64,000 nt of DNA, taken from positions 18,334 through 82,333 of the forward strand of contig VZSF01001139.1 of the NCBI GenBank assembly GCA_013398295.1. Reading direction: 5' to 3'. The translations under genes were made by a program, and so were the position numbers. A model generated the notes under the pieces. The model had not been told where the DNA came from. It was given only the letters and a program-made list of their open reading frames with translations, and ran no database searches. Within the stretch, counting starts at the first letter, position 1; every line of letters starts with the position of its first letter. This DNA is from Chionis minor (taxonomy: Eukaryota > Chordata > Aves > Charadriiformes > Chionididae). This document shows positions 1 through 64,000 of the stretch, in pieces.

Positions 1-1506
1 GACAAGCTTGAATCCAGTTTGCTGAAAACCATGAGCTCCTCTAGAATGGGGATGTGTGGAAGTGTGCAGCTGCTTGTGTGGATTAGAATGCAAGGTCACT
101 GTATCCATGGCACTCTGACAGCTGCAGCTCCAGAAGCTGTTGTCTCAGTACACTTGGGGATACACAGATGAGGAGGTTCACCTGGCTGACAGAAAAAGCC
201 TTTATGAATCCCACCACTTTGCTGGGTTTTTTGCTTGAGAGCGTAAGTCACAAGAAGGAGCAGTGAGCAAGGCTTTGTTAAGTGCAATGGCATGCATACT
301 TGGTGGAGATTGATTCTTCAGGGATATTCCAGTTTCCACAGTCTCTTGAGCAGTTTTGGGAATTGTCTAGGCACTGTTTACTACAGTCAGTCTAGTAGCT
401 ATCTCCCCTCCCAGCTCTGCAGAAATATTCTGAGGTCTTGGCTGTACACTCAAGACCCTTGTCTTCTTATGGCCATGTCGTCCTGTGCAGCAGCTATTTG
501 CAAAACACTCTGACAACTAGACAAGACATGTTCATATGTACCACAAGATGCACAACACACAAAAATAAGGCCAAGAAAGGGTTTTGATCTGTACATAAAT
601 GCACTGAGAACTGTCAGGAGGACTTTTCACAGTTCATACTTAGTTGTGATTATGAAGAAATGTGTGAGTCCCTCCAACAGAAGGAAATCATCACATCTCC
701 TCCCCCTGAGAAGGCAGTTCCAGATTGTTTGCAGGTTTGAGCTGCGGCAAAACTGTATCAGCCTAAGTATGAGTGTATTGGAAGCCAGCTTCAGGATCAA
801 ACAGATGTGCCTTACAGCCTTCTTGGTCTAAAAGGTATGTGAACTTTATCTTTCTTGGGTTTAGATTCTATACCTTTTTATTTTATTGAAATTGTTATAA
901 CCTTGTGGTTTTGGAGTGGGAAACTGAACCACAGATTCTCATTTTCTAGACTGTGTCATATAATTAGTGCACTGCTGGTATTGGGTTTCAGCAACTATCA
1001 CTTTTGAGAGCTGACAATATCCTTACTCAGACCAAGGGCCTGAGATGTTACTCTCATCTGAAAAGAGCTGTTACTTTGGAAGGAGAATAAAAAAAAAACA
1101 CAACCAAAAATGCCAACAACCAAAAACTAACCCTGAACAAGACTAGCTCAATTAAACCCTCAAACAAAACAAACTAAGGTAACAGGCAGTCCACTTGTTC
1201 ATTAAAAGCAATAAAACATAAGTTCTGATTACCTTCATTTTGACTGCAGATGGACTAGTCAGGTTCCAGTTTTGGGAGATAAAGTCCATAGTTGAGCAAT
1301 ACTAGCAAGAAGAAGCTTTTTGTTTTCTTATGATACTACTGCTGCATCTTTCAGCATACTTGAAAAGGCATCTCAGCTAAACAGTTACTGAGAAGAGACA
1401 GAGCAGCAGCATTCCACATACACCTGACTTTAAAACTCCCAGCTCTGTCTGGCTCCAGGCTTCCAGTGTCTCCAACAACATCCAGCTGTTTCCAACCCAT
1501 AATAGT
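1..1506. other. unassigned sequence
   Basis: No gene, repeat family or RNA was recognised. The ORFs here are short and show no family motif. An A-rich stretch lies near 1088-1100. Confidence 0.4.
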
Positions 1507-1805
1507 AATCATAGAATGATAGAATGGTTTAGGTTGGAAGGGATCTTAAAGATCATTTAGTTCCAACGCCCTTGCCGTGGGCAAGGACACCTTCCACTAG
1601 ACCAGATTACTCAAAGGCCCCTCCAGCCCGGCCTTAAACACCTCTACAACTTCTCTGGGCAACCCGTTCCAGTGCCTTACTACCCTCGTGGTGAAAAATT
1701 TCTTCCTAATATCTATTCTAAATCTTCTCTCTTCCAGTTTAAAACCATTACCCCTTGTCCTATCACTAAATGCCCTTGTAAAAATTCCTCTCCACAACAA
1801 TAACC
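1507..1805 (-). mobile_element. CR1 LINE fragment, 3' end
   Basis: The + strand starts with ATCATAGAATGATAGAATGG followed by TTTAGGTTGGAAGGGATC, the reverse complement of the conserved avian CR1 3' terminus. The element is therefore on the minus strand with its 3' end at the low coordinate. About 300 bases of the ORF2 end and 3'UTR remain. It is 5'-truncated near 1805, where the telomere-like repeat tract begins almost at once. Confidence 0.93.
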
Positions 1806-1849
1806 TTCTGTAATCCCTCTCTGCTTAAAAGCTGGCACTCCATAACTCT

Positions 1850-2230
1850 GACACCCCATCACCCAACACGCTGCAACCCTCACAACCCATAACCCTGTCA
1901 TCCCAAAACATCAGCCTATGAGAACCCTCAAAAACTGTTAGCCCAACACCCCTAACCCAGACACCCCACAACACAAGTACACTGTTATTCCAGTACCCCA
2001 TCACCCTGAAGCACTGTGCACTAGCACCCTGCAAACCCCAGGATCCCCTAACCCTAGCACACTGCAGTCGCAGAAGATGAAAAATCAGGGTGACAGGCTT
2101 ACAGGGTTGGGGGGTTGGGAAGATTAGGGTTAGGGGCTAGGGTGAGGGAGTTAGATGTTAGGATTACCTTTTCGGGTTAGGGGGCTAGGGTTTGGGTTAG
2201 GTTTCTGGTTTAGGGTTAGGGGGTGTAGCA
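1850..2230. repeat. degenerate interstitial telomere-like repeat, C-rich then G-rich
   Basis: From 1850 to about 2065 the + strand is rich in diverged CCCTAA-type units (for example CCCTAACCCTAG near 2046 and CCCTAACCC near 1950). After about 30 unrelated bases the strand bias flips, and 2095-2230 carries TTAGGG-type units (GATTAGGGTTAGGGG near 2125, TTTAGGGTTAGGGGG near 2210). The units are heavily mutated, so the tract is old. This may be a subtelomeric remnant or repaired-break insertion; the origin is inference. Confidence 0.8.
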
Positions 2231-4760
2231 GTCATGGTCATGACCCAGTGAGGGTAACCAGATCTGCTGGTGTGTAAAGATCATGATCGTGGGGTTCTCA
2301 GGACATGGAGGCTTACGTTTCTGAGAAATTCTTCATTGCATATTGCTACAAATGAACTATTAGTAAAAAAATGATTGGGAGGTTCTTGAAACCTAAACCA
2401 GATGCAGCTCTCTGGGATATGCTTACATTCTTCATTCATTGCCCTTTCTATGCCCTTACTTCTGAGTGACTCTGTACAACACCACAGCTGTACTGCTTTC
2501 TGAGAGCAAAGTGGACTTGACATCCCTTCTGGTACTGCCAGATGAAAGGCAAGATGTTATGTTATTGTTGTCCACTTTCATTCCTGGCTCCATAGTATGC
2601 TTTAGTGACATGGGTGTAGATCTAACCCTGTCACTTTGCAATAAATCAACCATTTCCTTAACTTTTTGCAAAACCACACCAAAAAAAAAACCAAAACCCA
2701 AATTACAAAAAAACCGATTCCATTAATGACTTTCAGGTTGGAAGTGCCCTGACCTATAGTTTCTACAGGTGTAGACCTGAAAGTCCAGCCTGGAGGCACA
2801 GAAGTTAAAAGTGACTCATATTGGCTTCATCAGCAGTTGTGGCTAGTCTGGATTCAAAGGCCTCTGCTTGGTCCAAAAAGTCATCTTCGCTCTGTAAGTG
2901 CCCTGTGCTGTCCCCACAGCATGGGCTTTCTCACTTACTGTCTTTTTCCAGCTACCATATGCATTCTTCATTTGCAACCTGCAGAGTCAATTACTGTCCC
3001 CCTCCATTGATTTCCTGTGTCATTGGGTTTCATAAAATTCTTCAGGTGGTCCTGAACACAAACACATAAAGGTGCAGGTGCACACTGTCAGTATAGCTGA
3101 GCCCAGGAAGCTTCTAAGGGTTTGCTGCAGAAAAAAACTATCCAGCCCACTAAGTGCACGTTCAGTGATGAGCAGGGATATGTCCCAACTCCTGTTGGCA
3201 GAGGTTCCCACCCTGCCTTAGTATCATTCCTATGTTAGACAACTACTTCATTGACAAGACTCAGCCTTTCTTCCCACTCCCTTCTGAGACCATGGGCTTT
3301 CTGAGCCTCTATGGTTTGAAAGGAGCATCAAACAGCTTTGGGTTTCTCCTGGGGCTGTTTCCTTTCTTTCCTGGACATCTACTCATGCAGGACTTGTCAG
3401 AAAAACTGTGTGCCCATAGTTTCTGACTGTAAGAGCATTTAAGGAGGAGGGGAGATGGAGCAAAGTGTTCTCTGTTTGTGGTTCTCTCAACTCCTGCCTG
3501 CTGCTCTGGGGGAGGCCCAGTTGCTGCAGCATCAGGATGCTTGAAATCTTGAGAAGTCCAAGCTCCTTTAAGAGGTGGAGCAGATGGAAAGAGTTACAGC
3601 ATATAAACATACAAGTTAATGATTTCCATCCCCTTGCTGGCATGCTTCAGTTGTGGCTCAAAAGGAGTATTTCTGTTTTGTGTCTGTTTTCATCTGTGGC
3701 CCCTTTGGGTTCCCCTGACTCCTGTAGATAACAGAGTTTTCCATGGCTCCTGCTGCTGTGAGTCCCTGTGACTGTTTTCCCTCCCATGCCCAGCAATGGA
3801 GTTAGATGATGGGGAGGGGATGAAGGAGGCACTTGTTCATTCCCTGCTTTGTTCCTTCCCCAAGCAGAGGAGAGGCTTTCTTCCAGGGTCCAAGGGACTC
3901 AACAGCATATGCAAATCGAACAAAAAGCTGCAGCTCCTGCACTTCTGAATCCAAGAGCAAAGGGGAAGAAACATGGTACAGCTTGGAATTTTCACAGGAG
4001 GAAGATTCAATAAATCTGTGGCTGAGCAGTCCTGCAGTCAGCTTCAGACGTGGAAGTCCATGCCTTTATTGTTTACCCAAGTTCTCACATCTAAGGATGC
4101 TAAGGCCTGCCAACAAGCATTCGGGAAGGGGCTATTCCTGTGACTGCTGTTAGAGCTTCCCCTTGAGGCAAGGTGCCCATTCTCTCCCAGACCACTTCCC
4201 CCATGATTAGTAGTATTAAGATTAGTAGTATCAAGCAATGGCTCAAATGATCTCATGGACCCAGGAGGGTGAGGATGAAGCATGAGGGTAGAGGACCCTG
4301 GTAAGAATGGTCAAGCAAATTAAAGTCTATGGGTGCCCTCAGACCTGTTCCTACACAGTTTCTTAATAGGATCCTACTTGCCAGTGCCCTGAATAGGACA
4401 GTCCTCCCCTCTGAGACCTGGTACCTGCACTCTGCTGCTCTCCTTCCTCACTCCCCTCAGGAGATGAGCCTCCACTATTTAATGAGCGCTGCAACCAAGG
4501 CTGACACTGCGTTTCACATCCCTGACCTGCTTCTCCCTCTTTGCAAGAAGCAAATCCAGGTGAGCATCTGACACCTGTGCTAACACGATGGACCCACAGA
4601 AACCTGTGGGACTATTTGCAGTCTGCAGTGTCATCTTCCTGTGAGTGTCAGGGTGATTAAAGTCCTCAAAGGTGATGTGGAGTGATTGAACTGGACTTGC
4701 TTGAATAAGACTTTGTCCCCTTCCTCACTTGTTTTTGTCTCCTACCATGATGTCACCCTA
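2231..4760. other. unassigned sequence
   Basis: No recognisable gene or repeat family. ORFs up to 106 codons (for example 3833-4153 on +) have no motif I recognise, and several overlap one another on both strands, which is typical of chance ORFs. A T-run/A-run area near 2660-2710 is low complexity. Confidence 0.35.
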
Positions 4761-4960
4761 ACTGGGCTCTGACCATCACCCACAAGGGCTCACCCAATCT
4801 GTTGCCCAACCCACAGAGTCTTCTCTACAATTCTCTATACAAACAGACCACTCCTGTGCACTGAGAGCATCCCCCTCCTGATCTTCCCTTCCTGTTTCTT
4901 CTGAACTCTGTATGCATCCATTCCAGCACCCTAACCTGTGTAGCCTTGTCGCAGAATGGA
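4760..4960 (+). repeat. segmental duplication unit A, left piece
   Basis: The text around 4785-4960 (ACAAGGGCTCACCCAATCTG, then TCTCTATACA, TGATCTTCCC and TATGCATCCATTCCAGCACC) matches 10260-10365 in the same order with clear divergence. It is the left end of a tandem duplication whose two copies were later separated by LTR and CR1 insertions. Confidence 0.65.
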
Positions 4961-5057
4961 AGTATTAGGCAGAGTTATGATTTAGCAGCAGCTCAAATTA
5001 GTGACTTGAGGTAGATCAGGAGGTTGAATTTTTAGAGCACTTAATCATTAACTGATT

Positions 5058-5560
5058 GTCCTGGTTTGAGCAACACAGGACTAATTTCTAATGCTTGGGA
5101 AAACTGTATTTGTGTAAGACTCTAGTGTCTGAATTTGTGGAAATATTTACTTTATAGCCAGCTATGGTGTGTGGGTCTCAATGTCTCAGTGTTTTCAAGC
5201 TTGACAGGTGCAGGGATGAGGAGGAGCGAGACTCAGGCACTTGACCCAAGCTGCCAACAGGATTATTTCATAACACAAATGTCACATTCAATATAAATTT
5301 GAAGGTTTGCTGACAAGTTCGCTCTCCCTATAGTTGACTGAGTATAATCATTGTACAGTATATATGGGTATTGGGATTAATATGGGTTCTTTAGTGCTAG
5401 TACTGTAAAATATCTAGTTCTATCCTATTAAATCTGTTTATCTTTCAGCCCCGAGGTTTCCTTGTTTTCTTCCCTATTCCCCTTCCTGGGTGGGGAGGGG
5501 TCACATCAGGTGATCTAGTTGTCTAATCAGGTGATGTTGATCAGGTGATGTTGTCTAAAC
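5058..5560 (+). mobile_element. avian ERVL-type LTR fragment
   Basis: It begins with TGTCCTGGTTTGAGCAACAC, a start typical of long terminal repeats of avian ERVL-like elements as I remember them. It sits directly left of a second LTR-like block and interrupts the segmental duplication unit. No coding remnant is visible. Boundaries and family are approximate. Confidence 0.5.
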
Positions 5561-5570
5561 AACAATAAAT

Positions 5571-6570
5571 TGTCATGGGTTTTCTCAAACTATAACAATG
5601 ATTTAAAGATTTACAAAGTGATTTAACTAAATAAATGAACAGCAACTTAATTACAGATTCAAAGATTACAAGATTCACACTAACTTACTATAAGTTATTC
5701 CAAACCAACATATGTATGTGTGTGAGCAAAAGCACAGATCTCAAATCAATATATAGATAAGCAAAGCGTATAAGCACATGCACACACATACCCCTACACA
5801 CACACACACCCACCGGTTAATGACCAGTGAGATCAAAGATCTCTTAATATTGCACAACTCTATCGAGTCAGCACTTTCCCCTTCTAACTCCTATACATGC
5901 ACAGACAAGTGGAACATCCACATATAAAGCTAATGCGTATCTATCATAAATTTATAAATGTTGAGGTGGATGAAAGAGAGGCTAGCCTATAATTAAAATT
6001 TCCCTTTTTGAGTTAGAGTAAATACTCACAATGCATCAGCATTCCGCAGCAGGCAATAACTGAGGCTCAAGAGGGACTCTTTTGCCCTGGTCTTCTAGTC
6101 CTGGAGGTGTTTGCCTGAGCAGCATCCCAACTCAGGGGAGGTACTGGCCACAGCCCGCTGCGATCCAGAAGAGCTCAATGGGTCTGTACTAGAATCACTA
6201 CTTACAGGGTCCGAGATAATTGACTTTCATCAGGGACTTTTCCACTCTGGCCCAGTTTGGACAATGGAGCAGTCTGATACTTTCCATCTGTTATGCAAGC
6301 CCAGGACTTGCTAGGACTTGTGGTCCTGGTACCCCGCCCTGTCTGTTCACAATCCATATGTTGCCAGAAGTGATAGATTATAGTTATTATCTTCAAATGG
6401 TAGGGCCATGAGAACCAAATACAAGTAAGGGTTTGCCATAGTGTTCTGGTCCATTGCTCTCCACCCTTTCTTTCTTTCATGTTAGACCATTATGTATCAT
6501 TCTGGTCATTGTATTATTATGTAGCGTAGGTGTGGAGGAAATTGCATTAAGTACCAAGAGGCCTAAGAGT
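5571..6570. mobile_element. LTR-element block, same family as 51950-52385
   Basis: It opens with TGTCATGGG, an LTR-like terminus. It contains a CA-rich microsatellite (about 5778-5812) and, from about 6105 to 6545, sequence that reappears inverted at 51950-52385 with few differences, including CTCTGGCCCAGTTTGGACAA and GCAAGCCCAGGACTTGCTAG. Two dispersed inverted copies of a non-coding block support a mobile element, most likely an LTR. No open reading frame of retroviral type was seen. Confidence 0.6.
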
Positions 6571-6689
6571 CAGGGATGGGCAAGGGAATTGCACCACCAC
6601 AGACCTGTCCCACTACATCCCAGAAGGTATTTCATCAATGTCACAGCACGCAGGGCTCTAGCTCCTCCTCTGTGTGTGCTCCAGGTTGT

Positions 6690-8280
6690 CAGAAGATTTG
6701 CAGAGGGTGTATTTGGGTGTATATTTGTCCTGCATCACCAAAGCAAAGCTCAGACTTGTCACAGATCTTCCACCCAAGATGTCGCGCAAGGAAAAGCTTT
6801 CCTTCAGAGCAGAGACATGCTGGAGTGGATGGCAGATGGCAACATGAGGATTAAATGAGGGTCTCGCAGCACAGGAAGTCCTAGTGTCCCCAAGGCCAGA
6901 GAGAAACTGGTCTGGGCTATGCAGCTCTGGCAGGAGAGGGCTCCACTATCTGTGGTGTCTGCAGCCCCAAAGGCCTGTGATGGACATGAAGGACAGGAAG
7001 GACAAGGTGCTATCAGATTGTCTCTTAGCTCTGACGTGCTGTGATCCAGGCCTGTTCCTTGACTGTATCATCAAAGGGGGTGAGTAAAGGATGGGGCAAG
7101 AGGACCAGCAGAGTTTAAATGCACAGTCTCAGAAGTAGAGGTGCTGGAATGATGTCCTTCTGCCTGAATCCACTGGACAGGTATGGTACAAATGCATGCT
7201 TACTGCAGTGATGGGAATGTCATTGGCCCACAGGTATCAAAGCTGTCTGCAGTGCCCTGGGTTGACTGTCATGGACACACTCTGAATGAATATTCTTTTC
7301 TGGTTGGTCCCTGCCAGGCACATCTTTCAGTTTTTCTGGAGTGCCTTGGCATTTGAGGTAGCAGAACAGGCCTGTATTTGGAAATTACCTTGAGTAGCTG
7401 CCCTGATAACCTGGTCAGAGTTAGAACAAACCCAATTTTCTTTTCAGCAGTTTTTATTTTGAGTTAAGTCTCTACTAACTGACTGCACTCTCTGAAATTA
7501 ATGGTATGTTTTTCAGACAGTGTCTGCTTCTAGAGTGGTAATGTCTGATGTTCGTACTAAGGAATGGTATGCAGAGAGGCTTATACATATTCCTGTAACA
7601 ACCAAAGCCAGCTAACTTTGTTATGTACCAAGTGTGAGGGCCAGAAGTGCAAGAGCATAAAGGACTCATGCCTGTGGGGAGGAGCTGAGTCTCCTCCTGA
7701 GACTACAAATACAGAATGAGATGCCTCAAATACCTCATCTGAATCCCCCCTTCCCTCAGCAGCGGTAAAGGAGATTCCTCCCTGTCCCTGTGAGGATATC
7801 CTTTCTATGGACTGGCGGAGAAAAGGTGATTTTCATTCTCAACTCTTTTCCTCGTAAGAGAAATGACTGTGCTAGAAAGACGTGCAGGAAAAGTACTGGA
7901 AAACTGTCCCCAGCTGAGGGAGCATCAGTGATTACTTCAGTCTGTTTCAAAGTAGGAGCCCCAGGGACACCTTGAGGGACCACAGAGCTGGACAGATAAG
8001 GTGACACCTTGGTCTGGTCCTCTGATTCTCAGCTGGGCTGGGCTTCTGGGACAGAAGCAGCTCATGATAACTATGCAGTGCAATGGAAAGACAGCTCTGC
8101 TCAGGAATATCTCCCCTGCCAAGCTTAGCAGGGCTGAGGGCACCGTCTGCAGGTGACAAGCGGAGATGAGAGAGCAAGATGTTAAAGGATGAGTGAAGCG
8201 TGAAGACAACTTAGACCTCACTGGAGAAGAAACCTTCAGACCCCCTGTCACAATAAGTCTGGCAGCAGGGCAACGCAGGT
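6690..8280 (+). repeat. segmental duplication unit A, right part
   Basis: This block is collinear with 10450-12220. Matching anchors include the sequence around TTCAGAGCAGAGACATGCT (6805; compare 10541), GGCAGATGGCAA (6830; 10571), TGATTACTTCAGTCTGTTTC (7928; 11851) and AGACAGCTCTGC (8088; 12010). The copies differ by many substitutions and indels, so the duplication is old. No gene was recognised inside it. Confidence 0.7.
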
Positions 8281-8400
8281 GGGGATGCCAATGGGGTCCT
8301 CTAAAGTTGGCACATCCAACAAGCTGCGGGGCCCACTGTCTCCTATGTAATCTGTCATAGTGCCCAGACCCTTCTCCTCATGGCACTCCTTAGCCGTAAA

Positions 8401-9962
8401 ATAGAATCATAGAATCAGCCAGGCTGGAAGACACCTTTAAGATCATTGAGTTCAACCATCAACCTAATGCTGCCAAAACCATCACTAAACCTTGTCCCTC
8501 AGCACCATATCTACATGTCTTTTAAATATCTCCAGGGATGGTGATTCCATCACTTGCCTGGGCAGTCTGTTTGAATGTTTAATGACCCTTTCAGTGAAGA
8601 AATTTTTCCTAATATCCAATCTAAACTTTTTCTGGCACAACTTGAGGCCATTTCCTCTTGTCCTATCACTTGTTACTTAGGAGAAGAGATTGTCCCCCAC
8701 CTCTCTACAACCTCCTTTCAGGCAGTTTTAGAGAGCAAGAAGGTCTCCCTCAGCCTCCTCTTCTCCAGGCAAAATAACCCCAGTTCCCTCAGCGACTCAT
8801 CAGGAGACTTGTGCTCCAGATCTCTCACCAGCTTCATTGCCCTTCTCTGGACACACTCCAGCACCTCAGTGACTTTCTTGTAGTGAGGGGCCCAAAACTG
8901 AACACAGAATTCAAGATGGAGCCTCACCAGTTCTGAGTACAGGGGAACGATCACTTCCCTAGTCCTGCTGGCCACACTGTTGCTGATCCAGGCCAGGATG
9001 CTGCTGGCCTTCTTGGATACCTGGGCACACTGCTGGCTCATCTTCAGCTGGCTGTTGACAAACACCCCCAGGCCCTTTTCTGCTGGGCAGCTTTCCAGCA
9101 ACCCTTCCCAAAGCCTGTAGCGCTGCATGGCATTTTTTGTGGTACAAGTGCAAGACCTGGCACTTGGCCTTGTTGAACTTCATACCGTTGGCCTCAGCCG
9201 ATTGATCCAGCCTGTCCAGATCCCTCTGTAGGGCCATCCTGCCCTAAAGCAGATCAACACTCCCATTTAAATTGGTGTCATCTGCAAACTTATTGAGGGT
9301 GCACTCCATCCCTTTGTCCATGGAGAAAGGTATTGAGAGAGATATTAAAGAGAATTCTCTCCAATACCAAGCTCTGGGGAACACCACTTGTGACTGGCTG
9401 CCAACTGGATTTAACTCCATTCACCAACTCACCAACTCTTTGAGCTTGGCCTTCCAGCCAGTTTTTGACCTGGCGAAGAGTATACCTATCCAAGTCATAA
9501 GTAGCCAGTTTCTCCAGGAGAATGCTGTGGGAAACCATGTTGAAGGCTTAACTAAAGTGCAGATAGACAACATCCACAGCCTTTCCTTCATCCACAAAGC
9601 TGGTCACCTTGTCATAGAAAATCAGTTTAGTCAAGCAGGACCTGCCTTTAATAAACCCATGCTGATTGGGCCTGATCACCTGGTTGTCCTGCATGTGTCC
9701 CATAATGGCACTCAGGACAATCTGCTCCATAATCTTCACCAGCACCGGTGTCAGATCCTCCTTCCGGCCCTTCTTGTGGATGGGTATCACAATGTCGATA
9801 GGTGCTAATGTGCAGTCAGCTGGGACCTCCCCTGTTAACCAGGACTGCTGATAAATGATTCAAAGTGGCTTGGTGAGCACTTCCACCAGCTTCCTCAGTA
9901 CCCTCAGGTGGATCCCATTTGGCCCCATAGACTTGTTCATGTCTAAGTGGTGTAGCAGGTCA
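8401..9962 (-). mobile_element. CR1 LINE, long 5'-truncated copy with broken ORF2
   Basis: It starts at the 3' terminus (AGAATCATAGAATCAGCCAG on +) and extends about 1.55 kb upstream through the 3'UTR and the reverse-transcriptase part of ORF2. Minus-strand translations in several frames show RT-region pieces: YTLRQVKNWLEGQAQRV in 9290-9538, and IPIHKKGRKEDL plus QHGFIKGRSCLTKL in 9548-9790. A complete CR1 carries these in one frame; here they are split by frameshifts and stops, so the copy is dead. Confidence 0.93.
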
Positions 9963-9964
9963 CT

Positions 9965-10212
9965 CACCATCCAACCTGGCCTCGAAGACTTCCAAATATG
10001 GAGCATCCACAACTTCCCTGGACAACCTGTTCCAGTGTCTCACCACCCTCACAGTAAATTTCTTCCTAATATCTAATCTAAATCTACTCTATTTCAGTTT
10101 AAAACCATTACCCCGAGTCTTATTACTACAATTCCTGATAAAAATCCTTCCCCATCTTTCCTGTAGGCCTCCGTTAAGTACTGGAAGGCTGATATAAGGT
10201 ATCCTCAGAGAG
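9965..10212 (-). mobile_element. second CR1 fragment, missing its 3' terminus
   Basis: The + strand reads CCAACCTGGCCTCGAAGACT onward, the same CR1 3' region seen at 1610-1800 and 54910-55130, but without the ATTCTATG terminus. It abuts the 5' end of the preceding CR1 copy in the same orientation, so either one inserted next to the other or both belong to a rearranged element. Confidence 0.85.
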
Positions 10213-10234
10213 TCTTATCTCCAACAATGCCATG

Positions 10235-12225
10235 CTAGGTGGCCTGTCCTCTGACCCTCACTACAAGGGCTCACCTGACCCGTTGCACATCCCATAGAGA
10301 ATCTCCATATACATCCTGACTGATCTTCCAAGCCTTTCTCTCCTATACCTATCCATTACAGAACACCAGTTCTGCAAATTCTCCTACCGTGCCCTGGCAA
10401 TTATTCCATTGATTCCAGCTTCTCCTGTCTGTGCCACTGACTAAAGGCACTGGTATACCTCAGTTTTGGCACCAGGCCCAAGCTTGCTATGAAAAAGCCT
10501 GTTACCAAGTGCCAAATACCATGCATAAACAAAGATTTTGCTTCAGAGCAGAGATGTGCTACCATAGATGGCAGATGGCAATGTACAGCTGAAAAAAGGT
10601 GTGCACAAAGAGAGCAAATCCTGCTGTTCACCAGGACAGAGAGAAATATGTTTTGCACTCTGTGATGTCTCTGCAGGCCCAGAAGGTTTGACATAGAGGT
10701 GAGATGATCTCCAGGAAGGACAAGTGCTGCTGAAAACATCTTTGGGTATGGAGATCCTTTGACCCAGAATACTGTGAAAATCATTGGCCTGTTCTTTGAT
10801 TGTATCGTGCAGGGGATAACTAAAGCATGTGGGAGAAGCACTGCCTGCACATACTGGATGGGGATGGGACAGGCTTTGCCTCACGGCAGTGGTGCAAATA
10901 AGTTACTTGCTCATAAGCACCATATCTGTCTGAAATGATCTGTGGTATCTGTTGTGCTCTGCATGGGGATTGCTGTTCATAAGTGCCGTGCTGCCCTTGT
11001 CAGCAGTGTGCTCCAGTTGTGGTGGATGGTTTTCATACCTGAATTGCAACTACAGGCCTGTACATATTCAGCAGCTGGAGAGGATTAGGTGAAGGAAGGT
11101 AGGGGTGTCCATGAGAGTACTGGCATTATAGTCACTAGACAACTAGTAAATACAGGTAATGGAGAAGAGAAAAGGAGAGACAGAGCACTTTTTCTCCCTG
11201 GCACAAGACTTAATTTGGTTAGTTGAATACCTCTACCAGTTGCCCTGAACATAAGGATTATGTTCATAATAAGGATTAGGGACAGGTATGCTTATACTAA
11301 ATGTGGGCATCTGCTGTCGTTTCACTGGGCTGAAGAGATTTCCCATCAGCCTCTATGCGTCATCCCTTAGAATTGCTCCATTAGAGTTTGTAGCTACCTG
11401 CGTATATTTTGGACCACTTCCTGCCCCTCAAATGTTACCAAGTGTTTGCATGTCAACAACTCACTCCTGACCTCTATGCCCATTAATAAGCATGGAAGCT
11501 GAGCCAAGCAGTTCACATGCAAGTGCCCATTTTGTGCATAACTGAATTGAGGCAAGAGGAATCTCACCCCTGTAGGTTTGTGGCAGGCTTTAGAGGGAGC
11601 TGAGTGCCCTTGCAGCCTAAAGACTACAAAGCCAGGATGAGATACATTGATGGACTCAGCTGAGTCCCTTCCCTCAGCACAAGTAAAGGAGATCCCTTCT
11701 TGTCACTGCATGGGTGTCCTGTCTAGTAACAAGACAATAAAAGTTGACTCTGACCTGAATCAGAATCAGTCAGACCTGACTCTGTCTCTGATAGGGATAA
11801 TGATACATCTGGAAATAAGTGTCTTTCCTCAGCTGAGGGAGGGAACATCAGTGATTACTTCAGTCTCTTTTACAGCAGGTTCCCCTGGAGCCACATGGAC
11901 ACCTCAAGGGAGCCCAGGGAGGGCAAAGAAGGCTTTGGGCTGGCGCTCCTGAGCTGGGACAGGCTCCTGGGATGCAGGCAGCTCATGGCAACCTGGCAGC
12001 ACTGTAGAGAGACAGCTCTGCCTTGGAGCATCTCCTCTGCAAACGGCAGGAAGGCTGAGGGAACTGAATGGATGTTGCCAAGGGGAGACCAGGAGCGTGG
12101 AGGGAAGGCAGTCTAGGGTGGAAGGACAGAGGTGAAATCACTGGGGGAGGAATCTTCTCAGCCTTTCACATGGTAAGTCTCTGGCAGAAGGGCAAGGCAT
12201 GTGAGTAACCTGGAGGGGTGTCCTA
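10235..12225 (+). repeat. segmental duplication unit B
   Basis: This is the collinear partner of 4760-4960 plus 6690-8280. It lacks the LTR block present in unit A, so the duplication predates that insertion. Matching segments are strongest at 10460-10850 and 11600-12220. No coding gene was recognised. ORFs such as 10401-10850 on minus lie across the duplication but have no equivalent open frame in unit A, which argues against their being genes. Confidence 0.68.
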
Positions 12226-14450
12226 GAGGTGGCACTTCCCCAGGCAAATATGATCTGGCAGGATGACTCTCAGGGTTTCCTTAGTGTGGAGGAGGGTTTC
12301 CAGAACTCCAGAGCAGGGATTCCCTTCCACATTGTCAGAGGGACAGAGCACAACAGCTCCTTTCTCCCAGGGATGGCTGCAGCGGTGTGCAGTTGGGTGT
12401 AGACCCAGGGTGCCCACAGCTTTTCTTCAGAGTAGGGTCTTTGCACCCCAGGGGGCTGCATGCTGGGATAGGAACGCTGCTGCCTGCAAGGGTCAGTGTT
12501 CAGCCTGCCCAGGGAGCTCCCCACGAGGCTGTGGGGAGAATCTGTGGGAGGAAGGCAGGGTCCTTCTGCTTTCAGGAGGGTGCTCTATGGAATCATGGCT
12601 GCTTTTGGCTCCAGATCACCCCCAGGACAGTTCTGAGGGGACTTTTCAAGCACATCAAGGCAATGGTAACTGGAAAGAGAAGCAGCTCTCCTGACTCCCT
12701 GCCTGGTTGTCTGAGTTTTTAGCTGGAGGTTGAAATTCTTTTTTTCCACTCTAGAGCAGGCTTTGAGACTCCTAATTTCTTACTCTGAGAGATGAGTAAA
12801 TGTAGGAGAAGCACCTCAAAGCACCCAGCTGCCCCCAGTCACAACCTCCCTTTTACAGACATGTCAGGATTTCTGCAACCTGCTCCTTAGCTGCTGGTGC
12901 CCCTGGGCAGTGTCTTACCACTGGGAGGTTTTTGCAGGGCAGAGCTGAGTGCAGAGCAAGGTATGAGAAAAGACAGAGAAACAGCTCCAGGTACAAACAG
13001 CTTCAGGTGGAGGAGATATGTCAGGGAAGGAGAAGAAAGTCCTATGGTGGGTTGATTTGGACAACTCTGTCAGTTCCTCCCCTGAAGAAGGCTGTCTTCT
13101 CTCATCCACAACAGTTTCTACCATGAAGATGGGGGTGGCATGAGATGCCTCTGCTGCAGCCAGAGCTTTAGCAGAGGAGAGGTGCCTCTCCTTACACTGC
13201 CTTATTCTGCCTGCATTGGCAGAGTGCTTAGAGCGACTGCCCAGCAGTACTGATGTCTAGAGAAGTGTGCACAGCTGGGTAAGGTAATGTCTCTCTAGAG
13301 TGTTTGCCTCTTTGCCTTCCTTGGCACAAGCATCATGGTATTTCTCCGTGTTTCTCCACCTGCCCGTGGTGCTGCTGTTAATGTTTTCAAGGCACTATGA
13401 GGACAGGGGTTTCAGCTGCCGTTCAGACACTGACCCTAACCATCCTGCCACAGATGTGTCTGCATGGGAATGAGGTGTCCCAGCCCCTTCTGATTTCTGG
13501 GACCCCAGGCAAATCTGTATATGGGGTTGGATAATGTGCCAAATGTCCCCTCAGAACATCCCACCTTTTACTGCCTCCCAAAACCTTTTTTTTTTTTTTT
13601 TCTTTGGTATCTCAGATCCCAACAAGTGAAGCAGTGAAGATACTGAGGCTGTGGAAATGCTGCTGAGCATTTTCCAGCATGGGTACTTAGTCAGATGATA
13701 CGAGCCCTGTATATCCTTGGCTAGAGAGGGAGTGTTGAGACCTCAGTCAGGTGTGGACACAACACCCCAGAGTGCTTTGTCTGTCACCTGAAGAACGAGC
13801 CATAACTTCTGTGTCACTCCCTTTCATTTAGGCTGAAAATGATAGAGAGGTGTTTGGAGAGCCACCCTTTGGGTTTGGAAAGCCCTGCTCTCTCCAGTTC
13901 ATTTTTCAGAGTAACTTCTGACTGTGAACATCCTCCAGCTGAGAGAGGCAGAATGGGGCAGTTGGGAGCAAGACTGGCAGACAGACCAGCTCTCCTGACT
14001 CTGCACTAAGGCACAGAGAACCCTTTTGCCTCTCATAGCTCATTAGTGTTTATGCTGAGAGCAAGTCAGAAGCTGAGGATTTCACCCCTTCAGTGTGACA
14101 CGGGCATCTAAAAATGAAGGAAGGGTATCACTAAATCTCTGTGCCATCATCTGGAGCACGGAGCTGGAAGATGCTGAACAGCCTTCATCCATAATGGGTG
14201 CACCGCTCCTGATGGACGATGTGGGCATAGTGATAGTCCACACCTGCTGACCTGCTGCTCTCTTGTGATCGAGCCTGCAAATGCAGGATGGTAAATTGAT
14301 GGGTGGGCAGCGTATGTCTCAATGGTGGCTGAATCAGACCTGGACACCTGTGCTTAGAAGGGTAAAACCAGAAAAGAGAAGTCCTTCCCAAGGCACTTTT
14401 CCAGAGGCAGGTGGCCCAAATGGTACTTTAGGCTCTCCCTGCAGGATATG
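12226..14450. other. unassigned sequence upstream of the olfactory receptor
   Basis: No gene recognised. A T-run occurs at 13588-13603. The ORF at 12263-12694 on + has no recognisable domain and overlaps other ORFs in different frames. Some of this may hold non-coding 5' exons or control elements of the olfactory receptor, but nothing in the sequence shows it. Confidence 0.35.
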
Positions 14451-14451
14451 A

Positions 14452-14548
14452 ATCATAGAATCACCTAGGTTAGAAGGGACCTTTAAGATCATTGAGTTCA
14501 ACCATTAAGCTAACACTGCCAAAACCACCACTAAACCATATCCTTAAA
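14452..14548 (-). mobile_element. CR1 LINE, short 3' fragment
   Basis: GAATCATAGAATCACCTAGG followed by TTAGAAGGGACCTTTAAGAT is the reverse complement of the CR1 3' end. Only about 100 bases remain, ending just upstream of the olfactory receptor gene. Confidence 0.9.
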
Positions 14549-14891
14549 GAAGACTACTCCCATCCAGAGTCATTCCTGTCATCAGCGCAGGGTGTCCATC
14601 TTCAGTGAACTCCTCAATATATGGGCCTTTTTGCCACTTTAGTGTACAAAATGCTGTAGATCAGGTCTTATTCCTGGGGGCTCCATCAGTTGAGGCCCCT
14701 GCTCCTCATGCAACACTCAGCCAGAACAAATCAGAACTTAAGAGAGGAAGAAACATCAGGGAGTCTTGAGAAGAAGAGAGGTGATACATGAATTTTCGCT
14801 AAGAAACAGAAGAAATTTTCTCCGACAAAACTGTCCTAAATTATCAATGTCTTTTCCTCCTTGTACAGCACCTGAGTTCTGGAGGGACCAA

Positions 14892-15827
14892 ATGTCCAAC
14901 GGCAGCTCCATAACCCAGTTCTTCCTCCTGGCATTTGCAGACACATGGGAGCTGCAGGTCCTGCACTTCTGGCTTTTCCTGGGCATCTACCTGGCTGCCC
15001 TCCTGGGCAATGGCCTCATCATCACAGCCATAGCCTGTGATGACCACCTCCATACTCCCATGTACTTCTTCCTCCTCAACCTCTCCCTCCTCGACTTGGG
15101 CTCTATCTCTACCATTGTCCCCAAATCCATGGCCAATTCCCTCTGGGAAACAAGGGCCATCTCTTACTCAGGATGTGCTGCCCAGGTCTTCTGCTTTCTC
15201 TCCCTGATTGTAGGCGAGTATTGTCTTCTCACTGTCATGGCCTATGATCGCTATGTTGCCATCTGCAAACCCCTCCACTACGGGACACTCCTGAGCAGCA
15301 GCGCTTGTGCCAAAATGGCAGCAGCTGCCTGGGGTAGTGGTTTTCTCAATGCTGTGCTTCACACTGCCAATACATTTTCAATACCACTCTGTCAAGGTAA
15401 TGCGGTGGATCAGTTCTTTTGTGAAATCCCCCAGATTCTCAAGCTCTCCTGCTCAGGCTCTTACCTCAGGGAAGTTGGGCTTCTTGTAGTAAGTCTTTCT
15501 GTAGCTTTAGGGTGTTTTGTTTTCATTGTGCTGTCCTACTTGCAGATCTTTAGGGCTGTGCTGAGGATCCCCTCTGAGCAGGGTCGGCACAAAGCCTTTT
15601 CCACATGCCTCCCTCACCTGGCTGTCGTCTCCCTGTTTGCTAGCACTGCCATGGTTGCCTACCTGAAGCCCCCTTCCATCTCCTCCCCATCCCTGGATCT
15701 GGTGGTGACAGTCCTGTACTCAGTGGTGCCTCCAGCAGTGAACCCCCTCATCTACAGCATAAGGACCCAGGAGCTCAAAGATGCAATGAAGAAGCTGATT
15801 CAATCACTTGTCTTTCAGCAGCAATAA
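14892..15827 (+). CDS. olfactory receptor, OR14-like (avian gamma-c type), intact
   Basis: This is a seven-transmembrane odorant receptor of the rhodopsin family, expected in the ciliary membrane of olfactory neurons and coupled to Golf. The 311-residue product starts MSNGSS with an N-glycosylation sequon. It then shows LLGNG in TM1, HTPMYFFLLNLSLLDL in TM2, MAYDRYVAICKPLHY after TM3, RHKAFSTCLPHL before TM6 and PPAVNPLIYSIR in TM7. Length and all class motifs are normal, and the coding region is one uninterrupted exon, as usual for the family. The frame is open from 14766, but ATG 14892 is preferred: a pyrimidine-rich splice acceptor ends at 14868, 23 bases upstream, the usual arrangement for a 5' UTR exon junction. 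An AATAAA lies at 16037. The odorant is unknown. The OR14 assignment is from family motifs and remembered avian sequences, so the subfamily is less certain than the class. Confidence 0.95.
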   Translation: MSNGSSITQFFLLAFADTWELQVLHFWLFLGIYLAALLGNGLIITAIACDDHLHTPMYFFLLNLSLLDLGSISTIVPKSMANSLWETRAISYSGCAAQVFCFLSLIVGEYCLLTVMAYDRYVAICKPLHYGTLLSSSACAKMAAAAWGSGFLNAVLHTANTFSIPLCQGNAVDQFFCEIPQILKLSCSGSYLREVGLLVVSLSVALGCFVFIVLSYLQIFRAVLRIPSEQGRHKAFSTCLPHLAVVSLFASTAMVAYLKPPSISSPSLDLVVTVLYSVVPPAVNPLIYSIRTQELKDAMKKLIQSLVFQQQ

Positions 15828-16036
15828 GCTGACCATGTCTCCTCTGAAGTGATTTCCAGTTTATCTTGGGAACCACCTGTGCTTTTTGTATTTTGTCTGT
15901 AATAATCGTGTATTTCTAGGAATGTCTGCTTTCACTGCACTTCTCCAGAGGAATGCACCAAGTTGGCCTGACACAGAGGCCCTTGTACACGTGTCTAGTA
16001 CGGTTGTACAACTGGCCTACCATGCCACATTTCTGT

Positions 16037-16042
16037 AATAAA
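16037..16042 (+). promoter_or_regulatory. candidate polyadenylation signal of the olfactory receptor
   Basis: AATAAA lies 210 bases after the stop codon on the coding strand. It is the first such hexamer downstream. Use is inferred from position only. Confidence 0.5.
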
Positions 16043-16099
16043 AAGAAATTTCCTCAGTGATGGTGTCTGAAGGTTGGGCTCTTTTTTCAAAGCTGAATG

Positions 16100-17830
16100 A
16101 AAAAAAGGCTGAAGAAATTTCCCCCTACGAGGCTACGCTGCTGCATTTAGGCTCTCCGTGTGCTTAGGAGAGACGGCCGGGGGTGATGTGGTGGGGAAGA
16201 AGGCCTGGACTGAGCCTTCACTTTTGGGTGCCTGGTGCTCCTGTAGAAGGTAAATGGACCACCTGTGTCCCTGTGGCTTTCAGGCACCACATCCTGCTCT
16301 CGCTGGTGAGCAGCACGACCAGCTTGGGGGCCTGCAGTGAATACAGGGAGGGGGCAAGAGGGCCCAGCCAGACCAGCATAGACACACTCCCTTGTGGTAG
16401 GAACATGCCTGGGGAAGAGTGTAGGAACAGCTCTGTGATTTCACAAGAAAATAACTGACAAAGAGAATCCTATTTCTGCATGCACCAGCTCGGGGTAGGG
16501 TGCTCCATCAGTGGGGCAGTATGAGCAGCCTCAGGAGTCTTGTGCTGGTGAGATGGGCTGGCACAGAGGGGCTGGCAGCAGTGGGCAATAAGGATCTCTT
16601 GGAGCCAAGAGACCTTGGCCTCCATCTCCCCATATCATGTCCATTCCCCAGCTTGGGGATGATGTGGGGATTGCACACCCCAGGCCCTCCAGGAGTTGCT
16701 GTGCTCTTCAGAGTGGCTGTGGCTTTGGTGAGAATGACCAGAGCTCTGCATCACTCTGTAGTGGGCATTGCCATGGGGCCAGCCCAGACTGCACTGTGGC
16801 AGTCTGTGCCCTTGGACACATGGATAGGCTGGGAAATTGGCCTTTCACGCTGGTGATTTCCATCTATGTTCACTCACCCCAGGTTTTTAGGGGAGTCTTG
16901 CTGTGAGGCCATCTCCATCCTTTTGCTGGGTTCAGTGCCTGTATCAAGAGAATGACCAGACCTGCCCAGCCTCTCTCTTGGCCCAGACCACAGCAGGTCA
17001 TGGAGCAGGACTGTCTTCAGAGACTCACGTAGGACACAGACAGAGCAGGGCAGGGCATAATCACTGGGGAAAGTTGCAAAAGTAGGAGGGTTATGGGGGA
17101 TAGGGAACTGAGGACTGTTGTTGTTATCATAATGGGGAGACCTTTTCACACTCCTGAATACAGCCTGTCCCATGATAAGCTTGCGCAATGCGGCCATGGG
17201 ATGATATGTGGGGCAGTGCAGCAGGGACAGGGTATGGACAGGGGCCATGAAGCAGCTGCCAGGAGGTTACAATGACAGATATATACACGGAATTTATATC
17301 CATTGCCTTTGCCGTACAGGCATGATTTTGGGTAAGGCAAACCTCACATGGAGTTGGTGTCTGCAAGGAAAGTCAAGAGCAAAAAGAAAAGCTTCAATTG
17401 CTCGTTAGAGACCAAGGCTGAACAGGGAAAGTGTAGGACTGATGCTGAATGGGGAGGGTGATTTAGTAACAGCAGACACAGATGGCGCTGAAGGACTCAA
17501 TGCATGCTTTGCCTGAGGTTTTACTGAAAAAGTCTCCAGGCCTCTGTGCTCAGTGAAAAGGTTCAAGAAGGAGGACACTATGTATTGGCAGGAACCTCAT
17601 GAAATCCAACAAATACGATTGCTAGTTTCTGCCCACACAGGGGACTAAGCCTGGAAGTTTTACAGGCTGGCAGCATCTTGTAGAAGGGTCTTGATGGGCA
17701 GCAAGCTGGACAGGAGGCAGTCATGTGCCCTGGCAGCAATGGGAGGCCAGCAGCATCGTGGCCTGTATGACCAGGAGAACAGCCAGGATATTGTGGGAGA
17801 GGATTATCCAGTTACTGCATCCAGATTTCA
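16100..17830. other. unassigned sequence
   Basis: No gene or repeat family recognised. Overlapping short ORFs on both strands lack conserved motifs. Confidence 0.35.
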
Positions 17831-17869
17831 GAGCCTTAATGCGGGAAAGATGTTGACAAACTGGAGTGG

Positions 17870-18250
17870 GTTTAGTGAAGGGTCCAAGATGGTAGAGGGC
17901 TGGAGCACTTGGTTTCTCCTCAGAGTTAGAGGGAGCTGAGTTTTTGCATTCTGGAGAAGGGAAGGCTGAGGGGGACCTCATTGCAGCCTGCCAGTACCTT
18001 TGAGGAGTTTGTGAAGAGCTAGGTCCTTCTCCATGGTGCATGATGGGAGGATAAAAGACAACAGGTGGAAGGTGAAAAAGGAGTTCATTCTAGACACAAG
18101 GAAAATTTTTTCCCCATGAGCTTCGCCAAGCATTGGTACAGGTCACCAAGAGATGTTGTGCAGTCTCTGTCTCTGGAGGTTTTCAAAAGCTGGCTGGATC
18201 AATTCTTGAACAACCTGGTCTGACCCTGTTCCTGCTAGGTTGGATTGGAA
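17870..18250 (+). mobile_element. CR1-like LINE fragment, diverged
   Basis: The + strand text CTGAGGGGGACCTCATTGCA, GATAAAAGACAACAGGTGG, TTCATTCTAGACACAAGG and GTCTCTGGAGGTTTTCAAAA follows the order of the CR1 3' coding and UTR region in sense orientation. The usual terminal octamers are not clear, so the 3' end is mutated or belongs to an older subfamily. Confidence 0.8.
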
Positions 18251-20565
18251 GACGAGCATCTAAATCAAAGCTTTTAAAATTATTTTTTGTTATGTTTTCT
18301 GCTGTTTTACTGTACTGACCTTTGTGGGTATTGTGTGTCCTTTTTCTTTCTTTTAAAAAGAAAAACGTTCAGAACTGGGTTTGGATGTGGGACACAAATG
18401 CCTTCAGTTACAGGAACTCAGGCACCCCGTGCCAGCATCGATGCCCTGGGACCCTCTGCCCAGGCTCCACCTGCAGTTCCTGAGGAGCTCTGCTCTCCCA
18501 TAGGTCCTCTGTGATAGTTCCCAGTCCCAGGAAAACACGTAAGGTACACTGCGGCCCTGAAAATTGGCACTGGATGGTTTTGGTCAGACAACTGAGGTTT
18601 GCCTGGAAAGGTGAACAACTTTTTTCAACAACTAAAAAAATTCGGCTGTATTTTCATGAGCTGAAACAATTGAGTACTTTTAATAAAATGGCAATGTTTT
18701 TCCACCATGCCAGAACGGGAATTTCCAGGAAGTGTATTAACCATAAGAGAAGAAACATTGATCTCCCTTTGTACTTGCACTACTAGTACTCTGCTGTTAT
18801 GCTGCATATTTAATCTACCTCATCTTTCAGGTGTTCCCACCTGCCCTGACTAAAGGACTATGTTTCAGAGGGCATCTTTTCAGCAGACTATCTGGACATG
18901 TGCCCTCCAGATTTCCTCTTTTTTTTTTATTTTTTTAATTTAGACACCTCCCGATTAGTTACTGCTTTGAGCTTCAGGGAGTTAGAAGCTTGCCCTATCT
19001 CTCAGAAGCTGAATTTACTCTTTACTCTACTCTGTTATGTTTATATCTAGCCTTTACTACGTCTCTGCCTAAAAAAGTTCTAGGATGGCTAGGCCTTGTG
19101 GTTATGTGCGGCTTGGACTTAGGATACAGTTAAGGAGTGTTTTACTCTTCATTAAATTGCACTGTGGGTAACATTTGTTGACAATGTAGAGAAATCTTTC
19201 TGTTCCAGTGTGCAAGCAGTTCTCTGAGAAAAGCAGGTGGGAGTTGGTGCAAAGAAGCTGCAGATTTCATTGGAGAAGTCTGATGTAAGGAAAAGTGATG
19301 CAAGTCCTAAGAGGCAGATGACAGAAATAGCAGGATTGGGAAGGTGAAAAAGAAGTTTGTTGATGTAGTGTCTGACCTCAAGGAGACTTCTCCTGCCCAC
19401 CCAGACCTCCTTAGGAGACCCTCTGGATCAATATCATTTGGAGCATGCTGCTATCACTTCTTCTGTAAAGTTAAAATTATAAAAATATCTTTAAAAAGCA
19501 AAAATCCTCTATTACTAAATGGTAATTGAAATCTTCATCATTCACTACTCTCCTGAAACCTCTCCAATTAGCTGTACAAGTCTTGAAGACTTGAAAAAAT
19601 TTACAGAATTGTAATGAGCCCCATGGTGTATTTGGTCCTAAATCCATTAATCTCAGATACTGAGAGGAGATTGAACAAACTAATCAAGAAGGCAAATTCA
19701 GAAGGAAATGCTAAAGTTTCTTGGAGTATTAATTGGCCCCATAGAAGGCCATTACTGACAAAGCCTCCCCATGGACTCATTAGTGCAGAAAATTTGAGGT
19801 AGTGGTGAAAGGCAGGCAGAGATACTGTGCAGGTGGCTCTGATGCTGAGTAAAGCCTTGATGTATTTTTCAAGCCAAATGCCAAGCCCTGACCACCACCC
19901 CACTCAGGGAAGGAAGATCCTGTCCCTCATGTGTGGCTCAGGGCTCTTCCTGAGGCAGTAAGGTATGAGCTTTGTGATGCCAAGTGAAGGTAAAAGGTAT
20001 GACACCTCCCAGCCTCCCTGGCAGATTCAAGGAGGACATGAGGCTCCAGTGCCATGAAGACAATATGTTTCATCACGAGCCTTGGTGGCAGTGACATTAA
20101 CCATAGCCAGTGGCACAAAGACCTTGGTTCCGTTGAAGCTTTCCAGCCTTGTGAGCACCCTTAGCCATCTCCACTGTAGGCCTTCCTATATCTGTGCCTG
20201 CTTCCCTGCACTTCCCACCCACTTCCCCATCTTGTTCTCACCCCATTATGTTATTATCTTCACTGATTTTTCTCCATCCTCACTGGCTGTCCCTTGAAAT
20301 ACAAAGCTATAGGCTCATCACAGATTCCCTCTCAGTCACCTGTAGCAGCCAAGCATTACCTTTTGAATGACATTTCTTCCTCCTGTCCTTCAGACTGAGG
20401 TTCTTCAGTCTGGACCTCCAAAGCTGAAGTTTCTGATGGTTTTCCTTCCTCATATTCTGTCCTGCTGGCAGAAAAACATGCAGTCATCTCTGTAAGAAAC
20501 TTTCAAGCTTCCTCAACCTACTACTACACTACCCTGAGCCTCTGCTTCAACAGGCCAAAGACGAC
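18251..20565. other. unassigned sequence
   Basis: No gene recognised. Near 18918-18938 there is a T-rich low-complexity run. Confidence 0.35.
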
Positions 20566-20800
20566 CAGGTCTCTCAGTCTTTCCATAAATGTCCCCAGAC
20601 CCATCTTAGCAGATATCCTCTGGGCCCTCTCCAGTTCCTCCCTACTCCTTGTGACTGGGGAGCCCCCACACCAGGACACACTGTTCCAGGTGTGGCCACA
20701 CCGGGAATGATAACTCCACTAGTCTGGGTGGTCATGCTCCTCCCAGTGCAGCCCAATATGCCATATTCACATTTAGCACAGGGTTTTATTCTTTTTGGGC
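20565..20800 (-). mobile_element. CR1-like LINE fragment
   Basis: AGGTCTCTCAGTCTTTCCAT, CAGATATCCTCTGGGCCCTC and CAGGACACACTGTTCCAGGT are diverged forms of the CR1 ORF2 end seen in reverse complement elsewhere in the window. It lies immediately 3' of the olfactory receptor pseudogene in that gene's orientation and may mark the break that removed its end. Confidence 0.7.
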
Positions 20801-20862
20801 CTGAAAAACTCCAAATACCAACTCTGGGAAACCAGATGTCCATGAAATCATCTTCCGAATGG

Positions 20863-21432
20863 CACTGTGTACAGAATTGCCACCACCAGATCCAGGGATG
20901 GGGAGGAGATGGAAGGGGGCTTCAGGTAGGCAACCATGGCAGTGCTAGCAAACAGGGAGACGACAACCAGGTGAGGGAGGCATGTGGAAAAGGCTTTGTG
21001 CCGACCCTGCTCAGAGGGGATCCTCAGCACAGCCCTAAAGATCTGCAAGTAGGACAGCACAATGAAAACAAAACACCCTAAAGCTACAGAAAGACTTACT
21101 ACAAGAAGCCCAACTTCCCTGAGGTAAGAGCCTGAGCAGGAGAGCTTGAGAATCTGGGGGATTTCACAAAAGAACTGATCCACCGCATTACCTTGACAGA
21201 GTGGTATTGAAAATGTATTGGCAGTGTGAAGCACAGCATTGAGAAAACCACTACCCCAGGTAGCTGCTGCCATTTTGGCACAAGCGCTGCTGCTCAGGAG
21301 GGACCCTCAGGATGGTCCCATAGCACAGAAATTTGCAGACGGCAATGTAGAAGTCGCAGGCCATGACAGTGAGAAGTGAAAACTCTGCTGGTATCAAAAG
21401 GGAAAACAAAAAGACCTGGGCAGCACATTCTG
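20863..21432 (-). pseudogene. olfactory receptor OR14-like pseudogene, mosaic and truncated
   Basis: This is an inverted partial copy of the OR14-like receptor class. The stretch 20882-21296 is nearly identical to 15290-15708 of the intact gene: I count about two substitutions, one Ala to Thr and one Ala to Val in the protein. Upstream, 21297-21432 is still olfactory receptor sequence (the end of TM3 and the loop after it, with the MAYDRY region changed to MACDFY) but clearly diverged, and it carries a small insertion near 21297-21315 that breaks the frame. Downstream of 20882 similarity falls off, and TM7 with its NPLIY motif is missing. The N-terminal third is also absent. It cannot encode a working receptor. 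The sharp change in identity suggests gene conversion from the intact gene. Confidence 0.9.
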
Positions 21433-21439
21433 AGTAAGA

Positions 21440-21860
21440 GGAGGTTGTTCAAGTCTTGGACCCAACAGCCCTGAGGGCAGAGGCTTTACTGGGTGGGAGA
21501 GGACGCAAGGGGACTTTCTCAGAGGAAGCTATGTGCATTGAAGGGAATCATACGGAGTTTTCTGTATTCTCCCTCCCACAACATTTCTGGTTCTAGTTTC
21601 CTCTCAGTTTAGTTTCCTCAGCAGTTTCCTGCTGCCTGCAGATTTTCCTCTTGGGAAGTGTTTCCCTGTTCCATGTCTTTTTCCTGTCAGAACTCACAAA
21701 CTCCACCCCAAACTTTGTGCACTCACCTTGGCCCTACAGAGCAGTCCCAGCTCTCTTAGCTTTTCCTGACAGGAGAGACACTCCAGTCCCTTCATCACCA
21801 TCCAAGGAACCCAAAGAAGCACAAGCCCATGGACCTGAGGGAATTGGTGGATGAAGTTGC
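21440..21860 (+). repeat. dispersed duplicate of 52855-53190
   Basis: GACCCAACAGCCCTGAGGGC, GGACTTTCTCAGAGGAAG, GATTTTCCTCTTGGGAAGTG and TTTGTGCACTCACCTTGGCC recur in the same order and orientation at 52875-53130 with moderate divergence. The function is unknown. It adjoins the olfactory receptor pseudogene here, so it may be flank sequence of a receptor duplication unit. Confidence 0.7.
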
Positions 21861-21889
21861 TGAGCTACTTCATCATATTTGAGAAGCCA

Positions 21890-22445
21890 CGGCAGTCCTG
21901 TGAAGATCCTGCCATTTTTAAAAGGGGAAAAAGGAAGACCCAGGCAACTACAGGCCAGTCAGTCTCACCTCTGTGCCCAGCAAGATCATGGAGCAGATCC
22001 TCCTGGAAACCATGCTCAGGCACTTGGAAAATAAGGAGGTGATTTGTGACAGCCAACATGGTTTTGCTAAAGGCAAATCATGCCTAACAAATTTGGTGGC
22101 CTTCTACGATGGCATTACAGTGTTGGTGGATAAGGGAAGACGAACTGATGTCATCTACCTGGACTTGTGCAAAGCACTTGGCACTGTCCCGCACAACATC
22201 CTTGTCTCTAGATTGGAGAGACATGGATTTGACAGATGGACCACTTGGTGGATAAGGAATTGACTGGATGGCTGCACTCAAAGTGTTGCAGCATCCAAGT
22301 TGCAGTGATAAGTTGCATTGCTCAGGGGCCACTGGGACCAGTACTGCTGACATCATTATCGACAATGTGGACAGTGGTATTGAGTGCCCCCTCAGCAAGT
22401 TTGCCAACAACACCAAGCTGTGTGGAGCAGTCAATACAACTAGAC
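21890..22445 (+). mobile_element. CR1 LINE fragment, RT region, sense
   Basis: Translation on + gives a CR1 reverse-transcriptase stretch with [19 protein letters not shown] and [18 protein letters not shown]. In an active element the equivalent of DLCKALGTV reads D(F/L)xKAFDxV; here the second catalytic-region Asp is lost and the frame stops at 22261, so it is inactive. It runs head-on into the next, oppositely oriented CR1. Confidence 0.9.
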
Positions 22446-22454
22446 AATCTTTGA

Positions 22455-23455
22455 GGTCCATTCCAGCTCTAAGCACTCTATCAATCTATGATCATCTTTG
22501 TGGCCCTTCAGTGGGGTATATTCAATATGTCCAGGTCTCTCTTGTACTGAGGAGCCCAGCACTGTACAGAGTTCTCCAGTTGTGGTCTCACCAGTGGTGA
22601 GCAGAGGGGAAGGATCCCCTGCCTCAACCTGCTGGCAGCATTCTTTGCAGCAAGGGCACATTGCTGGCTCATGATCAACCTGATGTCCACCAGGACACCC
22701 AGGTCCTTTTCTGCAAAGCTGCTTTCCAGCAGTCCCCATCACGTACTGGTGCCTGGGGCTGTCCCTCCTCAGGTGCAGGACTTTGCACTTCTCCTTGTTT
22801 AACTTCAGGAGCTTCCTGTTGGCCTATATCTACAGCCTCTTGATATCACTCTTGGCCTATCAGCCATTTCTCCCACTTTGGTGGTGTTAGCAAACTTGCT
22901 GAGAGTACACGCTCACTATCCAGATCATTACTCTTCATTATAAAATTATGTTAAATAGGACTGGACCCATTGCTGACTCCTGGAGAACACCACTAGTCCC
23001 TTGATTCCAAATAGACTTTGCACAGCTGATTATCACCCTCTAGGCCCAGGCATTCTGCCAGTTTCCAATCTATTTCCCTGTCTTCCTTTCTAGCCCATAT
23101 TTCACCAGCTTTTCTATGGCAATCTTACAGGAAACAGCGTCAAAAGGTTTGATGAAGTCAAGGCAGGTGATATCCACAGCTTTTCCCTCATCTACCAGGT
23201 CTGTCATTTCATTGTAGAAGTTTATCAACTTGGTCAAGCATGACTTCTGCTTATTGAATTCATGCTGACTACTGCTGATTGTCCTTTCCATCATGTGCCT
23301 GGAAAAGCTTTCCAGGATTATCACCTCCATCACCTCCCAGGGATCAAAGCGAGGCTGACCAGTCTATAGTTCCCTGGGTCAACCTTCCTGCCCTTCTTCA
23401 AGGTAGTAGTAAAATTTGCTTTCTGGGTTTCTTGATACAGGTGTCCTTTGAGCCA
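22455..23455 (-). mobile_element. CR1 LINE fragment, antisense
   Basis: This 1-kb CR1 on minus includes an RT fragment (23070-23333) with KQKSCLTKLINFYNEM and a KPFDAVSC motif. The + strand shows the usual complement, for example GTACTGAGGAGCCCAGCACT. Broken frames indicate a dead copy. Together with the previous feature it forms a converging pair. Confidence 0.9.
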
Positions 23456-26400
23456 TGACATTGTGCCATTTTACATCCCATAAAGATTTGACCAGCTTGA
23501 GCTGATGTGAGGGAAGTGCTAGCAGTTGTGGTTATTGATTTCTGGCAAAGAAATTATAGGGTGATCTATCTAACTTCTTCACATTTCATTGCTTCCAGGT
23601 CTGTTTAGATATGAAATGTAGATGTGCATTGTGCCACTATAAACATGTCCCAGGAACACAATTCTCCATTCACAGTGTTGGCAGGAAATATGGTTTTGGA
23701 AATTACTATATAAATCTAAATATACATAGAGGGAGAGAAACTGTCATTATCTTAGTGGTCCATGTCCACAGCCTAAGTAAAAATCAATGAGAATTTATAG
23801 AAAAACCTTAAAATTCCGAAAATGAAGATTTCTTACACCAAGGTCTTTTCTGCGTACATTTTAAAGTCTTTATTTAGAATCTGATTCAGGTGTCCAAACA
23901 GTGGTGGTCAATGCCTCCAATATAGCCTGGGGTAGCTGAAACCCCAGCAGTGGACTGGGAAACATGGCCCAGCACTGACAGGAGACTTGCTGGACTAGGA
24001 GCTGGTGGACAAGCAGGACAGGCCAAAGCAATTGGGATATCTGATTTCTCTCACGTAACTAGAAAGGGAGGTCTGGACAACTGCACCAAAGGTGTCCAAC
24101 ATTAGAGGACATCAGTCTCATCACTTCCTTCACATATGATGGAGTCACATGTAATTTACCCTGCAGGGAATGAAAAATGAGTGTCTAGATGCTGCAGCAT
24201 GTGCTTAAAGGAAAGCTTGTAACCCAGACGTTAAGATTAGTGCAGGTTTGGCAATTCCAAATAGAACATTTAATTCACTTTGTCTCTTCTCTCTATGAAT
24301 CGAGGAAGCTTGCAACTTCAGCATGTGTGCAAAGAATGAATATCAACAGAATCCAGGGCACGGAGTGCTTTGGGGGATCTTGGGATTTGTGCTTAACAAA
24401 AAAACTTTTTTCCATCGGTCCAAGATTATCCACTGTGGAATTTAGACTTCACTGGAGGTAACATGGACATACTATGCAGCTGAGGAATGTCTTTTTTTTT
24501 TTTTTTTTTTTAACTGAACTATGTCTTCCTCAGATTTTGTTTGTTGGCAGTTACAAAACACCTTCTATGTCTATGTGCAGCTCATCCTCCAAGAAACTCA
24601 GGCTGTAATTCATGCCAAAGGGCTGAATCATGCAGCTACACTGGTTACAGGTGGAAAATCAAAAGTGGAGGTGGCTTTGAAAGCCCTTGTTTCACCAAGC
24701 ACGGTGGGCAAACCCTGCCCTGCCACCATCTCCTCAGCAGGGCAATCCTTTCATTCACAGGATGCTTGGGCTTTTCCTGGAGGAAGTGTTATGTGGGAGG
24801 TGTGCTATGCTGAGTGAATGACAATGGCAGCACTCTAGGGCTGGGGGTGAGGAAGCAATGAGGCCCTGGGGCCTCATTGAATGAACCAGTGTCCTCTTGT
24901 GGGCCTCAGTGGAAGAGAGAGCAGCCACAGCCAAGAGGGAAAGGAGCTCAGTTCTGTTTGGGGGGTGGGGGGGTGGGGAGAGACCTGGCAAACAGTACTA
25001 AGTGCATCCACACTGTGAATGAAATGACTTTTTCACATTCAATCCGCTCCTTCCCACTCACTCCGCAACTGCAAGGCTGAATCCTGACTTTCACACTGGT
25101 CTCTCCCCTTGGCTCTCTCCTTCTCAAACATTGCCCTGAGCCCTACTTGACTCGGACTCTGTCTACTTGACTGCTCAGACCTGGAGATAAAGGAGAAGGT
25201 ACAGTAGCTTGGCCTCAGTACCTCCAATTGTTCTACCAGTTGTCATGTGGAAATGCAGCCAGAGGAGCATAGAGGAAGACTGCAGAGTTTATCTTTCTCT
25301 CTTGTGAAGTTCAGGTTTCCAGTCTACTGGACATAGCTTGGATGTGGGTCCAGTCAGTAGGTGGTCTTCAGTGCTGGATGCTGGTCTGGGGCACTAAAGG
25401 TAACACAGCTTTACCAAAGACTGTTCCCCACCTCCAGGGCCACAGATGCAGCCTGGATCCTCGTGTGTCTTTACAGAAGCTCTGAGAATCAAGGATGCTA
25501 GGGGTCTGATTGCCAGAGAGCAAGGGTGGGTGCGAAAGCATGCTCACTTTTGACCAAAAAGCTCAACTGCTGCTCACAAGGTCTGTGCTTGAAGGCATGC
25601 CTGTAACCCAGACATGTTGAGATTAGTGCAGATTTGGCTATTTAAAATAGAGCATTTAATTTGCCCACCAAGGCCTCCAGATGCCAGGCCCAGGATGGAG
25701 CCTGCTTTCTCTGTGGAGGGCTGCTCCTCTAGCAGTCCTGTCTCCATCAGAAACAAAAGTGAAGTTTTAGTACTGAAGTTTTAGACTGACTCCAGGTCAA
25801 TACTGACACCTGCCTACTCTTCCCATTATTCCTCCAACCCCTTTCCAGCCTCATCCTTGGCAGCTGCAGGGAGATGCCCCAGTGCAGCTTACAATGTAAT
25901 TTCTCTCCATGACATAGACCAGGATGGACTGTTTTTTCTCGCTACTGTTACTGGGCCACACATATTCTCCATTAACCTCCAGTGGTCAGAGTGGTTTCTT
26001 GACTCTCTTTCCCAAGGTACCATCTTGAGGTTATAGCTGATGCTCTCTGGCCTGGTACAGGAAAGCTTCACAACTCAAGCTTTGGGGGAAACTGGTACAG
26101 GGAATGCCCCAGAAAAGCCCTGAACTGGTTATGTCTCATCTGTTGAGATGAGGATGCAGGGTATGACCCATCACTCAGAAAAATTTATCCTCATTCCCAC
26201 AGTCCCCTTCACCAACCAGTTCTCCCTGAATTTGACCCCGCACCTGTACTCCTAGAGCCCTGAAGATCCAACTACCTGCCACTGTCTAGACACCGAGTCA
26301 GGGACACAGAATCCTGAAGGTCTGTGACGAAAAGAAACAACTGAGCAACCCTGCTCAGTGCTGTTAGAAGTCTCCTTTTGTCCATGTCCTCTTCCCTCCA

Positions 26401-28455
26401 AAATGGCAGCCTATTACCCTTCTCTGGTGTAATCCATATCATTCCCCTCACCCTGCTCCTCCTGGAAAGCAAAGGAGGAGTATAGATGCTCTTTGCCAAT
26501 CAAGTCTCACCCTAAGAAGGCAGGAAAAGTATGGAGGAACTTCCCCTGTGCACTGCACAAAGACAGTAAACCTTTAAACCCTGTAAAATATGAGGCATGC
26601 AAATATAATCTCTAGTTCATTGTCAGTTACAAGTCTGGTTCAGCCTGTCCTGATATTTCTTTCTCTGCCTTCCCAGCTACAGCAGAATGAAATACCAGCC
26701 TGTTAACCATCCAGGTAAAACAAAACAGAAAAAAATAAGTAGTTACATCTTAACAAAGTTTTCTTATTTCATGGCCTTGATTTTAGAGGAAAGCTGGAAA
26801 TAACTCACTTTCTCTGGTGGCTTACAAAGAAATATAGCCTGTGTGACCAAGCATCACAACAGAACCAAAGAAAGAATAAAGGAAAGCAAGAAAGCAATGC
26901 ATGTCAAGGTAACCCAAGCAAGCTCTTTTGAAAAGCCCACCTAAATGTCTAGAAATATTTTATCCCTAATTGAAGGCCATAGGCTCTCTGGCTGAAGATT
27001 AGCATGGCCCTACAATGGTTGACTGCTCTTTCACCTAACAGCTATGGGACACTCATCACTGTTTTGTGTAGGATTTGCTCTGACTACGAGAGAATGTGGA
27101 AGGAGTATGCAGGAAGGTGACAATGTTTTAACTTGTGAAATTGAATGGTGATATTAAATAGACATGAGTCTATTAACTATAGTCTATAACTATTCTGGTT
27201 TATATCACACGTGTGGCTGGAGATGAATCTCTTACTGACGCTGTCACAGATATTTTGGTTTGGTTTGGTTTATCTATTCCCTTCTCTCTGCACCTATGGA
27301 CATGCTCAGTTAGCCCCTCCTACCACTTCCTCAGCCCTTATAAACTCCTGACATCCTGGCAGCTGTGTCTGTGGGGAAGGTAGAGATCCCCTGCAGCAAC
27401 TGGATCCTTCCTGGCTTTGCCTCATTTCTACACCAGGACAGAAGAGCAGAACTTAAACTGCAACATTCTTCATGTCCCTAAAGACCTCTAAGTGCGCCGC
27501 GCTAACCCAGGAAGAGCTTATCTCCAGCCGCTCCAACAGCTCTCCTTGCTGCTCCCAAATCCCTTTGGGTATTCAAATGACCTGGAGCAGCCCTCCCTGT
27601 TCCTCTGGCTCCCCAGTCAACCTCTCTGTGCTGGGTGGAGTGGAGCAGTGGAGACAGCGCTGCCTTGCCTCTAAATGAATTTGAAGTCAGCCTGCACACT
27701 GAGCAGTGTGGGTAATGAGCAGGCAATCAAGGCACTCTCTGATGGACTTACAGTTCTGAGGCATCTCCCATTTATCAGCATTGGTACTGGAGCACATACA
27801 GTATGCAATGGGCAACAGGATTCTCATAGAGCCACATGGTTCACTTTGCCCAGGGTAGATGTTCATCCCACGTGGGTATCCTGCTCTTCACCATGCAGGA
27901 ACAGGAAGACTGCCTGCTTTCAGTGTTTTGGGCACAACTCACAGTGATATGCACATGGAGGAGCCAGAAATGAAAATCCTCCTGCTCCCTCCCAGATCTG
28001 GTAGCTGTAGCCCTTGGCTGGGGGTGGGGCAACAGGTTTGGGCCCTGCTGAGGGAGGGAGGATATCACTCCCAGTGAGAAGACCCTCTCCACATTACCAT
28101 GCCTGTCACGTCCGAGCCATCTACACGACCACAGCCATCTACAGGGCCACAGCATTTGATAGGAGGTTCAGAAAAAATGATATGAGGGGCCCTGGGGAGG
28201 CAAAGGAGGTCCCTGTGTTTCCTGTGCAGGTTGAGCAATACAAAAACCCGAATGTAGTTTCCTGTCTCCACCCAGGCCAGCAATGAATGCAGCGTATGAA
28301 GTACCTGCAACTGCAAAGGGGTTGTTCAAAAAAAGGCTGCAAATCTGCCTGGAGTTTTAAGGAAGCCTGAGCCATCAGCGCTGGAAGGAAGGACAGGGCA
28401 TTTCTTTGCTGAGTCACCTTCTCAGCCCCACAATTTTACTTTTCTACTTCACAGT
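23456..28455. other. unassigned 5-kb stretch
   Basis: No gene recognised. It contains a T-run (24492-24511), a G-rich run (24959-24980) and a roughly 80-base pair of direct repeats at 24195-24280 and 25580-25670 (see findings). A TATA-like CCTTATAAACTCC lies at 27338, but no gene follows it that I can identify. A CACAGTG with a 6/9 nonamer at 23-bp spacing lies near 27945 but is not preceded by V-type coding sequence. Confidence 0.35.
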
Positions 28456-28460
28456 GCACC

Positions 28461-28536
28461 ATGCAAAATCCTCTGGGGAAGCCTGCAATGTTCCTCTGGA
28501 TGCTTTGCCTCTGCACCTTTGGTGCAGCCCTTAAAG
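28461..28536 (+). other. orphan signal-peptide exon, possible V-gene leader
   Basis: An ATG opens a short hydrophobic peptide (the core reads MFLWMLCLCTFGAAL) ending after one base of a codon at a GTGAGA donor. This is the shape and phase of L-PART1 exons of immunoglobulin and T-cell receptor V genes. A pyrimidine-rich acceptor ends at 28650, but the sequence after it keeps only a weak resemblance to VH framework 1 and stops soon. An octamer-like CTGCAAAT lies at 28337. It may be the remains of another V gene upstream of the VH-delta; it may also be chance. Confidence 0.3.
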
Positions 28537-28699
28537 GTGAGAGCCCCTGCTTTCCTGAGAAGAAGACATGGACGTGAGTTTTTTGTGTTTCCCTTTGCCA
28601 GTGACCTGTATCATTTCCAATATACTTTGCCCTTTCCTGCCCTCCTACAGGATGTGTGGAGGTTGGAGGACGGATAGAAGGATGGAGATCTGACATAGC

Positions 28700-29485
28700 C
28701 CTGCAGTACCCCACTGCCAGGCATAGAAGAGATGTTCACCAGCCCCAGGGCTGGAAGGGAAGGTAGCCCAAGCTGTCTCTTCCTGACCTAGGCAGATCTG
28801 AACTATGTCATTCCATGATATCTTGATCCCTCTCTCCAGATGACCAGAGCATCGCTCAGCCCTGCTGTGGGTGGGAATGGGAGGACCCAGGGTGGCTCTG
28901 GGCTTAGCTCTGGCTAGAGAAAGAGGCAGAAGATGGTCCTGATACTGTCATGTCCTCTCTGGGCAACAATTGTAGGAGGTAACGCAGGTCCCAAGAGGGA
29001 TCTTAGGAACACAGGGCCATTTCTGTTCCCAGGTATTTCCTGGTATTGCCCTGCTGTAATGCCTATCCCATGTGTTCCTGCTCTGTCACATCTTATTTAT
29101 CCACATATTGAGGTATCCAGCACATTGAGAGAGAAAGGTTGTGTAGGAGAACAGGGACAGCTTTGGAGCTTTAACTTCCCTCTGTAAAAGGGAGAGGAGC
29201 AGTTTGTAGCCTCCCAGCATTCTCCTTCCCCTGTACCAAACATTGTGCCCTGTCTGAATGCACAGTCTGTCAGTGGTAGGGAGCAACCCGGAGTAAGGGG
29301 CACAACAGGTGGAAGTGAAAGGGAGCCTTTGGGCAGCTTGCACCTATCCCATTTGTTGCTGTGACCCTGGCCAAGTGTCTTGGCAGATAAGAGCCCTCGG
29401 GTGTGGCTGGTGGTGGGTGGAGAGGGGCTGACAGCAGTCATGGGCTCAATGCGTATCTCCTGCCAGACCTCTGACTGTAAACAGG
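28700..29485. other. unassigned sequence
   Basis: No gene or repeat family recognised. Confidence 0.35.
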
Positions 29486-29488
29486 GCC

Positions 29489-30025
29489 TGCCGGAGAAGA
29501 GCGGTCCCGAATCAACAACCGTACATCGATACGATTAGAGTTGTTGTTCGTTTATTAGAAGCGCATAGCACTCTTTTATACAAGAGATATGTTTTCACAC
29601 GACAAACAGCATACATGTTAGATTCTTATTGGTTAGTTACATTAAAATATGCACCTACAGTCTTTCTTTATTGGAACATTAAAACCAGTCATGCGGTCAG
29701 GTTTCTTCTCTGTATCGCTTCATGCGCCCACTTTCCATATCAGGGAGAGAATGTTGTCAACAACTTTCTTCCTCTCTTCATGTCCTTGAGCGGGCTCAGG
29801 ATAAGCGAGCGCCAGCACGATTTTCCTACAGCAGGCCAAGATTGTCCAAATCAGTCATCATTATGCTATGACCGTTTTCCACCAGAAATTCTCCTACATC
29901 TGACCATTTGGTTTCACTTGTACCAACAGATGCCTAGTGCGGGGGTACCAAGTTTCTCTTCTACATCAACCACAGTCTTTCCACATCATAATATGGGGCT
30001 ACTGTGGAGAGGCAAGCTACCACCT
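29489..30025 (-). mobile_element. solo LTR of an endogenous retrovirus
   Basis: Read on minus, it has a TATAAAAGAG box (complement at about 29571-29580), then an AATAAA-type signal (complement at about 29553), then an R/U5-like end at GCCGGCA near 29489. That is the order U3-R-U5 of a retroviral LTR. No gag, pol or env remnant adjoins it, so it is probably a solo LTR. The far (U3) boundary near 30025 is estimated. Confidence 0.65.
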
Positions 30026-30029
30026 CTAG

Positions 30030-30692
30030 TAGCAGCTCCCAGATGACATCTCTGATCTTGTGCATCCCTCATCCTCAAGACCCTACCAAATATTTCTGCA
30101 TGTGGTGACTTAGGACAGCTTTCAGGAGCGAGGCAGGGACCAGGCAAAATCCTCTCTCGGTATCTGCTCACCCTGAGACTGACTAGGTCGTTGATGTCCC
30201 CTAAACAGTGTGAAGCACCACAGGAAAGAGGATGGAAAGAGAGCTAGACACTCCTGTGGATGCAAGAGGAAGAAGAGGAGGGATACTGCTGGGGAATATG
30301 GAGTGGAGCAGGGGATGCCTCTCCTTCTACTGAGCCAAGGCTGGAAGAGCCTAGCAGGGCCCAGGAGAGTCCCAGCTCTGACTTGTACTCCTGCTGAGCT
30401 GCAGGGTACACTTGGACCATAGTCCCACAAAGGGTGCAGATGAGCACCAAAGGTGAACCCAGTATCCTTAGCCCACCTCCACCCGTGCAGTCGCTGGGAC
30501 TGGTTTGTACCCTGGGCTGGTGTTCCCAGTGCTGCTGGGGGGCTAGAAGGGTCACCAGCTCCATCTGCCCAACCCAGGTCTTGCCTCTCCCTTCTGGGAA
30601 TCCAGAGTTGGGCTCTGCTCCAATCTGTGTCCCTTTGAGGTTTAGTTTCTCTTCTCCCTGCCTGAAAACAGAAGGACCTAATCCCATAGAGG
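30030..30692. promoter_or_regulatory. region upstream of the VH-delta leader
   Basis: This should contain the V promoter. I see neither a clear ATGCAAAT/ATTTGCAT octamer nor a canonical TATA box. ORFs on both strands here (for example 30122-30724 on minus) have no recognisable domain and are read as chance. Confidence 0.3.
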
Positions 30693-30738
30693 ATGGGTCC
30701 TTGGCTCCTGACCTTGTTCTGCACAGCTCTGCTGGGAG
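30693..30738 (+). CDS. VH-delta leader exon (L-PART1)
   Basis: The 46-base exon encodes MGPWLLTLFCTALLG plus the first base of a Gly codon, then a GTAAGA donor. Length, hydrophobic core and phase 1 are those of V-gene leader exons. It can join either the acceptor at 31143 (VH relic) or that at 31468 (the VH-delta exon); both begin with two bases completing Gly. Joined to the latter it gives a signal peptide ending TALLGGTLS before HIKMVASG, closely resembling the leader of clan II VH genes. Signal cleavage would deliver the receptor chain to the ER. Which V exon it originally served is unclear. Confidence 0.8.
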
Positions 30739-31143
30739 GTAAGACCCATGAGGGAAGGGAAAGAGACTGGGGCTGAGTAGACTTAGGCTACCCCTGTACA
30801 CCTTGGCCTGCTACTGCCCAACTCTAAATGCCGCTATATAAGACGAACCATGGAAATCATCTTCCCTTGTCAGTTCGAGTGGGATGCTGGTGCAGTGCAG
30901 ATGAGGGACATTTTCAGAGATTTTTCTGAGCATGGAGTAATGGGAAGATATTCCTAGACAAAGCAAATAACTTCCCCAAGGAGCTGTGCAGAGTCTCACT
31001 CTGAGCAGCCTTTGGATTTTCTAGGGGCAGGCCATTACCTGGGGATGTTTACGAGCCCCATGCTTCTTGTCCCTCTGGGTCTCATGTGCAACTGACAAAC
31101 CAGTTCCCCATGTGTCCCTGCCAGCCTGTTCTCTTTGTGCACA

Positions 31144-31253
31144 GGCGTGTGGGTCCAGGCAGAGGTGGTGAAGGAAGCAGGAAGACTGGGGAGGGATGGA
31201 GACTCCATGCTCTCCTTCTGCCAAATTTCTGGATATATATTTAAAGATGTAGC
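31144..31253 (+). pseudogene. truncated VH segment relic (FR1-CDR1 only)
   Basis: After a good acceptor (TTCTCTTTGTGCACAG) the exon reads GVWVQAEVVKEAGRLG, then a DSMLSFCQISGY framework 1 with its conserved Cys, then a CDR1-like stretch. Similarity to VH ends near 31253. There is no framework 2, framework 3, second Cys or recombination signal. It sits inside the intron between the leader and the complete VH-delta exon. It is probably the front of a V gene whose rear was deleted, perhaps by an exchange that also placed its leader ahead of the next V. Confidence 0.78.
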
Positions 31254-31468
31254 ATGTTTACCAGCAGTTACTCAGATTCTCATGGGCCTCCTGCCTCAGC
31301 AATCCTTTGGTCAGTACAAAGAAATCCTGCCACTGCCTCCAGGGATAACTCCTGGAACTACAGGCCAAAATTCTGGTTTTGTGCACCCTACAACCTCAGG
31401 ATGGACTACTGCATTCACGAGCTTTCTCATAAACACTCAAATCTCACCCCTGCCCTTTGTCTTTCCAG

Positions 31469-31784
31469 GTACCCTTTCCCACATAAAGATGGTGGCATCT
31501 GGTCCCAAGGAGGGGAGGGTCTCTGGATCACTCTCACTCACCTGTACTGTAAAAGGTGCACCTCTGGATAGCCCTCGATATGACTGGAATTGTGTCCGTC
31601 AGGCCCCAGGAGGGGAGCTGCAATTTCTAGGTTGGATCTATCCTTTTGGGAACAACACAGGCTATGCCCCAGCCTTTCAAGGCCGAGTCACCATCTCTGC
31701 AGATAAAGACAAAAACAAGGTCTCCCTGAAGCTGCATGCCCTTACAGCCTTAGATACAGCCACCTATTTCTGTGCCAGGCAGCA
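31469..31784 (+). CDS. VH-delta variable exon (antibody-like V segment of a TCR delta locus)
   Basis: This encodes the antigen-recognition V domain of a TCR delta chain built from a VH-type segment. The order is: acceptor ending at 31468, residues TLS of the leader, framework 1 HIKMVASGPKEG with LSLTC (Cys codon 31543), framework 2 with VRQAPGGELQFLGWI, framework 3 FQGRVTISADKDKNK, and DTATYFCAR with Cys codon 31771. The frame is fully open. The pattern is closest to clan II (human VH4-like) VH genes. Assignment to delta instead of heavy chain rests on the D, J and C-delta segments downstream on the same strand. Oddities: the normally invariant framework 2 Trp is Cys (TGT at 31591), and Gly44 and Trp47 (Kabat) are Glu and Phe. 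Those changes could impair folding or alter chain pairing, so functionality is open. Confidence 0.88.
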
Positions 31785-31823
31785 CACAGGGATGCCAATG
31801 GAGGGAGAGGCAGCACAAAAAGG
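31785..31823 (+). promoter_or_regulatory. 23-RSS of VH-delta
   Basis: Heptamer CACAGGG (31785-31791; 6/7 of CACAGTG, with the essential CAC intact), spacer of exactly 23 bases, and nonamer ACAAAAAGG (31815-31823; 7/9). It directly follows the V coding end, and a 23-base spacer is the type expected for TRD and IGH V segments. It is the RAG1/RAG2 cutting site. Confidence 0.9.
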
Positions 31824-31829
31824 GTGAAG

Positions 31830-32585
31830 ACTGCTGTGGTGACAGGGTCCTTTCTCAAAATTACAGTTGCCAGTACTTGCTCTGGGAAATATCAATGACA
31901 TTTGGGATTAATAGATGTTGGAAGTCCAAATCTATCCACGGGCAACTGAATTTGCAGTAAAATGTGACATTTATAGTAGAAGTTAGAAATAAAATTTCAT
32001 GTATGAGTAAGTTCCATGGACAGGTCAATCCCCAAACCCCCCCAACGCAGGGGACTGTTCACTTCCATTCACAGACTTCACCACAAGTTACCATCACCAC
32101 CTCTTTCTCACAACTACCCTGGTCATCCTTCAGTCCCAGGAGAATGCATGCAGAGGGACCACCTCAGGGCATGTCTCTGGGCAGAGATTCTGTGAAGCCA
32201 GTGTAAGGGCTGCAGGAGGGCACGTGGCTCCTTCTTTGTGCAACCCAAATCTACTCTAAGCTGCCTGTTCTGTAAAGAAGGGTGTTGCACCCTTGGAGGG
32301 TAGGTACCCTCACAGCTCTGGGCACAGAGGCTTGGATGCATGTTTTGTTACACACTGGACCTGGGGTGAGGCCTGAGCAGTGACATTCTGCAGTAGCAAA
32401 TGTAAAAACTCACTGCACAAGAGGAAACGCTTTTGAACTGATGGGGCTTTTTGGGTGAGAGGACCCTGCAAGCAAGGGACCATCAGGAGAGAGGGAGGTT
32501 CCTCTGGGGACACAGAGGTGGTGTAGAAGACGAAGGAAGATGGAAAATGGTATCTTGGGCTGCATAAGGCAAAGCTTTGCCAGCA
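31830..32585. other. unassigned sequence in the V to D interval
   Basis: No D or J segment and no known repeat was found by eye. Confidence 0.4.
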
Positions 32586-32589
32586 CATC

Positions 32590-33135
32590 AAGGGAGGGGA
32601 ATCCTTCTCCTCTGCTCAGGACTGGTGAGACTGCACCTGGAGAGCTGTGTCCGGTTCTGGGCTCCCCAGTATGAAAGACATGGACATACTGGAGAGAGTC
32701 CAGCAAAGGGACACAAAGATGATTAAGCAGCATCTCTCCTGTAAGGAAAGGCTGAGAGAGCTGGGACTGTTCATCCTGAAGAAGAGAAGGCTCTGGGGGT
32801 ACTTTATCAATATATAAATACCTGGAGGGAGGGTGTAAAGATGACAGAGCCAGGCTCTTTCTAATGGTGTCCAGTGACAGGACAAGAGGTAATGGGCACA
32901 AACAGAAACACGGTAGGTTCCCTATGAACTTAAGGAAACAGGTTTTACTGTGAGAGTGACCAAGCACTGGCATACGTTGCCCAGAAAGTTTGTGGAGTTT
33001 GCCTCCTTGGAGATACTCAAAAGCCATCTGGACATGGTCCTTGACTACCTGTTCTGAGTGGAGGGGGGTGTTGGACCAGATAACTTCCAAATGTCCCTTT
33101 AAACCTCAACCATTGTCTGATTATGTCATTCTAAG
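32590..33135 (+). mobile_element. CR1 LINE fragment, sense
   Basis: GACTGCACCTGGAGAGCTGT, TCTGGGCTCCCCAGTATGAA and GCTGAGAGAGCTGGGACTGT are the sense-strand counterparts of the ORF2 end in other copies. The 3' end at about 33095-33135 has a mutated terminus. The 226-codon minus ORF over this region is antisense to the element and not a gene. Confidence 0.92.
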
Positions 33136-34138
33136 TTGCCTTCTATAGTTTCCAGGTCAGGCTTGTAGTGAGGCTGAGCATATATTCCTAAGAAGCGCAC
33201 TCACACAGTATACAACATATACATGGCTGGCCACACAGCCCAAGAAACACAGAGAACGCAGCACTCATTACAATATGAATAGCATAAACAGCCTGATACC
33301 ATTTTTCTCTCTGGTTGATCAGGATGAATGGCCATTAATTGAAAACATGTACATGTATTCACATATATACACTGTGGAGACCTCCAGTAGCTGACCCTAG
33401 GTACTCAGGTCTACCCAGTAGTTGTCCACACCTCTGAGGCCCAAAGTCTCCCTCCTGTTGCTGGTTCTCAGACCTGTGCACGCACCCACCCACCCACCCA
33501 GAGACACAGTCTATGGCCCCACTCCTAGTAACTGACTTTAGACACCCAGTCTATGCAGTAGATGGCCCTGGATCCCCTGGTTTCCCAGTTGCCTCAGATG
33601 CAAAAGGTCTTCCTGCTAGGTGGCCTGGACCTTTGGCCTCACTGTACCGACCAGAGGTCCAGCCCCCTGGCCTGTACTCTGGTACTTGGTTTGATCCTCC
33701 TGCCCCCTCCTCCAAGAAGCCAAATTTCAGAGTCTCTTATTTCTCCAGTACCTGGCCCAGGCTTAGGGCTGCTTCAACTCTTGGCTCCCAATCCTCTTAT
33801 CCTACTCATTGGCTAGTCTGGCTTGCTATTCAGTAGTGATTGCACACATTGACGTAACAGCCACACAATATGCACTTACTCTAGTCTCTGAAGTTGCTAG
33901 TACACAGGGGTTCTTATGACCCTCCAATTGCTGGCACCCCTGTGACCCCATTTTTTTCTTTTCCTCAACATGGCTTTTTGTGATGTTTGCTGCTCCATTT
34001 TTTTTACTTCCCATACTATTCTCAAATAAGCAACCTGCCAATAATTACTTTTTTTTTTTTTGTCATTGGTCCCAATTCTATTACTTTCATACCTAAATTT
34101 GATATTTCTGACCGTATTACCTAGCAATTTTGGATCAA
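33136..34138. other. unassigned sequence with a short CCCA repeat
   Basis: No gene recognised. A short tetranucleotide run (CACCCACCCACCCACCCA) lies at 33482-33499, and T-rich runs lie near 33951, 34000 and 34049. Confidence 0.4.
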
Positions 34139-34140
34139 TA

Positions 34141-34925
34141 TAGAATCATAGAATCATGGAATGGTTTAGGTTGGAAAAGACCTTAAAGATCATCTAGTTC
34201 CAACTGCCTGCCATGGGCAGGGACACCTTCCACTAGATCATCCAACCTTTGAACATCTCCAGGGATGGGGCACCCACAACTTCACTGGGCAACCTGTGCC
34301 AGTGTCTCACGACCCTCATAGTAAATAATTTCTTCTTAATGTCTAATATAAATCTACTCTCTTTCAGTTTAAAAGCCTTACCCTGCTACTATTACTACAT
34401 GCCTTGATAAAAAGTCCCTCCCCACCTTTCCTGTAGGCCCCCTTTAAGTACTGAAAGGCTACTCTAAGGTCTCCCTGGAGCCTTCTCCAGGCTGAATAAC
34501 CCCAACTCTCTCAGCCTATCTTCATAGTAGCGATGCTCCAGCCCTCTGATCATCCTTGTGGCCCTCCTCTGGAACTGCTCCAACAGGTTTATGTCCTTCT
34601 TATGTTGGGGGCCCCAGAGCTGAATGCAATGTTCCAGATGGGGGTGTCACAAGAGTGGATTAGAGGGGCAGAATCCCCTCCCTCGACCTGCTGGCCACGC
34701 TTCTTTTGATGCAGCCCAGGATGCGATTGACTTTCTGGACTGTGAGTGCACATTGCCAGCTCATGTTGATCTTCTCATCCACCAACACCACCAGGGGCTG
34801 TTCTCAATCCATTCTCTACCCAGCCTGTATTTTTGTCTTGCAATTGCCCCAGCCCACGTGCAGGACCTTGGATTTCGCCTGGTTGAAATGAGATTTGCAT
34901 GAGCCCACCTCTCAAGCCTGTAAAG
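34141..34925 (-). mobile_element. CR1 LINE fragment, 3' end plus ORF2 end
   Basis: TAGAATCATAGAATCATGGA then TGGTTTAGGTTGGAAAAGAC marks the 3' terminus at the low coordinate. The copy extends about 780 bases through CR1 ORF2 sequence (complement of the region with CCAACAGGTTTATGTCCTTC). It ends against retroviral sequence near 34925, and a minus-strand ORF runs across that junction by chance. Confidence 0.93.
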
Positions 34926-34929
34926 GTCA

Positions 34930-35770
34930 CTTAAAAAAATGTTATCCCCTCCTATGAAGGAGACACGCCACACATACTCAGTCTCAGACCCCCCTGGGTG
35001 CCATGAGTATTTTTCCTGCATCTTAGCTAAGTCAGTAGGAGACCACGGGACAGTCCGTGTATTGGTATGAACATTGTCCTCCTCCTCATTTGTGACCTCG
35101 GTCTTAATGAGCAGCTGTACGAATACAGGCTCTGGGGTATAATCACAATTGTAACCCTCCTTCAGTTTATCATAGTCATCATCATCATACCAGAAATCTC
35201 CATCCCACATTTCAGGGTTAGTATGCTGAGAGATTTCACAGATCTGTGCTGTGGAATCACTAGCTGTCAGCATTGATTCCAGCACAGAGTGCAACTTTTC
35301 CCAAAACAGACTTTCTGCTGATTTTTCACCAGCAGCTAACAGTAACAGCATCTTAAGCAGCTCATTTTCCTTCTTTAAATTTGCATTTTCTATTAGGCAC
35401 GTTCCTAACTGCTCCCGTTCAAAACTTAGTGATTTCTGTAACGCTTCATTGGATGACTTTAAAGTAACATATTCCACATCTGCAATTTGGTCAGGAGGCG
35501 GGGATTCCTTAGCCTCCTCCTCCGTGAATGAAAAACAAGCTCCTAAAATCACGCAGACAATTCCTTTACCCTTACCATCTTTAACCGTTTACTCACTCCT
35601 GCACTGTTCAATTCTTTCTATTATTTTATCTTCACCTTTCCAAAATTTCTGGGCCCACTCTAGTCCCACCTGGAACAGTACACATTTAAATTTTTGTACC
35701 AATTTATCCATGGCAATCCTGCTGACTATGCCAATTTTTTACTGTCGCGTTAAAAGGAATGTAGTTTCAA
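34930..35770 (-). mobile_element. endogenous retrovirus remnant, gag-like region
   Basis: On minus, a short ORF (ATG at 35711, stop at 35589) is followed by a longer open stretch from 35552. The latter includes an acidic, coiled-coil-like segment with leucine and glutamate heptads, then a segment starting PWSPTDLAKMQEKYSWHPGG that I recognise as recurrent in avian endogenous retroviruses, in the gag part. The two pieces are in different frames and the rest of gag, pol and env is absent. The 263-codon ORF at 34761-35552 is a fusion of this remnant with antisense-free CR1 sequence, not a host gene. Confidence 0.72.
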
Positions 35771-35779
35771 TATTTGCCT

Positions 35780-36125
35780 GTCAGAGTCCCAGCAAAGGAC
35801 TTTCACTAAGCCAGATTCACAAAAATTGAGAGCAACAGAACAGATTCGAGGTTGCCATTGATACATTCACTGACTACAATAGTGCTATTAACTAAGGTTA
35901 TATTGCTAGCAAATATAATAATAATATAACAACCTGGGTATAACATTCACCAGAGGCTGAAAGGCGCAGCGCTTACCCAGAAAGGTGTCCCTGCCTGGGG
36001 TGGAGGAAGAGAACGCAGCCCGTCGACTGGTCCGCCAGGTATTCAGATTCTTCTCTTCCAATTTAACAGTTATTTTCTCCATCTTTTTATCCCCAAAATA
36101 CGAGGTTTCCCTCCCCCAGGTGACG
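35780..36125 (-). mobile_element. LTR-like end of the retroviral remnant
   Basis: This follows the gag-like region on its 5' side (minus orientation), where a 5' LTR and leader are expected. The text CGCTTACCCAGAAAGGTGTC resembles in layout TCTTACCCAAAGGTGTCCC at 58518 in the LTR-like block at 58140-59090, which suggests related elements. It is cut off near 36125 where the tripled block begins, so the outer boundary is not visible. Confidence 0.5.
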
Positions 36126-36497
36126 TATAGTATGCTTTGGGTGGAGAGACGAGTGCTATAGTCATGTTTAGTGTGATATCTATAATCTTAATTAGCATAT
36201 ACAGGGGTGTCAACTTTAATACGCATTTCACAGGTAACGAGGCAGAGGTCAGTCATCACGCTCACCAGCCTTTTGAAGAATCAGAGAACTACACAAGTTC
36301 CTGTTACCTTGTCTTCACTGACAGAAAGCAGGGCTGTCCTACACAGTGTCCCCTCCTCATCTGCATCCCACGCTGGACAGGTGAGACTCTGCTAGGTTGC
36401 ACAAGAGATAGCAAGGCTAGTTGTAATTTTCTTTGAGCATAGAGACTTTACCTCATTTTCCGAATCCCAGATAAGATGCACTCACAAGGGACTTCTT

Positions 36498-36704
36498 ATC
36501 TATATAAATACCTGATGGAGGGGAGTAAAGAGGATTAAGCCAGACTTTTCTGAGTGGCACGCAGGGACAGGACAAGAGGAAATGGGCTTAAACTGAAATA
36601 CGAGAAATTCCACTTAAATTATATATATACTTCTTTTTATTTTTTTTTTTAATAAAAAATGTTTTTCACTGTGACAATGACTGAGCACTGGCCTAGAGAG
36701 GTTG
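36498..36704 (+). mobile_element. CR1 LINE 3' fragment, first copy in the tripled block
   Basis: CTATATAAATACCTGATGGA, GGACAGGACAAGAGGAAATGG and CACTGTGACAATGACTGAGC are sense CR1 3' sequences, as at 32810-32970. The copy is cut by the N at 36705. The CACTGTG here is CR1-derived, not a recombination signal. Confidence 0.88.
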
Positions 36705-37076
36705 NATAGTATGCTTTGGGTGGAGAGACGAGTGCTATAGTCATGTTTAGTGTGATATCTATAATCTTAATTAGCATATACAGGGGTGTCAACTTTAATA
36801 CGCATTTCACAGGTAACGAGGCAGAGGTCAGTCATCACGCTCACCAGCCTTTTGAAGAATCAGAGAACTACACAAGTTCCTGTTACCTTGTCTTCACTGA
36901 CAGAAAGCAGGGCTGTCCTACACAGTGTCCCCTCCTCATCTGCATCCCACGCTGGACAGGTGAGACTCTGCTAGGTTGCACAAGAGATAGCAAGGCTAGT
37001 TGTAATTTTCTTTGAGCATAGAGACTTTACCTCATTTTCCGAATCCCAGATAAGATGCACTCACAAGGGACTTCTT

Positions 37077-37425
37077 ATCTATATAAATACCTGATGGAGG
37101 GGAGTAAAGAGGATTAAGCCAGACTTTTCTGAGTGGCACGCAGGGACAGGACAAGAGGAAATGGGCTTAAACTGAAATACGAGAAATTCCACTTAAATTA
37201 TATATATACTTCTTTTTATTTTTTTTTTTAATAAAAAATGTTTTTCACTGTGACAATGACTGAGCACTGGCCTAGAGAGGTTGTGGAGTCTTCATATTCA
37301 AAACTCAGCTAGACATGGCCCTTAGGGGCATGCTTTAGCTGATCTTGCTTTGAGCAGGGATTTTGGACTTGACAATCCTCTAACATGCCTTCTAGACTCA
37401 TCCATTCTGTGTTCCTGTGTTTCTG
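37077..37425 (+). mobile_element. CR1 LINE 3' fragment, second copy in the tripled block
   Basis: Same sequence as the preceding fragment, but continuing to the 3' end near CATTCTGTGTTCCTGTG (about 37402). Probably the same physical element as the other two copies. Confidence 0.88.
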
Positions 37426-37573
37426 GGACAAACATCACCACCCCGCCACACACCCACACTCCCAATTTTAGCANGCACAAGAGATAGCAAGGCTAGTTGT
37501 AATTTTCTTTGAGCATAGAGACTTTACCTCATTTTCCGAATCCCAGATAAGATGCACTCACAAGGGACTTCTT

Positions 37574-37922
37574 ATCTATATAAATACCTGATGGAGGGGA
37601 GTAAAGAGGATTAAGCCAGACTTTTCTGAGTGGCACGCAGGGACAGGACAAGAGGAAATGGGCTTAAACTGAAATACGAGAAATTCCACTTAAATTATAT
37701 ATATACTTCTTTTTATTTTTTTTTTTAATAAAAAATGTTTTTCACTGTGACAATGACTGAGCACTGGCCTAGAGAGGTTGTGGAGTCTTCATATTCAAAA
37801 CTCAGCTAGACATGGCCCTTAGGGGCATGCTTTAGCTGATCTTGCTTTGAGCAGGGATTTTGGACTTGACAATCCTCTAACATGCCTTCTAGACTCATCC
37901 ATTCTGTGTTCCTGTGTTTCTG
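37574..37922 (+). mobile_element. CR1 LINE 3' fragment, third copy in the tripled block
   Basis: Repeats 37077-37425 exactly as far as can be compared, then continues into unique sequence at 37971. Confidence 0.88.
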
Positions 37923-37970
37923 GGACAAACATCACCACCCCGCCACACACCCACACTCCCAATTTTAGCA

Positions 37971-38471
37971 GCTCCACACAGAAAAAGAAGCAATACTAAG
38001 AAAAATTAAGCTGTGAAGAATTTGTGCATCACAGATTCATTTTGCTACACAATGAAAATATTTGAGATATAAATAATTTTATGTCCAGACTAGTCCTGAT
38101 ATGTAAGAGAAAATTAAACTGACAGTTAATGTGCTCGAGACAGCTGGTCCTTGACATTTTTAAGAAAATATCCTACCTTAAATCTCTAGAAGTTTATTAA
38201 AAATACATGTGGAATCAAGTCATTTGAGTTGAAAGGCCCCTTACAATCCAAACTGATCCATATTCAGTATCACCAAGTATGGGCAATATTTCAGGAAAGT
38301 TGCATTCTTACCTTCATCTACCATAAAAGTGATGCTAGGAACACTATTTTTAATTTATGGCAATTGCTGTGTGGTTTGATTATCCAGCAATAAAACAGCA
38401 GAGGAAACAAGTGCAGCATTCAAAAGACATCAAAGAAGGGGTGTCACCTGACACTTAAACAAAAACACTGA
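37971..38471. other. unassigned sequence just before D-delta 1
   Basis: No RSS, J or repeat family recognised, apart from a possible very diverged CR1 trace near 38215-38260 that I do not call. Confidence 0.4.
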
Positions 38472-38499
38472 TGTTTTTATATGACTATTCATCACTGTG
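38472..38499 (+). promoter_or_regulatory. 5' 12-RSS of D-delta 1
   Basis: Nonamer TGTTTTTAT (38472-38480; 7/9 of GGTTTTTGT), spacer of exactly 12 bases, heptamer CACTGTG (38493-38499; 7/7). Its 12-base spacer can pair with the 23-RSS of the VH-delta segment. Confidence 0.85.
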
Positions 38500-38511
38500 T
38501 GGACTAGGTAT
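38500..38511 (+). other. D-delta 1 diversity segment
   Basis: The 12-base coding segment TGGACTAGGTAT lies exactly between a 12-RSS and a 23-RSS, as TRD D segments do; IGH D segments carry 12-RSS on both sides. It can be read in all three frames (WTRY, GLG, or with one stop), contributing Gly/Trp/Tyr residues to CDR3. Confidence 0.85.
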
Positions 38512-38550
38512 CACAGCAGTTGAAGGGGACTGAACCACCCAACACAAACT
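38512..38550 (+). promoter_or_regulatory. 3' 23-RSS of D-delta 1
   Basis: Heptamer CACAGCA (38512-38518; 5/7, essential CAC intact), spacer of exactly 23 bases, nonamer ACACAAACT (38542-38550; 7/9). Weaker than the signals of D-delta 2, so this D may be used less often. Confidence 0.8.
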
Positions 38551-40160
38551 GACTTCCTGAAAAGCCTGAAGGTGCAACGTACTCCACGTTCTCACAATGT
38601 CATCTTCCCACAGACTACTGCATCCTGAAGAACATATTTGATGCTGTTTGTGATTCAAGCTATGGGACAATCACTATATGTCATGGCAGTTTTTGTTGCA
38701 CTCAAATATGGATGTTGGGTTCATGACCATTTGATTTTGAACATGTAATTATCAACATCAGTTCAGCAGATAGGTTTTTATATGCTACAGTTTAGAAGTT
38801 TCTACCTAAGTTACTCATTGTGTCCCCTTTGTATCCATTACAGAGTACCAAGTGGTTCTAAGAAGAAATTCGTCGCTTCCCAAGGTATTTTAGACAGACA
38901 CAATAGGTCAGTCAATTGCATTTGCGGCATGACTCTTTCTCCACCACATTCAGATGACTACCTCAAATGCAGCCCCTGGAAGCTAGATGAGAAGACACTA
39001 GCACCATGTGGCTTTTAAGACAAAAGACAGCTCCAGTTTTCCCTGACCAGCTATACAGATCATGACCCTGCACTGTACCACTGAGCATCATCATTGAAAT
39101 GTGCCCCAGTATCTTCATCTCAGCTCACAACAATGCCCTTCTATCTACCACCTCAATCTAGTATTACTGTTCTCCCTCAGCTTCACCATTTTTCCACATC
39201 TGTTTCTTCTTTAGATCAATGATCATGCATTAATTCCTTCTCGAACTGCATGATTAATATTTTATGAGCCATAATCTCTATGGCTCAGATCATGATCTCC
39301 TTGTCTTTGCCCTTAACAGCTGCAGTTTCTTCCCATTCATTTTTTCCTGAAAGGTCACTTCAACAAGTTTCTGACTATACCAACTTACCTCACTGTCACA
39401 GGAAATCACTCTTAAACATCATCATGGGCTATAGATTGCTGTGGAAGGTGGGAGCTGCAAAGTCTTCATTGTTCCTGAACTCTAAAGAGGGTTTAGTACT
39501 CGCCTGAAATCACCCAGGCAAATAATAGCTTCAGGGAAGAGAGCAGGGCCCATCCACTCTTGGGCCATTTCCAGTCGTGGTCTATGCTGTGGTCAGCAGC
39601 TACAGATCTCCCTCCCACCCCTCTTTTTGAGAACCCTCACTGCCAACTTTCAATAATTCTGAACTGTTAGTTGAGACTAAGAGTTTTGCACCCTTTCTCC
39701 TTGCTGTCCCTTTCACTTGGGTAGATCAATCCTATAATAGCACACAATTGCCTTATCATCTTACGTGATAGTTACTTACATGCAGTAGCATATATAATTT
39801 ATTTCTTTTTTTCACAATGTCAATAGATTTCCCTTCCTTTCTGACCTCTTCTACCTTGACAACAGTTAGAGAGGAGTATTGAATCATATTTTGTTGGTAC
39901 ACCACCTGCACCTGTCTGTACCAGGTTGTCTTTTTTCCCTACAAAGCCGTTAACGTGAGGTTAACTTAGAGTTACTACCTCAGGGTAACAGAACCATGGC
40001 ATTTCCATTTTCAAGGATTATTCTGTTTTAACACTGTCCAGGGAAGGGGGTACACTTATACCACATAATTAATGTTTCAATTAAAGGTAATTTGCTTGTT
40101 TGATGTGGCTGTGTTTACATCCATCCATTGCAAGATTATATTTTATAGCATCTTCAGTAA
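38551..40160. other. D-D interval, unassigned
   Basis: No further RSS pair was found by eye. A GGTTTTTAT (8/9 nonamer) at 38773 has no heptamer at 12 or 23 bases. No J motif with a donor site was found. Confidence 0.4.
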
Positions 40161-40164
40161 GTCA

Positions 40165-40629
40165 GACAACACCTAACCACAACAGCTCTGCTTCCTTAAT
40201 AATCAGCAAAGTGGCAGCTGCTTTCCTGTCCAGCCTACTGTCCTTGTTCCAGCAGGGATAGGATCAATTTTCACAAGGAGCTGGCACTGGAAGCAAGTGT
40301 TCCATACTATGTGACACTATGCCCAGTATGTAGCTGCCATGCCCAGTATATAGCTGGGGAGCTGGCCAGGGGAGGGTGCAGGAATCACAGCTTGGGAGCG
40401 GGCTGGGCACTTCCCAGGTCTGGTTGGTTAGCAGCGGTGCATTAATTGTTTTGTACACTGCTCTATCACTATTATTGTTGCTGTTTTCCTCTTTCCTTTG
40501 CTGTTCTGTTACACTGCCTTTATCCCAAACCACGAGTTTGTGTGGTTTTTTTCCCTATTCTGCTGCTGGAGGGGGGCAGGGAGCAATGACTGTGTGGTTC
40601 TTTGTTTCAGGCTGAAGCTAAACCATGAC
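40165..40629 (-). mobile_element. avian ERVL-type solo LTR
   Basis: On minus it starts TGTCATGGTTTAGCTTCAGC (complement at 40610-40629), followed by a CTCC-rich part, GTTTGGGATAAAGGCAGTG and an AT-rich AGCAACAATAATAGTGATAG stretch. This matches my memory of avian ERVL-family LTRs. No internal sequence adjoins it. It lies between the two D-delta segments and lengthens that interval. The far end near 40165 is approximate. Confidence 0.72.
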
Positions 40630-41261
40630 ACCTACGCATGACGAATGTATTCAAATAAAATTTATGTTCACCTGCATATTGTGCTTCAGACAAGACTTTA
40701 GGTGCAGGTGGCTCTAAGGAATCAGAATTTATCCATCATGTGGGATTTGACCAATCTGCTTTACACCATCCAGAGCAAACCCCTTATTGAATAACTCCTC
40801 CCATAGAACAATTTATCTTTACCTAATAAAGAACAATCACTTCTTTTTAACTTTTAAAGATTCCAAAAACACGATAAAGGTTTCCTAAGGCACCAAGTGA
40901 CCCTCAGCGCTGGCACATCCAGAAGATAAAAACTCTACAACCCCAGACTGAGAGTATTCCTCTTGGTCCTGGACAACACAAAATATTTCAAAGTAAAAAA
41001 ACCCAAAAACAAAACCAAACCCAGAACCTTTCTGCAACTCTGAAAATCTTCGCTAATTGCTGTAGAATAATACCCATTTTTCATTAGGCTAAATTCTGAG
41101 TCTTCCCAGAGCAACATTATAATCCTACAGGTCCCTACAGGTTCGTAGGCTCGGTTTCAGGTCCTTATTTTAAAGTCTATGTGAGTTCTTCATGTGGTAT
41201 ATAAGGTATACGACTACCTGCCTCATATGAAATACTGCACGGTAAAAGGGAAGGAAGAGGC
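40630..41261. other. unassigned sequence before D-delta 2
   Basis: AT-rich, with A-runs near 41000. No repeat family or RSS found. Confidence 0.4.
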
Positions 41262-41289
41262 ACTTTTTGTAACTAAGTATATCACTGTG
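41262..41289 (+). promoter_or_regulatory. 5' 12-RSS of D-delta 2
   Basis: Nonamer ACTTTTTGT (41262-41270; 7/9), spacer of exactly 12 bases, heptamer CACTGTG (41283-41289; 7/7). Confidence 0.93.
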
Positions 41290-41306
41290 CTTAGAACTTG
41301 GAGTAG
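41290..41306 (+). other. D-delta 2 diversity segment
   Basis: The 17-base segment CTTAGAACTTGGAGTAG sits exactly between perfect heptamers of opposite orientation, with 12 and 23 spacers on the correct sides. Frames give LRTWS, LELGV or a frame with a terminal stop after trimming. It can join VH-delta or D-delta 1 on its 5' side and the J on its 3' side, so V-D-D-J joins are possible. Confidence 0.95.
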
Positions 41307-41345
41307 CACAGTGACACAAACACTGTAAGGTTTCATACAAAAACC
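41307..41345 (+). promoter_or_regulatory. 3' 23-RSS of D-delta 2, consensus-perfect
   Basis: Heptamer CACAGTG (41307-41313; 7/7), spacer of exactly 23 bases, nonamer ACAAAAACC (41337-41345; 9/9). This is a perfect match to the RAG consensus. Confidence 0.97.
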
Positions 41346-41668
41346 TGAGACTGCAAAAGGAACGATACATTCTGAGAAAGAAAGGAAAAAGGGAATGTGT
41401 TGAAGAAGAGAACTGCAGAATTCCCACAAGCATTTAATCTGGAAGTATATTGCTTACTGGACTAATAGAAGAGAAAAGGGTTTTTAAAGCTTTGGCCTGG
41501 ATCAAGTTGTTTGAAATCACTCTACTATGGCATTATGTTTTTCACTTCTCACAGTTTTGGAAACGATGGTGACTTTGGAGCATTTTCATGGCAGTCCATG
41601 TATGGATCCTTTGGACAAGCCTTTTATTCCCTGATTTTATACACCTTTAGAGTGTGGTGAGGAAAGTG

Positions 41669-41697
41669 CGTTTATTTGACTATGTGCAAACAGTGTG
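41669..41697 (+). promoter_or_regulatory. 12-RSS of J-delta 1
   Basis: Heptamer CAGTGTG (41691-41697; 6/7, with the coding-side GTG intact). The nonamer is weak: GTTTATTTG at a 12-base spacer (5/9) or CGTTTATTT at a 13-base spacer (6/9). It is accepted because it is placed directly before a clear J coding segment. Confidence 0.7.
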
Positions 41698-41749
41698 GCA
41701 ACAGACAAGCTCGTATTTGGAACTGGGATCACTTTTTCAGTTGAGCCAA
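41698..41749 (+). CDS. J-delta 1 joining segment
   Basis: The 52-base segment encodes ATDKLVFGTGITFSVEP plus one base, then a consensus GTAAGT donor. The F-G-x-G motif forms the J beta-bulge of the V domain. The TDKL...FG.G....VEP pattern closely resembles human TRDJ1 as I remember it (TDKLIFGKG...VEP), which supports a delta identity. It ends in phase 1 and the constant exon begins with two bases (AG), giving Lys and then IQEESAPE, so J and C read in frame after splicing. A 12-RSS precedes it. Confidence 0.94.
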
Positions 41750-42168
41750 GTAAGTTCCACTGGTTTTAGTACTAATGTATTTCTTAAGTTTGTGGTGTGG
41801 TGGACAAAGGGATTGTGTGATGTGACAGCATAACGAGAAATTTCTGCTGCCTTGGATCTCTTGAACACACTGGCCAGGTGTGTGAGTCCTCAGCTCATAC
41901 TTAGTTAACAAAGCTTTTCAGGAATAACATTTTACCAGCTATGTGCATCAGCTTTACTCCACAGACCCTCACTGTCTCCTGTAGCAACACTGCTAAATTT
42001 AAGACTGTTGTTTATACCAAGAGGGGACGGTGTCTTAGTCCAGTTCCAGTATAAGGTGAAAGCAGTTGACTTCTTGCTTGTGTGTAACACAAAGGTATGC
42101 GGAAAGGAAAAAAGGAGATGTAAATTATTGCAGGAAGAAGTAGTTCCCATGGAAAGACAGGGCATATT

Positions 42169-42238
42169 AGTTTTTGCAGCAACTGCTTGAAATGTGAGCA
42201 AGCCTTTTATATTTAGAAATGGCACTCTTCTGGACATG
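42169..42238 (+). pseudogene. decayed second J-delta segment
   Basis: Nonamer AGTTTTTGC (42169-42177; 7/9), 12-base spacer, heptamer AAATGTG (42190-42196; 5/7 with GTG intact), then coding SKPFIFRNGTLLDM. The expected motif F-G-x-G-T-x-L is seen as F-R-N-G-T-L-L: one Gly (GGA) has become Arg (AGA). No GTAAGT-type donor follows; the nearest is a poor GTCTTT. The combined layout is convincing for a former J. It is probably unable to splice to the constant gene. Confidence 0.6.
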
Positions 42239-42239
42239 G

Positions 42240-42775
42240 TCTTTATAAGGATGGACCATCTCCCCCAGCCTTTGTGTGACGGTGTGAAATTTGGGGCAAT
42301 GGGTGAGTTTTTGTGTTGACTATTATTGTCCTTAAACACTCAGTTGCATACCACCACCTGAACACACACAGAGGCATGGGATTCTCTTAGGTGGTAGCTC
42401 ATATCTGCAAGACCCATAGAGCTCTACACTAAATCTTTAGAGCATCTTCCATGCATATTTTGGGGTAGATGAATGCAGCTCCAGTTCCTGTGGAAGTACA
42501 GAATCCAAAGATACTATTTTGATAACATCATTTGCAGAAGTAGGACAGCAAGATACTGCCAGCTTCCATCAGCCCGATCTCAATCTATGCTAATATCAAC
42601 TTGCCAGTTCTGAGTACAAAAGATATTCTACCATGAACAATCAACCAACAAATGGTGTTGGTGGGTGAAAGTCTAAGTAATGGTATTGCCTTTTCAGACA
42701 AATACAGAAGCCCTAATGTGAGTTTGAGTTTCTATACAGAAAGTATCTTGCATGCTTTTTAAAGCAAACTGAATT
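42240..42775. other. unassigned J-C intron sequence
   Basis: An AGTTTTTGT (8/9 nonamer) near 42306 has no heptamer at the right distance. No further J segment is called here. Confidence 0.4.
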
Positions 42776-43065
42776 TCATAGAATTATAGAATGCTTTAGG
42801 TTGGAAGGGACCTTAAAGATCATTTAGTTCCAACCCCCCCTACAATGGGCAAGGACACCTCCCACTAGACGTGGTTGCTCAAAGCCCCATCCAGCCTGGC
42901 CTTGAACACTTCCAGGGATGGGGCAACCACAACTTCCTTGGGCAACCTTTGGATACTTTCTTCCTAGTATCTATTCTAAATGTATCCTCTTCCAGTTGAA
43001 GCCATTAACCCTCATCCTCTTACTACATGACCTTGTAAATATTCGCCATTCAGACCCATTGTATC
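42776..43065 (-). mobile_element. CR1 LINE 3' fragment
   Basis: TTCATAGAATTATAGAATGC then TTTAGGTTGGAAGGGACC is the CR1 terminus in reverse complement. It inserted in the J-C intron and ends near 43065. Confidence 0.93.
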
Positions 43066-44455
43066 AGTAATTTCGGTGTCATGATTCCTGTTCTTCAGGA
43101 AAGAGGGGGGAAAAAAATCTTTCCTCAAAAAGTAGGCTTTAGAAACCACCTGTTCATCCAAAGACAAGAATGGATTTTCCAGGTTTCCAGAATGCTGGTG
43201 TCCTGACTCATTAGTGCTATTTTTTTCAATTTCATGAAAGATATTAAAAAGGAATTAAAACAGCTAAGGACACTGCAGGAGCTGGGCTACCTGTGAATCT
43301 CCAAGCACAAAAGACATAGAAAATATCCTTTAATCACTACACAGTTTCTGAGACATCTCCTCCTAAGAATCCTGTAAAAGAATAGCTGAGGAATTATTTG
43401 GTTCAGTCTTTGTATACTTCTCATTGGACGAAGCCAACATCCACAAGAGAATGGAATATACAGCAAATTCTGTGATTTTGTAAGATTAAGAGGGAAAAGA
43501 AGTGTAATTGTTTGCATATTAACTGCTTTTTGTATGCAATACAAATATAACTGCTTCCCCCCATGCCACCCAGGACAAAGATGCCCTGAGGACCTACAAC
43601 AGATCTGTTTCTTTCTGAAGGGACAGTCGGAAAGAAGACAGAATAAATGATCGATTTGGAATGGCACCAAAGTACTCTGTTAGACACCGCAGTGTCGTTC
43701 TTTAAGATGGCTCAACATTATGCAGTGAGTTGGTCTCATGACTTGGAAACCTCTCCAGAGCTCACATAATAGTATTAACTTGTTAACATAAGAAAGCTTT
43801 GTATGCTTGGGTCAAGTCCCACACAGAAATATTACAGAAACTTTCAAAGAATGGAATTTGGAAAGAAAAACCTTCTTGGAATAGAACATTTGTTAATGAA
43901 AGGTTTAACTTAATCTTCCATTTCAGCAACATTATTTTGTATCTGCAAGTAATCCCACTTATTGGAACAGTATTGTGGAGTGGAGTAACAAACTCTCTTC
44001 TCTCCCTATGTGTTAAGCCTTTTAGTGTCTTCAGGTGGAGGATTTTTTGGTAATAAAAAAAGGATTTTTTTAATATATATCATCTTACAAGCGTATAAGC
44101 TACCCTTGAAGTAAATGTTCTTTTTAGTATCTGAATTGTTATGAATTCAAAACTGATATGATAATTTGTATTGTATTCTTAAAAGTTCCCTTACACACAA
44201 AGACACACACACACATTGTGGTAAAAACAAGTTTAGGAGCCCAAAGAATTAGAAGCTCTAGTGAAAACTCCACTGTTATACTCCCTTTCTGTCCTTGATC
44301 TGCTCTTTGGGAAACAGGAGGAAGAAATAAATACAGAATGACTCTCAGCTGTCAGGACACACACATGGTTGGACTATATCTGAACTATAAATGATTTAGC
44401 TCTCAGGAAAGTATGCAGAAAATAAAGTCGTCCCAAAATGATGCTTCTTTTTCAG
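43066..44455. other. J-C intron remainder
   Basis: A J-like FGMAPKYSV reading occurs at 43654, but without a convincing RSS or donor. A CA microsatellite lies at 44192-44215. Any intronic enhancer would be expected around here, but none is recognisable by eye. Confidence 0.4.
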
Positions 44456-44740
44456 AGATTCAAGAAGAATCTGCCCCAGAAGTCATTGTGCTTAAATCAA
44501 AGGAACCCAAAAAATACGACAACAAACTGAACATGGCTTGTTTGGCAAGGTCTTTCTACCCTAAGAACATCAGCCTTGATGTGCCCAAGAGTGACATTGT
44601 ATATGATCTGAAGGCACCTCTTGTCACATCTGAGGGGATGTACAGTACCATGAAAGTAGTTGGAGTGGAATTGGATGCAGAGGTTACCTGCAAGGCTGTA
44701 CACACGAGAAACAACACTACAGCCAGCGTAATTCTGCCAG
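44456..44740 (+). CDS. TRDC: TCR delta constant gene, exon 1 (IgC domain)
   Basis: This encodes the membrane-proximal immunoglobulin constant domain of the TCR delta chain, which pairs with TCR gamma on gamma-delta T cells. A pyrimidine-rich acceptor (CTTCTTTTTCAG) ends at 44455 and a GTACGG donor follows 44740, giving 285 bases in phase 1 to 1. Key features are APEVIVLKSKEP, LNMACLARSFYPKNISLDV (Cys codon 44539) and LDAEVTCKAVH (Cys codon 44689). The two Cys are 50 residues apart, suiting the intradomain disulfide. There are two N-glycosylation sequons (NIS, NTT). It matches C-delta in the SFYPK-type motif and in lacking the usual strand C Trp. The open frame continues past the donor to 44820, but that part is intron. 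Confidence 0.95.
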
Positions 44741-45396
44741 GTACGGTGTTATGGTTCAAACACAATGTGATTCTGGGAGGTGTATCTTCCAAGATTTTTT
44801 CTTTCACTTTGAGAACCTAGCAGGAACTAGTAAGTACAATCAGAAAGGTTAGGCACTTAAGTGAAGACGAATATTCAAAAGCACCCAGCACATGTGACCT
44901 TAATTCAATTATTTAAACACCTGGAGTTTTCTTCCCAAGAAAGAAAAAACAAAACAAAAAACCCCCTAAGCACACCCACCAATATTTGTGAGTCCACATT
45001 TACCTAAGGCAAAATAGTTCAAGGGACATAAGTGTACATGCCTTCTAGAAGAAAGCATGAAATAACTTTTATGAAAATGCAAAATTAAAAAGGACATATT
45101 ATTTTTTCCTCCAAAAATCTCCTGGTTATTTTTTGATCACTTTTTAAATTGCTCTTTTCCTATGGTAAAATTCATTTCAAAAGGGAGAGAAAATAAAACT
45201 CACCAATCGTGGGTTTTTTCTCTGCAGTCACATGTAGAACGCTAACTTTTCTCTTCAAGTTAATCTCAGAATTAATGACCTGCCATCTGATTCTCCAATA
45301 CTGCTTCTCTACTGCTGGGAAAAGAACCATGTTTTGTATATTTTTTGTTTTATATAGTTTGGATACAATTTATAGTGTCTCTCGATCATTCAACAG

Positions 45397-45459
45397 AAAA
45401 GAAGACTGAAGAATTTGAAACAGTTAATGATTGCAACATTAGAGATGCCTCTATAAAAG
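45397..45459 (+). CDS. TRDC: TCR delta constant gene, exon 2 (connecting peptide)
   Basis: This is a 63-base exon between an acceptor ending CATTCAACAG and a GTTAGT donor, phase 1 to 1, thus 21 codons. It reads EKKTEEFETVNDCNIRDASI and has a Cys (codon 45432) placed to form the disulfide with the TCR gamma chain. It is short, like connecting-peptide exons of other TCR constant genes, and sits 656 bases after exon 1. Its identity is set by position and phase more than by sequence. Confidence 0.88.
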
Positions 45460-45910
45460 GTTAGTTGCCTAAAGGAACAATAGAGTACGGTTACTTTATT
45501 AGGGATTCAGTGACAATGCATGAAAACGCATTGTCTTTTGTACAGAAATATCTGAACTGTAGATACTTATCAAGTAAGAAGCTGCACTTTTTGTGGACTC
45601 AATACCAATTTCTCATGCAGAAATGTCAAAACTGGAAATACTTATTCAGAAATAACCTGCTGTTTCAGGTTAAAAGACAAAAAAAGCTTACAAATTTCCA
45701 TGGGATAAAACAGCAACGGGAAGTAAATTCCTCACTGGGATGACATCTCCTCTTTCTCTGCACTTGATACATTCCTCTTTCATATTTTCCTTTGTTCACA
45801 CTTCCCTCATCCCCTTGTGATGCATGGATTTTCCTTCTTTTTATTTTTTATTTTTTTTGGTGGGGTGTAATATTGAGACCACGCTGTCTTTCCTCTTCTT
45901 TTAAAAACAG

Positions 45911-46026
45911 GTGTTGAAATGGAGAAAGTGAATGTGCTGTTCATGGCCGTTTTGGGTTTGAGAGTCCTGCTGGCAAAAAGCATTGCTCTGAATACAATGC
46001 TGAGTATCAAGCTATATTTGTTCTGA
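45911..46026 (+). CDS. TRDC: TCR delta constant gene, exon 3 (transmembrane and short tail)
   Basis: After the acceptor TTTTAAAAACAG, the exon encodes GVEMEKVNVLFMAVLGLRVL then LAKSIALNTMLSIKLYLF and a TGA stop (46024-46026). The EKVN start, LGLR and LLAK motifs are diagnostic of the delta chain transmembrane segment. The buried Arg and Lys are the charges that contact CD3. The cytoplasmic tail is essentially absent, as usual. The stop is followed within one base by a GTAAGA donor, so the exon is spliced on to an untranslated exon, the same layout I recall for human TRDC. Confidence 0.96.
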
Positions 46027-46503
46027 GGTAAGAAACACATCACTCAGTCCCTGGAAACACAGGAGGGAAGTGGAAGGAATGACTAGTTGGCTTTGCATCC
46101 TTCTGTAACCCCACAAGGAGTGTCAACAGTTCAGCTCTTCCTCTTTTCACTGCATAAATTAATGTAACCCCCAACTTGCACCTCACCCCCAAATTGCCTT
46201 TGCATTAGGCTAGTTCAGAGCATCTCAGGTTCTATCAGAAACCTTCTGCTGGTTGTTTCAAGTGGCATAGCACAAAGTCTGGATAAATGTCCAGATTAGC
46301 AAAAACTATAAAGGGAAAATCCAAAAAGCCAACAACTGTGAAAAGTGGGACAGAAAAAGGAGAAGGGAGAATCTCGATGATCTGGTATCCAAAATGACCA
46401 AAAAAAAAATAATTGTCCGATCCATTCCAGAAAAACAGAAACTCAGCACCATTGCATTAAATGTGAATAAGAATTTAAAAAACCCCATTGTTTGCTCTTT
46501 CAG

Positions 46504-46615
46504 GTACTGGGTAAATGAGCCAGCAGTGGTCTGAAGAAGAGCAGGAAAGAACACACAACAGGATAATTTAAATGTCACGGGTCAGCTTTGCTACCAATAA
46601 ATATCTAAAGAATCA
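46504..46615 (+). other. TRDC: TRDC 3'UTR exon 4 with polyadenylation signal
   Basis: A good acceptor (TTGTTTGCTCTTTCAG) ends at 46503 and pairs with the donor just after the stop codon. AATAAA lies at 46596-46601. A second AATAAA at 47193-47198, followed by a T/G-rich stretch, could end a longer transcript. Confidence 0.68.
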
Positions 46616-48938
46616 ACCACCTCACTGGTTCCAGTAGATCTATGAATCGCTTTATTTCATCAAGGTGCTGTTCATTTAACACCATCTGGAAGCCTTCTTA
46701 GACAGCTAATATTGCTGCACTCTTGTCTAGCTTAGTTTCATTAATTGTTAGAACAATTTTTGTTATTTGTTATTTCCATAAGGAATTTCCCTCATCCATC
46801 TGCTAACCAGGAATAGTTATCTCTCCTAGTCTTGCATCCATTGCAGTGAAGCATCCAAATTGCTTAGATAGTTTCAAAAACTTAAAATTGAACTTTATAC
46901 TTACTATGCTTTAAAAATACCATCTCTGGTCATATTGCATTAATGTCTACAGAGGTAATGCTTTTCTGCTGAGGAATCCCAGGCACAGAAGGAGCATTGT
47001 ATAGTTTTAATTTTTAGAATCTTTTATTACTGGCAATTTTCTAGTGCAGGTAACTAGATGTCCACTGGACCTGAAGGAATTCACTTCAGACAGGTATACA
47101 GTAGTACTTTCATTTCCATCTCTTCTGTAAACATTTTTCTTTTTTATTAAGTATATGGTACCTGCATTTTAGGTTTCCTTAATATACATCAAAATAAAGT
47201 TTTATTAAGCTTGGTTTGCACTGTGCCCTTTCTTCTGAAAGTTGGGTGGAAATTATTGAAATTCCACTCTCCTATCCAGTGACCACTGAGAACTAGAAAC
47301 CCACCTAGTACCGCCGAGATTTCCTTTTTATTAAATTTGTCTTTCCTGGACTTCCCACAGGGAAAGAGACTCCTTGACGCATTTAAGAGACTTTAGGAGG
47401 GCTATGAATTATGGCCCTACTGAGTTTCAAGAAACTTTAATTATTCATGTCCATTTCAAATTACTCGGGCTCAAAATTGTGGATCATAACAAGAGATGGA
47501 TCTAAAGAGAAAACAGTTAAGACAAGGGGCAAGGCGAGCATTAAAGTATAGACCTCAGAAGGTGAAAAAACAGGCTGCTGATTTTCCACTCAATACTAGG
47601 AAGGGGCCAACAGGAAACACTGTGGCATGTTTCGACACATAACCCAGCTGTTTGGTTGGCAGTCAAAAAACCCCAGCACTGACGTTTGCCTCTCAAGCTG
47701 CAAGCTGCTGCCTGCTTGAAGGAGGATACTGTGGTAAAAACACATGATTAAATCACGCTATGTAAGAGAAATTCCCCTTTGCTTTTAAAAACATGTTAAC
47801 CGCTTCCTGGGGGGCAGGGCCAACAACATTTTTTGATGCTGACTGAACTACTGCTGGGTCCAAAACGGCCCCCAGAAGGATGTGTGGCATAATCTATTTA
47901 ACTGACCTTGACAAGTATAGTAGTTCAAACCTTCACTCCTGTCCAGAAGATGTGACATTTCTATGGTGAAACCACTGTCTCTAGGTCCTGCAGCTCTGTG
48001 GTCAGCACCCAGAAGCTCACAGTTAGTGTGGAAAACCATGGTGGTCATGGCTTTGTTTCCCAGACATCCCAAGGGTGGGATAAACATGTGGAGGCACCTA
48101 GAATATAAATGTCCCTTGAAACAGCCTCCTTCCTGTCCCAGTTAAGCAGGCAACACTCCACTTCTGCAATCTTAGTGACTCAGCCACATAACCAGACAAA
48201 GTCACATTGCTCTCCCAGTACCCAGATTCTACTGTACTGCCCCCTTTCTACTCTGGCTGCTGGTCTTGAGTTAATTTCCCTATAGGCAGTGCCCAGCACT
48301 CTGGTCCCCTTCCATCCTCAAGTACGGTGCTATCCTCAGCAGCTCTTTAACATCATCCTGCAAATGGGGTAGCCCCAGACCAAATTGGGCCATGTGACAT
48401 AGAGCCTGCAGAAGCAGAGAGGTGCCCTGCATCATCCCTGGGTTGCCACTAGAGCCCCAGCAATTCCACAGTAGGGTCTTTGCACTGTGCAGATGTTATA
48501 TCCCATAGGCAGCTGTCCCATGGGCAGATTCTTCTGATGACTCTTTGTCACAAGGGCAAGCACTTTTGCTTCTGTGGCACAGATGCTCACTCTGAGGCTT
48601 GCAAGTTAAAACATGCCACTAAAAGCATCTGTTCATAGGAGCTGCCTTTAAGCGGTAGGCAGTATTGCCAAAGGGCACATCCTTCCAAACTTCTCAATGT
48701 TGGCAGTGATTTGCTGTAACAGAAAACCTTGCTTTCAGAATATGGAAGGAAGGACATGAGATTTCAACACATCACATATACCCGCTCCTCCTCTTGTTAG
48801 TCCAATAGGAAAACAGTCTACAGGTGCATGTTAGAAAATAAAATAACTTGATTGTGGAATATTAGAATTATTTGTGGTTTTGCTTAAAGTTAGGGTGAAT
48901 TGAGACTTGCTAAACTTAGCATAAGTAACTTTACTTAG
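46616..48938. other. unassigned sequence downstream of TRDC
   Basis: AT-rich until about 47500. I looked for F-G-x-G J motifs with a 12-RSS in front and a GT donor behind, as J-alpha segments would show, and found none. No repeat family recognised. Confidence 0.4.
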
Positions 48939-48939
48939 C

Positions 48940-49308
48940 ATTAGAATCATAGAATGGTTTAGGTTGGAAGGGACCCTAAAGATCATCTAGTGCCAACCCC
49001 CCTGCCATGGGTAAGGACACCACCTTCTACACCAGATTGCTCAAAGTGTCATACAACTTGGCCTTGAACATTTCCAGGGATGGGGCCTCCACAAATTCCC
49101 TGGACAACCTGTTCCAGTGCCTCACCACCCTCATGGTGAAAAATTTCTTCCTGAGATCTATTCTAAATCTCCCCTCTTACACTTTAAAACCATTACCCCT
49201 CAGATACTGGAAGGCTGCTCTAAGATCTCCTTGGAGCCTTCTCTTCTCCAGGCTGAACAACTCCAAATCTCTCAGTCTGTCCTCATAGCAGAGATGCTCT
49301 AGTAGCTA
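48940..49308 (-). mobile_element. CR1 LINE 3' fragment
   Basis: AGAATCATAGAATGGTTTAG then GTTGGAAGGGACCCTAAAGA marks the 3' terminus. An internal deletion joins the 3'UTR part to the ORF2 end at about 49200. The + strand ORF 49007-49288 is antisense to it. Confidence 0.94.
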
Positions 49309-49312
49309 AAGT

Positions 49313-49835
49313 TGGAGGCTGCATGCTGTGAACTTCCACCTAGAAAAGCCAAATTCATACAGGGGATGGCCCTGAGATTGGTACAAGCTGGGAGATAAGG
49401 AAGGAGTTTGCATTAGCAGAAGCTGTATCTCATCCCAGCAGGAGCTGTATCTCCTCCCATGACAAAGACAGCCATCAGCCCACCCAGAGGTAAAGAAGGA
49501 AACCAGAAAGGAGTAAGAAGATCCCAGACCAGGAATTACCATTGGCAAGTGGACAGTGTGTGAAGGGAGGGTGATGAGGTTGTAAAGGTATAAATGCCCA
49601 GCAGTTTCTCTATTCTCAGCCACTCTCAGAGGAGGGGGCCCAGCTCAAGCTGTAATAAACCAACTTTGTGCCACAACCTAGCGTCTGAACTCTTCTTTAT
49701 AGTCAGAGGCCAAGACTGGACTCAGTTGCACCTAGACTCCTCTCTGGAAACGAGTTTAGAAAGCAAGGGAAGCCAGTCCGAACCTCACAACTCAGCGGGA
49801 AAGCCCTCTCTGAGACTCCTTTAACAGTGCAATAA
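49313..49835 (+). mobile_element. probable solo LTR
   Basis: On + there is a TATA-like GGTATAAATGC (49587), then 60 bases later an AATAAA-containing GCTGTAATAAACCAACTTTG (about 49650), then a GT/TC-rich U5-like part. This is the promoter-polyA spacing of a retroviral LTR R region. It lies directly after the CR1 fragment. No retroviral coding sequence adjoins it and no second copy exists in the window, so identity is tentative. Confidence 0.5.
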
Positions 49836-51940
49836 TATGCCAGATGAGGAAACATAATCAGTGAGTAGCAAAATTTATGCAGAGTAACACTAGCCTTTGT
49901 CCCAGCATAAAAAGGTGCCTAGGCTGAAAATTCAGCTTTACCTTGGTACTAGATTTCTTGCAAGACCTTCAGAAACCGGTGCATACTATAGGCACCAAAT
50001 ACCTGAACACAGCAACACCTGCCAACTTGTTTGCTTCAACCTCCACGGACCAGACATTTCTCAAGAGAATAGAGTGACAGCAGAGCAGCTTCTGGGATGG
50101 GCCTTGGACTCTGGGACTGATCCGTGCCTGTGGGGTCACCCTTGAGGCCTGGGAGAAAAGAGTGATGTGAAGGCACTTCACAGAGGAAAAAAGTAAACAG
50201 ATATTTAAAAGGACAGAGCTCCAATAGTACTTTGATGAGGACAGAATTAATTGGGCTGGGAGAAGATAATTTGGACAAGTGTTGGTAGTGAGTTCTCTCT
50301 CAGGTTAAATCTCTGCAATGCAATTTGATAGCTGAGCTTCAGCAGCTGCTGTCTTCCAGAGAGGACACAAACTTATCAGTTTGCCTGTGTACTTCCACCC
50401 AGGGCTGGCAGGAAAGAACACTGAGCTCCAACTAACTCCAGCTTGGGAGAAGTAGCAGCAGGTGAGCCTCCCTGCCCCCAGGGCAAAACATGAGCCTGCA
50501 GCAGCAAATGGCAAAGGCAGACCTGAAGGGAGAACTATGGCCCTCAGGCAAGTAGAGGGCTTTTCGTCATTTCTACTGGAGCTGGAGAGAGGACAAAGTT
50601 GGAAAGGGGTAGGGGGACAGCGTGTGGAGGCCAACTGTGGCATCTGTGGGCATGAGACTTGCTATCAGAGCAGCGATCCTTCTTCATCACAAAACACATT
50701 TCTTATGGGGTCATCCACGTGTATTATCTGGGAAATCATCATTCACTAAACATTTCTGGTTTGGCCAATTCACCTCCTCTTCCAAAGACAATTCCCAGGG
50801 ATGGAGGAATGAATCCTTTCAAACTTTTCCCCCACAGACATGTTTGCCTTATCCAGCTCTGGGCACAGTTGGACCCCTGTACAGCCCCTCTGAAATGTTT
50901 GGCCCTGCAGGTGAGGGGGAGGTAGAGCAGAGCGAGGAAGAAAGGAGGGAGGGCAGATGCAGAGTTGCCTGTAGAAATGGAAATTCTGCTTGGGCGGGGA
51001 GCAGAGAATTTCAGCATCTCCCTGACCCTGCTGCTCTTTTGGAACAGAGCCTTGGATCCACATCTCCTGATGGACCTGTTCTGTGGCACTACACCCTGAG
51101 CACCTCATGGCCAGGCACTTCAGGGCTTTGTCCACTGCCCTGTAGTGCTCTGGCCAAGGACACTTCTGATGGTTGTGGAAGTCCTGGGCTCATGGCCTGC
51201 TCCACTCCATGCTTGTGCCTCAACGTTGTTAGCTGGGCAAGGGGATGGCTCTTCCCTGGCTCCCCAGGATGCAGCAGGCGAGGACCAGGCCCTAGCAGTG
51301 TGGGATGGGATATGGGTCAGCCCAACTTCTATCCCTGTTTGTTAGAAGGGTGATTCTGAGGATTGCCTCCAGCAGCATCAGCCCCTCAGACAGATGAATG
51401 CAGCTCTTCTGAGACATGAGATTAGGCCTCAGCATGGTGATGCCTGTAGAAGAGGGGTGGGAGTCCTTCACCTGGCTGTCTGACCATGAGCACTTGGTTT
51501 TATTGTGTTCTTGGCTCTGGATTTCTGCCTTTCGTGCCCAGCCAGAGAGACTAAAGAGATGCGCTTGTTGTGAACATGTGTTTTGGAGGACTTGAGACTG
51601 CCCTGGAACAGGGCTGCTTCAGGGACTTAGAATGTTAGTCCCAGAATGACAAATAAGTATTCGATCCCCTGCAAAGCTTCTCAGCCTGACTATAGTGTTT
51701 CTACTTAGCTGCCATGTGGAGCAGGGTTGTGAGATTTGATGCTGTCTGGCAGAAGGTAAGGTTTCACTTCAGAGACGTCTCTCAGCAGAATTGGTTGCTA
51801 TACATTGGTCCCAGAGTCTTTTGCTGCCTGTTTCTTAACTGGCTTTAGTTCTATGATGGATGAGTCAGATTACGGAGGCCTTTTGGATTGAGTCAGGTGT
51901 TGTGGTGGTGCAATTTTTCCCCCAAACTCCTAGGCTTCTC
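49836..51940. other. unassigned sequence
   Basis: The 243-codon ORF at 50622-51353 on + is the longest here. It overlaps four other ORFs, has no recognisable domain or splice context, and lies in GC-richer DNA where chance ORFs are longer. I do not call it a gene. Confidence 0.35.
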
Positions 51941-51949
51941 GGTACCTGG

Positions 51950-52385
51950 CATGATTTCCTCCCCACCTACACTACCTAGTAATACAATGACCAGAACAAT
52001 ACATAATGGTCTAACATGAAAGAAAGAAAGGGTGGAGAGCAATGGACCAGAACACTATGGCAAACCCTTACTGTATCTGGTTCTCATGGCCCTACCGTTT
52101 GAAGATAATAACTATAATTATTACCCCTGACACCATAGGGGTCATGGCCAGAGAGAGGGGGGTACCAGGACCACAAGTCCTAGCAAGTCCTGGGCTTGCA
52201 TAACAGATGGAAAGTATCAGACTGCTCCATTGTCCGAACTGGGCCAGAGTGGAAAACTCCCTCATGAAAGGCAATTAGCTCGGACCGTGTAAGTAGTGAT
52301 TCTAGTAAAGACCCATTGAGCTCTTCTGGATCGCAGCGGGCTGTGGCCAGTACCTCCCCTGCGCTGGGATGCCGCTCAGGCAAAC
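51950..52385 (-). mobile_element. inverted copy of the LTR block at 6105-6545
   Basis: The reverse complement of this stretch matches 6105-6545 closely, for example TTTGCCTGAGCGGCATCCCA here against TTTGCCTGAGCAGCATCCCA, and CATTCCA/CATTAT-rich ends. The copies differ by a small insertion near 52100-52160. No coding sequence. Probably an LTR, with its internal part lost. Confidence 0.65.
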
Positions 52386-52850
52386 ACTTTTTTTCCTTCT
52401 GCTTTCAGGAAAATCACCAAGGGCAGCTCCTGATGCTGCCAGCTGTGACCTGGACTGCAGCAGGTGCCCATGTGAACCACCCTTGCTGGCACATGGATCA
52501 AAATGTGTACACTTGTTCCCATGGACACACCTGCATGAATGTATGAATAAGATCAGTGTGTGACTCTAGAGCTGAAACTCCCATCCCCAGAGAGCCTGCC
52601 TGCATGAAGAAGAAAACAAAGACAGTAACACAGACAAGTGGAGAAACGAGGAAAAATACAGTGAGAGTCTGGCTGAGAGAGGCAAGGGGCAGGGGCAGCT
52701 GGGCACTCAGGACAGCGTTCTCCTTACCCAGCTGTGGACACCACCTCCCAGACACCAACATTTCCAAGCAGTTGCTCTCAGCCCCTATGCTCTGCAGGGG
52801 GATCTGTGTACGCAGCTGAGAGAGGCACCACAGCTCTGTTGGAGCTCTGG
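52386..52850. other. unassigned sequence
   Basis: Nothing recognised. Confidence 0.4.
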
Positions 52851-52854
52851 GTGA

Positions 52855-53190
52855 AGAGGAGATGGGTCATGCCTTGGACCCCACAGCCCTGAGAGTTGGG
52901 GAGGAGGCAAGGGGACTTGCTCAGAGGAAGGGGTCTGTACTGGAGGGGAATCACACAAGAGTTTTCTGAATTCTCCTTGCCACAACACTTCTGTTTTGAA
53001 TTTCCTCTCATTCTCTGATCATATCCCTACTGCGAGAAGATTTTCCTCTTGGAAGGTGTTTACCTCTCCTGTGTCTTCCCTGTCAGCACTCACAGATCCC
53101 ATCCCAATCTTTGTGCCCTCATCTTGGCCCTGCAGAAACCTGCATGTTCTCAGGGCACTGCCTGGGCCTATGATCCTGTTTGCAGGTGGA
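52855..53190 (+). repeat. dispersed duplicate of 21440-21860
   Basis: Same order of anchors as the left copy (GACCCCACAGCCCTGAGAGT, GATTTTCCTCTTGGAAGGTG, TTTGTGCCCTCATCTTGGCC). Unlike the left copy it is not next to an olfactory receptor. Confidence 0.7.
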
Positions 53191-53494
53191 AAAGGACAGG
53201 TCAGAAGAACCCTGACGAGTCCAGCAAAGGGGATGCACGTTGCTGTCCCCAGGCAGAGGAGTGGCTGAAGGCACTTCAGGTTTCTGGCAGTCCTACTGAT
53301 TGCTTGAAGTTATAGTTAGGAGTCTCAGTCACTTGTTCAAGCTTCAGAACTCCTTTTCCATTTCTCCCTTCCCTCCCCTCCCCGCAGGTGTAAGAAACTG
53401 AAAACACAGACTCAGTGTGCCATTGGCTGTTGCCATCAGTCAGAGGCATCGGCCACCAGATACCATCAGAGAGGCAAGGTCTGTCCCTTCTTTA

Positions 53495-53545
53495 AGGTCC
53501 CTTCTTTAAGGTCCCTTCCAACCTAAATCATTCTATGATTCTCTA
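53495..53545 (+). mobile_element. CR1 LINE, extreme 3' end only
   Basis: The sense CR1 terminus AAGGTCCCTTCCAACCTAAA then TCATTCTATGATTCT is present, preceded by a tandem repeat of CTTCTTTAAGGTCC. At about 50 bases this is an extremely short 5' truncation. Confidence 0.85.
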
Positions 53546-54794
53546 CCCAATAACTGCAGGCATTGTGTGAATACTAAGCACATCATACTGGGGTCTTCAC
53601 TCACTCCCTTGATGACATGGTGAAGGAACAGACCAATCATTTTAACAATGTGCCTGGATACATCTTGTCTTCAAAGACAGCATCCTCCAAGCACACCAAT
53701 GGTTCATATCAAAACTCAATTGAAACTCAAAAGGGAATTCAAGACCAGCAAGATGAGCTGTTGCTATTTCTGGAACAGTTAAAGAAGAAACAGAGATAAT
53801 GTGGGACAACTACTAAATTTAGTAAGAGTAGGTGTAGGTAGATCTGAGATACTCTACGTTCTCTTTGCCTCAGTTACCACCAGTGAGGTCTCCCAGGCCT
53901 TTGTCCTTTAAGTCAGGACTCTGGACAGGAAAGTGGAACAACCAGCAGTGGATGGGGATGAAGCTAGGAGTTCCTTCAACAAACTACACCTTTATCAGTC
54001 CATGGGACCAGAGGGGTTGCATCCAAGGGTGCTGAGAGGAGATGCTGGTCTTTTAGGATGCCAGAAAGAAAGGCACTCAGACTCTATAGATGTCTTTTAA
54101 AATGCTGTTCATTAGATCTAACACTATAAGGGGAGAATAGTACAGATAATCCTATGTCCCTTTACATGGCTGGAACCCCAAGTGGTATAGCATTCAAAGG
54201 GCCTTTGATGTAAAAGCAGCATGTGATCTGGACCCCATCAATTTAAGACAGTCTCCTGGTTTGGTCATTCAAGCTACCATAGGATTTTCTCACAAAGAAA
54301 CATCTTTATTCATAATTGCTACCATCAAAAAGAAATGTTTTCATGAGAACTTCTTGCTGAACTGTTAGATACAGGCAGGGCCATGTGGGAGGTGTAATGG
54401 CTGGTACCAAATGGGAGCTGTTTGCAGGCTTCTTGTGACAAGAAGCTGAGGTCCTGAGGTAGTCCTGCATACAAGGGATCCGTGCAGCACACCACAGGTG
54501 TGAGGGCCAAGCACAGCACAGCCCAGCACTAACTTCTTGATGTATAATGCTCTTCTGGTCAGGATCACTGCTCAGTTTTTTTCTGTGAGTTGTTTCTTTT
54601 TTAGCCAAAGAAGGCCAAGGCACAGATCCCAGAGCAGTCAAAAGCTACAAAGGAAGGCAAAATTTTCATGTGAGGTACCACTGACTCAAAACCCAGTGTC
54701 AGAGGGAAGACAGAGGTAGTGTGAACTGAAATGGGTTGGGCTCAAATGGAAGTTCAAATCCTGAGCTGTCAGAACAACACTGGCTGCAGTTAGA
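53546..54794. other. unassigned sequence
   Basis: No gene or repeat family recognised. Confidence 0.35.
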
Positions 54795-54795
54795 C

Positions 54796-55150
54796 ATAGA
54801 ATCATAGAATCATAGAATGGTTAGAGTTGGAAGGGACCTTAAAGATCATCAAGTTCCAACCCCCCTGCCATGGGCAGGGACACCTCTCGCTAGAGCAGGT
54901 TGCTCAAAGCCCCATCCAGCCTGGCCTTAAACACTTCCAGGGATGGGGCATCCACAACTTCTCTGGGCAACCTGTTCCAGTGCCTCACCACCCTCACAGT
55001 AAAGAACTTCTTCCTAATATCTAATCTAAATCTCCCCTCTTCCAATTTAAAACCATTATGCCTTGTCCTATCACTAGATTTCCTGACAAAGAGTCCCTCT
55101 CCAGCTCTCCTGTAGGCTCCCTTCAGATACTGAAAGACTGAAACATAAGT
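54796..55150 (-). mobile_element. CR1 LINE 3' fragment
   Basis: Three ATAGAATC-type repeats (ATAGAATCATAGAATCATAG) and GTTGGAAGGGACCTTAAAGA give a well-preserved 3' terminus. The minus frame (54890-55201) still reads the C-terminal ORF2 motif [20 protein letters not shown] over 100 codons, so this is among the less mutated copies. Confidence 0.96.
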
Positions 55151-56675
55151 TACCTGCCATGGCTGTGAGTTCAGGCCTAGCTGATGGCATTTCACACGCA
55201 TCTCAATGAAGAGGGCAGGGTATCAGAAGACAGGGAGAAGAGAATGTGCTTCGGTTTCCCAAATCCCAGAGAAGTGCCCAAATCATCCTTCCCTTGGCAT
55301 CTGGTGTCCCATTCCTTGAGATGCAAGCCTGGTGGGTCTTCTGTCGATAATGCCTCAATAATCCTTCAGGTGTTTCTGTGATTTCCAGATGAGTGGCAGT
55401 ATCTATCAAGGAAAAAAAAAAAAAAAAAACAGGAAAAAAGAAAAAAGCAGTCTTTTTCTGTAGTGGCAACTCTGGACAATGCCAACTGACTCAATATTTG
55501 CCACAGAAGGCATGATAGCTCATCCTGAAGTACACATCCAAAGCAGGTCAGAAGAAAAGTGGTGTCGCAAAGGTCATGCTTTGTGTCTCCAGGTGGCATG
55601 GACACTGCTGGTTTCCTTCTCCAGAGGGTGGTAGAGGCTGGACCCCCTTCTCAGGACAGCCTGTGCCAGGAAGCCACAGGCATGAGGGTAGCTCAGATGA
55701 TTCTTACTGGCACTTCACTCAGCAGCTGCTTTGATGTACTCAGCAGTAGTTATTAGCCATGTGTAGGTCTGGGAGCAAAGGTCAGTGGATGTCAGTGAGA
55801 AACAAGGGGATGGCTAATGGCTTTAGAAAATCCTTAAAACTATGTATGAAACCATGTCTGAAACCAGCAATAGAAAGCAGCGGACATCTGTGAGTGGAGG
55901 AGGAGGAAGAAGATTGTCCTGGGATGATGGCAGAAGGCAGGCCCCTCCTGTGCAAATCAGGGATGATTAGAGACATTTTCATCTTGTCTCCGCCTGGAAG
56001 AGGGGGAATGCCCAATGCTGGGGGTAGCTGTGCACAGTAATGCCTAATGAGATGAACTTGGACTTTTCCTTTCTGTCACTCCCTACACTTGGATGGACAT
56101 CAGGAAACATCCATGAGCCTTGAGGATACACAAACATCCTGTACTGAGTTCCCATCACTGCAGGGGAAGAGGAAGGGCTTGTGAGACACATGGGCATGCA
56201 AGGAGAGAGCAGTGTAGGTGTAGCAGTGAGTATGCTAAAGGCAGGAAGAAGACTTGAAATATCAGGGGGTTTCATGCTGAAGTGAAATAGGTTGAGTTTG
56301 AATTTTGAGGCAGCAGCAGAAGGAGACTGTGCAGTTCAGTGCTGGGATGTGGAGCTAAACAGAGGATTCTAGTATTTCTGGGGCTTGTAAATCTTGGGGA
56401 TTAATGAGCATTAGTATGGCTTTGGAAGAAACAAGTTGGGTTGTGGGGAGCTCACATCACCAGAAGTAAATAGGAAATCCTCAGAAAACCACAGCATGGT
56501 GTTGGAAGCAAGGAAGCAGGCAAAGGCACAGGGCAATGTAGCTGTGGTGGGAGTGGCTAAGGGCCTTGGTGGGGCTTTGACACCCCAACAGAACTGAGAC
56601 ACTTCTCCTTTTGGCTATGGCTTCTGGCACTGAGAAAAGACCCTTAAAAACATCCGTAGAAGTGTAAACCTAACA
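55151..56675. other. unassigned sequence with A-run
   Basis: A run of 18 A lies at 55411-55428. No gene recognised. Confidence 0.35.
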
Positions 56676-56677
56676 CT

Positions 56678-57545
56678 CCACACATCTTTTAAATACCTCC
56701 AGGGATGGTGACTCAACCACTTCCCTGGGCAGTCTGTTCCAGTACTTGACAACCCTTTTGGTAAAGAAACTTTTCCTAGTACCCAATTCAAACCTCCCCT
56801 GGTGCAACTTGAGGCCATTTCCTCTCATTCTATCACTTGTTACTTGGGAGAAGAGATCTACCCTCACCTCGCTACATCCTCCTTTCAGGTAGCTGTAGAG
56901 AGTGATGCATCCTCTCAGCCTCCTTTTCTCCAGACTGAACAACCCCGATTCCCTCAGCTGCTCCTCAGAAGACTTGTGCTCCAGACCCTTCACCAGCTTT
57001 GTTGCCGTTTTCCAGACACGCTCCAGCCCCTCAATGTCTTTCTTGTAGTGAGGGGTCCAAAACTGAGCATGGGATTCGAGGCAGGACCTCACCAGTGCAA
57101 GTACAGGGGAATGATCACTGCCCTAGTCCTGCTGGCCACACCGTTTCTGATCCAGACCAGGATGCTGTTGGCCTTCCTGGACACATGGGCACACTGCTGG
57201 CTCATCTTCAGCTGGCTGTTGACCACAACCCCAGGTCCTTTTCTGCTGGGCAGCTTTCCAGCCATTCTTCCCAAAGCCTGTATGGGGTTGTTGCGACCAA
57301 AGTGCAGGACCCAGCACTTGGCCTTGTTGAACCTCGTACTATTGGCCTCGGCCCATCAATCCAGCCTGTCCAGATTCCTCTGTAAAGCCTTCCTACCCTC
57401 ATGCAGATCAACACTCCTACCCAACTTGGTGTTGTCTACAAACTTACAAACTCCATCCCCTCGTCCAGATCGTTAATAAAGGTATTAAACAGAACTGGCC
57501 CCAATACTGAGCCCTGAGGAAAACCACTTGTAACCACACAAACCA
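56678..57545 (-). mobile_element. CR1 LINE fragment, ORF2 end region
   Basis: It lacks the terminal octamers but keeps about 870 bases of ORF2 (complement). Minus-strand pieces include [19 protein letters not shown] sequence in 56670-57092 (read as [18 protein letters not shown]) and [20 protein letters not shown] in 57089-57274. Frame changes between them show it is dead. The 224-codon + ORF at 56802-57476 is the antisense of this element, not a gene. Confidence 0.93.
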
Positions 57546-58135
57546 AATGTAGATTGAAGGATCTAGCCAGGAGGACCAGAAGTGTCCAAAACAAACCACT
57601 TATGAAAAGCACATTTTGATCTGAGAAAGAGCAGGCCAAATGATAAAAGCAGAGCCTCCTCAAAGAAGAGCTACAGGCAAGCAGAAGAGGTGAAGCAGGC
57701 CAGTACAAGACTTCAGAAACTATCTCCGTTCCTCTACTTGCTACAGAGACATTGCCACAGAAAGTAGCAAACACTAGTGCACAGAGAGAGGGAATAAGAC
57801 ATCAGCTTACCAGCATCTGCTCACAGAGCACCAGCACACGTCTCCCCAGTGCCTCGGGGCAGACACATCAGGAAGCAGAGACATCCATACAGGCAGAGGA
57901 GGTGCTCAGACCTGCACTGGACTTTTCGTTTTCCTTCTTTACCCTCCTACTGGGGAATCATCCCAGCTGGTGGGAGGGAAAAAGCAAAAGTCAGCAATCA
58001 CTCGTGGCCGTTGTGCTATCCCAAAAGTCACAGCAGGCATCGTGTCCACTCTCCTGCTGTTGTGTTAAGAGTTAAAGTAATTTGGCAGAAAATAAACCCC
58101 CTTGCGTTCTAGCTGACCCTCAGATATTAGAGGAG
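57546..58135. other. unassigned sequence
   Basis: Nothing recognised. Confidence 0.4.
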
Positions 58136-58139
58136 CTAA

Positions 58140-59090
58140 GGGTGGCTGGGCTTAGATTCTGATTGATGCTCAATGTGGCATTAATAGTCCAGTCACGCCC
58201 AATGCCTTTATTGGACTATCATGATTACGGATGCACTACTAATGCTGCCCTGTCCATCCGGCGGCGCTCTGTGAACTATCCCGGCCACACTCAGGATTTG
58301 GTCATGTTCAAGAACTCTCACGGCCAGATTAATGAACAGTGTGATTTATTAAAGCAACAGATGCTTTAATTTTTTTAGATTGCCGGTGATAAAGTAGCTA
58401 CTTACAAAGCACGTGCAAAAGATTAATATGGCCAAGATACACGTGCGTGGAATAAAGCAACACTCCAGAGATTCCTGAGTTTCCCGGGGATGCACTCGAG
58501 ATAGCCGAGTGTTCAAATCTTACCCAAAGGTGTCCCAATGCGGGGGAAGAGAGGCTCAGCTCATCAGCTGGTCCTGAAGTTGGGGAATGGGGTTTCTTCC
58601 CGTGAAGGAGTTCTTCCCTAACATTTGCTCCCTCCCCACACTATTTTATAGTGGTTTAATTTACAGGTGGAGCTTGAAGTGACCATCATCATACGTACCT
58701 TTACCTTAATTGGTCCAAAATTCTCTCACTTTGTGTTTAAAGGTACAGACTAGCGAAAATGCAGTGCGCAAGCCCAGTGAGGGGTAGTGTCACCTAAGAG
58801 GTGGGTAACCTTTGGGTTGGAGATGTGTTTTGGCATTATAATGACATTATAATGAGCAAAGTTCACTCAAAGTGCAGCATTTCGTCAAAACTGACAGACT
58901 GTTGGCCCAGGGCATCATATATGCAGCTTATCGATTGCATTAAGTATACTGTGTACCTTTAGGTCCCTTTGTTATCACTGAGCGTGACTGCATTGTCTCC
59001 ACTCCGCTCCACCCTCCATGCAGTTTCTCCTAGAGCTAGCACACCAAGTTCCCCTGATGCTGACAACACCTAGGGTTGCCTAGGGAGGTG
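58140..59090 (-). mobile_element. LTR-like block of an endogenous retrovirus
   Basis: Base composition and CpG content differ sharply from the flanks (CCGGCGGCGCTCTGTG, CCCGGGGATGCACTCGAG). On minus there is an AATAAA-type complement (TTTATT near 58335) and a TATA-like stretch further 5' (ATTTTATAG near 58643), in LTR order. ACCCAAAGGTGTCCC near 58521 resembles 35974-35990 in the other retroviral remnant. No coding sequence. Boundaries are estimated. Confidence 0.6.
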
Positions 59091-62000
59091 TCATGGTACG
59101 CACTGCACCTTAGCTGCATTCTACCTTGCTCCAATAGTGTAGGTTTCACCAAAAAAATGTTAACATATATTTAATTTTAAGTCACCTTCAGCAATTATCC
59201 TACACCTGCCACTGGTTTTCTCAGGCACCCAGCACTGGAGCAAGCCACACTCCGTACTGGCAGCTCAAGGGTCCTCAGCCTGGGCCCTACCTGCTCCAAA
59301 CAGCAGTTATTAAGAATTTTGCTGAAATTTAAAGTCAGAGAAGATACAAATTCAACAGCTTCTTTGGAAACCACCTGGTCAAATCCTGGTCAAATCCAAA
59401 CAGATCTGTAGTGGCCCCACATTTTGATTCATGCTCAGGTAAGACTGCCCACTAAATGAACACAAGGAGAGCAGAGACAGAAGGGCGCATTGCAGCCCAT
59501 AACCAAGGAGCAAAACTAGAGTATTCTATGAAAATGGAAGGCCTTTCACATGGAACAGCTGCATGCAGCAGGCACATGGCACTAAGGGCTGAATTCCTTC
59601 CAGAGCAAAGCATTAAGAGTAAGGTCTGCCCTGAGCACTTAGGCACCCTGTGTACGACACCGTCTGCCAGAGAAGCAGCCAGCATAAAATGGTGGTCACA
59701 AGCAGAAGAAAACACAGGCAGGAAAATAGAAGCCAGCAGTCTTGTTTCATCTGATATGATGCCACTACAAAGTCTGTGAGAGAGGGCAAGGAGAAAGATG
59801 GAAAAAAAATCAGTGACAAACAATGCTTCAGACAAAAGAGGACAAGGAGGATAATGAAAAAAAGAGGTAGGCAGTGATCACCCAGAGTTTCCTTCCTATG
59901 CTTTCATTTCTGAGCAGTCAGAAATACTGACTTTCTGCACACCTGCACGTGGTGTCTGGTACAAGTTCCTTCAACATCAACATCTCCCAGTGCTGGGGCA
60001 AGTCAGAGCAATCCCAGTGATGGATTAAGTTCTTCTTCCCTCTCTCCTCAGCACGGGAAGCCATCCCACACTAAAGCTTTGTCTAATGCTACGTACTGTC
60101 AAAATCTGGAGAAAAGAGACAATCCCACTGTGGTGTAGAGGGTGCTGCTGCTTTTCCTATGCGATGCCTACACTCCCTTCCACAGGAGGCAGAAGTACAA
60201 ACTGAACCATCACACAGTTGTGCCCATGCCCTCCTCCACCAAAAATGCAAAAAGGCAAAAATCAACTCCACAGCTTCTAGGTCTTCTATTGAGCAGGGCT
60301 GAATGACAAGAAAAGCAATGCAGCAGGCAATGCACTCCTGGGAAGTCCCAGGAGGGGAAGCAGGTCCCCAGTAACACAAACCCCTCCCCAGCCTGATTCA
60401 GAGTATCCCCACCACCACAGCAGTGCCCAGGCTGCCAGAAGCAGATGTTTCTGGTCCCATGGTCAAACTGTTGCCTTGCAGGATGTATGTGATGACCATT
60501 CCCACCATTTACGGGGTCTAGTTCTCCACGGTACCAGGGCTGCAGCTGTGGGCAGGAGGTGGCCCCACTGCTGGACCTTTGCAGGTCATGCAGCTACGGA
60601 CCTGCTTTGGGTGCCATGTCCCACAACAGGGCGGAAGGGAAAGAGCCCTGGGGTAGGATCTGCAGCCCAACATCACACAGAGCACACAAATGGCAGCCAG
60701 CTGCCTGTTACAGGATTGCATCACGTGTCCCATGTGAGACTTGGAAATAACTTGGAAAAAATAAAATAGAAAGGAGCTACCTTAAGGTTGCATGATACAC
60801 AGAACAGAGGAAGAAATCCTCTAATGTGGTGATCCATGTTTTTATCTTGAGGATCTGAAATATCCCAGAATTTCAGTTCTTACCTTATGAAAGTAACCTT
60901 CCTCCACGCTGCAAGAGGACAGGGTGAGGCCACAAGAATCCAGATGCATGGACCAGGGCTGGCTTGCAGGACTGCAGCTGTGAAGACATTAAAACAGAGC
61001 TGCTGAAACAGCCTGCATGTCACCTCTCACCCAAAGCAAGCACAGAAGGCTTGCACCCAGCTCCCCAAATCCCCCAAACGTGAACCGAGGCTCCTGGACC
61101 AGACTTGACCACAGCCAGACAGATTAGGCAGGAGTTAGAGCTGGATTTGCAGCACTGGTGCTCAGCTGCAAAGACCTGCTCCACCTGGGATCATAAGCAA
61201 GGCAGGCTGGCTGCTCCTCACAATTTGAGCAGAATAGGTATTCATTTCTAATGACATCAATTCCACATATTTCAAAGGCCGCGACCCTGCTGTCACCTGG
61301 GGAAAGACAGCCCCAAATGGGCAGACTCCTTGGCTGAATCTCTTACTGACCTTGCTGCACCTCCAGAACAAGAACCTTGTTCTGCATTTATTGCCATGAC
61401 TGAAACTGCCATCCCTAAGGAGGAACTCAACTACAGGGCTCAGAAATGAAGAAGCAAACAAAGCTGGCCACCATGTCCACGCCTGTTCTGAAGCAGGGTC
61501 TCTACCATTTCAGATTACATCTCCCTGCAAATAGGCCCAACTCTGAGCAACAGGGAGGGCCAGGACAGGGTTGTATGCTGTCACAGTGTGATACTGTCAC
61601 TTAAACCAACAGGGTCACTTATACACTTATATTCTCAATTACACTTGACAAGAGATTATAATCCTCAGCTAGAAATACTTGACATACATAGTAGCTCCAA
61701 CTCAAATCATTTCCTTACCTGAAACAGCTTGGAAAATTTCATATCAAGTTTCATGGAAAAGTGGATTTTATTTTTTCCCATCAATTACAAAAGGCACTGA
61801 TGTGTCTTATGAAAATTACGGGTTTGACTCATACCCACTACTGCAGGCCAAGTTGCTGGGGGGCTTGTAACACAAATACCTGCACACCATTTCCCTCAGA
61901 CGTTGCTGCTGGGACCTGGGTTTGAAAGGGGAAGGCGTGAGAAGGCAGCAAATAACACAAAGTGCTTTGATATCAGCAGCACTGCATTATTTGCAAACAA

Positions 62001-63300
62001 ATTTCTACCGTCAAAATTTTCAACCTTAAAATGTATGGGTTTGAAAATTTTCCCCAGGAAAAATAACTCCAGGATGGGTATTGTGATTTTTTCACCTTTT
62101 ACTCCAGCCAGAACAGCTCTGAATGAGGAAGCATCACATTGCTTCAAGAACTTCAGCAACCACTTGCAAGAACGCCGGGTATTCTTCAAGCGACAGCTAT
62201 AGCAACATAGATTTGGGATGGGTTTTAAACTTCAGGAAACAAGGTGGGAAGTCTGAACCAAAATGCTAACTAAAGAAAACCCTTGGTGATGCAGTCACCA
62301 GACTGCCACAACACTGCCTGGAGCAGCTTCACATGAGGACCCGCCTACATTGGTTTTCCATTGGCAAATGAAGGCAGGACAAGCTAATTTTAATACATAC
62401 TAGCTAATTAGTATGAAAGTAGACTTTGCCATACACGGGGAGTCCAACAGTAGCTCTTCCTTGCTCCCCCCATTTCTTTGTCTCTTCCCCCGCATCCTCT
62501 TCATTTGCTATCAACCTCACATTAATAAGACAGTTTCAAGGGTGGTATGAAAATTTCTGAGCAAATCTGCTTTTCTCCCAAACAGGGGCATTTCACATCC
62601 TAGAGAGTTTAAAAAGCACCTAAAAGCAAAAAACATTTTTTTTTCTAAGAAAGATCCAAAAGGAAGAAGGAGAAGCAGAGCATAACAGAGCTTTCAAGGG
62701 GAGGAGTTTCAGAGGTTTATGCCCGCAAAATCCCAAAGCCTCTGGGAAGAAAACCCATCTATGGCCTCTGAAGACCCTTTTCACATAAGGCTTGAACATC
62801 CACATTGTGCAGCTGCTATACACCCTTGAACAGATCCAACACAGCCTGAACTGCATCACTCCCCCCAGATCGCTAATTGCCTGCAGGTAATTTAGTGAGC
62901 GTGGACTGAAACTCTCAGACTCAGGCAGCCACCTGGATATGTATGATCATTGAACCACACCTGAAAAACTGGAGGATCCCTGTGGTTTCACATGGGATGC
63001 CAAACCTGGGAAACTCCTCAGGGAATTCCTATTGTCCTCCTGGGAAAACAACAACTAAACACAAATCTCCTTCGTTGGGAGAACTACACTGTGATCCTCA
63101 TTCCCAGATGACCTTCTGTATTTGCATTACATCTTCTAGTCTTTCCAGCATCTGTACAGGCACGTACAGCATCTACCCACAGAGATAACTGTTTCAATGT
63201 GCGCTCCTGTGCACAAAGCTCACGCAGGAATAAAACAGTTACTGGGCACTGTAAAGGTTGATGCAAAATATTGCATTCAGGCTTTAGCTACAAGAAACAT
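59091..63300. other. unassigned 4.2-kb stretch
   Basis: No gene, RNA or repeat family recognised. ORFs on both strands (for example 59452-59835 minus and 60476-60769 plus) show no conserved motif. A J or V signal was looked for; a CACAGTG near 61586 has no nonamer at 12 or 23 bases. Confidence 0.35.
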
Positions 63301-63301
63301 G

Positions 63302-64000
63302 TGCCGTAAGATGAGCCGGCGGGGAAGACGACTGGCCTGGCTGAACAGGGAGCTTCTGCTGGGTCTCAGAGCAAAAAGGAGAGTGTACCGTCTTTGGAAG
63401 AAGGGGCAGGCATCTCAAGAAGAGTATAAGGCCCTAGCAAGCTCATGTAGAAAGAACATCAGAAAGGCAAAAGAACAGCTAGAACTTAATCTGGCCTCTG
63501 CTGTTAAAGACAATAAAAAAAGGTTTTACAAATACATTAACAACAAAAAGAGAGCCAGGCTGAATCTCCACCGTTCACTAGATGCAGAGGGGAAGATTGT
63601 CAGCAAGGATGAGGAGAAGGCTGAGGTACTTAATGCCTTCTTTGCCTCAGTCTTCAATAGCAAAACCAGTTATCCTCAGGATACTCACCCTCCAGAGCTG
63701 GAAGATAAGGTTGGAGAACAAAATAAACCCCCCATAATCCAGGAGGAAGCAGTCAGTGACCTGCTACGTCAACTGAATAGTCACAAGTCTATGGGGCTGG
63801 ATGGGATCCACCCGAGAGCGCTGAGGGAACTGTCAGAGGAGCTCGCCAAGACACTCTCCATCATTTATCAGCGGTCCTGGTCAACGGGGGAGGTCCCAGA
63901 TGACTGGAGGCTTGCCAATGTGACGCCCATCTACAAGAAGGGCCGTAAGGAGGATCCGGGCAACTACAGACCTGTCAGCCTGACCTCGGTGCCAGGAAAG
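63302..64000 (+). mobile_element. CR1 LINE with intact ORF2 segment, running off the window
   Basis: From 63302 to the last base, 233 codons are open in one frame. They begin near MSRRGRRLAWLNRELLLGLR, pass through the linker between endonuclease and reverse transcriptase (KKRFYKYINNKKRARLNLH, EVLNAFFASVF) and reach the start of the RT domain ([43 protein letters not shown]). ORF2 of CR1 encodes the endonuclease and RT that copy the element into new sites. The endonuclease domain is missing, so the copy is 5'-truncated near 63302. It is far better preserved than any other CR1 here and therefore probably younger. The rest lies beyond the window. Confidence 0.95.

What the first reader, a model, noticed from the sequence alone, without database searches (positions are those of the whole stretch)
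30693..46615. A complete, compact VH-delta / D / D / J / C-delta receptor locus in 16 kb
Seen: leader exon, VH exon with 23-RSS, two D segments each with a 12-RSS on the left and a 23-RSS on the right, a J with FGTG and GTAAGT, and a C-delta gene in phase-1 exons, all on one strand. Known: TCR delta chains that use antibody-like VH genes exist in birds, amphibians and monotremes. Inference: this one locus could make a delta chain with an antibody-type V domain using a single V gene, so diversity would come almost entirely from junctions and from use of one or both D segments.
Basis: partly seen in the sequence, partly recalled or inferred. Interest (0 to 1): 0.93.

Follow-up and report, generated by a model that had tools for sequence, protein, structure and literature searches.

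The report
Bird second TCR-delta locus with VH
A stretch of DNA, most likely from a bird, holds a small, complete-looking set of gene pieces for a T-cell receptor delta chain that uses an antibody-type variable domain; such loci are already described in chicken and duck, so this is another example with some unusual details.

Summary
In detail: leader, VH-type V exon with 23-RSS, two D segments (12-RSS left, 23-RSS right), one J and a TCR-delta constant gene lie in order on one strand with matching splice phases. Chance is unlikely for the D segments: 1 of 1500 shuffles of the V-J interval gave any such pair; 2 were observed. The constant region best matches TCR delta chains; the V matches antibody heavy chains. 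Motif scans found no other J or complete V in the window; an olfactory-receptor gene and a relic of one lie upstream. This is the known avian 'second TCR-delta' kind, described in chicken (chr 10) and duck (PMC10972964, PMC5278385). It differs from those descriptions: two D segments instead of one, a stop directly after the membrane segment instead of duck's 62-residue tail, and an in-frame VH fragment in the leader intron. Cautions: the V domain's core Trp41 is Cys, and the J signal is weak, so the receptor may be impaired. The 16 kb span is probably inflated by about 1.1 kb (two exact duplicates joined by single Ns). Unlinkage, species and expression could not be tested.

The parts
30693..30738 (+). 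leader exon L-PART1 (MGPWLLTLFCTALLG + 1 nt), donor GTAAGA
31145..31250 (+). partial VH segment (L-PART2 + FR1 + start of CDR1: GVWVQAEVVKEAGRLGRDGDSMLSFCQISGYIF) with its own acceptor, inside the leader intron and in frame with the V exon; its right end is approximate
   Evidence: best PDB match opossum TCR mu chain (opossum is recalled; the call says 'T cell receptor mu chain') E=0.0014, antibody VH next; no Pfam hit
31469..31784 (+). VH-delta exon (L-PART2 TLS + V domain HIKMVASGP...YFCARQ); core Trp41 replaced by Cys
   Evidence: Pfam V-set 2.7e-10; antibody VH
31785..31823 (+). 23-RSS of V: CACAGGG-23-ACAAAAAGG
38472..38499 (-). 12-RSS left of D1: CACAGTG-12-ATAAAAACA
38500..38511 (+). 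D1, TGGACTAGGTAT
38512..38550 (+). 23-RSS right of D1: CACAGCA-23-ACACAAACT
41262..41289 (-). 12-RSS left of D2: CACAGTG-12-ACAAAAAGT
41290..41306 (+). D2, CTTAGAACTTGGAGTAG
41307..41345 (+). 23-RSS right of D2: perfect CACAGTG-23-ACAAAAACC
41669..41697 (-). weak RSS left of J: CACACTG, spacer 12 or 13, poor nonamer
41698..41749 (+). J segment ATDKLVFGTGITFSVEP, donor GTAAGT at 41750
44456..44740 (+). C-delta exon 1 (Ig C1 domain)
   Evidence: (C1-set below cut-off)
45358..45459 (+). C-delta exon 2 (connecting peptide with one Cys)
45911..46027 (+). C-delta exon 3 (membrane segment with Arg and Lys, stop TGA at 46024-46026)
46504..46615 (+).

Best explanation
This is a bird's stand-alone 'second TCR delta' (TCR delta-2, VH-delta) locus. 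In developing T cells, RAG would join the single VH-delta to D1, D2 or directly to J under the 12/23 rule (inferred). The exon would be spliced to the delta constant gene to give a delta-2 chain, which would pair with a TCR gamma chain and CD3 through one connecting-peptide Cys and the basic membrane residues (inferred from sequence and family knowledge). With one V and one J, diversity must come from CDR3. In this allele the V domain lacks the core Trp41, and the J signal is weak, so efficiency or folding may be reduced.
For: Order, strand, RSS types and splice phases fit. C region: the top nine of 60 listed PDB rows (426 matches up to E=10) are TCR chains at 7.7e-16 to 9.7e-14 (seven named delta, one 'TRA@ protein', one 'TCR'), the printed alignments covering the domain, connecting peptide and membrane segment; the best Ig heavy chain is at 0.0011. 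V: the 60 listed of 7729 PDB matches are antibody heavy chains, nanobodies and antibody-derived constructs as far as their names tell. The J scan found no other J, so none in the 17.4 kb after C, and the V scan no other complete V (tblastn with this V gave no second hit better than E=0.2); this argues against the conventional TRA/D locus. Chicken TRDVH1 has the 5' motif QIEMVTT (PMC10972964) and the window V starts HIKMVAS (I, M, V shared, 3 of 7). [quoted passage not shown]
Against: Chicken and duck are described with one D; here there are two. Duck C-delta-2 has five exons and a 62-residue tail; here the stop follows the membrane segment directly, as in a conventional C-delta. Trp41 is Cys and the J RSS is weak. 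No octamer, CRE or TATA motif was found in about 390 nt upstream of the leader. C1-set in Pfam is below its cut-off (17.2 against 21 bits). Unlinkage to TRA/D, expression and orthology by alignment were not testable.
Confidence: 0.82

Rival explanations
1. It is the species' conventional TRD within TRA/D, with a VH-delta gene, and the TRAJ cluster and other V genes lie outside the window.
For: Two D segments and a C gene without a long tail match conventional avian TRD (chicken 2 D, PMC10972964; duck at least two D and a three-exon C-delta, PMC5278385). VH-delta at the TRA/D locus is known in frog (PMC7615758).
Against: 0 TRAJ-like segments in 17.4 kb downstream and 0 other complete V genes in 30.7 kb upstream by motif scan; upstream there are an olfactory-receptor gene and a relic instead. 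One J only, against two J-delta in chicken and two functional in duck.
Confidence: 0.12
2. It is a decaying delta-2 locus: the parts are recognisable but no longer make a working receptor. (Compatible with the same family assignment, so its odds overlap those of the best explanation.)
For: Trp41 to Cys; weak J RSS; V heptamer CACAGGG; chicken VH-delta is classed as ORF for a poor RSS and missing leader (PMC10972964).
Against: No stop or frameshift in leader, V, J or the three coding C exons, and GT/AG splice borders throughout; both D segments keep back-to-back RSS pairs and the D2 23-RSS is perfect.
Confidence: 0.25
3. Read-through V exon: the leader is spliced to the upstream acceptor (exon start 31145), giving a 640-nt exon with a VH FR1-like extension ahead of the full V domain. 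(Also compatible with the family assignment.)
For: The acceptor is good by eye and in phase, and the frame is open from 31096 to 31824.
Against: The extension is not a complete Ig domain and has no Pfam hit. The acceptor at 31469 gives an ordinary-looking signal peptide and V. An open 108-codon stretch occurs in 21 of 714 overlapping local samples, so the open frame is only mildly unusual.
Confidence: 0.07

Closest known systems
Duck TCR delta-2 locus (PMC5278385; outline, located passages, sections 5 and 17 seen)
   Same: About 16 kb; single VH-delta with 23-RSS, D with 12/23-RSS, J with 12-RSS, then C-delta; transcribed
   Different: One D against two here; C-delta-2 has five exons and a 62-residue tail against three coding exons and no tail here
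[quoted passage not shown] Parra 2012 not held, not read)
   Same: Stand-alone cassette with one IgH-like V; V start shares I, M, V with QIEMVTT
   Different: Single D; chicken V is reported to lack a usable L-PART1, here a leader exon is present 730 nt upstream; the reasons given for chicken's ORF class do not include a missing Trp
Conventional avian TRA/D (PMC10972964, PMC5278385)
   Same: C-delta type, two D segments, three coding C exons (duck)
   Different: No TRAJ, TRAV or TRDV found in the window; one J
Mammalian TCR mu (PMC7615758, passages seen)
   Same: VH-like V with a delta-like C; the intronic V fragment best matches a TCR mu chain (E=0.0014)
   Different: No V next to C, no second complete V domain; the fragment match is weak (single-domain E 0.15) and shared with antibody VH

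Membership tests
Avian second TCR delta (TCR delta-2) | V gene of antibody heavy-chain type | tested here: met
   antibody VH; V-set 2.7e-10
Avian second TCR delta (TCR delta-2) | Constant gene of TCR delta type | tested here: met
   best match a TCR delta chain at 7.7e-16
Avian second TCR delta (TCR delta-2) | V 23-RSS, D 12/23-RSS, J 12-RSS on one strand | tested here: met
   the J signal is weak and fits spacer 13 better than 12
Avian second TCR delta (TCR delta-2) | Locus unlinked to TRA/D | tested here: inconclusive
   no TRAJ or other complete V found in the window; whole genome not answered
Avian second TCR delta (TCR delta-2) | Single D (descriptive in chicken and duck; I do not take it as defining) | tested here: not met
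   two D segments
Avian second TCR delta (TCR delta-2) | Five C exons with 62-residue tail (duck description; I do not take it as defining) | tested here: not met
   stop at 46024 directly after the membrane segment
Avian second TCR delta (TCR delta-2) | Transcribed V-D-J-C product | not testable with these tools
   no RNA data
Conventional TRA/D | TRAJ cluster between C-delta and C-alpha | tested here: inconclusive
   0 J-like segments in 46.6-64 kb, but the window ends at 64 kb
TCR mu | Second V domain next to C | tested here: not met
   only one complete V motif in the window, at 31543-31773

The most novel reading that the evidence does not exclude
The VH-delta captured its leader from a second, now mostly deleted VH gene: the locus once had tandem VH genes, and a deletion fused leader plus FR1 of one to the V exon of the other. 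If shared across birds, this would explain why chicken VH-delta was reported without a usable nearby leader, and the species' delta-2 chain would be a two-D, tail-less variant with a Trp-less V core.
Probability: 0.2. Interest if true: 0.4.

Novelty: new member of a known kind. Interest (0 to 1): 0.3.

Why it matters
It gives a full, readable copy of an unusual receptor locus and shows that D number, tail length and a V core residue vary within this kind. It offers a testable answer to where chicken's VH-delta leader went. It does not reveal a new receptor type.

Tried and rejected
Rejected: chance RSS pairs (1 of 1500 shuffles). Rejected: an IgH locus (the C gene is TCR delta; no Ig C gene was recognised among the ORFs sent to Pfam: 10 of the 269 ORFs of 70 aa or more, plus four typed peptides, so not a full scan; the printed ORF list was cut in the middle). 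Rejected: TCR mu layout. Searched without result: Rfam, octamer/CRE/TATA upstream of the leader, Pfam for the intronic VH fragment. DNA comparison of that fragment with the V exon showed no duplication beyond the 31-nt overlap that I had left in both pieces. A weak DsbB hit (0.089, below cut-off) to the membrane peptide was discarded as chance. An off-by-one acceptor (31144) gave a false frame; corrected to 31145. Species could not be named: the bird origin is inferred from recalled avian CR1-type repeats and from the avian literature. No structure prediction was run.

Literature: eight searches answered. Parra 2012 (J Immunol), Parra 2012 (platypus) and Liang 2023 (avian C segments) are not held and were not read; Liang 2023, seen only in a reference list, may already list this species. 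Nothing here is claimed to be absent from print.

Full report
What is there. On the + strand of the window, reading 30693 to 46615, lie a leader exon, a VH-type V exon, two D segments, a J and a four-exon constant gene. Spliced in silico, leader plus V gives MGPWLLTLFCTALLGGTLS, a plausible signal peptide by eye (no predictor was run), followed by HIKMVASGP...YFCARQ without a stop; J plus C gives a 184-residue stretch ending in KLYLF and a stop. The coding junctions are phase 1 with GT/AG borders.

More than chance. D1 and D2 each have a 12-RSS on the left and a 23-RSS on the right. In the 9912-nt interval from V to J, two such pairs at 12 of 16 or better on both sides were seen; 1 of 1500 dinucleotide shuffles had any. 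Over the whole window, both strands, 2 pairs reached a summed score of 24, against a mean of 0.0 in 60 shuffles; one unrelated weak pair (11 + 11) was seen on the minus strand near 2.0 kb. The V 23-RSS scores 13/16 (3 sites this good on the + strand of the 64 kb and 0 on the minus strand) and sits at the end of the V frame.

What the parts are. The constant region matches TCR delta chains over domain, connecting peptide and membrane segment (best 7.7e-16; 426 matches up to E=10, 60 shown; some ubiquitin chains appear near 7e-10 without any stretch passing on its own, and Ig heavy chains from 0.0011). The best entries are human by recall. Pfam C1-set is only sub-threshold (17.2 bits against 21), V-set passes (40.8 against 26). 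The V matches antibody heavy chains; the first alignment is to an antibody heavy-chain V with the SGPG-type start and RVTVSVDKSKN pattern (an IGHV4-like label would be my recall). That alignment places Cys where Trp41 stands in the antibody (codon TGT; the number 41 is recalled IMGT numbering). The chicken survey's passages give only the poor RSS and the missing leader as reasons for its ORF class (PMC10972964), so the Trp is presumably kept there.

Surroundings. Upstream, 14742-15824 holds an uninterrupted olfactory-receptor frame (Pfam 7tm_4, 6.6e-50) and 20851-21306 (-) part of another (3.7e-14); the two regions are 91% identical over 579 nt in inverted orientation. A motif scan of the whole window found one J and one complete V. 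These scans need a Phe/Trp-Gly motif, a donor and a CAC heptamer with a score of 10 or more (J), or a Cys-Trp/Cys-DxxYxC pattern (V), so unusual segments could be missed. The span between V and D1 holds two exact duplicates (578 and 496 nt), each pair separated by a single N (36705, 37474), most likely unmerged contig overlaps; the true locus would then be about 14.8 kb.

The intronic VH fragment. At 31145-31250, after a good acceptor, the sequence reads GVWVQAEVVKEAGRLGRDGDSMLSFCQISGYIF, the pattern of leader part 2 plus FR1 of a VH gene; its best PDB match of 46 up to E=1 is a TCR mu chain at E=0.0014 (single-domain E 0.15), then antibody-type VH. It is in frame with the V exon. My reading, an inference: two tandem VH genes were fused by a deletion, so the leader now serving the V came from the lost gene. 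The alternative, a long read-through exon, is possible but weak: 21 of 714 overlapping local samples of 108 codons are open.

Comparison with the known. Birds with a separate TRD locus using VH-delta are established (PMC5278385, PMC10972964, PMC7615758, PMC11754216, passages seen). The duck locus spans about 16 kb, is most expressed in lung, and 16 unique thymus cDNA clones, 13 of them productive, were found. This window shares the plan. It differs by a second D and by a constant gene ending at the membrane segment, where duck's last three exons encode membrane segment, a 62-residue tail and UTR. Those two features recall conventional avian TRD, so I keep a 12% rival that this is the conventional locus seen from one end. 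Against it stand the TRAJ and V neighbours that were not found.

How it most likely works. RAG joins V (23) to D1 or D2 (12), D to D, and D (23) to J (12); direct V-J is also allowed by the rule. This is inferred from the signals. D1 reads WTRY or GLG in two frames and D2 LRTWS or LELGV, so CDR3 diversity would rest on D use, trimming and N additions. The chain would pair with TCR gamma; this has not been physically demonstrated even for the known second TRD chains (PMC11754216).

Verdict. Confirmed observation, mostly correct interpretation, known kind. The new content is the variant anatomy and the cautions about function.

Noticed in passing
36127-37970: Exact direct duplicates (578 and 496 nt) each joined by a single N at 36705 and 37474, probably unmerged contig overlaps in the assembly.
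   Followed up: yes
14742-15824 (+) and 20851-21306 (-): An uninterrupted olfactory-receptor frame and an inverted, 91%-identical partial copy upstream of the receptor locus.
   Followed up: partly
34764-35588 (-): A 275-residue open frame, resembling an avian endogenous-retrovirus gag piece by recall, lies between V and D1; no Pfam or NCBIfam hit.
   Followed up: partly
6107-6601 and 51901-52387: Inverted 90%-identical pair about 45 kb apart, on either side of the locus; not identified.
   Followed up: no
8510-9394 and 56677-57534: A 79%-identical 885-nt repeat pair, CR1-like by recall.
   Followed up: no
63140-64000 (+): A 287-codon open frame running to the end of the window with no Pfam hit.
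   Followed up: no
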